Positions 1 to 64,000 of a stretch of DNA of 64,000 nucleotides are shown here, piece by piece. The DNA comes from Archangium violaceum (GTDB lineage: Bacteria > Myxococcota > Myxococcia > Myxococcales > Myxococcaceae): positions 8,683,501 to 8,747,500 of the forward strand of contig NZ_CP069338.1 of the NCBI RefSeq assembly GCF_016859125.1, written 5' to 3'. Position numbers and translations under genes: made by a program. Position 1 is the first letter of the stretch, and each line of letters opens with the position of its first letter. Under the pieces are notes generated by a model, which saw only the letters and a list, made by a program, of their open reading frames with translations, did not search any database and was not told where the DNA came from.

Positions 1-978
1 GCCCGCGCGAAGAACGATCGGCTGGTGGTGCTCTGCGGGCCGCTCGTCACCTGGCCCGGCAAGAGCAGCGCCTATCTCCACTCCACCTGCGTCGCCCTGG
101 AGGACGAGGTGCTCACGCGGCGTGTCCGCGCGCTCGAGGCGGAGCTGGGTACGCTGCGCGGCTATTACGAGAAGCTGCTGGGCCTGGAGGGCTTGGAGTT
201 GGCGGAGTTCCCCTCCTATACCATCAGCGAGCTGGTGCTCTGCGGTGGCGAGGCGAATGGCTTCCCCAAGCACTTCACCTACTTCCTCCCCGAGGACGAG
301 GGGCACCGCAAGATCAAGCCCCGCAAGACGTTGCTCTTCCACAACATCTACCTGGAGCGCATCCGCTGCCTGAGCCTGCCGCTGCTCAGGAGCCTGTGCC
401 CGGAGCTGACGGTGGCGGACGAGGACGTGTGCGATCCCCTGGTGGCGCTCACCTGGTTCCGCGGGCACGACGTGGGGCACTACTGGCGCCACCGCGATGC
501 CGCCTTCGGCAAGTTGCGGGAGCTTGGCACGGCCCGCTCCTACGCGCTCCAGGAGGCGCTCTGCGACGTGCTCGGCTTCCTGGCGCTGCACGGGCCGTGG
601 CGCCAGGAGGCGCGGCATGACGCGCCCATGGGCTTCTACCTCGCGGAGATGCTCCGCTTCCTCGGCCGCGGCTACCAGGCCATCCATCCGGACTTCGAGG
701 CCGCGCACATCGTGCTCTCCTATCTGGTGAAGAAGGGCTTCGTCTCCCTGGACGCGGAGCGCGGCGAGCTGCGCCTCACCCAGGAGCTGTTCCAGAAGGG
801 CGTGACCGAGGTGGCCGAGCGGCTCATGCGCGCCGTCCTCGGCGGTGACGTGGACGAGGCGCGCCGTCTGCTCGCGGAGCACGGGCTGGCGGCGGATCCG
901 CGCCAGAGCCACCTGGATGCGGTCATCCGCCGCGCCGCGAGCATGGGCAATGACATCCGCTACATCTACGAGGGCTGA
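1..978 (+). CDS. Unknown HDxxH-motif protein, 5' end outside window
   Basis: The frame is open from base 1, so the gene probably begins before the window; the first start codon inside is GTG at 25 (317 residues from there). I do not recognise the product with confidence. Its most telling feature is HDVGHYWRH near residue 150, a closely spaced His/Asp cluster of the kind that binds a metal, followed by an acidic QEALCD segment about 30 residues later. The C-terminal third is helical and charged. No signal peptide or membrane segment is visible. It sits 1 bp before an SDR gene and heads a run of co-directional, overlapping genes, so it probably acts in the same soluble pathway. It may belong to one of the uncharacterised DUF families such as DUF6421, but that is only a guess from memory. 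Confidence 0.75.
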   Translation, partial: ARAKNDRLVVLCGPLVTWPGKSSAYLHSTCVALEDEVLTRRVRALEAELGTLRGYYEKLLGLEGLELAEFPSYTISELVLCGGEANGFPKHFTYFLPEDEGHRKIKPRKTLLFHNIYLERIRCLSLPLLRSLCPELTVADEDVCDPLVALTWFRGHDVGHYWRHRDAAFGKLRELGTARSYALQEALCDVLGFLALHGPWRQEARHDAPMGFYLAEMLRFLGRGYQAIHPDFEAAHIVLSYLVKKGFVSLDAERGELRLTQELFQKGVTEVAERLMRAVLGGDVDEARRLLAEHGLAADPRQSHLDAVIRRAASMGNDIRYIYEG

Positions 979-979
979 C

Positions 980-1765
980 ATGACGGGCAGCGACAATCTG
1001 AAGGGCAGGCGTGTGGTGCTCACGGGCGGGGCCAGTGGCATCGGCAGGGTGACGGCCGAGGCGTTCCTTCGGGCGGGGAGCCGGCTGGCCATCATCGACC
1101 GTGACGAGGCGGCCCTTCGCCAGGTGGTGAAGGAACTGGGCCACGACGTGTCGGGTTTCGCCGCGGACGTGTCGGATCCGGCCTCGCTCCGGGACGCCTT
1201 CACGAATGTGGACCGGGTGATGGGCGGTGTGGACGTGCTCATCGCGAACGCCGGCATCAGCGTGCGGCGTCCCTTCCTGGAGATCTCCCCGGAGGAGTGG
1301 CGGCGGGTCGTCACCACCAACCTGGACGGAGTCTTCTTCTGCGCGCGCGAGGCGGCCACGCGAATGATGGCGGGGCAGGGTGGCGTCCTGTTGTTGATGG
1401 GCTCCACCAACGGCCTGGTGGGCTACCCCTATTACGCCTCGTACAACGCCTCGAAGGCGGGCGTCATCGAGCTGGCGCGTTCGCTCGCCATCGAGCTGGC
1501 CCCGAAGGTGCGGGTGAACGCCATCTGTCCCGGCTACGTGATGACGCCGATGCAGGAGCGCGAGTACACGCCCGCGATGCTGGAGAAGGTGAACGAGAAG
1601 ATCCCCCTCCGGCGCCACGCGCGTCCCGAGGAGATCGCCGACCTCTTCCTCTTCCTCGCCTCGGATAGGGCCCGGTACATCCACGGCCAGGCGCTCGTCA
1701 TCGACGGAGGCGAGCTGGCGGGTGGACTGGCCAGCGCGGGAGTGAGCAGCGAGGGCCAGGGATGA
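980..1765 (+). CDS. Short-chain dehydrogenase/reductase (SDR)
   Basis: A classical cytoplasmic SDR of about 261 residues that should oxidise or reduce an alcohol/carbonyl with NAD(P). The N-terminal nucleotide-binding motif TGGASGIG lies near residue 17, the NAG motif (ANAGIS) near residue 90, and the catalytic Y-x3-K is visible as YNASK near residue 158. The start chosen is the ATG at 980, 1 bp after the preceding stop, because the Rossmann strand begins within a few residues; the open frame extends further upstream but without family similarity. The stop overlaps the ATG of the next gene (ATGA), indicating translational coupling. Substrate cannot be told from sequence; the neighbours suggest a small biosynthetic or catabolic operon. 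Confidence 0.9.
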   Translation: MTGSDNLKGRRVVLTGGASGIGRVTAEAFLRAGSRLAIIDRDEAALRQVVKELGHDVSGFAADVSDPASLRDAFTNVDRVMGGVDVLIANAGISVRRPFLEISPEEWRRVVTTNLDGVFFCAREAATRMMAGQGGVLLLMGSTNGLVGYPYYASYNASKAGVIELARSLAIELAPKVRVNAICPGYVMTPMQEREYTPAMLEKVNEKIPLRRHARPEEIADLFLFLASDRARYIHGQALVIDGGELAGGLASAGVSSEGQG

Positions 1766-2955
1766 GCCGCCCGGGCACCACCGCCGGCGCGGAGCTGTTC
1801 TCGCCGGACTACGCCGTTGCCCGCGACCGCTTCCGCGCCGCGTGCGCGGACGCGGGCTTCCAGGCCCACTGCTACCCGATGCCGGCATCCGCGTCCGGTG
1901 TGGAACTGACGGTGGACGTCGCCGTGGGCGGCACGGTGGATGCCCGGCGCGCGCTGCTCGTCACCAGCGGGCTGCACGGCGTGGAGGGCTTCATCGGCTC
2001 GGCGCTCCAACTGGCCTTCCTCCAGCGGCTGGCCGTGGACCACTCCTGCGCCAACGGCCTGCGCCTGGTCTTCGTCCATGCGCTCAACCCCTTCGGCTTC
2101 CACATGCTTCGCAGGACGGACGAGCGCAACGTGGACCTCAACCGCAACTTCCTCCTGCCGTCCGAGGAGTACCGGGGTGTGCCGGAGGCCTACTGGGACG
2201 TGCAGCGGCTGCTGGGGCTGTCCGCCGCGGCGCCCGCGAGCGGATTCCTGCCGCTCAACATGCTGCGCTGCATGCTGCGTCATGGCCAGGCCGTTTCGCG
2301 CGACGCGGTGGCGGGCGGGCAGTACGAGGACTCGTGGGGCCTCTTCTTCGGGGGCAGCGAGCTGTCGCCCACGGGGAGCCTGCTCGAGACGCACCTGCGC
2401 GGCTGGCTCGGCGACGCCACCGAGGTGCTGCATGTGGACATCCACAGTGGTCTCGGGCCCTGGGGCAGGTACCGCCTCATCCTGGAGCACGACTGGGAGA
2501 CACCCGAGCTGTACTGGTTCGGCCGGCACTTCGGGGAGTCGCTCGTGGAGCCCAGCGAGCCCAAGCTGGGCATCTCGTACCGCAAGCGCGGGGGCCTTGG
2601 CCCCTGGTGCGCCGGGCTGCTCGCGCCCAGGGCCTATGAGCTCCTCATCGCGGAGTTCGGAACCTACCCGCTGCCCCTGGTGTTGCTGGCGCTCCGGGCG
2701 GAGAACCGGGACTGGCTCCGCGGGCGGGAGGGATTACGCCGCAGGTTGGTGAAGGCGGCGCTCCGCGAGGTCTTCGCTCCTGTCAGTCCACGCTGGCGCG
2801 CGGGTGTCATCCAGCGGGGGCTGGAGCTGCTCCACCGCGCGGCCGATGTGTGCCGCGCCGAGGGCGTCCCCACGGCCCGCTCCCGCACGAACCCTCAATC
2901 CTTGTCAATGCCTGTCGAGTTGCCCGGTCAGCGAATTCCGGGTTGGCCGGTTTGA
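1762..2955 (+). CDS. DUF2817-family M14-like metallopeptidase
   Basis: A 397-residue protein of the DUF2817 family, related to M14 zinc carboxypeptidases. Visible family features are the zinc-site region LLVTSGLHGVEGF near residue 70, the HALNPFGFHMLRRTDERNVD block near residue 115 followed by LNRNF, and a second His region VLHVDIHSGLGPWG near residue 225, which together supply the His/Glu/His ligands and substrate-binding Arg/Asn in this fold. No signal peptide is seen, so it is probably cytoplasmic. It overlaps the SDR stop by 4 bp. Members may cleave amide or peptide bonds; the actual substrate here is unknown. Confidence in the family is high, in the chemistry moderate. Confidence 0.88.
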   Translation: MSRPGTTAGAELFSPDYAVARDRFRAACADAGFQAHCYPMPASASGVELTVDVAVGGTVDARRALLVTSGLHGVEGFIGSALQLAFLQRLAVDHSCANGLRLVFVHALNPFGFHMLRRTDERNVDLNRNFLLPSEEYRGVPEAYWDVQRLLGLSAAAPASGFLPLNMLRCMLRHGQAVSRDAVAGGQYEDSWGLFFGGSELSPTGSLLETHLRGWLGDATEVLHVDIHSGLGPWGRYRLILEHDWETPELYWFGRHFGESLVEPSEPKLGISYRKRGGLGPWCAGLLAPRAYELLIAEFGTYPLPLVLLALRAENRDWLRGREGLRRRLVKAALREVFAPVSPRWRAGVIQRGLELLHRAADVCRAEGVPTARSRTNPQSLSMPVELPGQRIPGWPV

Positions 2956-2988
2956 TGTCAGATCACCCCTTATCATCCAGGACCCAAC

Positions 2989-4290
2989 ATGATTGCTGAA
3001 CACAGAGCAGACACCGCCCCCGGGCCTTCTCCCTCTCTCGGGGCACGAGAATTCATTCAGCAGCTCGAGCGCGAGGTGGGTGAACACCGTGCGGTCAATC
3101 ATCCCTATCTGCGGGCGCTCGAGAGCGGCGAGCTGCCGGATCCCGTGGGTGCGCTGCGGGACTACGCGCACCAGTATTTCGCCTACAGCACCAACTTCCA
3201 GCGGTACCTGACGGCCACCATTTCGCAGCTCGACAGTCCGGAGCACCGGCGCGTGTTGTTGGCCAACCTGCTGGAGGAGGCGCACGGGGTGAGCCCGGAC
3301 GAGGCCGAGCTGATGCGCCGCCACGGCATCGATCTGGAGTGGGTGGAGAACGTGCCCCACCCGGTGCTCTACCGGCGCTACCTGGAGGCGCTGGGCATGG
3401 ACGAGGCGTGGCTGCGCGCGCACCCCTTCTGCGACGAGGCCGTGCAGTGGAGCCAGCTCTTCCTCCAGTGCTGCAGCTCGCTGGGGGCGCCCATCGCGGT
3501 GGGCGCGATGGGCATCGGAACGGAGTTGATCGTCCGCCGCGTGTACACGCCCATCCTCGAGGCCATCAAGCGGTACATGGATGTGTCGCCGAGGGACCGG
3601 GTGTTCTTCGATCTGCACCAGAAGATCGACGATGAGCACGGCGAGGTGCTGCTGCGCATCGCGGAGGAGCTGGCGGAGGATCCCGCGCAGCGCGCGCTGG
3701 TGCGCACCGGTGCGCTGATGGCGCTCAACCTCCGGGCGGGCTTCTACGACAGCATGCTGTGGCGTGCCCGGGAGATGCCGCGCGTCACCCGTGCACCGGC
3801 CTCGAGCGACAGGCTGCGCGCCGTCACCAGCGGCTCATCGGGCTTCGTGGATACGAGCCGCAATCGGGACTCGCTGGAGCCGCGGCCGGTGGAGCACGAC
3901 GCCGGTGAGCTCATCCACCGGCAGGTGGGGCGCGGCGGCGTGGCGGAGGACTTCAGCCGTTCGCGCGGACACCCGGTGTACGAGGTGGCGCTGCCCGCGC
4001 GCTCGGTGAGCTTCAGCGTCGGGGAACTGGCGCCTGGCCAGGCGACGTCCAACCACCGCCACGCCTACGAGTCGCTCATCTACATCCTGGAGGGCTCGGG
4101 CTGGTCCATCATCGAGGGCCGGCGCGTGGAGTGGCGCGCGGGGGATGCGCTCTACGTCCCACCCTGGAACTGGCATCAGCACGTCGCCGGGGACGAGAAG
4201 GCGCTCTACCTCACCGGCACCAACCTGCCCTTGCTGAACCAGCTCGGGCAGACGGTGCTGCGCCAGGAGCAGGGCCCGGCCAATCACTGA
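2989..4290 (+). CDS. Haem-oxygenase-like diiron enzyme fused to a C-terminal cupin
   Basis: This 433-residue protein has two recognisable parts. Residues about 20-255 form an all-helical haem-oxygenase-like/TenA-PqqC fold with diiron-type ligand motifs LLEEAHG (near residue 107) and IDDEHGE (near 218), as in haem-oxygenase-like diiron oxidases (HDOs). Residues about 305-425 are a cupin: NHRHAYESLIYILEGSG and the second motif PPWNWHQH provide the metal-binding His/Glu set. HDOs oxidise amino acids and fatty acids in natural-product pathways; a cupin on the same chain suggests a second metal site or a product-processing step. The ATG at 2989 is 33 bp after the DUF2817 stop, so the gene is probably in the same operon. 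The fusion architecture is unusual to me. Confidence 0.85.
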   Translation: MIAEHRADTAPGPSPSLGAREFIQQLEREVGEHRAVNHPYLRALESGELPDPVGALRDYAHQYFAYSTNFQRYLTATISQLDSPEHRRVLLANLLEEAHGVSPDEAELMRRHGIDLEWVENVPHPVLYRRYLEALGMDEAWLRAHPFCDEAVQWSQLFLQCCSSLGAPIAVGAMGIGTELIVRRVYTPILEAIKRYMDVSPRDRVFFDLHQKIDDEHGEVLLRIAEELAEDPAQRALVRTGALMALNLRAGFYDSMLWRAREMPRVTRAPASSDRLRAVTSGSSGFVDTSRNRDSLEPRPVEHDAGELIHRQVGRGGVAEDFSRSRGHPVYEVALPARSVSFSVGELAPGQATSNHRHAYESLIYILEGSGWSIIEGRRVEWRAGDALYVPPWNWHQHVAGDEKALYLTGTNLPLLNQLGQTVLRQEQGPANH

Positions 4291-4451
4291 CGGGCCGTTG
4301 ATTCCACGGCTCGGGCAAGGCGAAACGGACCGTGAGCGGCCTTCGTGTCCGCCCACGGTCCATGGGTATTGATTGTCATGTTCGTGCCTCTGGTGTCGCT
4401 GGGAGAGACCCGGAGGCATCTCTTCCCGTTCATCTGGAGTGATATCTCTTT

Positions 4452-5636
4452 ATGGGTCTCGTCAAGGGTCCTCTTCTGCTGCACACGAAGCAATTCGTGC
4501 ATGACCGGTTCGGTCCAGGTGTCTGGCGGATGCAGGTGGCGGGACTGCCCGCGGCGAGCCGCGCGGGGGTGCTGCATCCATTGGCCGCGTGCTGGTACGA
4601 CCTGGGCACCTTCCGGCGCCTGTTGCGCGCGCTGTGCGAGTACACCGGCCGCGGGAGTGGTTTCATCATGGGGGAGCTCGGCCGTCTCACGGCGGACCGG
4701 GAGTTGTCGGGAGATCCGAGGTGGGTGCTCCTCCTGGCGCAGCCGTCCTTCGCGGTGCGCGACCTGGCTCTGTGCTGGCGGCGCATGTTCGACGTGGGCA
4801 GGTGGGACGCAAGGCACGAAGAGGGGAAGCTCGAGTTGCGGCTGGCGGAGTGGGGGGCCGAGCCGGCCCTGTGCGACTGGGTGGCCGGGTATGTCCGCCG
4901 GGCGCTCGAGCTGTTTGGCTGGCAGGTGGAGGAGCTCGAGCACGCGGAGGGGCTCGCGCACGATGCGGCCACCTGCGTGTTCCGGGCCGGGGGGTACCAG
5001 AAGCCCGAGTCCCTCCGGGTGCACAAGCTCACCTCCCGGGCGGAGGTGCTCCGGGTGGCGCGCGTGCTCACGCACCGCACCCGGGCCGAGGAACTGGCGC
5101 GCCTCGTGGTGGAGTTGAGCCGGGTGCAACTCGGCTGTGCCGGCGCGCAGCTCTGGGTGGTGGAAGAGGAGGGGGACGGGATGCGGTTGCTCTGCTCGGC
5201 CGGCGAGTGGGAGCGGTGTGGCCAGCGGAGCTGCTTCCTGCTGGAGACGGGTGGGCGCACGGTGGGCCGCATCGAGGTGGGGCATGTGCAGGAGCAGCTC
5301 GAGGAGTCCTCGGCCACGCTCCTGGACGAGCTGTTGCCGTTCATCGCCGACAGCCTGGCGCGCGCGCTGGCGTCACGCGCTCCGGCACCGGCCGTGTTGC
5401 GTAACGAGGACCAGGCCTTCCGTCTGCGGCTGGAGGCGGCCCGGCACCTGTGGGGACTCACCGCGCGTCAGGCGGATGTCGTCGCGCTGGCGGTCCAGGG
5501 CCAGACGAACAAGGAGATCGCCGAGGCGCTCGGTTGTCAGAAGAGTACCGTGGAGCTGCACATGTCACACATTCTCAAGAAGTGTGGGGCCGACAACCGG
5601 AGCATGCTCGCGGCGAGCTTCTGGACACTGCGCTGA
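4452..5636 (+). CDS. LuxR-type transcription regulator with sensory N-terminus
   Basis: A 394-residue regulator. The last 60 residues are a LuxR/GerE helix-turn-helix: LTARQADVVALAVQGQTNKE starts it, and STVELHMSHILKKCG contains the recognition helix. The N-terminal ~180 residues resemble the haem-NO-binding/V4R/DUF2378-like domains common in myxobacterial regulators (pattern: hydrophobic strand, acidic loop, then WVAGYVRRALELFGW). A GAF-like segment, about residues 195-300, follows. This is probably a cytoplasmic one-component sensor. It lies between the HDO-cupin gene and the monooxygenase-fold gene, and may control them. The start is the ATG at 4452, without a strong Shine-Dalgarno sequence. 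The identity of the N-terminal domain is inferred from pattern, not alignment. Confidence 0.82.
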   Translation: MGLVKGPLLLHTKQFVHDRFGPGVWRMQVAGLPAASRAGVLHPLAACWYDLGTFRRLLRALCEYTGRGSGFIMGELGRLTADRELSGDPRWVLLLAQPSFAVRDLALCWRRMFDVGRWDARHEEGKLELRLAEWGAEPALCDWVAGYVRRALELFGWQVEELEHAEGLAHDAATCVFRAGGYQKPESLRVHKLTSRAEVLRVARVLTHRTRAEELARLVVELSRVQLGCAGAQLWVVEEEGDGMRLLCSAGEWERCGQRSCFLLETGGRTVGRIEVGHVQEQLEESSATLLDELLPFIADSLARALASRAPAPAVLRNEDQAFRLRLEAARHLWGLTARQADVVALAVQGQTNKEIAEALGCQKSTVELHMSHILKKCGADNRSMLAASFWTLR

Positions 5637-5698
5637 GCGTGGGAGGGCGTGCGGGGATTTCTTGGGGGCGGCGGAATTCCGTGTCAATTTCCGCCTCC

Positions 5699-6025
5699 AT
5701 GAGCATTGCCAGCACTCCTCAACCGCCCTATGTGGCGGTCATCTTCACGTCCCTGCGCACAACGGTGGACGAGGGTTACGCGCTCACCTCCGCGGAGATG
5801 GTTTCCATGGCCGGGGGGCAGCCGGGTTTCCTGGGTATCGAGAGCGCCCGCGGCGCGGATGGGTTGGGCATCACCGTGTCGTATTGGAAGGACATGGACT
5901 CGGTGCGTGCGTGGAAGTCGGTTTCCGAGCACCGCATGGCCCAGAAGCTGGGACGTGAGCGGTGGTACCGCGCGTATCGCACGCGTGTCTGTGTGGTGGA
6001 GCGGGAGTACGGGTTCTCGCTGTAG
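5699..6025 (+). CDS. Antibiotic biosynthesis monooxygenase-fold (ABM) protein
   Basis: A 108-residue single-domain protein with the dimeric ferredoxin-like ABM fold. Strand-helix landmarks are PYVAVIFTSLRTTV near the start, the helix ending in GGQPGFLGIESARG, and GITVSYWKDMDSVRAWK with the conserved Trp-rich edge. Such proteins include cofactor-free monooxygenases and haem-degrading enzymes, but many act on unknown substrates. The ATG at 5699 is chosen because homologous sequence starts there; the frame is open further upstream but overlaps the LuxR gene. It is followed 52 bp later by an SDR with a good ribosome site. Together these small redox proteins suggest a tailoring or detoxification function. 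Confidence 0.82.
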   Translation: MSIASTPQPPYVAVIFTSLRTTVDEGYALTSAEMVSMAGGQPGFLGIESARGADGLGITVSYWKDMDSVRAWKSVSEHRMAQKLGRERWYRAYRTRVCVVEREYGFSL

Positions 6026-6077
6026 CTCCGGGACGCCTCCCGGGGCCGCTTCGACCCGGGAAAAGGAGCTGATGGCA

Positions 6078-6839
6078 ATGGAGCGGGGACTCGTGGGCAG
6101 GGTCGCGCTGGTGACGGGCGGCGGGGTGCGCCTGGGTCGCGCGCTGGCCGAGACGTTGGGCAGGGCAGGGGCCACGGTGGCCGTGCACTGTCATGAATCC
6201 CGGGACGGGGCCGAGTCCGTGGTGGAGGCCATGCGGGCGGCCGGTGGCCGGGCCCGGGTGTTCCAGGCGGATCTCTCGCGTTCCGAGTCCATCCCTCCGC
6301 TGGTGCTCGAGGTGGAGCGTGAGCTCGGTGCCATCTCCATCCTCGTCAACAGCGCCGCGCGCTTCGACCGGGCGGCCTTCGTGGAGACACCCGGGGCCGC
6401 GCTGGAGGCGTGCTGGGCCCTCAACGCCCGGGCACCGTACCTGCTGAGCCAGGAGGTGGCGCGGGGGATGCTGGCCCGGGGAGGAGGGGACATCCTCAAC
6501 ATCCTCGACGTGGGTGGAGCCTTCGCACCGTGGCGGGGGTACTCGGCCTATGGAATGACCAAGGCCGCGCTGGCCCACCTGACGCGGTGTCTGGCACTGG
6601 AGCTGGCGCCCACCATTCGCGTCAACGGCGTGGCGCCGGGGACGGTCCTGCCCCCCGAGCAGATGAAGCCCTCACTGGTGGAGGCGCTCCGGCGCCGCAT
6701 CCCCCAGCAGCGTATCGGGACACCGTCGGATGTCGCGGAGGCGGTGCTCTTCTTCCTCACCGGGCCCTCCTACATCACCGGGCAGATCCTCGCGGTGGAC
6801 GGAGGGCGGGTGCTGGGCGTGGCACCAACAGGCGCGTGA
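6078..6839 (+). CDS. SDR oxidoreductase, pteridine-reductase/FolM-like
   Basis: An SDR of about 253 residues. The cofactor motif is TGGGVRLGRALAE, unusually without the second Gly of TGxxxGIG and with an Arg, a pattern typical of pteridine reductase/FolM-like SDRs that use NADPH. The catalytic tetrad is visible as the Ser/Asp region near residue 140 and YGMTK near residue 158. The tail RVNGVAPGTVLPPEQ also fits FolM-like members. Two ATGs (6072 and 6078) are in frame; AAGGAG at 6063-6068 is 9 nt from the second and only 3 nt from the first, so 6078 is preferred. Reduction of a pterin or similar carbonyl is likely, but the true substrate is unknown. Confidence 0.87.
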   Translation: MERGLVGRVALVTGGGVRLGRALAETLGRAGATVAVHCHESRDGAESVVEAMRAAGGRARVFQADLSRSESIPPLVLEVERELGAISILVNSAARFDRAAFVETPGAALEACWALNARAPYLLSQEVARGMLARGGGDILNILDVGGAFAPWRGYSAYGMTKAALAHLTRCLALELAPTIRVNGVAPGTVLPPEQMKPSLVEALRRRIPQQRIGTPSDVAEAVLFFLTGPSYITGQILAVDGGRVLGVAPTGA

Positions 6840-6872
6840 GTGCCGCCAGGGCGTGCTAGGAGGGCCTCCTCC

Positions 6873-8039
6873 ATGTCCACGGACACCCAGCTCTCCCAGC
6901 CAAGGAGTACCTCGCCCCTGTGGTGGTGGGGTCGTGCGCTGCTGCCTCCTCTCGGTGCCTTCGTGCTCGCGCGCGGACTGCTCTTCATCGCCGCGCTCAA
7001 GTCCAAGGTGGTGCCCTGGGCCGTGGACGCCTGGTTGCGCTGGGACTCCGGGCACTACCTGTCGATCGCCGACAACGGCTTCATCCTCCACCCCTGTGGC
7101 CCCGACTACGGTGGGCCGAGCAACTGGTGCGGAAACGCCGGATGGATGCCCGGCTATCCTCGCCTCATGGGACTGCTCGCACGAGCGGGCCTGGAGCTCG
7201 CGCAGGCGGGTGTCCTGCTCTCCGCCCTGTTCACGATCGGCATGCTCGTGCTCCTCTGGATGGGGTTCCTCGGGCAGAGAGCAAGGAATCTTCCGGTGCT
7301 GGGCCTCGCGGCGCTGTTTCCCGGTCAGGTGTACCAGCACGCCGTGTTTCCCATCTCCATGTGCCTCTTCTTCTCGCTCCTCTGTCTCTTCTTCCAGGAG
7401 CGGCGGCGCCCGGTGCTGGCGGGCCTCGCGGGGGGCGTGGCCGCCTTCACCTACACCACGAGCTTTCTCCTGGCTCCCGTGGTGCTGGCGGCGGAGTTCC
7501 TCGCGCCGGGCTCCCCCCAGGCCTCTCCCTGGCCGCGCGTGTGGCGAGGCGTGGGGATTGCGTTCGGCGTCACGTTGGGGTTCGTGGCCGCGCTGGCGCT
7601 GTTCCAGGCGCAGACCGGGGCCTGGAACGCGCTCTTCCTCTCGCAGGCGAAATACGGCCACGGCATCAACAGTCCGCTCGGCACGCTCGATGCGGTGGTG
7701 GGTCCCCTCCTGCGTGGAGAGAGCAGGCATTGGAAGAATGCCTTCCCTCGAGTCCAGACCCTGATCGTGGCCCTGCTGGTCATCGTCCTCGTCGCCCATA
7801 CCTTGTCCCGGTGGAGGGCGGCCGGGCTGCGAGAGCGATGGCTCGTGTTCTATGGGCTGGCCTTCTGGTTGTTCCCCCTCACCATGGGGCGGGGGGTGAG
7901 CCTCTATCGTGCCGAGTCGCTGCTCGTCCCCCTCGCCTTGCTGGCCTGGCGCCCGGCCGTGGCGAGCACGTGGCTCGTCCTCGCCGCGGTGCTGGTGGTC
8001 CCCATGGGTCGACTGTTCTTCCTGAGCGTTCTCGTCTGA
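6873..8039 (+). CDS. PIG-V-like integral membrane mannosyltransferase
   Basis: A polytopic membrane protein of about 388 residues with roughly nine hydrophobic segments. The loop after the first membrane span carries WLRWDSGHYL, the W-D-S-G-H signature of the PIG-V/GPI-mannosyltransferase-2 family of GT-C glycosyltransferases, whose acidic residue in the first large loop is catalytic. Bacterial members transfer a sugar, probably mannose, from a polyprenyl-phosphate donor on the outer face of the inner membrane. The ATG at 6873 is preceded by GGAGG ending 9 nt upstream; a GTG at 6840 abutting the previous stop is less likely. It may be co-transcribed with the SDR. Confidence 0.8.
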   Translation: MSTDTQLSQPRSTSPLWWWGRALLPPLGAFVLARGLLFIAALKSKVVPWAVDAWLRWDSGHYLSIADNGFILHPCGPDYGGPSNWCGNAGWMPGYPRLMGLLARAGLELAQAGVLLSALFTIGMLVLLWMGFLGQRARNLPVLGLAALFPGQVYQHAVFPISMCLFFSLLCLFFQERRRPVLAGLAGGVAAFTYTTSFLLAPVVLAAEFLAPGSPQASPWPRVWRGVGIAFGVTLGFVAALALFQAQTGAWNALFLSQAKYGHGINSPLGTLDAVVGPLLRGESRHWKNAFPRVQTLIVALLVIVLVAHTLSRWRAAGLRERWLVFYGLAFWLFPLTMGRGVSLYRAESLLVPLALLAWRPAVASTWLVLAAVLVVPMGRLFFLSVLV

Positions 8040-8437
8040 GCTGTCCTCACGGACATCCCGTGACCCATCAGTAGCTCGAATTCGCTCGCAGGCGCTCGTG
8101 TTGCTCGGGGAGCGCCTTCTCTGGTCGGGGGTGGGTGGCGCGTGCATGATGAAATGCCCTCGAGACAGGTACGGACACCTGGAGCCTGACGGATCAGGGC
8201 ATCTCCTTCACGGGCGCCACGTGCGAGCGCATCAAGAGCTCCACGGCGACCTCACCCGTGGATATCGAGGTGCGCGCCGTTCAGCGGAGGTAGGCTGGAT
8301 CTTCCGGAAGACCTCCAGGATGTCGTACCGGATGAGGGTCCCGTTCTTTCACGTGTTGTGCGGGATGGCGAAGTGCTCGCGCGTCTTCGGGTCCATGGTC
8401 TGGAATCTTCCTCCTGGTGGGGGACGGGTGAGGAGGT
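8040..8437. other. Intergenic stretch with gene debris
   Basis: Roughly 400 bp between the convergent mannosyltransferase and hydrolase genes. Apart from the plus-strand C-terminal remnant described separately (8153-8293), a minus-strand frame starting at ATG 8395 encodes 15 residues, a TGA, then about 25 coding-like residues. I cannot assign either to a family, and no promoter or terminator stands out. Confidence 0.4.
8153..8293 (+). pseudogene. C-terminal remnant of an unidentified protein
   Basis: In this frame a 46-codon segment before the TAG at 8291 reads like real protein: it includes TWSLTDQGISFTGATCERIK and then a hydrophobic-acidic strand ending VRAVQRR. Stop codons lie directly upstream in the same frame (two TGA codons just before 8153) and no start codon is present, so it looks like the surviving end of a deleted secreted protein. 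The single Cys within the TGATC segment is reminiscent of the last domain of some exported myxobacterial proteins. The family is not identified. Confidence 0.3.
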
Positions 8438-9622
8438 CTACCGGTAGAAGTGATCCGTGAGGAGGCGGGCGTTGAAGAGCATGGCGTCATAGCTCGTGTA
8501 GATGCCGTGCCCGAAGCACGTCGCCAGGCAGTTGGGCAGGGCACCCGTGCCACGGTCTCCGTAGTCGACGAGGTAGCTGAACCCGTCCCGCGGCACGCGC
8601 GCGCCGTGGCGCACGTGCTGGAGCCACGCCTTCACGTCGTAGCCCACGCCGAGAATGGCATCGAGCCGCGCGGCCAGCTCGCGCTCCTTCGCGTTGCCCG
8701 GCGGAATGTCCGAACCGGCGATGCCCCATAGGTGCACGTAGTCGCCGTTCTCGGTGTGGAGGACGCCGGTGACGGTGTTGCCGCGCGGCTCCGCGCCCCG
8801 GTGGTTGATCACGTGGAGGACGCGGCACTGCCGGCCCGTGGCCCAGCCATAGCGTGGCGGCATGCCGAAGGTGGCGATGTCGAGCCGTGCGCGGGCGACC
8901 GTGCGCGCCATGTCCTGGAGGACGTCCGTGGGCTCGCCTGCGTCGCGCACGGCCTGCCAGAGCGCCTCCGCGGTCCGTGCCGGGTAGACGAGCTGCGTGA
9001 GCAGGGCGAGCACCTGGCCGCCGTGGCTGTGCCCGAGGAGCAGCGCCCGCTTGCGTCCGAGCTCCGAGGTGGCCAGGAGACGCAGCAGCTCCACGGCCGC
9101 GCGCAGGCGGGCGACGTGGTTGTTCGCCGAGGACCAGACGAAGCGGGTGGCGCGGATGTCTCCGCCCAGCGCCTTCTGGAAGAGCGAGACGTACTCGGGG
9201 GTGTAATTGCCGAGGTCGCGCAGGACGCGATCGCTCGGGAGCTTGGAGAGACGTTGCAGGGTTGGCATGAACCCCGGGCCCAGCGCCGAGAGGGGCCCCT
9301 CGAGCGCGGAGAGCAGCAGGGTGGGGTCGTGGCCGACGAAGGTGCCGTGAACGAAGATGACGTGGCGCACCCCTGCGCGGCGCAGCCGGAGGCCCGCCTG
9401 AGCCATCGCCTCGCGCCAGGCGGGGGATTGAGCTTCGAGGATGGGCGTCTCGCGTACGATCGGAGGCATCGCCTCGAGCGGTCGCACCGCGAACGTTCCC
9501 GGCTGCGGCGCGGCGTCGTACTGCTGGGGTTGGCAGAGGGCCGGCGTTGGGCGGAGCCGCCACAGGACGACGAGCCAGGCGATGGCGGCGGCGAGGAGGA
9601 GGAGCGAGATCGCGAGCCACAT
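8438..9622 (-). CDS. Membrane-anchored alpha/beta hydrolase (lipase/esterase-like)
   Basis: A 394-residue protein starting with one strong hydrophobic segment (residues 3-22), probably a membrane anchor or uncleaved signal. The body is an alpha/beta hydrolase: HVIFVHGTFVGHDP near residue 88 supplies the oxyanion HG motif, and LLLGHSHGGQVLALL near residue 193 is the nucleophile elbow G-x-S-x-G with Ser as nucleophile. A late HLWG or GHG segment probably provides the His. It could hydrolyse esters or act on lipids in the periplasm or at the membrane. It stands alone on the minus strand. The start is the ATG at 9622, giving the anchor at the N-terminus. Confidence 0.83.
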   Translation of the reverse strand: MWLAISLLLLAAAIAWLVVLWRLRPTPALCQPQQYDAAPQPGTFAVRPLEAMPPIVRETPILEAQSPAWREAMAQAGLRLRRAGVRHVIFVHGTFVGHDPTLLLSALEGPLSALGPGFMPTLQRLSKLPSDRVLRDLGNYTPEYVSLFQKALGGDIRATRFVWSSANNHVARLRAAVELLRLLATSELGRKRALLLGHSHGGQVLALLTQLVYPARTAEALWQAVRDAGEPTDVLQDMARTVARARLDIATFGMPPRYGWATGRQCRVLHVINHRGAEPRGNTVTGVLHTENGDYVHLWGIAGSDIPPGNAKERELAARLDAILGVGYDVKAWLQHVRHGARVPRDGFSYLVDYGDRGTGALPNCLATCFGHGIYTSYDAMLFNARLLTDHFYR

Positions 9623-9993
9623 GTCACGCCAGCTTATCGGGAAGCTGGCGCTCGGTGGAGGTCGGGGCTCCTACAGGACGTTCAGCCCGCGCTCGCGGAA
9701 ACGGGCCGCCACATGGGCGGAGCTTCCAGCAGTGCCAGACCATGGGCGACCATCCCCTCGGGCCAACTGGGGTGTGGAGGTCGGCGTTCGGCCGTGAGCA
9801 ATGACGTCTCGGGGTGAGCCACTCCAGCGCATTCCTGCTATATGAGAGTCACCTTCAGCGCCTCCTTTCCCCGACGCCACCGGGACACATCGTGGGCGGG
9901 GCGTTGTTAGGGGGGGCAGATGGTCGATCTCTTCTCTCCAGCCAAGGCATCTTCCAGGCGCCTCTCCGCTCCGTCTCCTCTCCAGGGGATGCG

Positions 9994-11988
9994 ATGAGCT
10001 CCTCCGCCAGCGCCTCCTGGGTCGACGAGAGCCAGCTCCTCCATCTGCTCGCCAGCCATGCGGCCGAGGCGTTCTACCTGATGGATGAGAAGGGGCTCGT
10101 CACCTATGCGAACCCGGCGGCCGAGAGGATGTTCGGCTGGAGCCGGGAGGAGATGCTCGGGAAGGTGCTGCACGACCTCATCCACCACCACCACTCCGAT
10201 GGACGGCCGTTCCCCATGAGCACGTGCCGCCTCGGGCTGGTGATGACCGAGGGTCGGACCCTGAAGGATCACGAGGACCTCTTCATCCACCGGGATGGCT
10301 CGTTCATCCCCGTCTACTGCTCCAATGCCCCCATCCTCGCCGAGGGGCGCATCGTGGGCGCGGCGCTGGTGGTGCATGACCTCACCGCGCGCAAGCGGGC
10401 CGAGGAGGCCCGGGCGGAGCAGGCACGGCAGTTCCAACTGCTGATCGACACTCTTCCACACCTCGCCTGGATGTCCCGGGCCGACGGCACCTGCGAGTTC
10501 GTCAACCGGCCCTGGCACGAGTACACCGGTCTCTCCATGTCGGAATCGCTCGGGTACGACTGGACGCGAGTGGTGCACCCGGAGGACCTGCCGCGCATGC
10601 TGGAGCACTGGCAGCGGGTTCTCGGGACCGGCGAGCGCTACGAGGCGGAGATCCGGATACGTCGGGCCCGTGATGGGGAGTGGCGGTGGTTCCTCTCCCG
10701 GGCCCAGCCCGCGCGAGCCGCGGACGGGCGCATCCTGCGGTGGATCGGCTCGTGTACCGACATCGACGAGCAACGGCGCGCCGCCCAGGAGCGCCTGGAG
10801 CTGCTGCGGCGCGTGCAGGCGGCCCACGCGGCGGCCGAGGAGGCCAACCGGCTCAAGGATGACTTCCTCGCCACCGTGTCCCACGAGCTGCGCACGCCGC
10901 TGACGGCGATGCTCGGCTGGCTCCAACTCCTGCGCACCGGGCGCCTGTCCGAGGAGAAGCGCGGCCGGGCCCTGGAGACGGTGGAGCGCAACGCCCGCGC
11001 CCAGGCTCAGGTCATCGAGGACCTGCTGGACATCTCGCGCATCATCACCGGCAAGCTCCACCTGGAGCCCGGGCCGTTGGACATGAAGGCCGTGGTGGAG
11101 GCCGCGCTCGAGTCCACGCGGCCGCTCGCCGACACCAAGGGCGTGACGCTGGAGCTGCAGACCGGCGCGGAGCCCCTGCCCATGCGGGGCGACGCCGGGC
11201 GGCTTCAGCAGGTGGTGTGGAACCTGGTGAACAACGCCATCAAGTTCACGCCTCGCGAAGGCCGTGTCACCGTCCAGTTGGGCCCGCTCGATGGCGTGGT
11301 GGAGCTGCGGGTGATGGACACCGGCATGGGCATCTCCCCGAGCTTCCTGCCCCACATCTTCGAGCGCTTCCGCCAGGAGGATGGCAGCAGCCGCCGGGCC
11401 CATGGGGGGCTCGGGTTGGGACTGGCCATCGTGCACCACCTCGTGGAGCTGCACGGGGGCCGCGTCTCGGCGCACAGCCCGGGAGAGGGCCACGGCGCGA
11501 CCTTCGTCCTGCACCTGCCCCGGGAGCCCCGCCCGGCTCCTCCGCTTCCCCCGGCCCCTCCGGGCTCCGTGGACGCGGTGCCGCCGGTCCGCTCCGCGCT
11601 CGCCGGCCTGCGCCTGCTGCTCGTGGAGGACCAGGAGGACACGCGGGAGATGCTCCGCCTCCTGCTGGAGGGCCACGGGGCCCAGCTCCGGGCGGTGTCC
11701 TCCGCGGCCGAGGCCTTCCGCTGCCTCCGGGAGTGGCGGCCGGAGCTCCTCGTCTCGGACATCGGGCTGCCCGGGGAGAACGGCTACGAGCTCCTCCAGC
11801 GCATCCGCGCGCTGCCCGACGGGGAGGGCGGGCTCACCCCGGCCATTGCCCTCACCGCCTACGCGCGGGCCGAGGACCGGGCGAAGGCGCTGCGCGCGGG
11901 CTTCGACATGCACGTGCCCAAACCCGTCGAGGAGGCGGAGCTACTCGCCGTCCTCGCCGCCGCGACCGAGCGTCTGCGGGGCGGCTGA
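9994..11988 (+). CDS. Hybrid histidine kinase: PAS-PAS-HisKA-HATPase-REC
   Basis: A soluble hybrid kinase of about 664 residues. Domains in order: PAS 1 (about 15-135, with a HHHH run in IHHHHSDG), PAS/PAC 2 (150-270, ending in WIGSCTDIDEQ), HisKA with phospho-acceptor His in ATVSHELRTPL near 302, HATPase with N-box NLVNNAIKFT and G-box GLGLGLAIVHHL, a Pro-rich linker, and a receiver with LLVEDQEDTREM, the phospho-acceptor Asp in LLVSDIGLPGENG, and Lys in VPKPVEE. It probably senses a cytoplasmic small molecule or redox state and relays phosphate to an unlinked partner. The frame is open from 9814, but that extra 60 residues lacks domain character, so the ATG at 9994 is preferred. Confidence 0.88.
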   Translation: MSSSASASWVDESQLLHLLASHAAEAFYLMDEKGLVTYANPAAERMFGWSREEMLGKVLHDLIHHHHSDGRPFPMSTCRLGLVMTEGRTLKDHEDLFIHRDGSFIPVYCSNAPILAEGRIVGAALVVHDLTARKRAEEARAEQARQFQLLIDTLPHLAWMSRADGTCEFVNRPWHEYTGLSMSESLGYDWTRVVHPEDLPRMLEHWQRVLGTGERYEAEIRIRRARDGEWRWFLSRAQPARAADGRILRWIGSCTDIDEQRRAAQERLELLRRVQAAHAAAEEANRLKDDFLATVSHELRTPLTAMLGWLQLLRTGRLSEEKRGRALETVERNARAQAQVIEDLLDISRIITGKLHLEPGPLDMKAVVEAALESTRPLADTKGVTLELQTGAEPLPMRGDAGRLQQVVWNLVNNAIKFTPREGRVTVQLGPLDGVVELRVMDTGMGISPSFLPHIFERFRQEDGSSRRAHGGLGLGLAIVHHLVELHGGRVSAHSPGEGHGATFVLHLPREPRPAPPLPPAPPGSVDAVPPVRSALAGLRLLLVEDQEDTREMLRLLLEGHGAQLRAVSSAAEAFRCLREWRPELLVSDIGLPGENGYELLQRIRALPDGEGGLTPAIALTAYARAEDRAKALRAGFDMHVPKPVEEAELLAVLAAATERLRGG

Positions 11989-12007
11989 GATTGCTTCCAG
12001 CCGCCCC
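11978..12007. terminator. GC-rich hairpin between convergent genes
   Basis: A perfect 10-bp inverted repeat, GGGGCGGCTG at 11978-11987 and CAGCCGCCCC at 11998-12007, with a 10-nt loop, overlaps the end of the kinase gene and lies 13 bp from the stop of the opposing lipoprotein gene. There is no U-tract on either strand, so it is either a weak bidirectional terminator or a transcript-end stabiliser. Confidence 0.5.
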
Positions 12008-12019
12008 ACCATCAATCAA

Positions 12020-12460
12020 TCACTTGCAGCCAAGGAACTCGAGACGGCCCATGGAGATGGTCTCGATGGCGGTGCGGGTGTCGTTGTCGTCGGTGATGTT
12101 CACGCGGTACTTGCCGTAGGCACCCGGTGTGGTGACCGAGTACTCGCGCCGCTCGGTGCCCAGCCAGCTGGTCTGGCCGGGGCGGGTATCGAGCACTACC
12201 CAGGCGCTGCCATTCCAGCCCTCGAACGTCCAGTCCTTGGGCTCTCGCGTGGTAATGGAGCCGTTGGAGTAGGTGATGGCGTAGCGGGTGATGGTCCGGG
12301 GCGCGTCGAGCCACTCCCCGCAGTCGAGCTGCTGATCGACGGCATGGACCTCCGCCTCGGTCCCGGCGATATCGCCCTCACTCCCCTGGCATCCCAGCGC
12401 GGGAATCAGAACCAGGGCACTCATCAGGCGGATGTTTCTTCCAGACATCGGGAATTGCAT
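12020..12460 (-). CDS. Small lipoprotein with discoidin (F5/8 C)-like domain
   Basis: A 146-residue predicted lipoprotein. The N-terminus is a type II signal: SALVLIPALGC gives the lipobox with the acylated Cys near residue 24. The mature part resembles a single F5/8 type C/discoidin jelly-roll: ITRYAITYSNGS, then DWTFEGWNGSAWVVLDTR and YGKYRVNITDDND, a pattern of galactose-binding-like domains that attach to carbohydrate. It is likely an outer-membrane surface lipoprotein. The ATG at 12460 is chosen because a GGAGG ends about 9 nt upstream; an earlier ATG pair at 12481 overlaps this ribosome site. The following C-terminal Cys could pair with the first mature Cys. Confidence 0.8.
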   Translation of the reverse strand: MQFPMSGRNIRLMSALVLIPALGCQGSEGDIAGTEAEVHAVDQQLDCGEWLDAPRTITRYAITYSNGSITTREPKDWTFEGWNGSAWVVLDTRPGQTSWLGTERREYSVTTPGAYGKYRVNITDDNDTRTAIETISMGRLEFLGCK

Positions 12461-12908
12461 ACAGGACCCCCTCCACATCATTCGTGTGTGAATACGCGAT
12501 TGAGGCGTGTCTTCCGCGGAAGAACCGCCGTTCGCGAGAGACTGTATAGGGGGTGAACCCAGGCTCTAGTTAGACAGGTGGTTTTTGAGGTAAAATACAT
12601 GTCATGCAAATCCAGGCCTCTTCGCGTTTCCCCCGCCTCCCATCCTCCCCGAGAACCCCTCGCTGCTCACCCGTCTGCGGGAGGGCTTGCAGACCCTCAA
12701 GGTGCTGCGGGTCGAACCCACGAATCCGGCCTACGGCGCCGTGTTCTACGACAGCGCTGTGGGAGGACCACTGGGAGACCCCGCTGGCGCTGCTGTGCGA
12801 GCAGCTCGTCGCCCCCGCGGAAGTGTTGAGCTGACCGGGCCAGAAGCCCGAGCGTGTGAGCCGCGGTGTCTGCTCCGCGGCTCTCGCGCCCGAACCCGTG
12901 CCGTGCGA
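12461..12908. other. Intergenic stretch with decayed coding sequence
   Basis: About 450 bp containing the likely promoter of the lipoprotein gene on the minus strand (around 12480-12600, including an AT-richer patch at 12560-12605) and the frameshifted remnant at 12642-12834. Nothing else recognisable was seen. Confidence 0.4.
12642..12834 (+). pseudogene. Frameshifted C-terminal fragment, unknown family
   Basis: One frame reads PENPSLLTRLREGLQTLKVL then RVEPTNPAYGAVFYDSA. About 38 codons in, the coding character moves to another frame, WEDHWETPLALLCEQLVAPA, which ends at TGA 12832-12834. A one-base indel near 12755-12770 would join them. No start codon or ribosome site precedes it, so this appears to be the tail of a decayed gene. 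I do not recognise the family. Confidence 0.35.
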
Positions 12909-13751
12909 TCAGTCCAGGTGTTGCGCGGGACGCACCCCGTTGAGGAAGTTCGTGATCGCATGCTTCGCGATCTCCTGCACGATCATGCGGCGCGGAAGCA
13001 GCTTCTGGAGCAGATAGAAGCGCCGATTGTGACGGCCGGGCACCCACAGGGGCCCCTTGCCGAGCGCGCCAATGGCTTCCTCGGCCACTTCCTTCGGGGT
13101 CTGGAAGCGGCCATGCTTCGCGTGCCCCTGGGCCACGGCCTTCATGATCTCTGGCGAGCTCGTGAGTCCGGCGGAAAGCGATAGGACGTCCACTCCGTAG
13201 TGACGAAACTCCTCCCAGAGTCCTTCGCCGAGCACGATGTTGTAGGCCTTGGTCGCGCCGTAGTGCGTGTAGTAGGGCGCGCCCTGGAGCCCGGAGCCGG
13301 AGGACATCAGGATGATGCCACCCCGCCCGCGGCGCAGCATCGGCCGCGCGAAGTGGTGCACGAACTGCATCGGGTTGACGACGTTGACGTTCAACCGGGT
13401 CAGTTCGTAGTCGAGCCCCAGGCCCGGCTTGTAGAACGGGCCGACGTCGGACAGGGCTGCGTTGTAGACGAGCATACCGAGCTCGCGATCGCCGACCGCC
13501 GCGAGGGCACGCGATGCGGCCTCGGTGGAACCCAGATCGGCGACGATGGCCTCGCACTGAACGCCATGGGTCGATTGAAGCTCCCGCGCCTTCTGTTGGG
13601 CCGCTGTGGCGTCGCGGTCCAGCACGAAAACGTTCAAACCGCGTTGTGCGAACGCTTCCGAGTACGCGGCGCCAATACCCGCCGCTCCTCCCGCCACCAG
13701 CGCCCAGGGGCCATAGCGACCCACGAAGGCCGCATCTCCTTTCACTTCCAT
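12909..13751 (-). CDS. Short-chain dehydrogenase/reductase
   Basis: An SDR of about 280 residues. The cofactor site is VAGGAAGIGAAYSEAF near residue 20, the DxD-type acidic residue (VLDRDATAAQ) suggests NAD(H) preference, and the catalytic motif is YGATK near residue 160 with the Ser in MSSGSGLQG. The C-terminal half is longer than in minimal SDRs and includes a basic helical tail (YLLQKLLPRRMIVQEIAKH), which might associate with membrane. GAGG 8 nt before the ATG at 13751 decides the start over a GTG 18 nt upstream. It is monocistronic, with decayed genes on both sides. Substrate unknown. Confidence 0.87.
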   Translation of the reverse strand: MEVKGDAAFVGRYGPWALVAGGAAGIGAAYSEAFAQRGLNVFVLDRDATAAQQKARELQSTHGVQCEAIVADLGSTEAASRALAAVGDRELGMLVYNAALSDVGPFYKPGLGLDYELTRLNVNVVNPMQFVHHFARPMLRRGRGGIILMSSGSGLQGAPYYTHYGATKAYNIVLGEGLWEEFRHYGVDVLSLSAGLTSSPEIMKAVAQGHAKHGRFQTPKEVAEEAIGALGKGPLWVPGRHNRRFYLLQKLLPRRMIVQEIAKHAITNFLNGVRPAQHLD

Positions 13752-14008
13752 GTCTTCACCCTCTTTCACCGTGGTACCGCGCGAGTTCTACATCAAAGTC
13801 GTCACGGTTCCAGGCAGGCCGCCGAGCCACGAGGGTCCTATCGCTCCACCCGATTCAGCCACCACGGAGGACACGGAATTCCTGTGCAATCGCGAAGCAC
13901 GCGCTCCGGGAAACGGGGTAAGCGCTCGGTGGACCTTACCTTCCGAGAGAAGGGAGGGCCGTGCAGCGTTGCGAACCAGGAGGTGTGGACATGGGACGCA
14001 ACGGCTGA

Positions 14009-14244
14009 AATGGCTGGACCGGCGCGGGCTATATCGTGCTCGACCCGGCGACGGGGGCCGGTGGTTACCTCACCGAGGGTGGTGCCAACGGTGGCAAGGT
14101 GCTCGCGGCGATCAGCGAGGTGGCGCCTCGGCGGGCTTCGGTATCGCTATGATCTTCGTGGACCTCACCAAGATAGTCCAGGTCATCACCGCCGCAGCCG
14201 GCTGGGGAATGGTCGCGGGTAACGCTGTCTGGCAATGCTTCTGA
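14009..14244 (+). pseudogene. Remnant of a large RHS/transglutaminase-type exported protein C-terminus
   Basis: After a TGA at 14006 the frame reads NGWTGAGYIVLDPATGAGG followed by YLTEGGANGG, the motif that, from memory, closes the repeat-rich part of large transglutaminase/RHS-like secreted proteins just before a variable C-terminal toxin tip. The frame then shifts by one base near 14117-14122 into ASAGFGIAMIFVDLTKIVQV and a hydrophobic end at TGA 14242. It is a short, broken 3' end with no start, so the parent gene has been lost. The hydrophobic tail resembles a small membrane-active tip. The following membrane gene, 31 bp downstream, may be its partner. Confidence 0.4.
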
Positions 14245-14275
14245 GCGCGGGCGGCAGGAAGGAAAGGAGCGGGTG

Positions 14276-14665
14276 ATGACCGCGCGGCGCGAACAGGACT
14301 CGTCTCGCTCCAATGCGCTGCTCGCGTGGGTGGCCGCGGCTGCGTTCGTGGCCGCGGCGGCCTGGCCCTCCGTGGCCGGGTCGGAGTTCCCGCTCGTGGG
14401 GCTGCGTCCCTTGTCAGACCCACGAGCCGGGTGGCCGCTGGCGGGCGCGACCGTGGCGCTCGCTGCCTTCCTGTCCGCTCCTCGCTGGCACTCGCGGCGG
14501 ACGCTGCTCGCGTGCGCCGCAGTGACGCTCGCGCTCTTCCTGGCAACGGTGTTCTTCGTCGCGCCCGCGGCCGCGCTCGTGTTCGGCTTCCTCACCGGCA
14601 ACCTCGTCCGGGAAAACTGGCGGCCGGAGCGCGGGGGCTCCGCCGGCGGCATCTCGCCGAAGTGA
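14276..14665 (+). CDS. Small multi-pass membrane protein, possible immunity protein
   Basis: A 129-residue protein with three or four hydrophobic segments: ALLAWVAAAAFVAAAAW near the start, a central AGATVALAAFLSA, and TLLACAAVTLALFLATVFFV running into APAAALVFGFLTGNLV. It ends in a hydrophilic cytoplasmic tail. The start is the ATG at 14276 with AGGAG six nt upstream; a GTG lies just before it. It is not a family I recognise. Its position directly after a toxin-like 3' remnant makes an immunity or accessory role plausible, but that rests only on context. Confidence 0.6.
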   Translation: MTARREQDSSRSNALLAWVAAAAFVAAAAWPSVAGSEFPLVGLRPLSDPRAGWPLAGATVALAAFLSAPRWHSRRTLLACAAVTLALFLATVFFVAPAAALVFGFLTGNLVRENWRPERGGSAGGISPK

Positions 14666-14912
14666 CTCCGGGGAGGCTCTGTCCATTGCGGTGCTGCGGC
14701 CTTGCTCGATAGGGAGCGAGCCAGGCCGTGTGAGGGCCGAGCATCCAGCCGAGCCATCGCCTCGCGCCCAGGGAGGGGAGGGTGCATGAATACTGTTCGT
14801 GCGCCGGGCCGACAAGGTGTTCGTAAAGCACGGACAACCCACCCCTTTGGCCGCTCGTGAGCAGGTGATCACATGCACACCCTTCCGTGTGCAACACGGC
14901 GAAGGAGGGGAC

Positions 14913-16175
14913 ATGGGAGAGTACGGGAGGCGTTGGAGAGGGGTGTGGGTCGCGGCGGTGCTCGCCCATGCCGCGGCTGGATGTGCGGTGGAGCAGACAG
15001 GAAGCGAGCCGCGGGCCGTGGAGGAACCACAGGACGCCCCGGTCGTTCCGGAGCAGGAAGTGGGGGAGGATGCGTCGTTCGCCCCGGAGGGGTGCGAATC
15101 GGCGCCGTGGGGGATGGGGCGCGCGCTCTCGTGCGAGGAGATCCGACCGGCTGAACCGGGCCCGAGCAGGAGCTTCATCACCCGCGCGAATGCTCCCGAG
15201 GCGGATTGTGGACCTGGAACGGGCGACGGCGCCGGTCATCTGGCGCTCTACAATGCCGGCCCGTTTGGTGCGCAGGCCTGGAATGTCGTGTTTCGCGATG
15301 GCACCGACACGGAGAACCTGCTGCTGGGCGGGGACCTGGCCCTGGGCGTGATACCGCAGCCGCGCGGATTCCACATCGCCCGGATTTCACCCGGTGGCGC
15401 GACGCTGACGGTGTACTCCTCCAGGGGGGAGTTCCTGCGCGCGGTGCCCCTGACCGACGCGGGAGACGTGCCGTTCGACGTGGCCGAGGATCCTCGGGGA
15501 GGCGTGCTGGTCGCTCAGTGGGCCTCGGGTGAGGGTGACACCCAGGTTCTGCGGTTCCAATTCCTCGATACGAGGGGGCAACCGCGGTCGGAGCCCGTCG
15601 TGGTGCGGAGCGCGCCTCGGAGCGAGGAGCGCTCCGTCATCGCCGGGGTCGACACGCGGGGGCGCGTGCTCCTCCTGCTGCGGGAGCCCGGGCGCGACAC
15701 CTGGGTAGGGCAGTGGCTGCGGCGAGACGGAGATGCGCTCACCGAGCCCTTCGCGGTGCCGGTTCCCGCCAACGCGCCTTCCCTGGTCCTCGAGCCGCTG
15801 GTGGAGGGCGGACTGGCGCTTCGTGTCGAAGGGGAGTGGGTGCTGTGGTTCCCCAATGGGGAGGCGGAGGCGCATCCGGCGCCGGCATGGCTGGCGGCTC
15901 ATCCCGGCTCCGACCTGTACCGCATCCGCAATGGCCGGGCCTACGCCCTGGTGCCACCGCCCACGCTCGTCGAGGGCTCTGGCTGCCGGGAGTCCATCCG
16001 GCTCTTCTCCAGTGATGGGACGGACTGTGGCGAGCTCACGCTGCCCTTTGGCGCGGGCACTTGCCTCGGGCGGCCCGGCATTGCCCTGGATGGGACTGTC
16101 ATCCAGCAGCTCCAACTGGCCATCCCCGCCGCGGATCAGTGCGCCTGGCGCTGGTGGCCGCGGCTGTTGAGGTAG
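14913..16175 (+). CDS. Predicted lipoprotein, beta-propeller-like
   Basis: A 420-residue predicted lipoprotein. AAGGAGG stands just before the ATG at 14913, then a basic n-region, hydrophobic core and lipobox HAAAGC (Cys near residue 24), and a long acidic, Glu/Pro-rich linker. Residues about 110-415 consist of repeated beta-strand pairs with recurring HIARISPGG, RVLLLLREPG and ALRVEGEWVLWFPNG-like segments, suggesting a beta-propeller or WD/kelch-like fold. Several Cys in the C-terminal part may form disulfides. It is likely exposed on the periplasmic side or at the cell surface. No enzymatic motif was seen, and no specific family is claimed. Confidence 0.78.
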   Translation: MGEYGRRWRGVWVAAVLAHAAAGCAVEQTGSEPRAVEEPQDAPVVPEQEVGEDASFAPEGCESAPWGMGRALSCEEIRPAEPGPSRSFITRANAPEADCGPGTGDGAGHLALYNAGPFGAQAWNVVFRDGTDTENLLLGGDLALGVIPQPRGFHIARISPGGATLTVYSSRGEFLRAVPLTDAGDVPFDVAEDPRGGVLVAQWASGEGDTQVLRFQFLDTRGQPRSEPVVVRSAPRSEERSVIAGVDTRGRVLLLLREPGRDTWVGQWLRRDGDALTEPFAVPVPANAPSLVLEPLVEGGLALRVEGEWVLWFPNGEAEAHPAPAWLAAHPGSDLYRIRNGRAYALVPPPTLVEGSGCRESIRLFSSDGTDCGELTLPFGAGTCLGRPGIALDGTVIQQLQLAIPAADQCAWRWWPRLLR

Positions 16176-16275
16176 CGGGGAAGGGGAGCGAGGGAGGTGT
16201 CCCCCGACGCGCCGATGCTCGACACCTGGACGCGGAGTGCCCAGGCCTGGGACGTGATGAACCTCGAGCCTTCCG

Positions 16276-18516
16276 CTATGTGACCACTGGCAGCGTGAAG
16301 AAGAAGGTGCTGCCGGAGCCCACCTGGCTCTCCACCCACAGCTGGCCTCCATGGGCTTCGACGATGCCCTTGGCGATGTAGAGACCGAGCCCGGTGCCCT
16401 CTCGCGCGCGCTTCTTGGCTTGCCAATACCGGTTGAACAGGTTGGGCAGTTGCTCCTTGGGAATACCCGGGCCGGTGTCTCTCACGGCGAACCTCGCGGC
16501 TTTCCCCTCCGGCTCGATCGTGAGCTGGATGGAGCCACCCTCCGGGGTGAACTTGATGGCGTTTCCAATCAGGTTCGAGAGCACCTGGAAGATTCGATCC
16601 CGGTCCGCTCGGACCAGCATCTCGGGTTGACTCACCTTTTGTGAGATGGAGATCCGTTTCTGCTCCGCGAGCGGATTGAAAATCTCCAGGCACTCCTCGA
16701 GCAGGCTTTCCAGCTCCTCCGGCTTGAGCTCGACGGAGAAGCGTCCCGCCTCGATCTTCGCGAGATCGAGCAGATCCCGGATGAGGGTGTTCATCCGCTC
16801 CGTCGCGCGCTGGATGCGCTCGGCCGAGTTCTGGATCCGCCGCCAGGGGCCCTCTCGGTCCAGAGGCAGGGCACGGAGGATGAAACCTACCTGGAGATGG
16901 ATGACCCCGAGTGGATTCTTCAAGTCGTGCGAGACGACCGCAACCAGGTCATCCCTGGCCTGGACGGCCTTCTGCTCCCGAATCACCTGATGCCCCAGGT
17001 CTACCTCGATGGCGTATCGCCTCAGGTCCGCGGCGGCCTCCACCTCGGTCGGCGTCCATGGCAACGAGTTCGAGCGGACGACCTCCTTCCACAAATCGAA
17101 CGAGCGGCGCGGGTGGAGGCGTAGCTCCTGTCCTTCCCTCTCGACAGGCTTGGTGGGGTCGCCTCCCCAACTCACCGTCTGGAGGACTTCCGGCCGGAAC
17201 CACAGGACGTAGTCGGGGACGGGCTTGGGAAGGGAGAGCGCGAGCAGGCCGCTGGCGACCTCCTTGAACGACTCCGCTGGCGGGTAGAGGCGAGGGAGGG
17301 CCTTGGTGTGGAAGAGGTCCTCCTTGACCGTCTCGCGCAGCCACTCGACGAGGCCCGTGATGGCCGCTTCTGGAGGGACACGCCCCACGGTCCAGCACCT
17401 GCCCTCGCAGTACACGGCCGCGCCGCTCGCTCCAGTGAGCGCCAGCAGGTCCCCTGGTGGTTTGACGAGGCCGGCGAGGGCCTCTTCCTCTTCGGCCCGC
17501 ATCGCTCCCACCAGTCGCTCCTGGCGCCCTCGCAGCTTCTTGCGGAGCTCCATCTTCTCGCGCTCCTCCATGACTCCTATCAGTTGGGAGGTGATGCGGC
17601 CGATGAGCTCACACGCGGCCCGCAGCTCATAGGAGAGGTACCTCGGGGAGGAGTGGTTCGCACAGGAGATCAGTCCCCAGAGCCTTTCGCCATGGACGAG
17701 GGAGACGCTCATGGAGGCGCGGAGGCCCATGTTCCGCATGTACTCGATGTGAATGGGCGAGACACTCCGGAGGACGGAGAAGCTCAGGTCGAGGGGCTGC
17801 TGATTGTCGGGCCGGAGGTTGGGCAGGATGGGCGCGGGCCTGTAATCCCTGTCGGGGATGATGCGCAGCCAGTTGAGCAGGTAGAGCCGGCGTGCCTGCT
17901 GGGGGATGTCCGAGGCGGGGTAATGAAGGCCGAGATACGCATCCAGGCCCTCCAGCTTGTCCTCGGACAGGACTTCGCCATTGTCCTCCTCATCGAAGCG
18001 GTAGAGCATGACCCGCTCGAAGCCGGTGAGCCGGCGCACCTCGGTGGCGGTCGTGTCGCAGAGCTCGCGCAGGTTCCTGGCCATCTGCAATTGGGCGATG
18101 GCCCGCTGGAGGCGGCGTTGGAGGGACCAGGCTCCCTCCTCCTCCATGGCCCGTACCGGCTCGAGTTCCAGAAGGGTGGCGCCCTGATGGCGATGGACGA
18201 TTCCGTCGAAGGCGCGCGAGCCCACCGTGACGGGAAACGGGTTGTTCTCCTGGGGGCGGTTGCTCCGCAGCGCCTCGGTCAGAAGGCCCAGCGCGGTCCC
18301 ATCGAGCAGGCCCTCGAGCGGGCGGCCCAACAGCAGCTCTGGTTCGATGCCCAGGACGTCCGCTGTGTTCGCGCTCACCTGGACGACCGTCAGAGAGGGC
18401 TCGTGCAGGGCGAACAGGACACCATGCGGTTGAATGGAGCCCGGAATGTGGATGGGCTCCTTGGCGCAGTTGGTGAGATCAACGGCTTGCCCGGGCAGGG
18501 ACGTGTCGGTCTTCAT
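16276..18516 (-). CDS. Bacteriophytochrome histidine kinase
   Basis: A red/far-red light-sensing kinase of about 746 residues. The PAS-2 domain begins with NCAKEPIHIPGSIQPHG, where the Cys (residue 17) is the expected biliverdin attachment site. The GAF domain has the chromophore-pocket signature YPASDIPQQARRLYL, and a PHY domain follows with the RPEVLQTVSWGGDP tongue-like region. Near the C-terminus the HisKA box is VVSHDLKNPLGVI and the HATPase has NLIGNAIKFT and GTGLGLYIAKG. The ATG at 18516 is chosen because family members place the Cys within about 25 residues of the start; a GTG at 18651 would add 45 residues with no domain character. No response regulator or haem oxygenase gene adjoins it, so the output partner and biliverdin source lie elsewhere. 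Confidence 0.92.
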   Translation of the reverse strand: MKTDTSLPGQAVDLTNCAKEPIHIPGSIQPHGVLFALHEPSLTVVQVSANTADVLGIEPELLLGRPLEGLLDGTALGLLTEALRSNRPQENNPFPVTVGSRAFDGIVHRHQGATLLELEPVRAMEEEGAWSLQRRLQRAIAQLQMARNLRELCDTTATEVRRLTGFERVMLYRFDEEDNGEVLSEDKLEGLDAYLGLHYPASDIPQQARRLYLLNWLRIIPDRDYRPAPILPNLRPDNQQPLDLSFSVLRSVSPIHIEYMRNMGLRASMSVSLVHGERLWGLISCANHSSPRYLSYELRAACELIGRITSQLIGVMEEREKMELRKKLRGRQERLVGAMRAEEEEALAGLVKPPGDLLALTGASGAAVYCEGRCWTVGRVPPEAAITGLVEWLRETVKEDLFHTKALPRLYPPAESFKEVASGLLALSLPKPVPDYVLWFRPEVLQTVSWGGDPTKPVEREGQELRLHPRRSFDLWKEVVRSNSLPWTPTEVEAAADLRRYAIEVDLGHQVIREQKAVQARDDLVAVVSHDLKNPLGVIHLQVGFILRALPLDREGPWRRIQNSAERIQRATERMNTLIRDLLDLAKIEAGRFSVELKPEELESLLEECLEIFNPLAEQKRISISQKVSQPEMLVRADRDRIFQVLSNLIGNAIKFTPEGGSIQLTIEPEGKAARFAVRDTGPGIPKEQLPNLFNRYWQAKKRAREGTGLGLYIAKGIVEAHGGQLWVESQVGSGSTFFFTLPVVT

Positions 18517-18651
18517 CGCGAAGGTCCAGGTGGAGACATCTGCTCGGTATTCCAGCACGCCGCTGAGCCGCTGAAGGCGGGAAGAGCGCATGGCCGGCTG
18601 GAAGAAAGCATGGGACAAGGAGGGGACAGTCCATTCGTGGGCATCACTCAC

Positions 18652-19084
18652 TTCAACGTTTCCTGGAGGTGACGCGCTTCCGCGTTTCCTTCGATCGGCG
18701 AGTGGGGGCGAACGCTTCTTTTCCTCGTTTTCTGGAACCTACTCGTTTTCCGGGTCGCCGTGGGCAGATATGTGACGGGAATGGAGAACTGACCCTGTTA
18801 CCGCGCACGCGTGTTGATGGAGATTTGGACCGGCTGGTTGATGAACATCAACGAGGATGAGCGGACTTGGAGCAGACTCGGTGCTGGATCCATCATGTTC
18901 CATGCGCGCGGGGAGGACATGGCCGATAAGGGGCTGTGGCTGGGGCGAATCCAGCAGGTGCGCTGCTTCTGGCGTTGGGCTCGCACCAGCTTGGGACCGG
19001 CGGTCTTGGCGTGTCGTTCAGGCCGAGGCACCGGCCGGTACTGGCAGGGGCTGCTGCCAGCCAGGGAGCGGGCAGCAGCCGCAG
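18652..19084. other. Non-coding stretch before IS21 debris
   Basis: About 430 bp with no supportable gene. It contains the upstream region of the bacteriophytochrome gene and an AT-richer patch (18690-18780). Downstream of that it enters sequence that may be eroded IS21 DNA, but no family motif is readable until 19085. Confidence 0.4.
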
Positions 19085-19654
19085 CCTGCGGAGCGCTACG
19101 AGCTGGCGTGGTGGAAGAAGGCGCGCGTCAACATCGACTACCACATCTCGCTGGACGAGCACCTCTACAGCGTGCCGTACCAGCTGGTGGGCAAGCAGGT
19201 GGAAGTACGCGCCACCACGACGTGCGTCGAGGTCTTCCTCGGAGGTCGTCGCGTCGCCAGCCACCCTCGCGCCAGCGGGCCATGGCCGACGACACTGCCC
19301 GAGCACATGCCCAGCTTGCACCGCGCCCATGCTCAGTGGACGCCCTCGCGAATCCTGGAGTGGGCGGCCACGGTGGGCCCCTCCACCGCGGCATTGGCCG
19401 AGGAGCTGATGCGCCGGCGCAAGTATCCCGAGCAGGGTTTGCGCGCCTGCCTGAGCATCATCCGCCTGAAGGAGAAGTACGGCCCGGAGCGGTTGGAGCG
19501 TGCGTGCGCGCAGGCGCTTCGGCACCGTGCCTGTACCTACGGCAGCGTCTCGGCCATCCTGCGCAACAAGCTGGAGGCAGTGGAGCCGGTGGCCGAGGAG
19601 CGCGCCGCGCTGCCCGTCTACGAGAACATCCGCGGCCCTGACTACTACCACTGA
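19085..19654 (+). pseudogene. istA: IS21-family transposase IstA, C-terminal fragment
   Basis: An open frame entered without a start that carries the C-terminal part of an IS21-type IstA transposase: PAERYELAWWKKARVNIDYH, then LYSVPYQLVGKQVEVRAT, and the C-terminal helical part ending YENIRGPDYYH. The N-terminal helix-turn-helix and DDE catalytic core are missing, so it cannot transpose by itself. The sequence upstream has no matching IstA frame. About 190 residues of the roughly 500 in the family remain. Confidence 0.85.
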
Positions 19655-19771
19655 AGTGAGAGTCTTCCTACCCCGCGGGCAGTCCGCGAGCTCTCTGCCC
19701 CGGGGAGCGCGGCGTCGCGCGGTGCGCGCCGCCGCGCGCTATTGCCGAACTCGCTCACGTAGAGGAAAGCC

Positions 19772-19972
19772 ATGCTGATGAGACAGACACTGGAGAAGAT
19801 CAAGGCGATGAAGCTGCTGGGGATGGCCAGCTACCTGGAGGGGGGCTGGAGATAAAGGCCCAGGTGGTGGAGCTGGCCTCCGGTGCACAACGCCCACCGC
19901 ATCAAGCTGATGGGCGAGTCCATTCGCAAGCCGCATCGAAAGTTGACGACCGAGCCGAAGCCGGAGAAGTGA
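19772..19972 (+). pseudogene. istB: IS21 helper ATPase IstB, internally deleted remnant
   Basis: ATG 19772 starts MLMRQTLEKIKAMKLLGMAS, the conserved IstB N-terminus, but the reading stops at TAA 19853 after 27 residues. Another frame then picks up the typical IstB C-terminus VHNAHRIKLMGESIRKPHRK and ends at 19972. All of the AAA+ ATP-binding core (about 200 residues) is missing, showing an internal deletion that left both ends of the gene. Together with the IstA fragment it marks a dead IS21-family insertion. Confidence 0.8.
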
Positions 19973-19983
19973 AGGGCACCAGC

Positions 19984-20070
19984 GTCGCTCCGCTCCGATG
20001 AGCGGCTTGAGCCGGAATCGGTAATCGGCTTCGCCCGGAACGAGTGATCACGATGGCCGGAATACGCAAA
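19984..20070. repeat. Likely right end of the IS21 element
   Basis: The sequence after the IstB stop contains repeated GCCGGAATCGGTAATCGGC-like and CCGGAAT words (CCGGAATCGG near 20011, CCCGGAACGAG near 20035, GCCGGAATACGC near 20054), matching the multiple short terminal repeats that IS21 elements carry just outside istB. The left end could not be found. Confidence 0.5.
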
Positions 20071-20090
20071 CACTCCTCCAGAACTCCAAG

Positions 20091-21422
20091 TCAGGGGTAT
20101 TCGTAGGTTATTTTGAGTTCGGCCAGCTTGGGATGGCGTTCAGCATCGGAGCAAACCCAGTCGCTGGCGTTGTTATCGTCGCTTTCTTTTTCGAATCGGA
20201 GCCGAAACTGAGTACGCCTGTTGCGAGTTGCTCGATCCATCCAGTCGTTTTGAACCAGATTGGTAACGTCGAACCCGCCATGGCTTGAGTCAATATTGGA
20301 GGGGGCGATGATAGCAGGGCTCAGGGGGATGGCGTGGAAGTCTTGCGCAGCCTCCGGATCGGGGTCGTCTCCCTCTATGCTATTAAAATCGCGCTTGTCC
20401 CCGATGTTGACCTGCTCAAGCAGAAGTTGGCCAAATTTATTGAAAGGGTCACCTGCCTGGCCGCTCACCCACCATTTCAAGTTGGCGTAAATGATGTTCT
20501 TGGTGTCCTCCGGAAGTGCATCGAGCTTAAAACCAACAAACAGTCGATTGGTTTTATTGCCGCTAGCGTCGCCAACGCATTCTAGATTGTAGAAGTGAAT
20601 TCCATGATACCCCGGCGCCGAGAGGGAGCCGCTCGTCTCTCGATCGAAATCAATTGTGATGGTATTCAATCGAAGAGTTCTAAATGTTCCAGCGATAGCG
20701 GTCTGCAGCGCATTGCCGGAAGCATCCTTTGCCACCACTGATACCTGCCAGTTGATGTCTACACCATGATCGAAAGATCTGTTGGGCCTGAATGTCATCT
20801 CCGTTCCAGCATCGTTCCAGATGAACGCACCCGAGTTGAATCCAATCGGCGAGGTGATTGCGAAGGCGCTCTGGACTGAGGGCTGGTCCATGGGCTCCGA
20901 GAACAGGATCGTGATCGCTCCCATACGATCGACCCCCGTCGCCGAGTTGCTCGGGGCAAAGCCGAGAGCCATGGGGGGCGTGGTGTCTGGCGCTGGACCG
21001 GTAGTGGTGAATGATATGGTCCGATTCCCCGTAAGCTCGTTCCCCGCCACGTCCTTGCCAACAACAGTTAGTGTGTAGGGGGCGTTATGCGCCAAGCTTG
21101 ACGCGGGCTGGATGACCAACCGGGTGTTTCCGAGCGACCACGTGAGCGCTTCGAGAGGAATCGGGGGGCTGCTGGAGACCTGCACAGTATCGATATCCAT
21201 GGGCTCGGAGAACTCGAATTCCAGCCCAGTATTGAGTGCGACGTTCGTGGAGCCGCTGGCCGGTGTGCTGCGAGTGATGCTCGGCAGCACCGTATCTTCG
21301 GGCGTTCCTGCATCCGGCTGCGTACCCGAATCAGGGGGGCTGGGTTCGATTTCCGGCACGTTGATGCATGCGGAGAGTAATCCGATGAGGACCAGGGGGA
21401 TGTATCGTTTGGTGATTGGCAT
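20091..21422 (-). CDS. Lipoprotein with two Ig-like (Big_5) domains, lower GC
   Basis: A 443-residue predicted lipoprotein with signal VLIGLLSAC (Cys near residue 19) and a Pro/Asp linker. Two Big_5/SbsA-type Ig-like repeats follow: PSITRSTPASGSTNVALN, then MALGFAPSNSATGVD, each with the FSEPMD signature (EFEFSEPMD and ITILFSEPMD) and an FTTTGPAPDTTPP boundary. The remaining 220 residues form a beta-rich domain with FDRETSGSL and IYANLKWWVSGQAGDPF, probably a carbohydrate or surface-binding module. The codons are visibly more AT-rich (many ATT, AAA, GAT) than those of adjacent genes, and the gene lies between two insertion sequences, so recent acquisition is likely. It is probably surface-attached. 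Confidence 0.87.
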   Translation of the reverse strand: MPITKRYIPLVLIGLLSACINVPEIEPSPPDSGTQPDAGTPEDTVLPSITRSTPASGSTNVALNTGLEFEFSEPMDIDTVQVSSSPPIPLEALTWSLGNTRLVIQPASSLAHNAPYTLTVVGKDVAGNELTGNRTISFTTTGPAPDTTPPMALGFAPSNSATGVDRMGAITILFSEPMDQPSVQSAFAITSPIGFNSGAFIWNDAGTEMTFRPNRSFDHGVDINWQVSVVAKDASGNALQTAIAGTFRTLRLNTITIDFDRETSGSLSAPGYHGIHFYNLECVGDASGNKTNRLFVGFKLDALPEDTKNIIYANLKWWVSGQAGDPFNKFGQLLLEQVNIGDKRDFNSIEGDDPDPEAAQDFHAIPLSPAIIAPSNIDSSHGGFDVTNLVQNDWMDRATRNRRTQFRLRFEKESDDNNASDWVCSDAERHPKLAELKITYEYP

Positions 21423-22055
21423 GCTGCTCCATTATGCAGGGCTCATTCCAGATTCCTGATGCTGGATCCCAAGGGCTTACGCGCGTAAGTCCCCGAAACG
21501 ACTCGTGGAGAATGCCTCAGTCCAGCCGTGTCGGGAATCGAGTAGGGGTCCTCGTCTCGCTCCCAGGACGCACCGTCTACAAGCTCGGACCCGCCCCCCC
21601 CCCCGAACACCAGCGTCGCATCAGGAAGTCCTCCCTGGGGCTTCCCGGGTGTTACCACAGCGTAGATGGGGGGCGATTGGCTCGAAATTGGACTGACGAG
21701 ATGATGGGAGGTGCCGTAGGTGAGCCTGCCCCGATTTTGTGGCATTCTTCTCGGCGGTATCTCTGACAGCCTGCGGCGGTACGGAATGGACGGAGGGCTC
21801 CACACGCCAGCCGCCGGAGTCGGCACTCGTGGCGGAAGGTGCGTCCAGCCTCATGGCGGGCGTGGGCGCGCCGGGAACCCGGGGGACCTGGACCTCGGCG
21901 GCGGGCCGATGCTGGAGACGCCGCTGGCCCAGCGTGGAGCCGCACCTTCGCGAATGCGCGCCCCGGGCCCTGGGGCTGCTACCTGGGGGCTCGGGGACGT
22001 GGAGTTCACCCCCGAGCAGAACGGGACTCCCTGGTTTGCGAGCGGCTCCACTCGG
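21423..22055. other. Intergenic stretch cut by IS701 insertion; possible lipoprotein debris
   Basis: About 630 bp upstream of the Ig-like lipoprotein and left of the IS701 element. A GTG-initiated frame at 21739 reads a short hydrophobic segment and SLTACGG, a lipobox-like start, but has no basic n-region, and coding-like signal moves to another frame before both run into the insertion site at 22056. It could be a broken lipoprotein gene, but the evidence is weak. The promoter of the Ig-like gene should lie around 21430-21520. Confidence 0.3.
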
Positions 22056-22075
22056 CTAATACTACAGTGGGACTT
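22056..22075 (+). repeat. IS701 left end: CTAA target duplication plus inverted repeat
   Basis: CTAA at 22056-22059 is the first copy of the duplicated target; the 16-bp inverted repeat begins at 22060. Its partner is at 23666-23685. Confidence 0.9.
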
Positions 22076-22285
22076 CTAAAACGGCATGAGGGAGGACCCG
22101 CGCACTGCACTGCATGGACCTCTCCTCTGTTAGGGTAACGGCGCCAGCTCGGCGCGCAACTTCCCAGGTCAACCCGACGACACTACCTGACCGGAGGGCA
22201 GCCAGGGGTCAGGACGTTGGGAGTGACTGCGGAGGTGGAACGGTTGAACCCAATGGGAGAAGTAGCATTCCCAAAGGGGGAAGCC

Positions 22286-23679
22286 ATGCTCGCCACTGCC
22301 GCGTACGACGAGAGGGAGGTCCACATCATCCAGAAGCTCACCGCCGCGTGGGAGGAGGTGTTGACCTGGCTCAAGCGCCACTTCTGTCGTCCGGAGACAC
22401 AGCGCTCCGCCGAGGCTTTCGTGCGGGCGCTGCTCTCGCGTGCCGAGCGCAAGAATGCCTGGGGTTTGGCGGAAGAAGCGGGCAGGTACAACCCCTACGC
22501 CTTCCAGCACCTGCTGCTCGGGGCCCGGTGGGATGCGGACGCAGTGCGCGATGACGTGCTGGCCTATGCACGCCAGCAGTTGGGCGAGGGAGGCGAGCTG
22601 GTGTTGGACGAAACGGGTTTTCTCAAGAAGGGGAACAAGTCGGCGGGAGTGGCGCGCCAGTATTCGGGGACAGCGGGTCGGATTGAGAATTGTCAGGTGG
22701 GCGTCTTCCTGGCCTATGTGACGCCTCGCGGGCATACCCTGATTGATAGGGAATTGTATCTCCCCCAGGAGTGGACGCAAGACAGGGACAGATGTCGCCA
22801 GGCTGGGATTGAGGACACGGTGGCCTTTCTTACCAAGCCGGAGCTGGCCCGTGTCATGCTCGAGCGCACTTTCAATGCGGGACTGAAGCCTTCCTGGGTA
22901 CTCGGTGACGAGGTGTATGGCCGGGACGGGACGCTACGGCACTTTCTGGAGCAGCGGCACCAGCGCTACGTATTGGCGGTGGCTTCCAATACCTACGTGT
23001 GGCGGGGAATGGCTCAGGTAACGGCCGGTGAGGTGCTGCGAGAGGTGAAGCCGAGGGACTGGACAGTCCTGTCCGCTGGGAAGGGAGCCAAGGGTCCCCG
23101 TCTGTATGAATGGGCTCGTGTGCAAGTCAATTCGCACACGGGAACCCTGGCGCGGTGGCTGTTGTTTCGCCGGAGCCTGACGAATGCCACCGAGGTAGCG
23201 CACTATCTGGTCCATGCGTCAGCCAACACCTCGCTGGAGGCGATGGTGAAGGCTGCTGGGAGTCGCTGGACAGTGGAGGAATGCTTCGAGTCGGCCAAGG
23301 GCGAGGTGGGCCTGGACGAATACGAAGTGCGCAGTTACGCGGGGTGGTATCGCCATATGACATTGTGCATGGTGGCGCATGCGTTCCTGGCGGCTTCTCG
23401 GGTACTGGCCAACAACGAGGAGGAAGCCGTACTGCTCCCAAAAGCACTGGGCCCGATGCGTCGCCCTCGCCGGATGCTCCGGTTTCGTCGGCGCCAGGGC
23501 CTGGCCTCATCCGCTTCTCCATCCAGGAAGTCCGGCGGCTGCTGCTGAACATTGTCTGGGTGATACGGCCGGCCCTGGAGTTTGTCCTACACTGGAGCCG
23601 CTGGCGACGCCGCCATCAGGCCATCGCCAAGCTCTGCCATTACCGACGCAGAGACCCGGACCTCAAAGTCCCACTGTAG
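22286..23679 (+). CDS. IS701-family transposase, apparently needing -1 frameshift
   Basis: A DDE transposase that moves the surrounding element. The zero frame carries the whole catalytic core: first Asp in ELVLDETGFLKKGNKSAG, second Asp in WVLGDEVYGRD, and Glu in WTVEECFESAKGEVGLDEYE. That frame ends at 23548 with a low-complexity Arg-rich tail. In the -1 frame, the C-terminal sequence IRFSIQEVRRLLLNIVWVIR ... DPDLKVPL continues to TAG 23677-23679, inside the right inverted repeat, as expected for a full IS701 transposase. The two frames meet at CCCAAAA (23437-23443). The ATG at 22286 is chosen from GGGGG about 7 nt upstream; TTG 22217 and ATG 22253 are alternatives. A simple indel mutation is the competing explanation. 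Confidence 0.85.
23437..23443 (+). promoter_or_regulatory. Candidate -1 ribosomal slippery heptamer CCCAAAA
   Basis: In the transposase zero frame the site is read C-CCA-AAA, the canonical X-XXY-YYZ arrangement; slipping back one base gives CCC-AAA, and reading continues in the frame that holds the conserved C-terminus. A small GC-rich hairpin (CCGGA-TGC-TCCGG, 23470-23482) lies 26 nt downstream, further away than usual for a stimulator. Confidence 0.5.
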
Positions 23680-23685
23680 TACTAA
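23666..23685 (-). repeat. IS701 right end: inverted repeat plus CTAA target duplication
   Basis: The 16 bases at 23666-23681 are the exact reverse complement of 22060-22075 and contain the transposase stop codon of the -1 frame (TAG 23677-23679). CTAA at 23682-23685 is the second target copy. Confidence 0.9.
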
Positions 23686-23694
23686 GCTACAGCC

Positions 23695-24954
23695 ATGAAG
23701 TTCTTGGGCGAACTCGATCCAGTAGCAACCCAGCGGACGCAGGCGTGCAACGCGCGCCTTGTCGATCCCAACCGTCTGCAGGCGATCCGGGACACGGGGC
23801 TGATGGACACGCCTCGTGAGGAAGCCTTTGACCGCCTCGCGCGCCTGGCAGCCCAGCTCCTGCATGTTCCCTTGACCATCTTTTCCCTGGTGGACGCCGA
23901 TAGACAATTCTTCAAGGCGGACTTCGGCCTCCCGTCGCCGTTCAAGGAGACTCGAACGTTGCCGATCGATGCCTCTCTTTGCCGCTACACACTCGAGGGC
24001 GAGTCGATCATTTCGTCGAACGCTCCGGCCGACCCCTTCCTGAGGCTTCACCCGTCGACCGGCCCCTGGGGGATCGTCGCCATCATCGTACTCCCGTTGA
24101 TCAACCCTGATGGACACGTGCTGGGGACCTTCTGCGCCATCGAGCCCAAGGTGCGCGAGTGGACCGAGCATGATCTCACGATCATGCGAGAGCTGACCGC
24201 TTCCATCATGACGGAGATCCATCTCCGCGAGCAGATCCAGAAGCTGAAAGCCGAGCAGAATCTCCGGGAGACCTTCGTCGCGGCGTTGACTCATGATCTG
24301 CGCACGCCCATGACGTCATCGAAGCTGCAGCTGCAGCTTCTCGGAAGACGCCACGCGGACCTGCCCGGTGTCCAGACGGCGGTGACTCGGGTCACCCAAA
24401 GTCTGGACCGCGCGGAGCGCATGATCCAGGACTTGCTGGACGCCAGCGCACTGAGAGCCGGGAAACCGGTGTCGCTGAAGCTGAGCCACTGCGACCTCCA
24501 CGAGATCACGGCTCAGACCCTGCAGGAGCTCGCGGCGGTTCACAAGGAGCGCTTCGTCCTGAAGGCAGAAGGCGAGATTCCGATGATCGGGGACCCGAGC
24601 GGGCTCCGCCGGATCGTCGAGAACCTGGCGTCGAACGCGGCAAAGTACGGCGCGCCGGACACTCCGATCGAAGTATTGCTCGGCCGGCGCCATGACGAAG
24701 TGACGCTTCGAGTGACGAATCAAGGAAACCCCATCCCCGAGGACGAGCTGTTGACCATCTTCGAGCCGTTTCACCGGTCGAGGTCCGCGACGGAGAGCGC
24801 CCACAAGGGCTGGGGGCTGGGGCTCCCCCTGGTCAAGGGCTTTGCTGAAGCGCACGGCGGAAGGGTGACGGTGACGAGCTCGTACCAGGACGGGACCTGC
24901 TTCACGGTCACGCTTCCGCCCACCCCGGCGCAGCGGACTGTGCACCACGCTTGA
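23695..24954 (+). CDS. GAF-domain sensor histidine kinase
   Basis: A soluble 419-residue kinase: an N-terminal GAF domain (about 25-170, with FDRLARLAAQLLHVPLTIFS and a long RQFFKADFGL strand), a short coiled linker, HisKA with AALTHDLRTPMTSSK (His near residue 201), and HATPase with NLASNAAKYG and a G-box GWGLGLPLVKGF. No receiver or membrane segment is present, so it phosphorylates an unlinked regulator in response to a cytoplasmic cue bound by GAF. The ATG at 23695 lies only 10 bp after the IS701 target duplication. The native promoter has therefore probably been separated from it, and expression may depend on read-through or an outward IS promoter. Confidence 0.88.
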   Translation: MKFLGELDPVATQRTQACNARLVDPNRLQAIRDTGLMDTPREEAFDRLARLAAQLLHVPLTIFSLVDADRQFFKADFGLPSPFKETRTLPIDASLCRYTLEGESIISSNAPADPFLRLHPSTGPWGIVAIIVLPLINPDGHVLGTFCAIEPKVREWTEHDLTIMRELTASIMTEIHLREQIQKLKAEQNLRETFVAALTHDLRTPMTSSKLQLQLLGRRHADLPGVQTAVTRVTQSLDRAERMIQDLLDASALRAGKPVSLKLSHCDLHEITAQTLQELAAVHKERFVLKAEGEIPMIGDPSGLRRIVENLASNAAKYGAPDTPIEVLLGRRHDEVTLRVTNQGNPIPEDELLTIFEPFHRSRSATESAHKGWGLGLPLVKGFAEAHGGRVTVTSSYQDGTCFTVTLPPTPAQRTVHHA

Positions 24955-25022
24955 ACCGCTCGATGGGTGGCGGGGTTGTTGTCAGCGACCTGGCACCTTC
25001 CCTTGATGCATCCCAGACGGCC

Positions 25023-25664
25023 TCAGAACTCGATCACGAGGCTGATCCGATTGGGCAGCACCTGAGCCCGCTGTGAGCTCAACCGGTACGTAGGGCTGGA
25101 GAGAACGCGCACGACACAGTCGCGCTGCTCGCGCTTCAGCTCCGCGCCTGGGCCCAGGGGCTCGAACTCGTGGTCCGCCACCGCGCCGCTCTCCGGGTTC
25201 ACCGAAGCCGTCCAGCGCAACACGCCAGGCCTCTCCGTCCCCGTGAAGCACTGCGCGAGCCGGGGGCTGCGCGCCGCGACCTGCAGGCGAAAGTCGTCGA
25301 GCCACGTCGGCGGCGCTTGCGTATCCCCTTGATAGCGACCGCGCGGCTGGGGCTTGACCTGGGCCCGCAGCGGTTCGCGCCTGGGCGGGGCAGGCGCGGG
25401 AATCTTCGGCTTGACCTCGGGCTTCTCCCGCACCACGGCCTTCGTCGGCGGTGGCGCCTGCTGGCACTCGCAGCGCGTCAGGCAGGCGAGCAAGAGCAGC
25501 AATGCCAGGCCCACCGCACGACGTACGCGTCGGCGGTTCCTCTCGCGGCGCACCGCTGGGAGTTGCCGCGCACGCTCGCGCGCCTGTTGTCGCATGAGCG
25601 CCAGCGAACGGCGCAATTCCTCGCGGCGCTGGCGCATCTCTCGCCGCAGCTCGCGCGGCGTCAT
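25023..25664 (-). CDS. AgmX/PglI-like TonB-type protein of the motor operon
   Basis: A 213-residue protein with a very basic, heptad-rich cytoplasmic N-terminus (MRQRREELRRSLALMRQQAR), one membrane span near residues 52-66 (VGLALLLLLACL), a periplasmic Pro/Lys-rich linker (KAVVREKPEVKPKIPAPAPP), and a C-terminal domain with LAQCFTGTERPGVLRWTASV and a later Cys. That C-terminus resembles the AgmX/PglI C-terminal domain of gliding and TonB-like proteins. It could transmit force or energy across the periplasm. It is the last gene of the operon; its ATG overlaps the stop of the preceding gene (ATGA). This family links the operon to envelope-spanning machines. Confidence 0.78.
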   Translation of the reverse strand: MTPRELRREMRQRREELRRSLALMRQQARERARQLPAVRRERNRRRVRRAVGLALLLLLACLTRCECQQAPPPTKAVVREKPEVKPKIPAPAPPRREPLRAQVKPQPRGRYQGDTQAPPTWLDDFRLQVAARSPRLAQCFTGTERPGVLRWTASVNPESGAVADHEFEPLGPGAELKREQRDCVVRVLSSPTYRLSSQRAQVLPNRISLVIEF

Positions 25665-27610
25665 TCGGTGATCCTCCAGCCGAACACCAGCGCGCCATTC
25701 GCGTCCCGCCACTCCACCGGTTGCAGTGAAAGGGGCGAGAAGGCCGAGGGCGCCTCGGTTTCTGACGTCCGGAACGGCCACGGCAGCGGATCCGCTGGAG
25801 CCAGTCGGATGTTGCCAGCGAACGCCTCATGGCGGGGCGACAGGGCACGGGCCCTCCCCTCGGCCGAAGTGTCGAGGTAGCTCAATCCCTCGAGGATGGC
25901 CTGCGCACGGGCGCGGAGCTCTTCCGCCGTGCGGACGTGCGCATTGCTCCCTCCCGTCCCGGCCGCGAGCGAGTCGAGGACACGGATGACGAGCTTCAGC
26001 ATGGGAACATTCGCCGCGCGCACGTCCGCGTCCTCGGCCTCGAGGTGCTCCAGGAGTTGCCGCACGAAGCGCAGCGTGAGGTAGGGCTCCTCGGCCGCCG
26101 CGTCGCGAAGCCGCGTAGCCATCTCACCCGGCTTGCCCTGAGCGAGCGGACGCAGCCGTGCGATGTGCGCGTCGAACGCCCCGCCGCGCCGGGCGCTCGC
26201 CACCACCCGCTCGAACGAGCGCTCATCGCTCCTCAGCGCGGCCCTCCAGACCAGATCCTCGATGACCGGGTTGTACTCCTGCCGCGGCACCAGTGCCTTC
26301 AACGTGGCGATGACCTCCTCGCTGGTCTCGTAGCGCGACAGCACATAGGACAACCACCTCCGGGCGAGCGCCCGGATGGCAGCCGATTCGCGAGACTCCT
26401 CCGCCGTCGCCATCGCATAGGCGAACGAGCGCAGCGCGTCCTGCTGCTGTCCGGACTCGAGGAATGCGACGCCCCGGTGCAACGCGATGACCGACCGCTC
26501 CCGAAAGCCGGTGCCAGGCTCGAGCTCGAGGAGCCGCTTGCCTCGTTCACCCGCGATGAGCTCACCGCGCCTGCTCGGTGTCTCGCCCGCGTCCAGGTGG
26601 CCGATCCACGCCTCCAACTCATCGCCGGCCTTGCGTTCGATGAGCGCGTCGATGATGTCGAGCACGAGCTGCTCCAGGGCTCGAGCGTCCCGGGCCAGGG
26701 GTCGTGCCTGCGCGAACAGAAAGAGGCGCCGCTGGCGGTTCAAGGTCAGCCACTCATCCGCCCGCCAGGTCAGGCTCCGGCGCAAGAAGGCCGCCTGCTC
26801 CGAATTCTCCGGCCACGCCGAAGCCGCTTCACGCACCTCGCGAATCCCTTCGCTGGAAACGCCGGCGTTTCGGGCCCGCTGCGCCACCGTGAGGCCCTGT
26901 TGCCGGGCTTGCCGGGCCCGCAGCCGCACCAGTGCGAGATCGAGGTCGAAAATGCGCGCCTCCACCGCGGCGACGCTCTGGACCTTCTCGCGCACCAGGG
27001 TGTGGAGAGACATCTTCAGGAGCCGACGCAGCAGCAGCCCCGAGCTGAGGCGATCGTCGAGGTCATACCGGGGTAATAGGTGACCCGGCTTGAACTCGGG
27101 CAACTGACCCGACTCGAACATCGTGAGGTAGGGAAGGAGGCACTTGCTGCGGAAGAAATTCACCGAGCGCAGCTCTGGGGCCGAGAGGACATCATTGAGT
27201 GAGATGAACCGCTGCTGCCGCCCGACTTCGAAAGCCCTGAAGGGAGCCGGTATCTCGGGCGGGGGACCCTTGACCATCGCCTGGGTCACCCAGTTGTGCA
27301 GTGCCAGCGGCCACAAGCCCGCGCCCCCCTGATCGTCCTTGGGAAAACCGTCCTGACACAGCCCACGATTGCCCAGCGCGGCCCACACGACGGAGCGGAA
27401 CTCCTCGTCATGGCTCCCGCGCTCGCCCAGGTTGGCCAGGCTGTTGTGGAGCAACCAGAGCTTGAGCACCTCCTCCGGCCGCTCCTCCCGAAGGGCCAGC
27501 CGCGCGTTGTAGAAGACGAGCGTCTGATTCGACGGAGGCTCGCTCGCCACCGCGGCGGTCGCCAGGGTGAGCGCGAGGAGGGGGACGGCCCAGGACCTCA
27601 AAACGCCCAC
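25661..27610 (-). CDS. Large exported alpha-helical repeat protein (motor operon)
   Basis: About 649 residues. A signal peptide (GVLRSWAVPLLALTLATAAVAS) is followed by a mature chain that is almost entirely helical, with many LxxA and Arg-rich helices (e.g. AIRALARRWLSYVLSRYETS and EVIATLKALVPRQEYNPVIE). It resembles TPR/SEL1-like superhelices without a clean TPR consensus. It is probably periplasmic and a scaffold for assembly. The GTG at 27610 is chosen; it overlaps the end of the upstream gene by 13 bp, and a TTG at 27601 is an alternative. It has no enzyme motif. Its place within the MotA/MotB/FliG-like operon suggests a structural ring or adaptor component. Confidence 0.72.
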   Translation of the reverse strand: MGVLRSWAVPLLALTLATAAVASEPPSNQTLVFYNARLALREERPEEVLKLWLLHNSLANLGERGSHDEEFRSVVWAALGNRGLCQDGFPKDDQGGAGLWPLALHNWVTQAMVKGPPPEIPAPFRAFEVGRQQRFISLNDVLSAPELRSVNFFRSKCLLPYLTMFESGQLPEFKPGHLLPRYDLDDRLSSGLLLRRLLKMSLHTLVREKVQSVAAVEARIFDLDLALVRLRARQARQQGLTVAQRARNAGVSSEGIREVREAASAWPENSEQAAFLRRSLTWRADEWLTLNRQRRLFLFAQARPLARDARALEQLVLDIIDALIERKAGDELEAWIGHLDAGETPSRRGELIAGERGKRLLELEPGTGFRERSVIALHRGVAFLESGQQQDALRSFAYAMATAEESRESAAIRALARRWLSYVLSRYETSEEVIATLKALVPRQEYNPVIEDLVWRAALRSDERSFERVVASARRGGAFDAHIARLRPLAQGKPGEMATRLRDAAAEEPYLTLRFVRQLLEHLEAEDADVRAANVPMLKLVIRVLDSLAAGTGGSNAHVRTAEELRARAQAILEGLSYLDTSAEGRARALSPRHEAFAGNIRLAPADPLPWPFRTSETEAPSAFSPLSLQPVEWRDANGALVFGWRITE

Positions 27611-28443
27611 CCCGCGCTGAAACTCAGCTCCCACCACAAGCCGAGCCCGGAACCGTCAACTCCCGAGATGAGCGGCAGCGCGACCAGGACGCGCGGAGAC
27701 AAGAAGCCACCGGGCTGGAAGTAGATGTCGAGGGAGAACCCCGTGAGGAGACTGTATCTCGCACCATCGAGCTGCATTCCGGGCAACCGCGAGCTCTCGA
27801 GGTTTTCGACTTCCCGCTCCGACAGCTTCGGAGCGAAGAGCGACGTGACGGTTTCGCCGAAGCTCGCGCCGGAAAGGGAGCCCGGGTAGAACAGGTAGCG
27901 CAGACCCGCGTTCGCGGAGAACACCAGCTCGGTCGCGGGAAAGAAACCCGGCCGTGCCGTCGCCACCCCTTCGGCGAGCGGGTAGCCCAGGTTGAGGTCC
28001 AGCTCGAAGCGGCTGGGACGCCCGGATTGGCGGTAGGGCGTGAGTGCCAGCTTCTCCGTGCTCGAGCTCCCCCGCGTGAACACCCGGGTGATGGCGATTT
28101 CGCCCAGGAAGCCCCCGATGGGCGTACGAACGAACCCGCCCAGCCGAGTGCTCTTGAAGTTGTTGAGCTCGAGGAGCTGACTGCCCACCAGCCCGATGCC
28201 GGCCCGTGTCTGGCGCCAATCGAAGCGCACGGCTCGGGATGCTGTCCCGATCATCCGCTCGTTGAGCGCCTCGAACGGCGTGCGATGGCGCTCGATCGTC
28301 GTGTCCTCCTTCTTGGATTCGGAATCGGCCGCCTGCGCGTCGTCGCCGCGAGCCGGCTGCGTGGAATCGGCGGCTGGCTCCTCGGCGGCCCAAGTCGTCC
28401 GCGGCAGCGCCAGACAGGCGATGAGGAGCACGCTACGGATCAT
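27598..28443 (-). CDS. Predicted outer-membrane beta-barrel protein (motor operon)
   Basis: A 281-residue exported protein: signal MIRSVLLIACLALPRTTWAA, an acidic linker (EPAADSTQPARGDDAQAADS), then about ten amphipathic strands (FELDLNLGYPLAEGV, ELVFSANAGLRYLFYP, RYSLLTGFSLDIYF, WWELSFSAGWAF), ending in Phe as is typical of outer-membrane barrels. It lies in the motor operon between a large lipoprotein and the helical repeat protein and overlaps the upstream gene by 11 bp. It may anchor the machine in the outer membrane or form an exit pore. No specific barrel family is assigned. Confidence 0.75.
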   Translation of the reverse strand: MIRSVLLIACLALPRTTWAAEEPAADSTQPARGDDAQAADSESKKEDTTIERHRTPFEALNERMIGTASRAVRFDWRQTRAGIGLVGSQLLELNNFKSTRLGGFVRTPIGGFLGEIAITRVFTRGSSSTEKLALTPYRQSGRPSRFELDLNLGYPLAEGVATARPGFFPATELVFSANAGLRYLFYPGSLSGASFGETVTSLFAPKLSEREVENLESSRLPGMQLDGARYSLLTGFSLDIYFQPGGFLSPRVLVALPLISGVDGSGLGLWWELSFSAGWAF

Positions 28444-30439
28444 GAGGAAAGCCTCCGTCGGCCGGATCCGGGTAGCGTGGGCGGTAGCACTGGTTGCGGT
28501 AGCTCTCTCGGAAACGCCTGGTGACGTTGTAGACGCCGTCCGAGTCGAAGGTCGGATGCTCACAGAAGCGTGTGCACTGCAGGAGCGTGTCGTCGAGGGG
28601 GAACTCGTCCTCCAACCACATCTCGGGGCCGTACGCCTCATTGCTCGTGGTCGGAATGCCGAAGGGCACGGTGAGCGAAAAGGCGCTGACCGCCCCAGCG
28701 ATGAAGACCTCGTATCGAAGGCGCGTGACAAAGGGAAAATCCCAGCGCAGCCCAAGTTCATAGACCGGCTGGGGTGTCGCCTCGTGAAGCTCGGGCAACG
28801 TCTCCAACGAAGCTGGCTCGGGGCTCAACGGGGTGCGAAAGACAACGTAGGAAGCGCGCGGGTTGTCCGACATGCAATGCGAGAAGACGTCACCCGGCGC
28901 CGCCGTCAGGATTTCATTGTTGAAGAAGGTGATGACGCCGAATTCGCCGATCTGGATGTTCTCTGAAATCGGCGTGCGCTCGGGTGCCAGGAACCGCAAC
29001 TCGCGCATCTGGCCCGCCTGCGCCTCGGAGTACTTCGAGACGAACGTCAGGTACTGCGCACGGGTGGGGAGGATGGGCAGGCTGTTGATGCGAAACGGCC
29101 CCACCTGGAGGTCGGACCTATCCGGCAGCACGGGACAGGAGTGCTGCGACTGGTCGGGAACCTGGTCGAGATCATCCACGGCGAGGTTCGCGGGGCACCA
29201 GAGCACCAGACTCTTGAGCGGCGCGCGCCCGAGCGTGTGGGAGAAACTGTCGAACACGAAGGCACCGCTCACTCGCGGCGAGCTCTTGTCACGCTCGAAA
29301 GGGAGTGTCTGCTCCAGCGCCCGCTCGATGACGTTTGCGAGCTCCCCGCTCGGTTCGTCGTGATGAAGGGCCAGGGTGAGCACCATGTCCCGTCCCTGGG
29401 TGCGGACCTCGTCGATCCGTGCACGAAAGCGGGCCGAGAGCTCGGCGGCGAAGCCGGTGTCGCGCCAGTCGTCGATACAGATTTCGGGCGCGCCCGCGAT
29501 CAGGAGCCGCTGCATCTGCATCGACAGATGGGGATTGGAGATCGTCCTCCTGCAAGGCCTCAACAGGAAGCCGATGGCGGTATTGGCGCGGATGGGGCTG
29601 CGCAAGGCGGGGAAGGCGGGGCGAACCTCGGGGTTCTTGCGCGCCAACGCCACCGCGTCGAATGTGCCCTTGGCGTCCGTCACGGTCGCTCGGGCGCAGA
29701 CGCCAGAGGAGGTCGAGGCCGACAACGGCAGCTCGTCGTCACCGAACATCGCGCGCGTCGAGGTCTCGAGCGGCGCCCAGCCCAGTGGAGTCAGCGCATC
29801 CGGGCACGCGGAGGCGGACGCGTATCCATAGGGATTGTCGTCGGGCGGCCGAGCGATATCGCCGTGCCGCGGGTCGGCGATGCGGAAGGTGCGCCGCAAC
29901 CCCAGCTCCTGCACCTCGTGGTTGCGGAGGGTTGGGAATTGGTGGCGGGCGCGCCACTGCACGTGGGTGTTTTTCTCGTCGAAGACGCCATACACGACGA
30001 GGCTACGGCTCCTGTGGGGTGGTCCCGTGCCGACGATGTTGAGTTTCGTCGGGGGGGTGAGGGCCAGCACCCCGTCGCGGTGGTAACGCAGGCGAACCCC
30101 TACCTGCCGCGGAACGCGCTCCACGTGCAGGCTGGTGCTACCGCACCGAGCCGTGATGCCACAGTCGACCGGTACGTGCGTATGCACCGTGCTGAGCTGG
30201 GAGAGGGGAGTCCAGGGCAGCTCGACATCATCGGTGCGGTAGGAAACCTCGATCTGACTCTCGGGCCCGAGGCCCTGTTGGGCGTTGGCGCGATAGAAGA
30301 TGAAGAGCGTCTTCTCCTCCTCGAACCAGGCCGCGTCCGCGAGCGCGAACCCCGCCTGGATGTCGGTGAGCGGCACCTTCTCACAGGAGGCGCAGGCGAA
30401 GAGCACCAGGAGCAGACATGTCCGGCCGAGGGTACCCAT
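28433..30439 (-). CDS. Large lipoprotein of the motor operon
   Basis: A 668-residue lipoprotein: the signal ends LFACASC (lipobox, Cys near residue 19). The mature part is mostly beta and contains many Cys (for example VDCGITARCGS, APEICIDDW, LWCPANL, SQHSCPV, CTRFCEHP), which suggests disulfide-stabilised domains in the periplasm or on the cell surface. A central helix-rich part (ELSARFRARIDEVRTQGRDM) may be an alpha/beta domain. I do not recognise a family. The start directly follows the stop of the FliG-like gene (TGA ATG), so it is translated with it. Its size and position suggest a structural part of the envelope-spanning motor, possibly bridging to the outer membrane. Confidence 0.75.
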   Translation of the reverse strand: MGTLGRTCLLLVLFACASCEKVPLTDIQAGFALADAAWFEEEKTLFIFYRANAQQGLGPESQIEVSYRTDDVELPWTPLSQLSTVHTHVPVDCGITARCGSTSLHVERVPRQVGVRLRYHRDGVLALTPPTKLNIVGTGPPHRSRSLVVYGVFDEKNTHVQWRARHQFPTLRNHEVQELGLRRTFRIADPRHGDIARPPDDNPYGYASASACPDALTPLGWAPLETSTRAMFGDDELPLSASTSSGVCARATVTDAKGTFDAVALARKNPEVRPAFPALRSPIRANTAIGFLLRPCRRTISNPHLSMQMQRLLIAGAPEICIDDWRDTGFAAELSARFRARIDEVRTQGRDMVLTLALHHDEPSGELANVIERALEQTLPFERDKSSPRVSGAFVFDSFSHTLGRAPLKSLVLWCPANLAVDDLDQVPDQSQHSCPVLPDRSDLQVGPFRINSLPILPTRAQYLTFVSKYSEAQAGQMRELRFLAPERTPISENIQIGEFGVITFFNNEILTAAPGDVFSHCMSDNPRASYVVFRTPLSPEPASLETLPELHEATPQPVYELGLRWDFPFVTRLRYEVFIAGAVSAFSLTVPFGIPTTSNEAYGPEMWLEDEFPLDDTLLQCTRFCEHPTFDSDGVYNVTRRFRESYRNQCYRPRYPDPADGGFPHDP

Positions 30440-32284
30440 TCAAGCCATGATCTCCGAGAACGAGACCTTGCCTCGCGCCACCAACTTCTTCACCGCGGAC
30501 ACCAGCTCGTTGTGACCACGCTGCGCGACCTGGAGCTGATCGGCACGAGAGACGAACGCCTGGTTCGCACGTACGGCTTCCTGCATGGTGGGCGCAAGCC
30601 GGCTGATGAAGCTCTCCTGCCACTCAGGATTCTGAACCGAGGACCAGCCGGCAAGCCCCTTGAGATCCACTTCGAGCAGCATGTCCGCTCGAAGCTCGTT
30701 GGGCAGCTTGAAGAGCATGTCTGGATAGAAGATGTCCTCGTACCAGCGCGGAAACACACCATTCGAGCGCTGGAGCGCGTTCGTGAACAGGGACTGGCGA
30801 TCTTCGGCGCCGATGTGCGCGAACAGCACCGAGAGCGCTCCCGCTGCATCGAGCTCGCGCCCTCGATCGAGGATGTCGTGTGGCGCCGGCTTGGGAGCGG
30901 GCGGCAGAGGCAGCCCCGCCCGCGCGGCATCCAGCACCTCGAAGAGGTATCCCCGCTCCTCCTTGGACATGCGGTTGGACGACAACAGCTGACTCGCGAC
31001 CCGCAGGCGAAGCTCGGACGACAGGGTGCGCGCTACCTCCTGCTGGCCGTCGGTGGGCACCAGGGCGAAGAGCAGCGCCCCGAACCTCAGCGGAAGCTTC
31101 TCGATCAGCTGGACCACGCCGACACTGCCGAACTCCTCGCGAAGGCTGCGGTAGATTTCCGCGTCGGACTGCGCGAGCAGGGACGACGAGATGGAATGTT
31201 GGTTGAGCTTGCGAAAGAACTCAGCGTCCGAGGGCAGGCGCTCCGGGTCCACGTTTCGCAGGAACTCCGCGAGCTCCACCTTGCGGATGGCGAGCTCGCC
31301 ATCCGAGGAGAACGCCAGGGACAGCCGGTCACCAAAGACGAAGATGGCCTTGGCCAGGAGCTCGAACTCTCGCGCCTTCAACCACTCGCGCATCAACTCC
31401 ACCACGCCGCCCTCGTCCTTGCCCAGCTCGGCCTGGGCGATCCGGTCGGTCCACAACCGCTGCTGCTCGGTGACGAAGGCGCTCTCCTCGCGCTCCTCCG
31501 CCGAGGGGACCTGGGGAGCCGCAGGGGGGTTCTCCGCCGCGGGTGCAGCGGCCTCCTGCGCGCCATCTGACTTGCCGAGCGTACCGGCCGCCAGCTGCGC
31601 CAGCATCGCCTTTTCCTCGATCGACTCCCGCCCGAGGCGACGAAGCCCCCAGATGATGACCAGGGTGGCCAGGGTCCCCATCACCAACGCGATCATCCAC
31701 GAGAAGTGCGGAAGCAGGCTCACCCACAACTCGCGCAGCGCCACCCCTGCTTCCCATCTGGCGGGCGGCTCGGGCTGTGGGGCGGGCGCGGGCGCGGGCG
31801 GAGGCTCGACGCGGGGCGGCGGGGCCGGCTCGGGCGGCTCGCTCAAGCTCGCGGAAATGGGCTCGAGGATCTGACGTCCCACCGTCACCTGGAGCCAGCC
31901 CTTCGACAGCCGCTGCTCCAGCCGCCTGACGAGGGCCTGGACGTCGCGGGACGAGACGGACTTCTCGTGGGCGAAGTCGCAGCGCGCACTGGTGAGGTAC
32001 TCCTGCGGCGGCACGCTGCCAGGGCCTTCGGAGTGGCCAAGCCCAGGCAGGGAGGACGAGTGCGGCATGTCGACCACCACGTGGTCGCGGTAGACGCATC
32101 CCTTGGAGACACAGCGCTCAGATGCACAGTCGCGCGCCAGCGCGAGGTCGAACTGACTCTCGAGCGCGCGCAGCTCCATCAGCACGGGCGAGGGAATGTG
32201 CTTCTGCGGCACCGGAGTGACGCTCGTCTGGGCAAGGGCACTCAAAGGCAACGCGAGTGCGAGCAGGGAGATGAGGTTTCTCAT
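30440..32284 (-). CDS. FliF/FliG-like rotor protein of a non-flagellar motor
   Basis: A 614-residue protein. Residues 1-19 are a signal peptide; 20-145 are periplasmic with four Cys (53, 58, 63, 102); 146-178 are Pro-rich; and 194-214 form one membrane span (SWMIALVMGTLATLVIIWGL), like the C-terminal span of FliF. The cytoplasmic part, about 270-614, matches the layout of FliG: a middle-domain-like region (385-455, VQLIEKLPLRFGALLFALVP), then 470-614 resembling FliG-C, with ADMLLEVDLKGLAGWSSVQN in the place of the charged torque helix and LVSAVKKLVARGKVSFSEI at the end, like FliG's last helix. It therefore looks like a membrane-anchored rotor, a FliF-FliG-type fusion. The assignment is by pattern from memory; no alignment was run. 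It overlaps the MotB-like gene by 1 bp. Confidence 0.75.
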   Translation of the reverse strand: MRNLISLLALALPLSALAQTSVTPVPQKHIPSPVLMELRALESQFDLALARDCASERCVSKGCVYRDHVVVDMPHSSSLPGLGHSEGPGSVPPQEYLTSARCDFAHEKSVSSRDVQALVRRLEQRLSKGWLQVTVGRQILEPISASLSEPPEPAPPPRVEPPPAPAPAPQPEPPARWEAGVALRELWVSLLPHFSWMIALVMGTLATLVIIWGLRRLGRESIEEKAMLAQLAAGTLGKSDGAQEAAAPAAENPPAAPQVPSAEEREESAFVTEQQRLWTDRIAQAELGKDEGGVVELMREWLKAREFELLAKAIFVFGDRLSLAFSSDGELAIRKVELAEFLRNVDPERLPSDAEFFRKLNQHSISSSLLAQSDAEIYRSLREEFGSVGVVQLIEKLPLRFGALLFALVPTDGQQEVARTLSSELRLRVASQLLSSNRMSKEERGYLFEVLDAARAGLPLPPAPKPAPHDILDRGRELDAAGALSVLFAHIGAEDRQSLFTNALQRSNGVFPRWYEDIFYPDMLFKLPNELRADMLLEVDLKGLAGWSSVQNPEWQESFISRLAPTMQEAVRANQAFVSRADQLQVAQRGHNELVSAVKKLVARGKVSFSEIMA

Positions 32285-32910
32285 CAGTAGATTCTCACGA
32301 TGACGCGGCGGTGCCGGGCCAGACGCTCCTCGGCGCTCAGCCCCTTGAGTTGCTCTTCAGGCAGCGGCTTGGTGTCGGCGTAGCCCTCGACGCGAATCCG
32401 CTCGCGCGGGATTCCGACATCCTCGAGCCGCTGCCTCACGACGATCGCGCGTGCGCTGGAGAGCTCCCAATTCGAGGCGAATAGCCCCCCGTTCACGATG
32501 GGCGTGGAGTCGGTGTGCCCCTCGACCGCGAAGCCGTACTTCTTCGAATAGGGCGCGAGCACCTGCAGCATCGACGCCACGGTCTGTTCGAATTCGGGAC
32601 GCAGCTTCGCCTTGCCCGAGTCGAACACCAGCCCGGAGTTGAGCGAGAGCTCCAGCCCCTCGGCCGACACGCTGGTGTGTACCAGGTCCTGCAGTTGCTT
32701 GCTCGCGATCTGCGCGTCGATCTCCTTGCGGATGGACTCGAGGCTCGCCGGGCTCTCGGCACCGGACATGCTCTTGACGATCTGTTGCATCCGGCCCTTG
32801 TTCAAGTTCGCCGCCGTGAGCAGCACGACGAAGAAGAGCAGCAGGTTGGTGATCAGATCCGCGTAGCTGAGCAGCCAACTTTCATCATGCCCCTTGGCGC
32901 GCCGTCGCAT
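32284..32910 (-). CDS. MotB-like stator protein with OmpA domain
   Basis: A 208-residue protein with one membrane span near residues 15-35. ESWLLSYADLITNLLLFFVV contains Asp18, equivalent to the proton-carrying Asp of MotB. The short linker (about residues 36-80) is followed by an OmpA/MotB-like peptidoglycan-binding domain: FAVEGHTDSTPI and NWELSSARAIVVRQRLED are clear. It should anchor the MotA-like channel to the cell wall. It is shorter than E. coli MotB (308 residues), so the plug and linker region is reduced. The start overlaps the MotA-like gene by 26 bp and the stop overlaps the FliG-like start by 1 bp, so the three are translationally coupled. Confidence 0.9.
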   Translation of the reverse strand: MRRRAKGHDESWLLSYADLITNLLLFFVVLLTAANLNKGRMQQIVKSMSGAESPASLESIRKEIDAQIASKQLQDLVHTSVSAEGLELSLNSGLVFDSGKAKLRPEFEQTVASMLQVLAPYSKKYGFAVEGHTDSTPIVNGGLFASNWELSSARAIVVRQRLEDVGIPRERIRVEGYADTKPLPEEQLKGLSAEERLARHRRVIVRIY

Positions 32911-33625
32911 GGCTCACGACCCCCCCTCGAGCGACCAGCTCATTGACGCTCTTCTCGCAGCGCTCGAGGAACCCCAGCCGCTCATCGAGCAGTCCATTGA
33001 GATAATGACCGATCGGCCCGGCGACGCCAGCACCGAAGGCCACCCCATAGAGCGTGGCGAGCAACGCCAGGGACATGGCCGATCCGATGTTGAGGTTGTC
33101 CGAGTTCATGTTGCGGAACAGCTGGATCATTCCGGTGATGGTTCCCACCATTCCGAATGCCGGGCCGAGCTTGGAGAGCATCTCCCAGTTGCTGATCGCC
33201 GGCTGCCAGCGGCTGATCTCCTCGTGCCGGAGCTCCAGGAAGGCCTTGGAGCTGGCGACCTCGGGTGAGCGATTGAGGATGAGCTCCACCATCTGCTTGA
33301 TCGCGGCGAAGCGGCTCTTCTCCGCGAGCGAGAGCGCTCCACTGCGCTTGCCCTCGCGCCAGAGGGTGTAGAGCTGCTCCCGCTCGGCCTCCATCTGCGA
33401 GGTGGCGTGGCCGAAGAGGCGCAGACCCGGGACGAACTCTCGCAGGCAGAGAAGGGTGCGCAGCGCCGTTGTGTGGCTGGAGCTGACCAGCACCGCCGAG
33501 GCCGAGCCCACCACCACCATCACCAACGCGTGGGGGTCGAACGCCGAAACGACCTGCGCGTTTCCGCGATCCTTGAATCCGAACCAGACGACGAACCCCA
33601 GAACGATGAATCCGAGAATCTGCAC
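32885..33625 (-). CDS. MotA-like proton-channel stator protein
   Basis: A 246-residue inner-membrane protein with four spans in MotA order: residues 3-17, 31-50, about 150-170 (KLGPAFGMVGTITGMIQLF) and 182-208 (SAMSLALLATLYGVAFGAG). The Pro of LGPAFG corresponds to the conserved Pro of MotA span 3. The cytoplasmic loop carries KRSGALSLAE, aligning Arg94 and Glu102 eight residues apart as in the R90/E98 pair that contacts FliG in E. coli MotA. With the downstream MotB-like gene it should form a MotA/MotB-type ion channel. TolQ/ExbB proteins share the fold but have three spans and lack this pair, so a flagellar-type stator is favoured. Confidence 0.9.
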   Translation of the reverse strand: MQILGFIVLGFVVWFGFKDRGNAQVVSAFDPHALVMVVVGSASAVLVSSSHTTALRTLLCLREFVPGLRLFGHATSQMEAEREQLYTLWREGKRSGALSLAEKSRFAAIKQMVELILNRSPEVASSKAFLELRHEEISRWQPAISNWEMLSKLGPAFGMVGTITGMIQLFRNMNSDNLNIGSAMSLALLATLYGVAFGAGVAGPIGHYLNGLLDERLGFLERCEKSVNELVARGGVVSHATARQGA

Positions 33626-33635
33626 GAGGTGTCTC

Positions 33636-34265
33636 CTACTTCTGCTGCCGCTGCAGCTCTTCGAGCTTCTTGCGGACGTCCGGGTCGCTCTCGATCGTTT
33701 CCACCTGCTCGTAGATCTCGATCGCCTTGTCGCGCTCGCCCATCATCAGCAGCAGCGAGGCCTTGGCCCGCAGAAACTCCGGGTGGGACTTGTAGCGCTG
33801 CAACACCGTCTCACACCACTCGAGCGCCAGGTGATAGTTGCCCTCCTTGACCGCCTCCTGCATCAGGGTGCGCGCGCGCGTGATGCTCACTTCGGGTGAG
33901 CTCTCGTCGATGCTCAGGCCTCGTGCCCGGTAGGCCTCGATGAGCGACTTGTCGGCGCTCGTCGGCGGTGGAGGAACCACCCGGGTGGCCGGGATGGTCT
34001 TGACATCGCCACTCCCCGCGCCGTGCTCGATGACGATCCGCTGTCCCGTCGAGAGGACCGGCACGTCGACCTCGGTGATGAGGTTGCCGTCGTTCCACCG
34101 GACCTTCATCACCGTCGTCGACCCGAAGCCGAAGGGCCTCATCAGCGTTCCCTCCTCCTTGAGCGCCGGGTGCTTCTGGGGCTCCGGCTCGACCAGGTAG
34201 TAGGTGTAGTTACGCGCCGCGCAGGACACGAGGAGTGGGAAGAGGAGGAGCAAGAGCCGGTTCAT
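33636..34265 (-). CDS. TPR lipoprotein of the motor operon
   Basis: A 209-residue lipoprotein: signal MNRLLLLLFPLLVSCAAR with the lipobox Cys near residue 15. The N-terminal half contains beta strands (TLMRPFGFGSTTVMKVRWND); the C-terminal half has two or three TPR-like helix pairs (EGNYHLALEWCETVLQRYKS, KAIEIYEQVETIESDPDVRK). It is probably on the periplasmic face of the outer membrane and may assemble a ring, as TPR lipoproteins do in other envelope machines. Its ATG overlaps the stop of the preceding outer-membrane gene (ATGA), and the MotA-like ATG follows after 10 bp. Confidence 0.82.
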   Translation of the reverse strand: MNRLLLLLFPLLVSCAARNYTYYLVEPEPQKHPALKEEGTLMRPFGFGSTTVMKVRWNDGNLITEVDVPVLSTGQRIVIEHGAGSGDVKTIPATRVVPPPPTSADKSLIEAYRARGLSIDESSPEVSITRARTLMQEAVKEGNYHLALEWCETVLQRYKSHPEFLRAKASLLLMMGERDKAIEIYEQVETIESDPDVRKKLEELQRQQK

Positions 34266-35224
34266 GGCAGGAAGGGCATCCAGGAGAGGTTCATGAGGGA
34301 GAATCCGACCCCGATCCGCCCGTTGGTCGAGGCCGAGAGGGTCACTCCGTAATTGGAAGTACCAATGGGCACACGCACCATGAAGACGGCCGTGAGCAAG
34401 GGGTCGATGAGCTGCTGCGGCTGTCCCGAGATGCCGGTCACCACGGCGGTCGGCACGCTCAGCAGCACCTTGGCGCCCACCATGATGTTCAAGGCCCTCG
34501 GCACCACGCGGTAGTAGGAGGCACCGACGCCCAGCACCGGGTCGAAGAGCGACACCGACACCCCGGAGAGGTTGGCGTTGGTATCGCCCCACTGCTCCGC
34601 CCAATCGAGCGAGACATGCTGCCCCGGGTACATGGTCACGTCGATGAAGGTGTGAGTGAGGCTGTCAGCTCGTGCGCGGCGATCGAGCTCCCGCGCCAGG
34701 GAGAAGTTCCTCCGGGTGCGTGCCGGCTCGGTCAGCCTCGGATCGAAGTTCTCGGCGAGCACGATGCGGCTGTTCTTCAGGTCGATGATGCGCAACGACA
34801 CGCCTTCGGCCGTTTCGTCCAACCAGATCGCCGTGCGCGCGGGTGAGGCACTTCCGCGGCTCATCTCGTCCAGCCGGGTGATTTCGGCCGTGCCCAGACT
34901 GGTCGTGAACTGCTCGAGCTTCCCCTCCTCGACGTACAGGCGAGGCGCCATACACGCCTCACACGAGCGCAGCGAGGCCGCACCGAAGACGCGCACCAGC
35001 GTCGCCAGTGCTTCGGTCGGATACCAGGCCCGCGACTCCTCGAACGTGGGAGTGACGCTCACGACGATGGCGGGCGTCAGGTCCTTGGCCACGAAGGCGC
35101 CGTCCTCGAGGCGCATGGCCAGGGTCTCCTCGAAGCGCGAGAGCGCCTCCCGTGTCGTCTCGCGCTGGGCGAGGGCCGTCATCGGTAGCAATGCGGCGAG
35201 CAGGACGAGGCGCGCTAGAAGCAA
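34262..35224 (-). CDS. CxxC outer-membrane protein A (motor operon)
   Basis: A 320-residue exported protein. The start is TTG at 35224 with GGAGG seven nt upstream, giving the signal LLLARLVLLAALLPMTALA. The N-domain (about 30-190) contains SLRSCEACMAPRLYVEEGKL and a segment GVSLRIIDLKNSRIVLAENF, typical of CsgG/FlgO/LpoB-like alpha/beta lipoprotein folds; the C-terminal part (about 210-320) is a run of amphipathic strands ending SLMNLSWMPFLP, a likely beta-barrel. It shares the CxxC-plus-barrel layout with the neighbour at 35215, suggesting a duplication. Likely in the outer membrane. The previous gene's end overlaps by 10 bp. Confidence 0.72.
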   Translation of the reverse strand: MLLARLVLLAALLPMTALAQRETTREALSRFEETLAMRLEDGAFVAKDLTPAIVVSVTPTFEESRAWYPTEALATLVRVFGAASLRSCEACMAPRLYVEEGKLEQFTTSLGTAEITRLDEMSRGSASPARTAIWLDETAEGVSLRIIDLKNSRIVLAENFDPRLTEPARTRRNFSLARELDRRARADSLTHTFIDVTMYPGQHVSLDWAEQWGDTNANLSGVSVSLFDPVLGVGASYYRVVPRALNIMVGAKVLLSVPTAVVTGISGQPQQLIDPLLTAVFMVRVPIGTSNYGVTLSASTNGRIGVGFSLMNLSWMPFLP

Positions 35225-36402
35225 AATGACACCTCCACGCCCAGGGCGTGCACCTGGATGGGGCCCAGGTTCACGTAGCGGCCGATCGAAGGGGCATTGT
35301 TCATCGAAGGCAGCGATTCGACGAACACCGAGGCGCCGATGCGGTTCTTCACTCGCAATTCGAGCCCCAGCTGCAACGTGCCGAAGAGTGCATGGGGCTG
35401 GCCCTTGAGGAGCTCCGTGGCCAGGTCCTCGAGGTTGGGGACTCGGTCCTTGAACACCAGCGCGCTGAGTCCATGGATGGACGTCACCGAGCCGCCGACG
35501 AAGCCGTAGAGGTCGGGACGGGTCAGCGACGTCACCGACCCAGAGAGAAGACGCGAGATGCGCCCCTGGACCATCACCCCCACGTGCCTCTGAGGCATCC
35601 AGCTGGCGCCCAGCATGAGGCTCCCGGTCCAGGCGCGAGCCTGGGTGAGCGGCGCTTCGGCACCGGCCTGCAGCCAGAGGAAGGGAGCCACCATCACCGA
35701 ACCACTTCCCGGGGCATAGCTGCGAACCCCGAAACGAACGGGCACCAGGTAGACGCTTCGTCCCCGCAGCGTGTCGAGGTACTCCTGCCGCGCCTCGGAG
35801 GCGCTCTTCAGGCGATCCGCGGTGCGCAGCAGCGCCGGAGACGAGGTCGAGGTGGACAGGGTCTTCGCATAGACGATGGGCAGCGCCGGCTCGAGCGCCG
35901 TGATGCGCGCGCGCAGCACCAGCGCGGCGCCCTCCACCTCGAAGTCGAGGAAGAGGGCATGACGGCTGCCGGAGAGGGCTCCCGCCGTGGAGAGGGCCTC
36001 GGGTTCGTCCACGCCACGGGAGATGATGGTGCCCTTGGCCCCCGAGTGCACCACCACCGACGTACACTGCGGGCAATGCGCGAGAATCACCCGGGTGCGT
36101 GGGTTCTTCACCACCAGGGAGGCGAAGTGGTTCTCGATCAGCGCCTGGAGCCCGCTGCCGAAGCCCACCGGCACGCTGACATCGGCGAGCACCACGGGCG
36201 TTTCCAGGGCGAAGACGGGCTGCTCGATCCAGCTGAAGACGAGCTCGTCGAGCAGATCATAGGCCTGGAGCTGGATCTGCGCCGCCACCTGCGCTCGCAG
36301 CGACTCGAGCTGCGCCCTGCGCGCCTCGGTGACCGTCTGCTCCTCGGCCAGGGCGGATACCGGCAACAGCGCGAAGGCCAGGCACAAGAGCACGGGCCTC
36401 AC
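35215..36402 (-). CDS. CxxC outer-membrane protein B (motor operon)
   Basis: A 395-residue exported protein. The GTG at 36402 overlaps the preceding stop (GTGA) and gives the signal PVLLCLAFALLPVSALAEE. A CsgG/FlgO-like N-domain has VILAHCPQCTSVVV (CxxC) at a position matching the paralogous neighbour, and then HALFLDFEVEGAALVLRARI. The C-terminal half, about 215-395, is rich in strands (GSLMLGASWMPQRHVGVMVQ, LFGTLQLGLELRVKNRIGAS) and ends VHALGVEVSFCF with the terminal aromatic typical of barrels. Probably an outer-membrane component that could anchor the motor. No family name is certain. Confidence 0.75.
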   Translation of the reverse strand: MRPVLLCLAFALLPVSALAEEQTVTEARRAQLESLRAQVAAQIQLQAYDLLDELVFSWIEQPVFALETPVVLADVSVPVGFGSGLQALIENHFASLVVKNPRTRVILAHCPQCTSVVVHSGAKGTIISRGVDEPEALSTAGALSGSRHALFLDFEVEGAALVLRARITALEPALPIVYAKTLSTSTSSPALLRTADRLKSASEARQEYLDTLRGRSVYLVPVRFGVRSYAPGSGSVMVAPFLWLQAGAEAPLTQARAWTGSLMLGASWMPQRHVGVMVQGRISRLLSGSVTSLTRPDLYGFVGGSVTSIHGLSALVFKDRVPNLEDLATELLKGQPHALFGTLQLGLELRVKNRIGASVFVESLPSMNNAPSIGRYVNLGPIQVHALGVEVSFCF

Positions 36403-37040
36403 TGCAACCACCTCCACTCGCCACGCATGCACAGCCCGGCATGGAGTTGCGTCTCGCGCGCATCGATGATCATCAGCCCCAGGAAGGCGTCCCGCTCGTC
36501 GAGCACCCGCTGCGCGAAGTAGCGCGCGCAGGCGAGCGGGTAGGCCTTGCTTGCCGGCATGCGCCCAAGCACCGCGATGTCGCCCGCGGCGAGTACCGGT
36601 ACCCGGTCCGACACCTTGTGCCCGCGCTCGGCGAGCTGCGTCCTGGCCGCGACCGAGATCTTCGCCGCCACCGCTGGCTCTGGATAGAAAGCATCCACGT
36701 GCCAGGTGAGCTCGCCGGAGCCGAGGGCACTCGCGATCCGGGTGATCTCACCCACCGTCTGGTCCAGCGACGAAAGGATGACCTCGTCACGGTCGGGTCT
36801 CTCCCCGTAGCGCATGAAGCGACGGGTGCAGGCGAGCGCGTCGGTGACCCCGGAGGTGCCACGGGGCGTTAGATCCGGAACCAGATCCGGATAGCGTTCG
36901 TGCGCCTGGGCCTGGCTGAGGCGGGTGCACTCCAGATTGCGGGCCTCTTCCTTGCTCTGCCAGGGCCCGGCGATGGGATCGTTCGCGCGTACCCCGTAGA
37001 TCGGTAGAGGCATCAGGAGGATGAGCAGCAGGAGCTCCAT
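36399..37040 (-). CDS. Exported protein of unknown function (motor operon)
   Basis: A 213-residue protein with a short hydrophobic start, ELLLLILLMPLPIYGVRAND, that acts as a signal peptide. The mature chain has Cys residues in ECTRLSQ, ALACTRRF, LACARYFAQ and LHAGLCMRG, which may pair as disulfides, and a mixed alpha/beta pattern. No family is recognised. It overlaps the GTG of the next gene by 4 bp and follows the first gene by 19 bp, so it is part of the same transcript. Probably periplasmic. Confidence 0.72.
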   Translation of the reverse strand: MELLLLILLMPLPIYGVRANDPIAGPWQSKEEARNLECTRLSQAQAHERYPDLVPDLTPRGTSGVTDALACTRRFMRYGERPDRDEVILSSLDQTVGEITRIASALGSGELTWHVDAFYPEPAVAAKISVAARTQLAERGHKVSDRVPVLAAGDIAVLGRMPASKAYPLACARYFAQRVLDERDAFLGLMIIDARETQLHAGLCMRGEWRWLQ

Positions 37041-37059
37041 GGGTCTCTCTTCCGGGGGC

Positions 37060-37776
37060 TCACTTCGTACTGGACGGAGGTTCGGGCTCGAAGCCGCGCA
37101 TCACCACCGAGCGCATGTGCGCATTGAACGCGAGCTGACTGAGCTGGCCGTAGAAATCACGAGAAAAGTCCCGGCTGGCTCTGTCGCCGCCCAGTTTCTC
37201 CGCCTCGGACCGGACGAGGAGATCCAGCACGCCATTCACCGCCCACACGCTGAATCCGGAGTAGCGCACGAAGCGCCCCTGCAGGTTATCGGAGGCGAGC
37301 AGGAACCCGCTGGAATCACGAATGGTGACGTCCTGGGAGAAACTGGACTCGGTGATGGCGGGCACCAGCGTCAGCGTCAGCCCGGAGAGGATCCACAGAA
37401 GGGTGCTGTTGTCCTCGTGAAGCAGCCGCGCGCGCAGGTCGATGATGAGGTCCGGCCTGGCCTCGCCTTCCTCGTCACCACCTACCATCCCGCCCTGTTG
37501 CACCTGGACATCGACCTGCGCGCCCTGTGTCGTGAACAGCGTACGCAGGTGTTGGCACAGCTGTTGCGCCTCGTCCAACTTGAGGTAGTCACCGGGGATG
37601 CAACGCAGCAGAAACCGCTGGCCCTCGAAATTGGCCACCTGGGGGTCGATGATGACCGGGCGCTGCAGAGATACGAGCGGTTGGTAGACCGTCGTCACGC
37701 AGCCAGAGAGTATTACCGCGAGAAGCCACAGTAGGCCCGCGTGAAACCACCCGGACGCAGAATGTCGTCGGCTCAT
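37060..37776 (-). CDS. Lipoprotein, first gene of the motor operon
   Basis: A 238-residue lipoprotein: GLLWLLAVILSGC (lipobox) with Cys near residue 26. The mature domain has strands and helices typical of small LPP20/CsgG-like lipoproteins (DLIIDLRARLLHEDNSTLLW, then LTLVPAITESSFSQDVTIRD), and a helical C-terminus with a basic and acidic mix. Probably on the inner leaflet of the outer membrane. It opens the twelve-gene operon; the region before it (37777-38194) must hold the promoter. No strong Shine-Dalgarno sequence precedes the ATG at 37776. Confidence 0.78.
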   Translation of the reverse strand: MSRRHSASGWFHAGLLWLLAVILSGCVTTVYQPLVSLQRPVIIDPQVANFEGQRFLLRCIPGDYLKLDEAQQLCQHLRTLFTTQGAQVDVQVQQGGMVGGDEEGEARPDLIIDLRARLLHEDNSTLLWILSGLTLTLVPAITESSFSQDVTIRDSSGFLLASDNLQGRFVRYSGFSVWAVNGVLDLLVRSEAEKLGGDRASRDFSRDFYGQLSQLAFNAHMRSVVMRGFEPEPPSSTK

Positions 37777-38194
37777 GGGGATGCGACTCAGTCATCTGGC
37801 GCCGCCGCTGAATGCAAAGGCTACGCCAGGGCACGAAGACTAGCCACTGCCCAGAAGAAAACACAAGGGCCATCTGCGGATGTCCGGCACATGGCGCACC
37901 CGCTGCCACTCACTCCCGCCGGGTTGGCGGTCGAAGTTCAAGGGGGTCCGCCCGCGTCCGCCCCGGTGCGGTGGTCCGACACCCATTCGTCACGATAGAG
38001 AAACACATTGATTCAAACCTTGCCCTCAAACATCAATCATGCCAAGGCAATCACATACCATCAATAGCTGGTGTTTTTTACTCGCGTCGTAGCCGCCATG
38101 GGCTGTCAGGCTGGGAAGGAGCCGCCCCGACAATCTCGGAGAGCCATGGTTCGCCCGTGCGATGCGTGCCCCCATTCCTCTATACTCCCGGCCC
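37777..38194. promoter_or_regulatory. Divergent upstream region, AT-rich core
   Basis: About 420 bp between the motor operon (minus) and the UvrA-like gene (plus). The segment at 37995-38090 is clearly more AT-rich than its surroundings and contains two CATCAAT words (near 38032 and 38057) and a T-run (GTTTTTTA near 38071), the likely site of one or both promoters. I could not match a sigma-70 or sigma-54 consensus with confidence. No gene is seen here. Confidence 0.45.
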
Positions 38195-40471
38195 ATGCCC
38201 ACCGACGTCGAGCACATCGAGATCCGCGGCGCGCGGGAGAACAACCTGCGAGAGGTGAACCTCCGGATTCCGAAGCGGAAGATCACGCTCTTCACCGGCG
38301 TCTCCGGCTCCGGCAAATCATCCATTGTCTTCGACACCATCGCCGCCGAGGCCCAGCGCCAGCTGTTCGAGAACTTCAGCCTCTTCGTCCGGAACTTCCT
38401 GCCGAAGGTTCCGCAGCCCGCGGCGGACGCGATCGAGAACCTGAACATGGCGGTGATCGTCGACCAGAAGCGACTGGGCGGCGGCTCGCACTCCACGGTC
38501 GGCACGGCGACGGACATCAACCCGCTGCTGCGGCTCCTCTTCTCGCGCGTCGGGCAGCCGCACGTCGGATACTCGAACCAGTTCTCGTTCAACGAGCCGC
38601 AGGGCATGTGCCCCGAGTGCAACGGCATCGGGCAGAAGCTCGGCGTGAGGGCAGACGGCTTCCTCGACATGTCGAAGTCGCTCGCGGAGGGCGCGGTCCA
38701 GGTCCCGGTGTTCGCCAAATGGGAGAACGGGATGTACGCCGCGTCGGGATTCTTCGACGTGAACAAGAAGCTGTCGGAGTTCACGAAGGAGGAGATGGAC
38801 CTGCTGCTCTACGCGTCGCCGCGGAAGTTCAAGGCGAAGTTCAACGGCAACGACATGAACGCGACGTACATGGGCATCATCGAGAAGTTCACGCGCGCGT
38901 ACATCAAGCGGGATCTCAAGACGCTCTCGCCGAGGACGCAGAAGGCCGTCACGCCGTACCTGACGATGGGGCCATGCCCCTTGTGCAAGGGGGCTCGGCT
39001 CAGCCAGGCCGCGCTCGGTTGCAGGATTCAGGGGAAGAACATCGCCGAGCTGACGGCGATGGAGGTCGATGAGCTCTTGCCCTGGGTGAAGGCGCTCGAG
39101 GGCGCCGCCGAGGCGCCGCTGGCGAAGGCGCTGGCGGAGCGGCTCGGGCACGTGGTGGACATCGGGCTGGGGTATCTGTCGCTCGACCGCCCCACCGACA
39201 CGCTCTCCGGCGGCGAGTCGCAGCGGATCAAGATGGTGAAGCACCTCGGCTCCAGCCTGGTGGAGGTCCTCTACATCTTCGACGAGCCCAGCGTGGGCCT
39301 GCACCCGCGCGACGTGTACCGCCTGGGCGCGCTGCTCCGGGCGCTACGGGACAAGGGCAACACGGTGTTGGTGGTGGAGCACGACCCGGACGTCATCAAG
39401 ATCGCCGATCACGTCGTGGACGTCGGGCCTCACGCTGGCCGGAAGGGCGGCACCGTCGTCTTCGAGGGCTCGTACGAGAATCTCCTGAAGTCGAAGACGC
39501 TCACCGGTCAGTACCTCGAGCGCCAGCTGCCACTGAAGGAGACGCCGCGTCAGCCGAAGGGAAGGCTGCCCATCCGGAACGCGCGCGTGAACAACCTCAA
39601 GGACGTGAGCGTGGACATCCCGTCCGGAGTGCTCACCGTCGTCACCGGAGTCGCGGGTTCGGGGAAGAGCTCGCTCATCCACGAGGTGTTCGTCCCGACG
39701 ACGCCCGGTGCGGTGGTCATCGATCAGTCCGCCGTTGGCACCTCCAGCCGTTCGACGCCAGCCACCTACACCGGCGTGATGGACGATCTGCGCAAGGAGC
39801 TGGCGGACGCGAACGACGTGGACGCTTCGCTGTTCAGCTTCAATTCGAAGGGCGCGTGCGAGACGTGCAACGGGCTGGGCGTCCTCTACACCGACCTCGC
39901 GTTCCTGGAGGGCGTGAAGACTCCCTGCGAGACGTGTCATGGCAAGCGCTTCAAGGACGAGGTGCTCGAGTACAAGCTCGAGGGGAGATCCATCAGCGAC
40001 TACCTCGCGCTGAACGTCACCGAGGCGCTCGCGGCGCTCGGGTCCGGCAAGGGCGCGAAGAAGCGCGTGCCGCTCCTACGGAAGCTGGAGGCGATGCGCG
40101 ACGTCGGCCTGGACTACCTGACCCTGGGCCAGCCGCTGAACACGCTCTCGGGCGGCGAGTGCCAGCGCATCAAGCTCGCGACCGAACTGCACAAGAAGGG
40201 CTCGGTCTACGTCCTCGACGAGCCAACGACGGGCCTGCACATGTCCGACATCTCGCTGCTGATGAAGATCATCGACCGGCTGGTGGATGAGGGGAACACC
40301 GCGGTCGTGATCGAGCACAACCTGGACGTGATCCGGAGCGCGGACTGGGTGATCGATCTCGGACCCGATGGCGGAAGCAAGGGCGGCGAGGTCGTGTTCG
40401 AGGGGCCGTCGGCGGAGCTCTTGAAGGCGAAGAGCTCGCTGACAGGCGCGGCGCTCCGCGGCGAGTTCTGA
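38195..40471 (+). CDS. UvrA-like ABC ATPase (class III, drug-resistance type)
   Basis: A 758-residue protein with two ABC-ATPase halves in UvrA order. Walker A motifs TGVSGSGKSSIVFDT and VTGVAGSGKSSLIHEV, the signature motifs TLSGGESQRIK and TLSGGECQRIK, and Cys-rich zinc segments (CPECNGIG, CPLCKGARL, CETCNGLG, CETCHGKRF) are all visible. At about 80% of the length of canonical UvrA (about 940 residues), it lacks some of the insertion and UvrB-binding parts and fits the UvrA2/class III group, linked in other bacteria to drug resistance or DNA-damaging metabolites. The ATG at 38195 gives family-like ends; the frame is open from 38162. It probably binds damaged or drug-bound DNA. Confidence 0.88.
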   Translation: MPTDVEHIEIRGARENNLREVNLRIPKRKITLFTGVSGSGKSSIVFDTIAAEAQRQLFENFSLFVRNFLPKVPQPAADAIENLNMAVIVDQKRLGGGSHSTVGTATDINPLLRLLFSRVGQPHVGYSNQFSFNEPQGMCPECNGIGQKLGVRADGFLDMSKSLAEGAVQVPVFAKWENGMYAASGFFDVNKKLSEFTKEEMDLLLYASPRKFKAKFNGNDMNATYMGIIEKFTRAYIKRDLKTLSPRTQKAVTPYLTMGPCPLCKGARLSQAALGCRIQGKNIAELTAMEVDELLPWVKALEGAAEAPLAKALAERLGHVVDIGLGYLSLDRPTDTLSGGESQRIKMVKHLGSSLVEVLYIFDEPSVGLHPRDVYRLGALLRALRDKGNTVLVVEHDPDVIKIADHVVDVGPHAGRKGGTVVFEGSYENLLKSKTLTGQYLERQLPLKETPRQPKGRLPIRNARVNNLKDVSVDIPSGVLTVVTGVAGSGKSSLIHEVFVPTTPGAVVIDQSAVGTSSRSTPATYTGVMDDLRKELADANDVDASLFSFNSKGACETCNGLGVLYTDLAFLEGVKTPCETCHGKRFKDEVLEYKLEGRSISDYLALNVTEALAALGSGKGAKKRVPLLRKLEAMRDVGLDYLTLGQPLNTLSGGECQRIKLATELHKKGSVYVLDEPTTGLHMSDISLLMKIIDRLVDEGNTAVVIEHNLDVIRSADWVIDLGPDGGSKGGEVVFEGPSAELLKAKSSLTGAALRGEF

Positions 40472-40634
40472 CGGAAGCTCGCCGCCGAGACCGCGTAGAT
40501 CTTGCCGTCGGGGGCGTAGACGAACATCAGGCCGACGCCAATCGCCTGCGTCAACGTGTGGCCGTCGCTCCGGGTCGCGGTGATGGTGGTCTCCCCCGGC
40601 CTCAGTCCCTTGATGGCGCAGTGGTGTTTCCCAC
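40472..40634 (-). pseudogene. Possible remnant of an Ig-like-domain protein
   Basis: On the minus strand, a short frame reads KGLRPGETTITATRSDGHTL and then VFVYAPDGKIYAV-like sequence, the usual end of a Big_2-type Ig domain in secreted proteins. It has no start codon or ribosome site and merges into the antisense of the UvrA-like gene, so it is at best a remnant. Low confidence. Confidence 0.3.
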
Positions 40635-40649
40635 GCCCGAGGCGTGAGC

Positions 40650-42200
40650 TTACCGGGAGAGGCGGCGGACCCAATCGAAGTAGGTGGCCCGGGGATCCTC
40701 CAGCGGATCCCGGAACAGCGCCCGGAGCTCCGCCCGGTCCACCTGGTCCCCGTCGAAGCCCCGGTAGAGCGCGTCCCCGAGCAGGTAGCCCAGCGCGTGG
40801 CTGACGCCATGGAAGAGTCGGTCCTTGCGCAGGGGCAGCAGCTTCACCGCCTCGTCCGGAACCTCCACCTCCGCCGCCTTGTGCGCCAGCACGAACGCGG
40901 CGATCTGCCGCTCCACGCCCCGGGCCTGGGCGAAGCGCAGTGCCCACTCGCCCGGCCCCACGCAGCCGCGCCGCGGGTTCACCAGCTTCGAACCGAAGAA
41001 CCCCAGCGCCTCCTCCAGGCACCGCGCGTAGAAGGCATCCGAGGCCCGCCGTGGCGCCTCCATCGCGTCTCCCACCGCGCAGTGCCGCACGAAGTGCGCC
41101 GCTTCCTCGGCCGCGTGGTTCAGCGACAGTGACGCCAGGTACGCCGTCCGGGCCCGGGGGATGTAGCAGCTCTCCCGGGACAGGATGTGCCGCCGCAGTT
41201 GCAGCAGCTCGCCCTGGGTGAAGCGGCCCCGCTGTTGGATGCGCACCAGTGCGTCCTCGTCCGCCGCCGTCACCACCTCCACCTCGTCCAGCCATCGGCC
41301 CACCGGCACGCCCGCCAGCCGGCCGATGAGGCTCGCCATCTCCCGGAAGCGCTCCGCCGCGCTGCGCTCCCGCAGCGGCGAGTCCCCGGACTCGGCCTCC
41401 AGGTAGTCCAGGAAGCTCTGCTGGCACACCACCGGCGAGGCGTTCAGCAGGCACAGCGCTCCGTCCGGCAGCTCCACCGCTTGCGACATGCCCACCTTGC
41501 CCTCGCGAGCGAGCCGCCAGTACACGCCCTCGGCGTTCTGGTACACCACCAGCCCGCGCAGCCCGTGTCCCTCGCCGAGCGCCCGCTCCACCTGCGCCGG
41601 AAGGTGGCAGGGCGCCACGTGGTACTGGCCCACCAGCACCATCACCCGCGGCCTGTCCTCCGCCCGCACCGCCCGGGCGATCCGCTCCGCCGCGTACGCG
41701 TCTCGCAACTCCAGGGAGCGCTTGCCCTGGGCGCGCCGATCGATGCCCACCACCTGCAGCCGGTGACGCTTCGCGTAGGCCAACAGCGTGCGCACTCCGG
41801 ACCAGGCGCCCTGGCTCGTGCCATGTCCCAGCCGGGCGAGCAGCGAGCGCTCCGAGAGGCGCCCCGCGAGGAAGGCCTCCACGTAGGACTGGTGCCGGCC
41901 CTCCACGCACTCGAGCGCCAGCACGAGCCGCCGGCCCGCTTCGCGCACGCCCTCGACCAGCTCCAGGTACGTCTCCTGCGCCAGCGGCAGTGTGTGGTAG
42001 TCGCCCACGTACACGACGTCCGCCGCCTGCACCTGCTGAGACACCGCCGAGGCGGGGAGGATCCGCCGGTACTCGGAGGTGCGCCGACGGTAGCGGGCCT
42101 CATAGCTCCGGAAGGCGGCCGATTGTCCCTCGACGGCCCGGGCGATCTGGGCCTTCTGGCGGCGGAACAGGGCGAGGTGAAGGGCGAGCGACGCGCGCAT
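40650..42200 (-). CDS. ChaN-like (DUF399) haem-binding-type protein with long C-terminus
   Basis: A 516-residue protein. Residues about 45-250 resemble ChaN/DUF399: VVYVGDYHTLPLAQETYLEL, LALECVEGRHQSYVEAFLAG, and VMVLVGQYHVAPCHLP, a family that includes the iron-regulated haem-binding lipoprotein ChaN of Campylobacter. Here there is no signal peptide or lipobox, so it is probably cytoplasmic. The C-terminal half (about 290-516) is a helical domain of unknown function with EEAAHFVRHCAVGD and a Cys-containing LVNPRRGCVGPGEW segment. It stands next to a TonB-dependent receptor, divergently transcribed, which fits an iron or haem theme but is not proof. Confidence 0.8.
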   Translation of the reverse strand: MRASLALHLALFRRQKAQIARAVEGQSAAFRSYEARYRRRTSEYRRILPASAVSQQVQAADVVYVGDYHTLPLAQETYLELVEGVREAGRRLVLALECVEGRHQSYVEAFLAGRLSERSLLARLGHGTSQGAWSGVRTLLAYAKRHRLQVVGIDRRAQGKRSLELRDAYAAERIARAVRAEDRPRVMVLVGQYHVAPCHLPAQVERALGEGHGLRGLVVYQNAEGVYWRLAREGKVGMSQAVELPDGALCLLNASPVVCQQSFLDYLEAESGDSPLRERSAAERFREMASLIGRLAGVPVGRWLDEVEVVTAADEDALVRIQQRGRFTQGELLQLRRHILSRESCYIPRARTAYLASLSLNHAAEEAAHFVRHCAVGDAMEAPRRASDAFYARCLEEALGFFGSKLVNPRRGCVGPGEWALRFAQARGVERQIAAFVLAHKAAEVEVPDEAVKLLPLRKDRLFHGVSHALGYLLGDALYRGFDGDQVDRAELRALFRDPLEDPRATYFDWVRRLSR

Positions 42201-42306
42201 GGACGCTCACCACTCGCATGCACCCGCCACCCCGGCAAAAATTCGGCGGCTCCTCCACCCCCTTCCTTGACGTGCCGAACCCCTGGGAGGACCATCGGGA
42301 TTACCT

Positions 42307-45084
42307 GTGAAGTCCGTCCTTTCGAGCCCACGATCCGTCCTCTTCGCGCTCGTGCTCCTCGCGGCGCTGCCCGTCCATGCCCAGGAGAAGTCGACCCTGC
42401 TTCACACCGCGCCCGCGCAGGCGGAGCCCGGAGTGGCGCTCGTGGTCGATGGAGTGCTCTCCGGGACGCAGCGCATCATGCGCATGGTGTTGCGCTACCG
42501 CGGGCCCGGCGAGCCGTACTCCGAAGTCACCATGGAGCTGCAGTACGGCGATCTCTACCGGGGTGTCATCCCGGCGGCGAGCCTGGTTCCACCGGGCGTC
42601 GAGTACTACGTGGAGGGGTTCACTCCGGGTGGGGATCGCGTTCCGCTCTTCAAGAGCGCCACGCGTCCGGCCCGTGTCGTCGTCGTGGGTCAGGTGCCCT
42701 CGACCCGGACTCCGCTGCGTGAGCCCTCCCGGCCGGCGGAGTCTGCGTCGAGGGCCGAGCGCAAGCCCGAGCCCGCCCGGAAGCGCGAACCCGCCCCGAG
42801 AGCCGAGCGCGGGCCCGCCCCCCCCCGGAAGTCAGAGGCCTCCGGAGCCGACGAGGCGATGGCGGCCCTGACGGCCGACGTGCCTCCGGAGCAGGAGCCC
42901 GTCGCCGCCCCTCCGGCGCCCACCCGGTCCGCCGAGCCCGCGCAGCCCCAGCCGGAGCGCTCGCAACTGGAGGAGGACCTCGCCCTCTACACCGCCGAGG
43001 ACACGCTGGCGCTCGCCACCCGGCACGAGGAGAAGGTGAAGAAGGTGCCCGCGATCGCCGCCTCCTTCGGGCGCGAGCAGATCCGCGCGCTCGGTGCGCG
43101 CACGGTGGCGGACGTGCTGGACGTGGTACCCGGTCTCACCATCAGCCGTGACGTGCAGGGCTTCCACCGCGTCGGCGTCCGCGGCCTGCGCAACGACGCC
43201 GAGGTGCTCTTCCTGCTCAACGGCCAGCGCCTCAACAGCTTCTTCGACGGCAAGGCCCTGATGAACCTGCCGGTGGAGAACCTCGAGCGCATCGAGGTCA
43301 TCCGGGGGCCCGGCTCGGCGCTGTACGGTGCCGGCGCCTTCCTGGGCGTGGTGAACGTCGTCACCCAGCGTGCCGAGGGCCTGCTCGCCGCCGTCTCCGG
43401 TGGCGGTTTTCCCGAGCTCGGTGACCGGCTCGCGCCCACCCTGGACGGCCATGTCTCCGGCGCCCACACCTTCGGCCGCTTCAAGCTCTTCGGCGACGCG
43501 GACGTCTGGTACCAGAAGGGGGACTCGGAGCCCATCGAGAAGGACGCGCTCGACGCGGAGACGCTCGCCCAGAAGATGCGCGATGCGTTGGATCCCGTCG
43601 GCTACACCCAGGACAAGCGCTTCCTGCTCAACCTGGGCCTGGGGTTCGACCACGAGCTGTCGTCCAAGAGCCAGCTCAGCGTCTCCGCGCGGATGCTCTC
43701 CGAGGAACGCTCCGCCCTGGTGGGCCTCTTCGACACCGCGGGCTCGGACTCGAGCCTGGGGTGGCGGGTGTTCCTCGGCAGCATCACCTACACGCACGAG
43801 CTGAACGACCGGGTGAGCCTGCGCGCGCGCCTCTATGGGGACCATCAGGACACGGACCGGCTCTTCCAGATCGGCCCGGACAACTTCCGCACCGGCCCGG
43901 ATGACGATCAGCTCTTCCCCGAGGGACTGCTCGAGCAGACGCGCGTCTCCGTGCTCTCGCTCGGCGCCAGCGTGGACTCGGACATCTCGCTCTTCGAGGG
44001 CAACCGTCTCTCGCTGGGCGCCGTGGCCGAGCTGCAGACGCTGGGTGACTACGACTACGCGACCAACTACACCCTGGACAGCCGGCACCGGCCCTCGCTG
44101 ACCACGCCCGAGGGGGTGGTGGACATCCTGGAGCTCGCGGACGGCGCGGCCTCGCGGCGCCTGTCGCTCGGTGCCTTCGCGCAGGATCAGTGGACGGTGG
44201 TGGAGCCGCTCACGCTCACCTTCGGCGTGCGCGTGGACGCCACCCAGCTGCCGTCCGTGAACGACGCCAAGGTCATCACCGGCTCCCGGATGGTGCCGAG
44301 CATCAACCCGCGGGTGGGGCTCGTCTTCTCGGCCACGGACTCGCTCGTCCTCAAGCTGCTCTACGGCCGCGCCTTCCGTCCGCCCACGCTCCAGGAGCTG
44401 GTGGAGACCATCCCCAATACCGACTACAACCAGGGCCGCTTCGAGGGGAACGCGGACCTGCGGCCCGCGGTGGTGAACACGCTCGAGGCCGGCGCGGATC
44501 TCATCCAGTCCTCCGGTGAGGCGCGCGTGCGCCTGCGCGCCAACGCCTTCCTCGAGAGCTTCTCCAACCCCATCACGGCCGTGGACACCTCGGGCAACAT
44601 CGTCCCGGTGCGCAACCGTGAGCTGGGCGTGCTCGTCTACGGCGTGGAGGGCGAGGCCCGCCTGGAGGCCTCCAAGCGCGCCAGTGCCTGGGTCAACGCC
44701 AGCCTCTTCCGCGCCGAGGACCAGGAGCTGCCGGCCAACCACAAGTACCTCACCGACGTCCCGCAGGCGCGCTTCAACGCCGGCGTGTCCATGCCCATCG
44801 GGGACTTCATCAACTTCGATCTCGTGATGCGCGCGGGCGCCGAGCGGCGCAACAACACGCGCTCCGTGCTGGAGCTCATCCGCCGCTACACGATTCCCGC
44901 CTACAGCCTCATCACCGCGCAGGTGCGCACCGAGCCCATTGGCGACCACTTCGAGCTGGCCGTCGTGGTGCAGAACGTCTTCGACTCCGACATGCGCGAC
45001 GACGCCCCCCGGCCGGACCGTATGCCCGGCCTGGTTCCGCGCGAGGGCGTCTCCGCCTTCCTCACCTTGAGGGCCCGCAACTGA
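42307..45084 (+). CDS. TonB-dependent outer-membrane receptor
   Basis: A 925-residue receptor. Signal peptide SVLFALVLLAALPVHAQE; then an unusual N-terminal extension: a beta-sandwich-like segment (about 30-125) with YSEVTMELQYGDLYRGVI and a Pro/Arg-rich linker to about residue 225. The plug domain starts near 240 (IAASFGREQIRALGARTVAD, then DVLDVVPGLTISRDVQG, with IEVIRGPGSALYGAGAFLGV). A 22-stranded barrel occupies the rest and ends LTLRARN. It imports a ligand, perhaps a siderophore, haem or nucleotide derivative, with TonB energy. The stop overlaps by 1 bp the ATG of a lone 5'-nucleotidase-like lipoprotein, so the two are coupled. The start is GTG 42307. Confidence 0.92.
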   Translation: MKSVLSSPRSVLFALVLLAALPVHAQEKSTLLHTAPAQAEPGVALVVDGVLSGTQRIMRMVLRYRGPGEPYSEVTMELQYGDLYRGVIPAASLVPPGVEYYVEGFTPGGDRVPLFKSATRPARVVVVGQVPSTRTPLREPSRPAESASRAERKPEPARKREPAPRAERGPAPPRKSEASGADEAMAALTADVPPEQEPVAAPPAPTRSAEPAQPQPERSQLEEDLALYTAEDTLALATRHEEKVKKVPAIAASFGREQIRALGARTVADVLDVVPGLTISRDVQGFHRVGVRGLRNDAEVLFLLNGQRLNSFFDGKALMNLPVENLERIEVIRGPGSALYGAGAFLGVVNVVTQRAEGLLAAVSGGGFPELGDRLAPTLDGHVSGAHTFGRFKLFGDADVWYQKGDSEPIEKDALDAETLAQKMRDALDPVGYTQDKRFLLNLGLGFDHELSSKSQLSVSARMLSEERSALVGLFDTAGSDSSLGWRVFLGSITYTHELNDRVSLRARLYGDHQDTDRLFQIGPDNFRTGPDDDQLFPEGLLEQTRVSVLSLGASVDSDISLFEGNRLSLGAVAELQTLGDYDYATNYTLDSRHRPSLTTPEGVVDILELADGAASRRLSLGAFAQDQWTVVEPLTLTFGVRVDATQLPSVNDAKVITGSRMVPSINPRVGLVFSATDSLVLKLLYGRAFRPPTLQELVETIPNTDYNQGRFEGNADLRPAVVNTLEAGADLIQSSGEARVRLRANAFLESFSNPITAVDTSGNIVPVRNRELGVLVYGVEGEARLEASKRASAWVNASLFRAEDQELPANHKYLTDVPQARFNAGVSMPIGDFINFDLVMRAGAERRNNTRSVLELIRRYTIPAYSLITAQVRTEPIGDHFELAVVVQNVFDSDMRDDAPRPDRMPGLVPREGVSAFLTLRARN

Positions 45085-45923
45085 TGTCTCGCACGCTCAC
45101 CGCCACCGTCCTCGCCCTGGCGCTCGCGCCGGGGCTCGGCTGTCTCCAGTACAACGACCAGTGCCGGCCGTTGGTGGACGATCCGGAGGCCGTCATTGGC
45201 TACCTGGCCGACGACGTCTTCCTCGACAAGCCCTTCGCCCGCCACGACAACCATGCGCTCGGGCAGCTCGCCGCGGATGCCTTCCGCCACGCCTCGGACG
45301 GCACTCCGGCGCCCGCGGAGCTCGGCATCATCAACGGCGGCTCGCTGCGCGCCGAGGGCCTGTGTGTCACCCGCACCGTCATCCCCAAGGGCCCGCTCGA
45401 GAACGGCCTGCTGCACGAGATCCTCCTCTTCGAGAACTCCGTGGTGACGGTGGACCTCACCGAGCAGCAGCTGGTGGACATGTTCGAGCTCTCGGTGGCG
45501 GAGCTGTACCCGGTGGGCCAGCCCATCGTCTCGCCCTCCGGCGCCTTCCTGCACGTGTCCGAGGGCACCACGGTGCGCGTGGACTGCGAGCGCCCCCGGG
45601 GGCAGCGCGTGGTGGAGCTGAAGGTGAACGAGCGCACGGTGCCACTGCCGCCGCGAGCGGATCCGAGCATCCGCTACCGCGTGGCCATGTCCGACTTTCT
45701 TCTACAGGGAGGGGATGGCTACGGCGCCATCTTCAAGGACGCGGCCTCGGACCTGTCACGCAACCCCGTCACGGCGACGTCGGCCGAGGGCAAGGCCACG
45801 GACGCCAACCTCACCGAGGCCTATATGCGGGCGAAATACCCGACCGAGAATCAGGCCCTGAAGGAGGCTGGCCGCGTCATCTTCGACCACTGTGCCCGGC
45901 CCGGCCGGCCCGTGGTGCAGTAG
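45084..45923 (+). CDS. Lipoprotein with lone 5'-nucleotidase C-terminal domain
   Basis: A 279-residue predicted lipoprotein (LALAPGLGC lipobox, Cys near residue 20). The mature part is a 5'-nucleotidase C-terminal substrate-binding domain: ELGIINGGSLRAEGLCVTRT, the LENGLLHEILLFENSVVTVD strand pair, VDMFELSVAELYPV and the SDFLLQGGDGYG ending loop. The calcineurin-like phosphoesterase N-domain with metal ligands is absent, so catalysis is unlikely; binding of nucleotides or related ligands is more plausible. It overlaps the TonB receptor by 1 bp, suggesting a ligand-binding partner of that receptor at the cell surface. Confidence 0.87.
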   Translation: MSRTLTATVLALALAPGLGCLQYNDQCRPLVDDPEAVIGYLADDVFLDKPFARHDNHALGQLAADAFRHASDGTPAPAELGIINGGSLRAEGLCVTRTVIPKGPLENGLLHEILLFENSVVTVDLTEQQLVDMFELSVAELYPVGQPIVSPSGAFLHVSEGTTVRVDCERPRGQRVVELKVNERTVPLPPRADPSIRYRVAMSDFLLQGGDGYGAIFKDAASDLSRNPVTATSAEGKATDANLTEAYMRAKYPTENQALKEAGRVIFDHCARPGRPVVQ

Positions 45924-45947
45924 GGCCGACAGCGGGGGGCACGTTCA

Positions 45948-46172
45948 TCAGGACTCAGACTGCGACCCATCCGGCCCGTTGGGCTGGGTGGGCGTGGGGC
46001 CGAAGACGTCGTTGGGCGATGGCATCTTGCGCAGCTCGGCGCGGGCCACCTTCCACGCCTGCTGGACGATCCACGAGAGCGAACGATCCTGCCGCGTCGC
46101 CTCGCGCTGGATTTCATCCAGCATGTCCTCGGGGAAGTAGAGGGATTGCTTTCGATGATCGGTGGCGGCCAT
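45948..46172 (-). CDS. Ribbon-helix-helix protein, myxobacterial type (copy 1)
   Basis: A 74-residue protein: N-terminal basic beta strand HRKQSLYFPEDMLDEIQREA followed by helix-turn-helix SLSWIVQQAWKVAR, the layout of small ribbon-helix-helix (CopG/MetJ-type) DNA-binding proteins such as the TIGR04563 group of myxobacteria. The C-terminal tail is disordered and Pro/Ser-rich. It lies 5 bp after the paralogous copy 2 (46178-46390), forming one short operon. It is probably an autoregulating transcription factor. Targets are unknown. Confidence 0.85.
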   Translation of the reverse strand: MAATDHRKQSLYFPEDMLDEIQREATRQDRSLSWIVQQAWKVARAELRKMPSPNDVFGPTPTQPNGPDGSQSES

Positions 46173-46177
46173 GAAAC

Positions 46178-46390
46178 TCAGGACCTCCCTTCTTCACGGG
46201 GGTCCTGCCGCTCGTCACCCGTCACGTCGTTCACAGCGGGGAACGACTTGATTCGGTCACGAGCGATCTTCCAGGCCTGCTGCACGACCCACGAGAGGGA
46301 GCGATCCTGGCGGTTGGCCTCCTCCTGGATCTCCTTCAGCATCTCCTCGGGGAAGTAGAGGGACTGCTTACGCTTGTCGGTGCCTGCCAT
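46178..46390 (-). CDS. Ribbon-helix-helix protein, myxobacterial type (copy 2)
   Basis: A 70-residue paralogue of the downstream gene: KRKQSLYFPEEMLKEIQEEA and SLSWVVQQAWKIARD are almost identical to copy 1, while the C-terminal tails differ. It is the first gene of the two-gene unit. A tandem duplication with conserved DNA-binding parts and divergent tails suggests heterodimer formation or dosage control. The upstream region 46391-46833 holds the promoter and a strong hairpin. Confidence 0.85.
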   Translation of the reverse strand: MAGTDKRKQSLYFPEEMLKEIQEEANRQDRSLSWVVQQAWKIARDRIKSFPAVNDVTGDERQDPREEGRS

Positions 46391-46833
46391 CCTGGATCTC
46401 CGCAGCGGATACGAGGTGACGACCTGAACACACCGGGGCGGTTATCCGACAGACGCCCTGACGGGTCAACGGTTTCGGCGTGCTCCCGTACCGTATGCAG
46501 CCGTGCATGCGCCGTCCGCGAAAAAAACCCGCAAAAGGGAACGCCCCGGGTCCTTGCGAGAAGAACCCGGGGCGTTCCGGAAAGAAGGACCGCCAGGACA
46601 TATCCCGGCGGCCCCGTGGGCCCAGAGGGGGAGGGGGGGGACCCCTAGGCCCAACTCCGTCGAAAATCCACGTTCAAAACATCCTGTGTCGCGCGACCAT
46701 TTCCCCCATCTTTTCCCCGACCAACCCGACCCTCGCGACCTTCGTGACGATCATAAGAATCGTCGTCGGCCCCTTCAACCGGCCGCATCCGGTGTAACCG
46801 GACTCGCCAGATTCTGATTCCTTCCCCTGTTCA
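46391..46833. other. Intergenic region with strong hairpin, possible small RNA
   Basis: About 440 bp between the minus-strand RHH pair and plus-strand tilS. It contains a very strong hairpin at 46538-46578 (separate entry), a long G-rich tract (46623-46640) and a less GC-rich stretch (46650-46830) that probably carries the tilS promoter. No protein-coding frame is supported. Confidence 0.5.
46538..46578 (-). terminator. Perfect 14-bp hairpin with T-runs on the minus strand
   Basis: GGAACGCCCCGGGT (46538-46551) and ACCCGGGGCGTTCC (46565-46578) are perfect complements around a 13-nt loop. Read on the minus strand the stem is followed by CTTTTGCGGG and then seven T (46521-46527), so it can act as a terminator for a transcript coming from the right. 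No coding gene lies there, which suggests an unannotated short RNA or terminated leader. Confidence 0.6.
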
Positions 46834-48204
46834 ATGCTCCCCACAGAAGACGCGAGCGTCCTGTTTTTGACGACCCTGGAAGCGGCGTACCGCCACTTCG
46901 GGCTGGTGGGCGGCTCCGTCCTGCTGGCCGTCTCCGGAGGAGCGGACTCGACCGCGCTGCTCGTGGGGACCGCGCGAGTGCGTGAGTCGCTCTCACTGCG
47001 AGTGGAGGTGGCCACACTCGATCATGGCTTGAGGCCCGAGGCCCGGCACGAGGTGGAGGCGGTCGCCCGGTTGGCGGCTCGCTGGGGGTTGCCCTGTCAC
47101 GTGCGTGCCCTGCACCTGGCACCGGGCTCCGGAGTGGAGGCGCGGGCACGCGAGGCTCGCTACGCGGAGTTGGAGGTACTGCGGCGCGAGCGCGGCCTTC
47201 AGGTGGTGGCCACGGCGCACACGGCCTCGGACCAGGCGGAGACGCTCCTCATGCGGTTGGTGCGCGGTACCGCCCTGCGAGGCGCGGCGGGCATCCATCG
47301 GGCGCGGCCCTTCCTCGTCCGCCCGCTCATCGAGCGGACACGCGAGGAGGTGGAGGCCTTCCTGGCGGAGCAGGGCATCCCCTTCGTGACGGATCCCATG
47401 AACGTGGATCCGTCCTTCCTCAGGACGCGCATCCGTCACGAGGTGCTGCCGGTGCTCGCGAGGGCCGCGGGCTTCCCCGTGGTGCCTCGCCTGGCCGCCT
47501 TCGCCCGCCTGGCCGCCGAGGACGAGGCCCTGCTGAGCGAGCTGGCGAACGGGGCCTGGGGCCGGCTCGCGCTCGCGGATGGGAGCCTGGACGCAGTGGG
47601 AGTGCGCGCCCTGGAGCCGCCCCTGCGACGCCGGGTGCTGGCGCGACTGCTGTCCGAGGCCGGCGCGGAGGTGGATGATGCGTCGTTGGCCCGGGCGCTG
47701 GGTGCCGTGGAGACGGGCCGGACCGTGACGCTCCGGGGTGGAGGGGCGCGCGGAGGGCTCCAACTCCGGACCGCGGGCGGACGCGTCCGCTGTGTGCGTC
47801 CCGAGCGGCCCGGAGAGCCACCCCCGGTGCTGGTCCTGGCGGGGGAGGGGGCCTCGGGGGTTCAACCAGGGACGGGTTGGGCCTTCACCGTGGCGTCGGA
47901 GCCCCCGCCGCCGGGCACCCTGGGATTGTCGCTTCCCGAGGGGCTCTCCTGGCCCCTCACGGTGCGGACGCGGAGGCCCGGGGATCGGGTGAGGGGATCC
48001 GCGGGCTCGCGCAAGCTGCAGGATGTGCTGGTGGACCGGCGCATCCCCGCCGAGCTCCGGGACGCGCTGCCCGTGGTGACGGAGGCAGGGGGGGATCTCC
48101 TCTGGATTCCCGGGGTATGGAATTCGCCGGCCGTGTCCGCTGTACGGCTCTTCCTGTGGGCCACTCCACCGGGCGCGAGCACGCCCGGCTCCTCTTCGTT
48201 ATAG
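46834..48204 (+). CDS. tilS: tRNA(Ile)-lysidine synthase
   Basis: A 456-residue enzyme that joins lysine to C34 of tRNA-Ile(CAU) with ATP, changing its codon to AUA. The N-terminal PP-loop is VSGGADSTALLVG near residue 33; the substrate loop has TLDHGLRPEARHEVEAVARL and AHTASDQAETLLMRLVRGTA; the C-terminal part includes RRPGDRV and KLQDVLVDRRIP of the TilS-C domain. Length fits the long TilS type. It precedes ftsH by about 180 bp, the order tilS-ftsH being common in bacteria. The ATG at 46834 is the only start near the beginning of the homologous region. Confidence 0.93.
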   Translation: MLPTEDASVLFLTTLEAAYRHFGLVGGSVLLAVSGGADSTALLVGTARVRESLSLRVEVATLDHGLRPEARHEVEAVARLAARWGLPCHVRALHLAPGSGVEARAREARYAELEVLRRERGLQVVATAHTASDQAETLLMRLVRGTALRGAAGIHRARPFLVRPLIERTREEVEAFLAEQGIPFVTDPMNVDPSFLRTRIRHEVLPVLARAAGFPVVPRLAAFARLAAEDEALLSELANGAWGRLALADGSLDAVGVRALEPPLRRRVLARLLSEAGAEVDDASLARALGAVETGRTVTLRGGGARGGLQLRTAGGRVRCVRPERPGEPPPVLVLAGEGASGVQPGTGWAFTVASEPPPPGTLGLSLPEGLSWPLTVRTRRPGDRVRGSAGSRKLQDVLVDRRIPAELRDALPVVTEAGGDLLWIPGVWNSPAVSAVRLFLWATPPGASTPGSSSL

Positions 48205-48385
48205 AGTCGACCACTGAGGGGGCTCTTCGGGGATGGAACCCCCAAAATAGTTGAGGCGTTTTTGCTGTTGCTGATACCGTCCGATAAACGGGCAACGCGC
48301 CCGGTGTCGTGACAAACGGTCGAAACTGCTGGGCATTTTTCGGCCGTGCCCTCATACCGCCGAGCACCGAAAGGGCAGCTGACAC

Positions 48386-50305
<1,920 letters not shown>

Positions 50306-50333
50306 TCCGAGCCGCGCTTCCGTGTAGAACCCG

Positions 50334-50371
50334 GGCCCTCTCCACTCACGTGGGGAGGGCCTTTCTGTTTT
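50334..50371 (+). terminator. Rho-independent terminator after ftsH
   Basis: A 12-bp stem GGCCCTCTCCAC (50334-50345) and GTGGGGAGGGCC (50350-50361) with one G-U pair and a 4-nt loop is followed by TTTCTGTTTT (50362-50371). It separates ftsH from folP, which begins 25 bp later. Confidence 0.85.
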
Positions 50372-50395
50372 CCGCATCCCCGGAGCCGACCCGAT

Positions 50396-51646
50396 ATGCT
50401 TCGCGCCCGCCCTGTCCGCGCCGATCGCCCCGCCGACCTCGAGCCGGCCTTCCTCCGCATGGGGCTGCCCACGCCCGCTCGCGAGTACCTGCTGGAGAAG
50501 CTGCCCGCGTTCCACGTGCTGCTCACGGGCCTGGAGCGCGAGCAGGGCCGCTTCCTGTCGGGCCTCTTCGCGGAGTCCACCGCTCCCGGGCGTGAGGAGT
50601 TCCCCTCGTGGGTGGCGGGGGACCCGCGCACGCGGCCCGGCACGGGGCTGCTCTCGGGGCGCAAGGATCAGTTCGAGCGAGTGATCTCCGAGGCGAAGGC
50701 TCGTCCGGAGTTGGCGGGGCTCGCCGCGGCGTTGGCGCGCGTGCTGGAGTCCGCGCTGCCACCGGCCCCCCTGGTGCTGGGCGGGCGCACCTTCACCTTC
50801 GGGACGCGCACGTACGTCATGGGCGTGGTGAACGTGACGCCGGACAGCTTCTCGGACGGCGGGCGCTACTTCGGCACCGAGTCCGCCGTGGCCCATGGAC
50901 TGCGGCTCGCCGAGGCGGGCGCGGACGTGCTGGACGTGGGCGGTGAGTCCACCCGGCCGGGCTCGCCGCCCGTGCCCGCCGAGGAGGAGATGGCGCGCAT
51001 CGTCCCCGTCATCCAGGGCCTGCGCGCTCGCACGGACGTGCCCATCTCCGTGGACACCACCAAGGCGGCGGTGGCCCGCGAGGCGCTGAAGGCCGGCGCG
51101 GTGCTCATCAACGACATCAGCGGCTTCACCTTCGATCCCGAGCTGCCTCGTGTGACGGCCGAGGCCGGGGCCGCCTGCTGCTTGATGCACATCCAGGGCA
51201 CCCCCGAGACGATGCAGAAGGATCCTCGCTACGACGACGTGGTAGACGAGGTGCTGGCCTTCCTGGAGGACGCCGTGGCGCGGGCGGTGGCCGCGGGCGT
51301 GCCGCGCGAGCGGGTGCTGGTGGATCCGGGCATCGGCTTCGGCAAGACGCTCGGGCACAACCTCTTCCTGCTCCGGCGGCTGGAGGAGCTGCGCGTGCTG
51401 GGGCTACCGCTGCTGGTGGGCACCAGCCGCAAGGGCTTCCTGGGAAAGCTCGTGGGAGGCAAGCCAGCGAACGAACGACTGGCCGCGACGCTGGGCTCGG
51501 TGGCGGCCATGGCCGGAGCGGGGGACGCGGACTTCGTTCGGGTACACGACGTTTCCGAAGTGAAAGACGCGCTCGCGGTGGCCGATGCCGTGCGCGAAGC
51601 TCTGGAGGGCGGGTCTCTCTACCAGTCGCCGAAGGTGCGGGGTTGA
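50396..51646 (+). CDS. folP: Dihydropteroate synthase with N-terminal extension
   Basis: A 416-residue enzyme that joins pterin pyrophosphate to p-aminobenzoate in folate synthesis. The TIM-barrel core starts near residue 140: MGVVNVTPDSFSDGGRYFG, then DVGGESTRPGSPP (pterin site), NDISGFTFDPELP, LMHIQGTPETMQ, DPGIGFGKTLGHN and the C-terminal VGTSRKGFLGKL. The first 130 residues form an extra helical domain of unknown role, known in some myxobacteria and related bacteria. The start is the ATG at 50396 just after the ftsH terminator. It leads the following gene run with a 190-bp gap to glmM. Confidence 0.93.
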   Translation: MLRARPVRADRPADLEPAFLRMGLPTPAREYLLEKLPAFHVLLTGLEREQGRFLSGLFAESTAPGREEFPSWVAGDPRTRPGTGLLSGRKDQFERVISEAKARPELAGLAAALARVLESALPPAPLVLGGRTFTFGTRTYVMGVVNVTPDSFSDGGRYFGTESAVAHGLRLAEAGADVLDVGGESTRPGSPPVPAEEEMARIVPVIQGLRARTDVPISVDTTKAAVAREALKAGAVLINDISGFTFDPELPRVTAEAGAACCLMHIQGTPETMQKDPRYDDVVDEVLAFLEDAVARAVAAGVPRERVLVDPGIGFGKTLGHNLFLLRRLEELRVLGLPLLVGTSRKGFLGKLVGGKPANERLAATLGSVAAMAGAGDADFVRVHDVSEVKDALAVADAVREALEGGSLYQSPKVRG

Positions 51647-51836
51647 GGGACATTCTCCCTCAGGGAGGATGTATGAGGCGTTCCGACCTACCAATGGGTG
51701 GGGTGGCCTGATTGGCCGCAAGCTTGTCCAGGGAGCTTCTACTCCCTAGCTTCGGGCGCTGTGGAGGGCGGGATATAAGCCCTCGGCGTTGGCGGCCCGG
51801 CGTCACAGCCGGCCTGGAAAGGTGGAGCGGCACACT

Positions 51837-53231
51837 ATGGCGTACAGGATGAACATGCCCCCGAAGGAAGAGAGGGCGTCTCAGCGGCTTTTTGGCACGG
51901 ACGGCGTCCGGGGCGTGGCCAACGTCTACCCGATGACGGCGGAAGTCGCGATGCAGCTGGGTCGTGCGCTCGCGCACCTCATCCGCAACGGGCCTCACCG
52001 GCACCGCGTCATCATCGGCAAGGACACGCGGTTGTCCGGCTACATGCTGGAGCAGGCGCTCGCCGCCGGCATCATCTCCATGGGCGTGGATGTGGACCTG
52101 GTGGGTCCTCTGCCCACCCCGGGCATCGCCAACCTCACCACCTCGATGCGAGCGGACGCGGGCGCGGTCATCTCCGCCTCCCACAATCCGTACCAGGACA
52201 ACGGCATCAAGTTCTTCTGGCGCGACGGCTTCAAGCTGCCGGACGAGACCGAGGCGAAGATCGAGGAGCTGGTGGCCAGCGGCGCCATCGACTCCATCCG
52301 TCCCACCGCGACCAAGATTGGCCGGGCCTTCCGCCTGGAGGACGCGCGTGGCCGCTACATCGTCTTCCTCAAGACGACCTTCCCCCGCGAGCTGACGCTG
52401 GAGGGGCTGACGGTCGTCGTCGACTGTGCCAACGGCGCCGCCTACAAGACGGCCCCGGCGGTGCTCGAGGAGCTGGGCGCCAAGGTGATCGCGCTCGGCG
52501 TGCAGCCGGACGGCAAGAACATCAACAACAAGTGCGGCGCGCTCTACCCGGAGAACCTCGCGCGGGCGGTGGTGAAGCACGGGGCCAACGTGGGCATCGC
52601 GCTGGACGGTGACGCGGACCGCCTCATCGTCGTGGACGAGAAGGGCAAGGTGGTGGATGGCGACGCCATCATGGCCATCTGCACCGGCGAGCTCGTCACC
52701 CGCAAGGAGCTGAAGAAGAAGACGCTCGTGTCCACGGTGATGAGCAACATCGGCCTGGAGCGCGCGGTGTCCCGCTGGGGCGTGAAGGTCGTCCGCACCA
52801 AGGTGGGTGACCGCTACGTCGTCGAGGAGATGCGCAAGAACGGCTACAACATCGGCGGCGAGCAGAGCGGCCACCTCCTCTTCCTGGACCAGACGACCAC
52901 GGGAGATGGCACCCTGGCCGCGCTCCAGCTCCTGGCCGTCATGTGCCGCCAGCAGAAGCCGGTGAGCGAGCTGGCCTCCATCTTCGAGCCGGTGCCGCAG
53001 ACGCTCGTCAACGTGGTGGTGAAGCAGAAGCGCGAGCTGGGCGAGCTGCCCACGGTGATGCGCGCCATCCAGGACGTGGAGAAGAAGCTGGGCAAGGAGG
53101 GCCGGGTGCTGGTGCGCTTCTCCGGCACCGAGCCCAAGGCCCGCGTCCTCATCGAGGGCACCGACGCCGCGCGCAACGAGCAGTACGCCCGGGAGATCGC
53201 CGAGGCGCTCACCAAGGCGCTCAACGGTTGA
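51837..53231 (+). CDS. glmM: Phosphoglucosamine mutase
   Basis: A 464-residue enzyme of the alpha-D-phosphohexomutase family that makes glucosamine-1-phosphate for peptidoglycan and LPS precursors. The start region [18 protein letters not shown] is near residue 17, the phosphoserine loop [18 protein letters not shown] near 110, the metal loop [11 protein letters not shown] near 255, the sugar-binding region [11 protein letters not shown] near 340, and the phosphate-binding [15 protein letters not shown] at the end. The ATG at 51837 is used; ATGs four and six codons further are weaker. It is 90 bp before pdxJ. Confidence 0.94.
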
Positions 53232-53321
53232 CATCTGGTCTCTGGCCGCGAATAGAAGGGCGCGCGCGGGCCGGAGCGAGGCATGCTCCGGTCCGATGCC
53301 CTCGCGAGGAGAGCGGCCGAG

Positions 53322-54047
53322 ATGGGACAGCGACTGGGTGTGAATGTGGACCACGTGGCGACGCTGCGTCAGGCGCGGCGCACCACGTATCCGGATCCCG
53401 TGACGGCGGCGGCGATCGCCGAGCTGGCCGGTGCCGGGCAGATCACCATCCACCTGCGGGAGGACCGGCGTCACATCCAGGAGCGTGACCTGCGCATCCT
53501 GCGGGAGACGGTCCAGACGCTGCTCAACCTGGAGATGGCGGCCACCCAGGAGATGGTGAAGATCGCCTACGAGCACAAGCCGGACGTGGTGACGCTGGTG
53601 CCCGAGCGCCGCGAGGAGCTCACCACCGAGGGCGGGCTCGACGTCGCCGGACAGCGCGATCACATCGCGAAGATCATCAAGAACCTCAAGGACGGGGACA
53701 TCCCCGTGTCGCTGTTCATCGACCCGGACCTGGACCAGGTGCGGGCGTCGCACAAGGTGGACGCGGACCGGATCGAGCTGCACACCGGGCGCTACTGCGA
53801 GGCGCGCAACGAGCGCGAGCGGGCGCGGGAGCTGGCTCGCATCGTGGACGCGGCGAAGGCGGCGGCGCGGCTGGGCATGACCGTGGCCGCGGGCCATGGG
53901 CTCAACTACGACAACGTGCTGCCCATCGCGCGCATCCAGGAGATCGATGAGCTGAACATCGGTCACTCCATCGTCGCTCGGGCCGTGCTGGTGGGCTTCG
54001 AGCGGGCGGTGCGGGAGATGGTCGAGCTGATGCGCAACCCGGGATAG
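53322..54047 (+). CDS. pdxJ: Pyridoxine 5'-phosphate synthase
   Basis: A 241-residue TIM-barrel enzyme that condenses 3-amino-1-hydroxyacetone phosphate with deoxyxylulose 5-phosphate to pyridoxine 5'-phosphate. The N-terminal signature [12 protein letters not shown], the [14 protein letters not shown] loop, [28 protein letters not shown] and the C-terminal [12 protein letters not shown] are all present with their catalytic His/Glu residues. The ATG at 53322 is chosen from an upstream GAGGAG; an ATG at 53283 would add 13 residues outside the family. It is 6 bp from acpS, so pdxJ-acpS are co-transcribed. Confidence 0.94.
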
Positions 54048-54053
54048 GGCGTC

Positions 54054-54431
54054 ATGGCGATCCTCGGCCTGGGGATGGACATCTGCTCGGTGGCGCGCAT
54101 CCAGCGCATCCTGGATGGGCCGCGCGCCGAGCGCTTCCTCGCGCGGGTGTACACGGACGCCGAGCGCGCCCTGTGTAGCGCGAGAGCGGACGCGGCCAGT
54201 GCCTACGCGGCCCGCTTCGCCGCCAAGGAGGCCCTGGTGAAGGCGCTGGGCGCTCCGCCGGGCCTCACCTGGCAGGACATGGAGGTGGTGCGCGAGGGCG
54301 GCCCACCGCGCTTCCGTCTCTCGGGCGTGGCGCTCGCGGAGATGGAGAAGCGGCGCGCGGAGGCCTTCCTCGCGCTCACCCATGACGCGGGGGTCGCCGC
54401 CGCGACGGTCGTCCTCCAGGAAAGGAGCTGA
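54054..54431 (+). CDS. acpS: Holo-[acyl-carrier-protein] synthase
   Basis: A 125-residue phosphopantetheinyl transferase that activates acyl carrier protein. AcpS landmarks are LGLGMDICSVARIQRIL with the Mg-binding Asp near residue 9, YAARFAAKEALVKALG with the second acidic ligand near residue 62, and the MEVVREGGPPRFRLSG strand. Length and motifs are typical of the trimeric AcpS type. It lies 3 bp before the nnr gene and 6 bp after pdxJ. Confidence 0.93.
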   Translation: MAILGLGMDICSVARIQRILDGPRAERFLARVYTDAERALCSARADAASAYAARFAAKEALVKALGAPPGLTWQDMEVVREGGPPRFRLSGVALAEMEKRRAEAFLALTHDAGVAAATVVLQERS

Positions 54432-54434
54432 GTC

Positions 54435-55967
54435 ATGCGCCGTGTCCTCACCGCCGCCCGGATGCGCGCGGCCGACCAGGCCGCCGAGTCCCGTTTCGGC
54501 ATGCCGTCCCCGCTGCTGATGGAGAACGCCGGCCGGTATCTGGCGGACGCGGCGCGAGAGTCGAGCGCCCCGGGCGCGCGGTACGTGGTGGTGTGCGGGC
54601 CCGGCAACAACGGGGGGGATGGGCTGGTGGCGGCGCGCTTCCTTCATGCCCACGGCCTGCGCGTGACGCTGGTGCTCGTAGGGGACCGGGCGAAGCTGAC
54701 GCCCGAGTCCAGACGCAACCTGCACGCGCTGTCGCCCCATGGCATCGAGCCCCAGCCGCTCGGCGCGGTAGGGGAGGCGAGGGCCGGCGACGTGGTGGTG
54801 GACGCGCTCTTCGGCACGGGGCTCACCCGGGCTCCGGCGGGGGAGTTCGCCGAGGCCATCCAGTACATGCTGCGCTGGCGTGCGGCGGGGGCGAAGGTGG
54901 TGGCCGCGGATATCCCCTCGGGGCTGCACACGGACACCGGCGAGCCCTTCGTGCCCTGCGTGGAGGCGGACATCACCGTCACCTTCGGCTTCGTCAAGCA
55001 GGGCCAGGTGTTGGAGCCCGGCGCCACCCTGTGCGGCGAATTGCGGTGCGTGGACATCGGCATTCCCCCCGAGGCCGTCGAGCCCCGCGAGGGCGCGGAG
55101 GTGTTCCTCGTCGAGGAGTCCGACGCGCGAGGAGCCATCGCTCCGCGCCGCTCGGACACGCACAAGGGCTCCTACGGGCATGTGCTGGTGATAGCCGGAA
55201 GCCACGGCAAGTCCGGCGCGGCGGCCATGTCGGCCCTGGGCGCGCTGCGCGGCGGCGCGGGGCTCGTCACCGTGGCCACCCGCTCCGAGGTGGTGGAGTC
55301 GGTGCTCGGCCATACGCCCGAGGTGATGGGGTGGCCGCTGGAGAATCGAGGGCCGCTCGGCATGGCGGACCTGGAGCCCCTGCTGGCCGCAGCGGACAAG
55401 AAGGACGTGCTCGTCGTGGGCCCGGGCATCCCCCGCGGCGAGGAGACGGTGAAGCTCCTGGGCACGTTGCTCTCGCGCATGGAGGTGCCCGCCGTGCTGG
55501 ATGCGGACGCGCTCAACGCCGTCGCCACCGATCTCGAGGTGCTCCGCCGGGCGAAGGGACCGCTGGTGCTCACCCCGCACCCGGGCGAGATGTCTCGGCT
55601 CACCGGTGTGCCCACCAAGGATCTGCAGAAGGCCCGCGTGGAGGTGGCTCGGGACTTCGCTCGCACGCATGGGGTGACGCTGGTGCTCAAGGGCGCCCGG
55701 ACGCTCGTGGCGCACCACGATGGCTCCGTCTTCGTCAACCCTACGGGCAACCCGGGCATGGCCACAGGTGGCATGGGCGACGTGCTGAGTGGCCTCCTGG
55801 GTGCTCTGCTGGGGCAGGGCCTGAAGCTCCCCGAGGCCGCCTGGACGGCCGTGTACGCGCATGGGCTCTCGGGAGACCTCATGGTGGCCCGTCGCGGCCG
55901 GTTGGGGTTGATCGCCACGGATGTGGCCAAGGGGCTGTGCAACGTGTGGACGAGGTGGAACCGATGA
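54435..55967 (+). CDS. nnr: Bifunctional NAD(P)H-hydrate epimerase/dehydratase
   Basis: A 510-residue fusion that repairs hydrated NAD(P)H. The N-terminal half (1-215, YjeF_N/NnrE) has CGPGNNGGDGLVAARFLHA and DALFGTGLTRAPAG; the C-terminal half (230-505, NnrD) has GSYGHVLVIAGSHGKSGAA, TPHPGEMSRLTG and the ADP-phosphate-binding loop NPGMATGGMGDVLSG. NnrE interconverts the epimers and NnrD dehydrates with ATP or ADP. It starts 3 bp after acpS and overlaps tsaE by 4 bp (ATGA). Confidence 0.94.
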   Translation: MRRVLTAARMRAADQAAESRFGMPSPLLMENAGRYLADAARESSAPGARYVVVCGPGNNGGDGLVAARFLHAHGLRVTLVLVGDRAKLTPESRRNLHALSPHGIEPQPLGAVGEARAGDVVVDALFGTGLTRAPAGEFAEAIQYMLRWRAAGAKVVAADIPSGLHTDTGEPFVPCVEADITVTFGFVKQGQVLEPGATLCGELRCVDIGIPPEAVEPREGAEVFLVEESDARGAIAPRRSDTHKGSYGHVLVIAGSHGKSGAAAMSALGALRGGAGLVTVATRSEVVESVLGHTPEVMGWPLENRGPLGMADLEPLLAAADKKDVLVVGPGIPRGEETVKLLGTLLSRMEVPAVLDADALNAVATDLEVLRRAKGPLVLTPHPGEMSRLTGVPTKDLQKARVEVARDFARTHGVTLVLKGARTLVAHHDGSVFVNPTGNPGMATGGMGDVLSGLLGALLGQGLKLPEAAWTAVYAHGLSGDLMVARRGRLGLIATDVAKGLCNVWTRWNR

Positions 55968-56449
55968 GCGCGCCCTCACTGAGCCGTACGGTGCTCTCGG
56001 GCTCACCCGAGGAGACGCACCGGTTGGGTGTCCGGCTCGGACAGTTGCTTCAGCCGGGGGACTTCGTGGGATTGGTGGGCGACCTGGGCGCGGGCAAGAC
56101 GCACCTGGTGCGCGGCGTGGCCGAGGGGGCGGGCGTGTCGCGCTCGGAGGTGGCCAGCCCCACGTTCGCCATCGTCTACCCGTACCGGGGCCGGGTGCCG
56201 CTGTACCACGCGGACCTCTACCGGCTGGCCGACTACGACGAGCTGTACGCCACGGGCTTCCTGGATCTGGTGGGCGGGGACGGCGCGGTGCTGGTGGAGT
56301 GGCTGGATAGGATTCCGGAGGCCGCGCCCCGCGAGTTCCTGCGCGTCACCCTCCGGGACACGGGCGAGGAGTCCCGCGAGCTGGTGGCCGAGGCCTGGGG
56401 CTCGAGGCCCACGCAGTTGCTGGAGGCGTGGCTGCCCTCGGAGCGCTGA
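55964..56449 (+). CDS. tsaE: tRNA threonylcarbamoyladenosine ATPase TsaE
   Basis: A 161-residue P-loop protein that works with TsaB/TsaD to make t6A at position 37 of tRNA. Walker A is [19 protein letters not shown] near residue 42, the Thr-containing switch is [12 protein letters not shown], and the [29 protein letters not shown] motifs close the active site. It overlaps nnr by 4 bp and the next gene by 1 bp. Confidence 0.93.
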
Positions 56450-57078
56450 TGGGCGAGGACAAGCGCTACCTCATTCCCGCGGGCCTCCACCGGGTGGAGC
56501 AGGAGATCCAACGCAGCCGCTTCATCACCACGGTCGCCCACACGCCGACGGTGGAGGAGGCGAAGGCCTTCGTCGCCCGGGTCCGCGAGGACTTCCCCGA
56601 CGCGAACCACAACTGCTGGGCCTACGTGGTGGGGCCGCCCGGCTCGACCAGCACGGTGGGGATGAGTGACGACGGCGAGCCGCATGGGACCGCGGGCCGG
56701 CCGATGCTCACGGCGTTGCTCCACGGCGGGGTAGGGGAGGTGGCGGCGGTCGTCACCCGCTACTTCGGTGGCACCTTGCTGGGCAAGGGCGGGCTGGTGC
56801 GGGCCTACACCGGCTGCGTCCAGCAGGCACTCGAGAGCCTGCCGACCCGCGAGCGCGTACGGAAGGCGCGCCTCGCCGTCGAGTTGGAGTACGCGAACAT
56901 CGAGGGCGTGCGCCGGCTGCTCCCCGCCCACGAGGCCCAGGTCCTCTCCGAGGAGTACGCGGTCACCGTGGGCTACCGGCTCGAGCTTCCCGTCTCCCAG
57001 GTGGATGCGTTCCGGAAGGCGCTCCTCGACGAGACCAACGGTCAGGTGCTGGTCGAGCTCGAGGAGCAGCCGGACTGA
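56449..57078 (+). CDS. YigZ/IMPACT family protein
   Basis: A 209-residue YigZ-type protein (UPF0029). Its N-domain contains [10 protein letters not shown], then [20 protein letters not shown] and [20 protein letters not shown], with the C-terminal ferredoxin-like domain [20 protein letters not shown]. The family is universal and thought to bind nucleic acid or ribosomes; biochemical role unsettled. The ATG at 56449 overlaps the tsaE stop by 1 bp; a further upstream ATG in frame lies within tsaE. Confidence 0.9.
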
Positions 57079-57084
57079 GCTCGC

Positions 57085-58074
57085 CTACAGGCGGAAGGCG
57101 AGCTTGCCCACCATCTTGCCGGAGGAGAGGGTCCGGTGCGCCTCGGCGAGCGCGGCGGGCTCCAGCACGCCCGCGTCCACCGTCAGGGTCGAGGTGAGCA
57201 CGCCCTCGTCCAACAAGTCGGCCACGCGGTCGAGGATGGCCTGCTGGGAGGCCAGGTCCTTCGTCTTGTACATGGACTTCGAGAACATGAACTCCCACGA
57301 GAAGCTCGCCTTCTTGCTGAAGAGCTTCCCCATCGGCAGCGGTTGCTCGGGCTCCACGATGGACACGATGCGCCCGCTCGGCGCGATCAGCTCCGCCATC
57401 GTCTCGAAGTGCGCGTCCGTGCCGATGCAGCAGAAGATGGCATCCACGTTCTTCAGGCCGAGCGCCGCGAGCTGCGCGGGCAGGTTCTCGCGGTGGTTCA
57501 CCACGTGGTCCGCTCCCATCTTCTTCACCCAGTCCCGGGTGGTGTCGCGGGAGGCCGTGCCAATGATGGTCATCCTCGTCAGCCGCTTCGCCATCTGCAC
57601 GACGAGCGAGCCGACGCCGCCGGCCGCCCCGATGACGAGGAGGGTTCCGCCCTGCTCGACACGGAGCTGCTCGTACAGGCCCTCCCAGGCCGTGAGCGCC
57701 GTGAGGGGGATGCTCGCGGCGTGGAGGTGGTCCAGCTTGCGCGGCTTGTGGCCGACGATGCGCTCGTCCACCACGTGCAGCGACGCGTTCGTTCCCTCCC
57801 GGGTGATGTCACCGGCGTAGAAGACCTCGTCGCCCTCGCGGAAGCGCTTCACCTCCGAGCCCCGGGCGATGACGACGCCCGAGGCATCCCAGCCGAGAAC
57901 CTGGCCCGGCCGCTTCGCGCGCACCTTGGTGTCGACCGGGTTGACGGAGACGGCCTTGACCTCGACCAGGAGATCGTACGGGCCGGGCTGGGGAACCTCG
58001 CGCTCCACGAGCTCGAACCGGCTCGTATCGCTGGGGCTGACGATGAGGGCTTTCTGGATCTTGGCGGGGGCCAT
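57085..58074 (-). CDS. Zinc-binding alcohol dehydrogenase-family oxidoreductase
   Basis: A 329-residue MDR (quinone-reductase-like) enzyme. The GroES-like N-domain has LLVEVKAVSVNPVDTKVRA and LGWDASGVVIARGSEVKRFR; the cofactor domain has LLVIGAAGGVGSLVVQMAKR near residue 150, and the segment GTASRDTTRDWVKKMGADHV suggests NADP(H). No catalytic zinc ligands are seen, as in quinone oxidoreductases of the TIGR02817/ZADH type. It is divergent from a LysR regulator gene that begins 126 bp away, the typical layout of regulator and target. It probably reduces a quinone or enone under control of that regulator. Confidence 0.9.
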   Translation of the reverse strand: MAPAKIQKALIVSPSDTSRFELVEREVPQPGPYDLLVEVKAVSVNPVDTKVRAKRPGQVLGWDASGVVIARGSEVKRFREGDEVFYAGDITREGTNASLHVVDERIVGHKPRKLDHLHAASIPLTALTAWEGLYEQLRVEQGGTLLVIGAAGGVGSLVVQMAKRLTRMTIIGTASRDTTRDWVKKMGADHVVNHRENLPAQLAALGLKNVDAIFCCIGTDAHFETMAELIAPSGRIVSIVEPEQPLPMGKLFSKKASFSWEFMFSKSMYKTKDLASQQAILDRVADLLDEGVLTSTLTVDAGVLEPAALAEAHRTLSSGKMVGKLAFRL

Positions 58075-58106
58075 GGTGGCTCTCTCCTCGGAAGAAGGTG
58101 GACGGC

Positions 58107-58124
58107 TCGAGGCCAGCGCCTCGA
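58107..58124. promoter_or_regulatory. Inverted repeat between oxidoreductase and LysR genes
   Basis: TCGAGGC (58107-58113) and GCCTCGA (58118-58124) form a 7-bp inverted repeat with a CAGC centre in the 126-bp divergent intergenic region. LysR regulators bind inverted repeats in such divergent spaces, so this is a candidate operator; it does not fit the classical T-N11-A form. Confidence 0.35.
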
Positions 58125-58200
58125 TGACCCGGAACTTGCGTCTTTCCTGGCAGATGAAAAAGGCTTCCCGGGGACGAGCACTCTTGACGGGGATTCACGA

Positions 58201-59130
58201 ATGCTGGAGCACCGCGAGGCCATCACCGGAATGTCCATCCTGGTTACCGTCGTCGACGCCGGCTCGCTCAGCGCCGCCGCGGCGAAGCTGGGCATGACGT
58301 CTTCCGCGGTGAGCAAGCAGGTGTCGCGGCTCGAGGCCCGGCTCGGGATACGGCTGCTCCAGCGCACCACGCGCCGCATGCAGCTCACCGAGGCCGGTGC
58401 CCGCTACTGTGAGCGGGCCCGCTCCATCCTGGAGTCCATCGAGTCCGTCGAGCGCGAGGCGGAGAGCGTCCAGGACACGCCGCACGGCACGCTGCGCGTC
58501 ACCGCGCCGACGGTGCTCGGCCAGGTCCAGGTGATGCCGGTGGTGCTCGCCTTCCAGCGCGCGTATCCCACCGTGAAGGTTCACGTCGAGCTCTCGGACC
58601 GGAGGAGCGATCTCGTCGAGGAGGGCATCGACGTGGCCATCCGCATGACGTCCCAGCCGCCGCCGGCCTTCGTGGCCCGCAGGCTCGGTGATGATCGGCG
58701 CGTGCTCTGCGCCAGCTCCGACTACCTCACCCGGGCAGGTCGCCCGCGTCGGCCCGGCGAGCTCACGAACCATGAATGCATCGTGTTCGTCGCGGGCCAG
58801 CCCGTGGAGACGTGGCACCTGCGCGCCTCGGAGGACTCGGAGCACACCACCCCCATTCGCGTCTCGGGCCGGTTGCACGTCAACAACACCCACGCCCTGC
58901 GACAGGCCGCGCTCGCCGGCCTCGGGATCGCTGATCTGCCTCGCTACCTCGTCGAGGAGGATCTCGAGGCCGGGCGGCTCGAAGCCGTCCTCGGACGCTT
59001 CATCCCGGTGGGTCGCGGGGTGTTCGCCATCTATGCGCCCGCTCCCTACGTGCCGGCCAAGGTGCGCCGCTTCGTCGAGATGCTGGAAAAGACCTTCCGA
59101 GGCGGTGTTGCCGGGTGGCGAACATCGTAA
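58201..59130 (+). CDS. LysR-family transcription regulator
   Basis: A 309-residue regulator. The N-terminal winged helix-turn-helix is MSILVTVVDAGSLSAAAAKL followed by SSAVSKQVSRLEARLGIRLL, then the linker helix RSILESIESVEREAESVQDT. The effector domain (about 90-300) is of the CrgA/AaeR group: VLGQVQVMPVVLAFQRAYPT, RSDLVEEGIDVAIRMT, and GLGIADLPRYLVEEDLEAGR. It probably controls the divergent oxidoreductase and itself. The start is the ATG at 58201. Confidence 0.92.
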   Translation: MLEHREAITGMSILVTVVDAGSLSAAAAKLGMTSSAVSKQVSRLEARLGIRLLQRTTRRMQLTEAGARYCERARSILESIESVEREAESVQDTPHGTLRVTAPTVLGQVQVMPVVLAFQRAYPTVKVHVELSDRRSDLVEEGIDVAIRMTSQPPPAFVARRLGDDRRVLCASSDYLTRAGRPRRPGELTNHECIVFVAGQPVETWHLRASEDSEHTTPIRVSGRLHVNNTHALRQAALAGLGIADLPRYLVEEDLEAGRLEAVLGRFIPVGRGVFAIYAPAPYVPAKVRRFVEMLEKTFRGGVAGWRTS

Positions 59131-59219
59131 GGCCTCCTCTTCCCCCGGGACCGTTCGGAGGAAGGCTCGTCTCCCCACTCGCTGTCCGGGGGAATCCACT
59201 CCGGGTCTATCCTGTGCCC

Positions 59220-59654
59220 ATGACCCTCTCCCACGCAGCGAAGTGCTTCCTGCTCGTCCCGCTCGCCAGCGCGATGCTGGTGGGGTGTGGCGCCATCGAG
59301 CCACCTCCCCAGGAGTATCCCCACGCCACCGTCACCTTCGACGTGACGGTGCCCTCGGACACCCCGGCCAACGCGATCGTCACCGTGGTGGGCTCGGACC
59401 CATCGCTCGGGGGTGATGCGACTCCGGGTTTCCACCTGCGCCGCCAGGGCGAGCACTACATGGGCTCGGTGCGGCTCGCGCTCGAGGCGGACGTCTCGTT
59501 CGAGCTCTGGCTGGAGGACTCGTGGTGCCCCGAGCTCTCCGCGGACGGAGCGCAGGCACCGCGTCACTCCTTCCGGGTGGAGGGTGACATGACGGTGCCC
59601 GTCACCGTGACCGACTGGGGCGCGCCGAGCCTGGGGCCCCCCAGCAAGGGCTGA
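59220..59654 (+). CDS. Small lipoprotein with CBM20-like domain
   Basis: A 144-residue lipoprotein. The signal AAKCFLLVPLASAMLVGC ends in a lipobox. The mature part is a single beta-sandwich with TVTFDVTVPSDTPANAIVTV and GSDPSLGGDATPGFHLRR, the beginning of a CBM20/starch-binding-like fold, and VRLALEADVSFELWLEDSWC. The characteristic Trp pair is only partly kept, so carbohydrate binding is not certain. It is followed by the decayed lipoprotein at 59687. Confidence 0.75.
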   Translation: MTLSHAAKCFLLVPLASAMLVGCGAIEPPPQEYPHATVTFDVTVPSDTPANAIVTVVGSDPSLGGDATPGFHLRRQGEHYMGSVRLALEADVSFELWLEDSWCPELSADGAQAPRHSFRVEGDMTVPVTVTDWGAPSLGPPSKG

Positions 59655-59686
59655 CGCTGGTCTGGTGATTGCTTGGGGTCTGGCTC

Positions 59687-60002
59687 ATGAACGTGCGCTC
59701 CCCGCTGTCCGCTCCGCTGCTCGTGGGTCTGTGCTGACCGGTTGCGTCGAACCATCTTCCCTCGAGGAGCCAACCCCCGCTCCCGTCGTTCCCTCCACCA
59801 GGTGCCGCCCCGGTTCGAGATCGGTCAGGACGGCAATATCGAGTTGGAGCCGCTCTTCGTGTCGGCGGAATCAGGCAACTTCCACCCGGCGGCCGGCTCT
59901 CCGCTACGCGATGCCGGATGCCTCGATCTCCTCGGGCTCGACCGTGACGGGACGCCCGAGGACATCGGTGCCTACGGTGGTCCGCTGGGCAGCTGGCAGT
60001 GA
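59687..60002 (+). pseudogene. Decayed beta-helix lipoprotein gene
   Basis: ATG 59687 starts a signal (NVRSPLSAPLLVGLC) that stops at TGA 59735-59737, while a second frame reads VLTGCVEPSSLEEPTPAPVV, a clear lipobox and linker, so one base is gained or lost. A third frame further along holds the end of a right-handed beta-helix protein: PRFEIGQDGNIELEPLFVSA, AAGSPLRDAGCLDLLGLDRD, EDIGAYGGPLG, ending at TGA 60000-60002. The repeat-rich middle is missing. So the gene has at least two frame changes and a large internal deletion. Confidence 0.6.
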
Positions 60003-60036
60003 GGGCATGACCCCCACGGCCTCCTCCACCGGGCGC

Positions 60037-60879
60037 TTAGGGCCGGGTGCACAGGTCCTGCACCTTCCACCGGTGCAGGACGAGGCCGCTGTCCACGCCG
60101 ACGATGTCCTCCTCGTCGATGACGTGCCAGTGGTCCTCGCCCGACAGCTGCTCGCTGGCGAGCACGAACTGCTCGAGCTGCGTCCCCGGCTTCGGGGGAC
60201 CCCCGTGCAGACGGTGCGGGCGTTTGCCCGTCTCGGGCGCCGTGTCCGACAGGAAGAGCGTCCGGTTGCGCCGAGTCGCCACCATCACGTCCCCGTTGGT
60301 CACGAGGAAGTTCATCGACGAGCGCTCCTGCGGCGCCTGCCCCGGCTCGTCGGTGATGGCCGACACCAGCTCCATCGTCTCCGCCAGCGCGAACGCGACC
60401 GTCTCCACGCTTGCTGGCCCCTCGAGCGACTGCCGCTTCTCCAGCCGCGTGAGGAACAGGTAGAAGCAGCGCTCGGAGTCCGTGGCGCCCCGGATGTTCG
60501 CCAGCAGCTCCGGGCGGATGAGGGACTCCACCGTGGCACGGTGCCGGGCGAAGTTGCTCACCGTGCCGTTGTGCACGAAGCACCAGCGGCCGTAGTTGAA
60601 CGGGTGGGCGTTGCGCTTCTCCACCGCGCCCACGGAGGCCAGGCGCAGGTGCGCCACCACCGTGCGGGAGGACACACGGCTGCTCACCCGCTCGAAGTCG
60701 GGATCGCAGTACGCGGGTCCGAGCCCATGGGCGACGAGCGGTTGCTCGGCCTCATACGAGGCGATACCCCAACCATCCTTGTGCTCCCTCGACTGCTGGA
60801 GAAGCGAGTTCTTCTCCGTCACGAGGGACGGGTGGACCGCAGCGGGAACAGAGGAACGAAAGCCGAAGAGACGGCACAT
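60037..60879 (-). CDS. Class II glutamine amidotransferase (YafJ-like)
   Basis: A 280-residue enzyme with the GATase_4/YafJ fold. The nucleophile is Cys2 (M-C-R-L-F-G), exposed after removal of Met. Further landmarks are EHKDGWGIASYEAEQPLV, VVAHLRLASVG, the HPFNYGRWCFVHNGTVSNFA substrate loop and DSERCFYLFLT. The enzyme hydrolyses glutamine or transfers its ammonia in an unknown pathway; EgtC-type ergothioneine enzymes are relatives. It is followed at 70 bp by hutI in the same direction, but co-transcription is uncertain. Confidence 0.88.
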   Translation of the reverse strand: MCRLFGFRSSVPAAVHPSLVTEKNSLLQQSREHKDGWGIASYEAEQPLVAHGLGPAYCDPDFERVSSRVSSRTVVAHLRLASVGAVEKRNAHPFNYGRWCFVHNGTVSNFARHRATVESLIRPELLANIRGATDSERCFYLFLTRLEKRQSLEGPASVETVAFALAETMELVSAITDEPGQAPQERSSMNFLVTNGDVMVATRRNRTLFLSDTAPETGKRPHRLHGGPPKPGTQLEQFVLASEQLSGEDHWHVIDEEDIVGVDSGLVLHRWKVQDLCTRP

Positions 60880-60949
60880 GGTCTTCTTGTTTGATGATAA
60901 CGACCGGCCCAGACGGGAAGTTCCGTCACGTCCCTCTGTCCACCTGAAG

Positions 60950-62215
60950 TCATGAACAGAGGGCCCGCTCGTTTTCTACCACCACATGGCCGTCTTTAAT
61001 GACAATCCGTGCGTGATTGATTCCCAGGTGATAGGGAAGATGGCGATAGTTTGAACACGAAAAAACGACAATGTTTGCCGGATCTCCCACCGTAATCCGG
61101 CCGTATGTGTTCAAACCAAGCGCGAGCGCGGCCCCTCGGGTCGCGGCCCAGTAGGCTTCCGCGGCCGTCAGCCCGTTCTCCAGGCAGGCGAGCCCCAGGG
61201 TGAGCGGCAGGTTCTCGCTCATGGCGGAGCCCGGGTTGAGGTTGGTGCCGAGCGCCACGTTGACGCCGGCGTCGCGCAGCTTGCGCCCGGGGGCGTAGGG
61301 CCGCACGCGCAGGAAGAGGGTGGAGGTAGGGACGAGTACGGCGGTGACGCCCGCGTCCGCCAGGGCGCGGATGCCCGCGTCGCTCACGTGCTCCAGGTGG
61401 TCCGCGGTGCTGGCTCCCAGCTCGGCCGCCAGTTCGGCGCCTCCCGAGGAGGTGAGCTGGTCCACGTGCAGCCGCGGCTTGAGCCCCAGCTTCGTGGCGG
61501 CCCCGAGGATCCGGCGCGCCTCCGCGTGGCTGAAGGCGCTCTCCTCGACGAAGATGTCGCAGAAGCGCGCCAGCCCCTGCTCGGCCACCGCGGGGATGAT
61601 CTCCTTGATGCAGAGATCCATGTAGGCCTCGCGCCACTCGCGGTACTCCTCGGGCACCGCGTGCGCGCACATGAGCGTGGGCACCAACTCCAGGGGCTGG
61701 AGCGTGGAGAGCCGCTGCACCACCCGGAGCATCTTCAGCTCGTCCTGGAGCGACAGGCCGTAGCCGCTCTTCACCTCGGCGGTGGTGATGCCGTACTCCA
61801 GCATCAGCTGCAGCCGGGGCAGGGCGAGCCGGATGAGATCCTCCTCGCTGGCGAAGCGGGTGGCGCGCACGGTGTTGGCGATGCCGCCCCCGGCCTGGGC
61901 GATCTGCAGGTAGGTGGCACCCTGGCAGCGCAGGTCGAACTCGGCCGCGCGCTCACCCGCGAAGACGGCGTGGGTGTGCGGATCCACGAAGCCGGGGCCC
62001 ACGAACTGCCCGTGGGCGTCCACCACCCGGGTGGAGGGGCCCACCGCGCCCTTGGGCAGGCTGCCCTCGGAGCCCACGTACCAGACCTTCCCCCGGCGCA
62101 CGCCCACGCAGGCGTTGGGACGCGGGGTGAGGGCCTGCTCGGCGGGCTCCTGGTGGGAGCCCTCCACGGTGAGCACCTCGGACGTGTTGCGGATCAACAG
62201 CTCCAGGGTTTCCAT
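60950..62215 (-). CDS. hutI: Imidazolonepropionase
   Basis: A 421-residue amidohydrolase that opens imidazolone-5-propionate to N-formimino-L-glutamate in histidine degradation. It starts close to the strand FVGPGFVDPHTHAVFAGERA (metal H-x-H), followed by GGGIANTVRATRFASEEDL, the TTAEVKSGYGLSLQDELKML region, RLHVDQLTSSGGAELAAELG, and the last ligand region NLNPGSAMSENLPLTLGLAC. All metal ligands expected for HutI are present. It begins 3 bp after the hutU stop, so hutU-hutI are one operon. Confidence 0.95.
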   Translation of the reverse strand: METLELLIRNTSEVLTVEGSHQEPAEQALTPRPNACVGVRRGKVWYVGSEGSLPKGAVGPSTRVVDAHGQFVGPGFVDPHTHAVFAGERAAEFDLRCQGATYLQIAQAGGGIANTVRATRFASEEDLIRLALPRLQLMLEYGITTAEVKSGYGLSLQDELKMLRVVQRLSTLQPLELVPTLMCAHAVPEEYREWREAYMDLCIKEIIPAVAEQGLARFCDIFVEESAFSHAEARRILGAATKLGLKPRLHVDQLTSSGGAELAAELGASTADHLEHVSDAGIRALADAGVTAVLVPTSTLFLRVRPYAPGRKLRDAGVNVALGTNLNPGSAMSENLPLTLGLACLENGLTAAEAYWAATRGAALALGLNTYGRITVGDPANIVVFSCSNYRHLPYHLGINHARIVIKDGHVVVENERALCS

Positions 62216-62218
62216 TCG

Positions 62219-63874
62219 TCACTCGGTGATGCCGGGGATGCGCACGCCGCGGGTCCGGGCGACCTCGACGGCCTCGGGGTAACCAGCGTCGGCATGGCGC
62301 AGCACGCCCATGCCAGGGTCCGAGGTGAGCACGCGCTCGATGCGGCGCGCGGCCTCGGGGGTGCCGTCGGCGACGATGACCTGGCCGGAGTGCAGCGAGT
62401 AGCCCATGCCCACGCCGCCGCCATGGTGGAAGGACACCCAGGACGCGCCGTTCACCGCGTTGACGAGCGCGTTGAGGATGGGCCAGTCGGCCACCGCGTC
62501 CGTGCCATCGCGCATGGACTCCGTCTCGCGGTTGGGCGAGGCCACCGAGCCGCAGTCCAGGTGATCACGCCCGATGACGATGGGGGCCTTCACCTCGCCC
62601 TTGCGCACCATCTCGTTGAAGCGCAGGCCCGCCTTGGCGCGCTCTCCGTAGCCCAGCCAGCAGATGCGCGCGGGCAGACCCTGGAAGGCCACGCGCTCTC
62701 GCGCCATCTTGAGCCACCGGCGCAGCGACTCCTTCTGGGGGAAGAGCTCCAGCACGGCCTCGTCCGTGCGGCGGATGTCCTCGGGGTCTCCGGAGAGGGC
62801 CACCCAGCGGAAGGGCCCGAGTCCCTCGCAGAACATGGGCCGGATGTAGGCCGGGACGAATCCGGGGAAGTCGAAGGCGTTCTCCAGCCCGGCGAGCTGC
62901 GCCTGGGCGCGGATGTTGTTGCCGTAGTCGAAGACGTGGCTGCCGGCGCGCGCGAAGTCCAGCATCGCCTCCACCTGCATGGCCATCGACTTCTGGGCCT
63001 TCTCGATGTAGCCCTTCGGGTCGCGCTGGCGCAGCTCGGCCGCCGCCTCGAGCGACAGATCCGCGGGGATGTATCCGTTGAGCGGATCATGCGCGCTCGT
63101 CTGGTCGGTGACCAGGTCCGGCTTGAGGCCCCGGCGGTACAGCTCGCGGAACACCTGGGCGGCGTTGCCGATGATGCCGATGGAGCGGCCCACGCGCTTC
63201 TGCTGGGCCTCCTTGGCCAGGGAGATGGCCTCGTCGATATCCTTCGCGACGACATCCAGGTAGCGCGTCTCCACGCGGCGCTGGGCGCGGTGCGGGTCGA
63301 TCTCCACGCCGAGGAAGACTGCGTTGTTCATGGTGGCGGCCAGGGGCTGGGCGCCGCCCATGCCGCCGAGGCCACCGGAGAGGACGAGCCGGCCGGACAG
63401 GTCATCCGAGCCGAAGTGGACGCGGCCGGCCTGGGCGAAGGTCTCGTAGGTGCCCTGGAGGATGCCCTGGGTGCCGATGTAGATCCACGAGCCGGCCGTC
63501 ATCTGGCCGTACATCATCAGGCCCTTCTTCTCGAGCTCGAAGAAGTGGTCCCAGTTGGCCCAGCGGCCCACGAGGTTGGAGTTGGCGATGAGAACGCGAG
63601 GGGCGTCCGGGTGGGTGCGGAGGATGCCCACGGGCTTGCCTGACTGGACCAGGAGCGTCTCCTCGTCGGTGAGGCGGCGCAGGCTGTCGACGATGCGATC
63701 GAACGACGGCCAGTCGCGGGCGGCCTTGCCGATGCCGCCGTAGACGACGAGATCCTCGGGGCGCTCGGCCACGTCCGGATCCAGGTTGTTCATCAACATC
63801 CGGAGGGCGGCTTCCTGGACCCAGCCCTTACAGGACAGGGCGGTTCCGCGGGGGGCACGAATGGTACGGGACAT
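62219..63874 (-). CDS. hutU: Urocanate hydratase
   Basis: A 551-residue NAD-dependent lyase-type enzyme converting urocanate to imidazolonepropionate. Diagnostic sequences are [20 protein letters not shown] with the NAD-binding loop, [38 protein letters not shown], the Cys region [20 protein letters not shown] near residue 400, and [20 protein letters not shown]. Length matches the family (about 550). GAGGAG precedes the ATG at 63874 by about 5 nt, confirming the start. It opens the hutU-hutI operon. Confidence 0.96.
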
Positions 63875-64000
63875 GTGTCTCCTCGGAGATTTCGCCGTGC
63901 GGAGACTAGCCGAAGTAGGCGGTGGATGTGCGCCCGAGTTGTGGGGTTCCCACTACAGGGGGCGGAATGTCCGCCATCAGCGGGAGTGGCTGGCGAGCGG
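63875..64000 (-). promoter_or_regulatory. Upstream region of the hut operon
   Basis: The last 126 bp hold the Shine-Dalgarno GAGGAG (63880-63885, minus strand) and presumably the promoter of hutU-hutI. A short GGAACCCCACAACTCGGGCG-like segment upstream is unremarkable; no clear -10/-35 pair could be identified, and the region may continue beyond the window. Confidence 0.4.

Follow-up and report, generated by a model that had tools for sequence, protein, structure and literature searches.

A stretch of 64,000 nucleotides of Archangium violaceum DNA, hereafter the window, contains on its minus strand, at positions 25023-37776, an operon of twelve tightly packed open reading frames, g01-g12. From g01 to g12 the intergenic distances are 19, -4, -10, -4, 10, -26, -1, 0, -11, -13 and -4 bases; the preliminary description of this DNA had counted twelve same-strand genes with overlaps or gaps of at most about 20 bp, and this is borne out. 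The start codon of g04 is TTG at 35224 and that of g12 is most likely ATG at 25664, not 25781. The gene products, with the basis of each assignment in brackets, are as follows.

37060-37776, minus strand: g01, 238 aa, predicted lipoprotein with lipobox-like LSGC (ORF and lipobox; no Pfam or NCBIfam match)
36399-37040, minus strand: g02, 213 aa, predicted exported protein with N-terminal hydrophobic stretch (ORF; no Pfam match)
35215-36402, minus strand: g03, 395 aa, predicted exported, possible outer-membrane barrel (ORF; C-terminal Phe)
34262-35224, minus strand: g04, about 320 aa, predicted exported, possible barrel candidate (ORF; no Pfam or NCBIfam match)
33636-34265, minus strand: g05, 209 aa, predicted lipoprotein (LVSC) with C-terminal TPR (Pfam TPR_19, 2.3e-6)
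32885-33625, minus strand: g06, MotA homologue of flagellar type, stator A (Pfam MotA_ExbB, PDB profile matches, tree)
32284-32910, minus strand: g07, MotB homologue, stator B, with MotB span/plug and OmpA peptidoglycan domain (Pfam)
30440-32284, minus strand: g08, 614 aa, FliG-like part, one span and periplasmic domain; rotor candidate (model, Foldseek, hhalign)
28433-30439, minus strand: g09, 668 aa, Cys-rich predicted lipoprotein with N-terminal Ig-like sandwich (14-sequence alignment, model)
27598-28443, minus strand: g10, 281 aa, predicted exported, possible barrel with C-terminal WAF (ORF; no Pfam match)
25661-27610, minus strand: g11, about 649 aa, predicted exported protein (ORF; no Pfam match)
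25023-25664, minus strand: g12, 213 aa, one span (residues 47-65), Pro-rich periplasmic part and C-terminal domain in a TonB-like layout (hydropathy)

Besides the three core proteins g06-g08, the operon encodes nine proteins which match no family except for the TPR of g05; in Pfam and NCBIfam searches with all nine this was the only family found, the remaining NCBIfam matches being weak TPR-type or chance ones. Three predicted lipoproteins had been proposed and are seen again, with a lipobox-like motif in g01 and g05 and, in g09, a Cys19 following the N-terminal hydrophobic stretch and invariant in 14/14 aligned sequences; g10 is also flagged by a simple lipobox pattern (LIAC). A C-terminal phenylalanine is common to many outer-membrane barrels. 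The last residue is Phe in g03 and g10 and Pro in g04. The suggested AgmX/PglI-like nature of g12 was not confirmed, with no NCBIfam family at E<=1. For the model of g09 (pLDDT 66), Foldseek returned antibody and receptor Ig domains (72 at E<=0.001), and because the best VIA Z was 6.3 no named Ig family or function is assigned beyond a generic Ig-like sandwich. Among the twelve operon proteins, Pfam and NCBIfam searches recovered no hook, filament or export family of the flagellum, as the preliminary description had stated, and the operon was not found described in the open-access literature searched.

A flagellar-type stator beside a FliG-related protein

The stator of the window is a flagellar-type MotAB whose A subunit lies outside the Exb/Tol clade. 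Pfam assigns g06 to MotA_ExbB (PF01618; 1.3e-15, 57.7 bits against a cut-off of 22.9), and among eleven matches of its profile to PDB sequences ten are MotA/PomA, the eleventh has an E of 0.57 and none is TolQ/ExbB. In a tree of 35 rows, with long ones trimmed to their last 280 residues (the MotA of locus L138 to its last 260), g06 falls with support of 100/100 into a group of 13 rows, including E. coli MotA and two MotA from FliG-carrying contigs, and separate from the 22 rows of Exb/Tol type; nine of the latter come from the window's own genome. One broken MotA_ExbB match of that genome (L121, internal stop) was left out of the tree, and L012 (wrong frame) out of the MotA alignment, in which counterparts of Pro173 and Pro222 are present in all 13 MotA rows. 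With regard to the Exb/Tol type, the earlier view of a different stator is upheld by both the PDB matches and the tree, and a clustering with Tol/Exb families, which would have spoken against that view, was not seen. In g07, Pfam recognises OmpA (PF00691, 3.6e-16) and MotB_plug (PF13677, 3.8e-15), and the following residue is invariant in 16/16 rows.

32857-32859, minus strand: g07 Asp18, presumed ion-carrying residue in the span, a role which we take over by homology with MotB Asp32

The third core protein, g08, begins with an N-terminal hydrophobic stretch and can be divided as follows.

31856-32203, minus strand: residues 28-143, periplasmic alpha-beta-beta-alpha-beta domain, fold class of FliF RBM3 (AF2 model, VIA)
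31637-31711, minus strand: residues 192-216, single transmembrane span (hydropathy; helix in the model)
31367-31420, minus strand: residues 289-306, possible counterpart of the FliF C-terminal tail motif, VIRxWL (hhalign, suggestive only)
30455-31132, minus strand: residues 385-610, FliG middle and C-terminal (torque) domains (hhalign, Foldseek)

It had been proposed that g08 is FliF/FliG-like, and the two halves of this claim fared differently. The kinship with FliG is well supported, and a lack of FliG similarity, which would have refuted the preliminary description, was not what the structure searches gave. The AF2 model has a pTM of 0.36; its Foldseek matches of ranks 1-12 are without exception entries of FliG or the flagellar rotor (best E 2.5e-4). 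Profile comparison with 22 canonical FliG by hhalign gave E 5.1e-6 at a score of 52.4; none of 150 column shuffles exceeded 30.4, and reversed profiles scored 13.6 and 14.3. Structural superposition with VIA gave Z 9.6 (rmsd 2.2 over 88 residues) for the FliG C-domain 1qc7 and Z 9.3 for 8ucs_H, the FliG chain of a MotAB-FliG structure, values to be read with the tool's own caveat that helical bundles can reach Z 9-12.5 by arrangement alone. Pfam FliG_C does not match g08, a profile search of PDB sequences gave none at E<=10, and the torque charges R281, D288 and D289 of E. coli FliG, compared in one MAFFT alignment, are T, A and N in g08 and therefore not kept.

The FliF part of g08 is only suggestive. 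Its periplasmic domain, modelled with block pLDDT of 74-89 except at residues 71-90 and the ends, resembles the FliF S-ring at Z 9.0, tied with the MamM CTD and followed by OsmC at 8.4, and taken alone it matches the FliF profile at E 0.16. This profile comprised E. coli FliF, beginning shortly ahead of RBM3, and C-terminal parts encoded upstream of FliG at other loci, without five wrong-frame translations (L061, L064, L067, L078, L082). Span plus tail of g08 scored 33.2 against it, but the part after the span only 24.5 (E 0.022), compared with at most 19.3 in 100 shuffles and 14.7-21.3 for unrelated operon proteins; shuffling destroys hydrophobic runs and is thus a lenient control for spans, and it is this fall in score that reduced the FliF claim to a suggestion. 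In place of a two-span FliF with RBM1-3, g08 has one periplasmic domain and one span, and Pfam gave no other FliF family match in the operon.

Related operons and their distribution in Myxococcota

Two sister operon types with the same rotor layout beside MotAB occur in other Myxococcota, and the proteins of both exceed the FliG_C cut-off. The rotors of type 3 are natural FliF-FliG fusions: Pfam FliG_C is found at 1.8e-17, 2.2e-15 and 4.2e-21, YscJ_FliF_C in two of the three at 5.5e-4 and 8.1e-4, below the family cut-off, and the FliF RBM3 profile matches at E 2.2e-6 with a score of 46.6, where 100 shuffles reached at most 17.3. MotA and MotB adjoin the rotor in 3/3 loci of type 3 and lie directly before it in all 16 loci of type 2 examined (10 genomes). 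Type 2 rotors match by profile both FliG (E 1.9e-8) and g08 (E 5.1e-7), and the direct match of g08 to the type 3 rotor is weak (E 0.045). FliF kinship of type 2, with a full-length score of 32.3, was dropped since without the span the score was 13.8 (E 0.51). HMMs of some partner genes also give matches in sister operons: that of g03 in L087 (8.8e-7), L086 (1.7e-3) and L138 (2.7e-3), that of g05 to the lipoprotein-like gene which precedes MotA in L138 (E 1e-3), and that of g12, weakly, to a frame following the sister rotor on its downstream side (L087 8.4e-3, L086 0.025).

Further FliG_C-like proteins, of loci L085, L129-L131 and L133-L136, were considered as motor operons and rejected, their clusters reading as T3SS-like. 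L132 and L139 encode proteins similar to the FliG_C-like ones of these clusters, and the FliG_C-like protein of L137 reads as a putative MgtE-type protein.

The operon is carried by 27/195 Myxococcota genomes in 13/90 genera; of the six Archangium genomes, one lacks it. Eleven complete twelve-gene loci are known besides the window, all with identical gene order on a single strand, and 52 more loci, several of which share a genome and three of which lie in the window's own, represent a contiguous ordered part of it; the arrangement is therefore more than chance. A single-sequence scan of a wider contig collection, which would miss distant relatives outside Myxococcota, gave 16 loci; the titles of 15 name myxobacterial groups, that of the remaining one 'Deltaproteobacteria'.

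In the window's own genome there are no flagellin matches at E<=0.001 and no FliG_C at E<=0.01. Flagellin is present in 13 of the 27 carriers, so that cross-use with a flagellum is possible in those. Whether the operon lies beside flagellar genes elsewhere, which would have spoken against the preliminary description, received a nearly clean answer: in one genome (G159) about 17 kb, with genes that read as unrelated, separate the operon from the end of a preceding flagellar region, and in the other 12 flagellin-bearing carriers flagellin and g08 are on different contigs, though they may still be close to each other where an assembly is broken. The absence of switch genes holds for the operon but not for the genome, where two FliMN_C proteins are encoded, both far from the operon. 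This domain occurs in 27/27 carriers but also in 24/25 non-carriers, and for this reason the idea of a FliM/N partner peculiar to the operon was not adopted.

A proposed rotary machine and its alternatives

We consider it likely, at a probability of roughly 0.7, that the twelve genes encode a rotary machine which is not a flagellum but uses the flagellar torque-generating core, and in which a FliG-type rotor and a MotAB stator perform work in the envelope. The g06 and g07 proteins would form a peptidoglycan-anchored, ion-driven 5:2 stator and g08 the rotor, a single chain with a FliG-type cytoplasmic part, one span and an RBM-like periplasmic domain. This chain is probably a natural fusion of FliF and FliG in shortened form, comparable to the sister-operon rotors. 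A ring of g08 in the inner membrane would mesh through its FliG C-domains with the turning MotA ring, and the periplasmic domain together with a proline-rich linker would pass the torque to an outer-membrane assembly of the lipoproteins g01, g05 and g09, the barrel candidates g03, g04 and g10, the exported g02 and g11 and the one-span, Pro-rich g12. The output would most likely be mechanical work at the outer membrane, with a surface component moved or exported, and not swimming. The envelope-spanning machine of the preliminary description is in this way partly supported, namely in its flagellar-type stator and in the FliG-type part that a single span connects with a periplasmic domain; the FliF origin of g08, the ring, its rotation, the coupling and the output, be it gliding, secretion or surface transport as suggested earlier, are inferred.

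Several other explanations have to be weighed against this rotary machine. TonB and TolA have a span next to a Pro-rich periplasmic stretch, and so do g08 and g12; together with the absence of the torque charges in g08 this is consistent with a Ton/Tol/Agl-like pulling machine. No ring would form in this case; MotAB would cycle against g08, whose FliG-like part would only dock the stator, and g08 or g12 would transmit the strokes to the outer membrane. We regard this as unlikely, since MotA groups with flagellar and not Exb/Tol proteins and the FliG middle and C-terminal domains are kept together in three diverged systems, beyond the needs of a docking site. Slightly better placed, although still rather unlikely, is a surface gliding motor additional to AglRQS, as to output a special case of the rotary reading: Archangium belongs to a gliding lineage and the layout is envelope-spanning, whereas the patchy distribution described above, including the missing operon in one Archangium genome, and its presence in flagellin-bearing lineages argue otherwise.

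The two remaining explanations concern the origin of the parts. A chance likeness of g08 to FliG through a common helical-repeat fold, as in MgtE_N, would agree with the weak Pfam MgtE_N match (E 0.19), an MgtE entry at Foldseek rank 23 and the low pTM; it is improbable given that the profile match with FliG is collinear and above all 150 shuffles, that the type 2 and type 3 proteins pass the FliG_C cut-off with type 2 tied to g08 by profile, and that MotAB adjoins g08. MotAB and FliG-type parts without filament genes might also be what a decaying flagellum leaves behind, yet a remnant would hardly keep the order of all twelve genes constant in 11/11 complete loci, the nine partner proteins match no flagellar family, some carriers have flagellin too and two further operon types contain this core as well, which makes this the least credible explanation.

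With the flagellar motor the proposed rotary machine shares MotA/MotB of flagellar type, the FliG middle and C-terminal domains and, across a single span from the FliG part, a periplasmic domain of the RBM3 fold class. It differs in that g08 is a single polypeptide which starts with a signal peptide, crosses the membrane once and lacks RBM1 and RBM2. In addition, none of the families of FliM/N, export apparatus, rod, hook or filament is seen in the operon, whose nine other proteins are mostly of no known family. To our knowledge, torque generation by FliG and MotAB has been described only in flagella, and we know of no FliG rotor in AglRQS, Tol-Pal or Ton. Those 5:2 motors likewise use an ion-driven stator for envelope-spanning work (PMC9389320); their A subunits are of the generic (GIT) type (PMC12505986), in contrast to the window MotA in the flagellar group. 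Engineered FliF-FliG fusions of Salmonella and Vibrio (PMC11481574 and PMC6079021) also join FliG behind the FliF membrane part; in PMC11481574 they form 34/35-mer rings, and a functional fusion in Salmonella is cited. Unlike them, the window rotor candidate, with its putative FliF part, is natural, much shorter and encoded in a non-flagellar operon. In their non-flagellar T3SS (PMC3459982) myxobacteria have another case of flagellum-derived parts existing apart from a flagellum; that system has a type III export apparatus, a family that the window operon does not show.

It is conceivable, at slightly less than even odds, that Myxococcota possess a class of non-flagellar rotary machines of at least three operon types, in which a FliF-FliG-type rotor and flagellar-type MotAB drive outer-membrane complexes. 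Such a class may be an exapted flagellar core or may represent living cousins of a pre-flagellar motor, and if this is true, either would bear directly on the origin of the flagellum. The operon and its sisters are concrete, testable candidates, in which the rotor and stator genes adjoin each other, a flagellum is not required and the set of partners is defined. They also offer comparative material on the evolutionary assembly or dismantling of stator, MS-ring and C-ring. Flagellar torque may here serve a so far undescribed use, joined to proteins of the outer envelope instead of a tail.

Layout and conservation of the operon

In the 12.7 Mb genome of the strain, the operon (g01 to g12, numbered in transcription order) runs on the minus strand from 37776 down to 25023 with intergenic spacing of -26 to +19 bases, as expected from the preliminary description of twelve tightly spaced genes on one strand. 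By open reading frames and Pfam, g06 is MotA-like and g07 MotB-like, and g08 is the rotor candidate. Most of the nine other gene products are lipoproteins or carry a hydrophobic stretch at the N-terminus; apart from a TPR match in g05, neither Pfam nor NCBIfam gave an informative family for them. The surrounding features of the window are as follows.

22217-23548, just downstream of the operon: DDE transposase
23695-24954, just downstream of the operon: GAF histidine kinase
27975-28065, plus strand, antisense to g10: ARAGORN tRNA (amino acid undetermined), probably spurious
38162-40471, upstream, opposite strand to the operon: two-domain ABC ATPase, UvrA-like by our own reading
51660-56006, minus strand: putative 1448-aa frame overlapping other frames

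The transposase and the kinase had no match in loci L001-L028 at E<=1e-3, and the 1448-aa frame had no Pfam match at E<=1e-4.

The g08 profile matched 27 of 195 Myxococcota genomes (the carriers), representing 13 of 90 genera and five families; among the six Archangium genomes searched with it, G002 gave no match. A single-sequence scan of genome contigs yielded 16 loci. Besides the window, 11 complete twelve-gene loci were found among the loci compared, all with the same order on one strand, and two of them, from other families, share 39-70% (L093) and 37-66% (L091) identity. A contiguous, ordered part of the operon occurs in 52 further loci, several of which share a genome and three of which come from the window's own genome. 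The twelve-gene block is taken here as a functional unit.

A flagellar-type stator

It was proposed earlier that the stator is unlike the three-span AglR/TolQ type, and the phylogeny of MotA supports a flagellar rather than an Exb/Tol type. In a maximum likelihood tree of 35 rows, a flagellar group of 13 (the window MotA, its orthologues, MotA of sister operons, E. coli MotA and two MotA from FliG-carrying contigs) is split with 100/100 support from 22 Exb/Tol-type rows, which include E. coli ExbB and nine proteins of the window's own genome. Of this genome's MotA_ExbB proteins ten were usable, one further match being broken, and among these ten the window MotA alone falls in the flagellar group. 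A MotA profile built from 14 homologues had 11 matches among PDB sequences at E<=1, ten of them MotA/PomA and one a chance match at 0.57, with no TolQ or ExbB. All 13 of 13 aligned rows conserve the prolines that correspond to Pro173 and Pro222 of E. coli MotA; the Arg90 position holds K, Q or R, and Glu98 is replaced by Ala in the window MotA, with a Glu adjacent. Asp18 of MotB is invariant (16/16).

The rotor candidate and its sister types

The preliminary description called g08 FliF/FliG-like; the FliG part stood, and the FliF part is suggestive. In the structure model of g08 (20-sequence alignment, mean pLDDT 71.8, pTM 0.36), a disordered N-terminus, read as a signal peptide, is followed by a periplasmic domain of alpha-beta-beta-alpha-beta order (residues 32-139); a Pro-rich linker then leads to a single membrane helix, behind which lies a cytoplasmic part made up of helices only. 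In a Foldseek search of PDB, ranks 1-12 were all FliG or flagellar-rotor entries (best E 2.5e-4, three at E<=0.001, rank 12 at 0.034), the first other entry being rank 13 at E 0.17. VIA gave Z 12.5 for residues 384-614 against FliG (rmsd 8.1 over 205) and Z 9.6 for the torque domain alone (rmsd 2.2 over 88 residues), values insufficient alone for a helical protein such as g08. The sequence profile does more for the proposed FliG kinship: hhalign against 22 canonical Myxococcota FliG aligned g08 385-610 with FliG 127-339 at a score of 52.4 (E 5.1e-6), compared with at most 30.4 (median 15.7) for 150 column-shuffled FliG profiles and 13.6 and 14.3 for reversed profiles.

The periplasmic domain has the same element order as FliF RBM3 and reaches Z 9.0 against the FliF S-ring, where the MamM C-terminal domain ties; alone, it matches the FliF profile non-significantly (E 0.16). 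Residues 289-306 (KDEGGVVELMREWLKARE), after the span, align with the last residues of FliF (NDPRVVALVIRQWINNDH in E. coli). The C-terminal end of FliF is the stretch that binds FliG, and in g08 the FliG part follows these residues in the same chain. Against FliF, g08 scored 33.2 with the span included, where 89 shuffles reached no more than 24.6. Without the span it scored 24.5 (E 0.022), the best of 100 shuffles being 19.3. Six other, unrelated operon proteins scored 14.7 to 21.3 against FliF, which leaves a FliF origin of g08 only suggestive.

Two sister MotAB operon types with a g08-like rotor were found in other Myxococcota by following weak FliG_C matches. Type 2, first recognised in L086, L087 and L138, has profile matches in 17/193 genomes, some partial, and the order MotA, MotB, signal-peptide/one-span protein in 16/16 loci examined (10 genomes). 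Two of three scanned type 2 rotors pass Pfam FliG_C (25.5 and 33.0 bits, cut-off 23.3), that of L138 remaining below at 19.1. The type 2 profile matches FliG at E 1.9e-8, with a score of 68.6 against a maximum of 25.6 in 60 shuffles, and g08 at E 5.1e-7; its match to FliF disappears once the membrane span is removed, and no FliF kinship is claimed for type 2. Type 3 (L088, L089 and L090, from genomes G163, G192 and G053) has the order rotor, exported protein, MotA, MotB, second MotB; TPR in the exported protein, scanned in two loci, reaches 27.1 bits in L088 and is below cut-off in L089. Its rotors match FliG_C at 1.8e-17, 2.2e-15 and 4.2e-21, and YscJ_FliF_C in two of three at 5.5e-4 and 8.1e-4, both short of the 23.8-bit cut-off at 20.9 and 20.3 bits. 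As the type 3 profile matches FliG (E 1.2e-20) and its periplasmic part alone matches FliF RBM3 (E 2.2e-6, with a score of 46.6 against no more than 17.3 in 100 shuffles), natural FliF-FliG fusions adjoining MotAB exist. We read g08 as a divergent version of that design. Compared directly, g08 and type 3 match only weakly (E 0.045), and type 2 with type 3 gives E 1.6e-5; the line of kinship runs via type 2. Counterparts in type 2 operons are matched by HMMs of g03 (E 8.8e-7, 1.7e-3, 2.7e-3), g05 (1e-3) and g12 (8.4e-3, 0.025), and parts of the envelope assembly may therefore be common to both. G001 and G075 each combine, within one genome, a rotor of the window type with a match to the type 2 rotor.

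Relation to flagella and proposed mechanism

The window's genome has no flagellin or FliG_C match. No flagellin match was found in 14 of the 27 carriers, including all five Archangium carriers, and 13 have one. One flagellin-negative carrier, G075 (75% complete), may be flagellated because canonical FliG is present; FliG was tested in part of the others. In 12 of the 13 flagellin-bearing carriers, flagellin is on another contig than g08. The earlier picture of a motor apart from flagellar genes needs qualifying for G159: there flagellin and putative FliD/FliS share a contig with the operon and end ~17 kb ahead of it, the genes between read as unrelated, and FliM/N_C lies further off on that contig. 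FliM/N_C proteins, considered as the switch partner, occur in 27/27 carriers and also in 24/25 non-carriers, so no switch partner is assignable. Two are encoded in the window's own genome (C1:6533024-6533215 and 7123396-7123602), and frames of ~380-430 aa resembling the first are found in many Myxococcaceae.

FliG_C proteins over the Pfam cut-off were also seen in T3SS-like Myxococcaceae clusters (gene names by reading):

L130:7668-9359, plus strand, 30.0 bits
L131:4648-6624, minus strand, 33.6 bits
L135:6996-8369, minus strand, 31.6 bits
L085:7587-9311, minus strand, 32.4 bits

The gene adjoins a putative SctJ-type lipoprotein and precedes putative ATPase-type genes, placed much like fliG in flagellar operons; one study states that the 'Myxo' T3SS lacks FliG (PMC3459982).

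In the proposed mechanism, ion flow via MotB Asp18 would turn the MotA ring, whose cytoplasmic face would engage FliG C-domains arranged in a ring of g08, and this ring would pass torque via its periplasmic domain to outer-membrane proteins; we infer ring formation and every later step. Ring formation by a g08-like chain draws support, by analogy, from engineered fusions: Vibrio FliFG assembles into rings of 34 and 35 subunits, and a Salmonella fusion that works is cited in the same paper (PMC11481574). Unlike what a straightforward copy of the flagellar gear would show, R281/D288/D289 of E. coli FliG are lost in g08, where they correspond to T/A/N. At 288/289 acidic residues persist in three type 2 members, and R281 persists in the three type 3 members.

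Searches of an open-access library (preprints and most subscription papers being beyond scope) gave no account of the operon, nor of any non-flagellar case in which FliF and FliG are naturally fused. The 2025 MotAB survey sorts stators into flagellar and generic and, in its accessible portion, makes no mention of a flagellar-type stator in a non-flagellar operon (PMC12505986). We rate the window operon as belonging with the known flagellar-type rotor-stator motors, and the whole machine is plausibly a new class.
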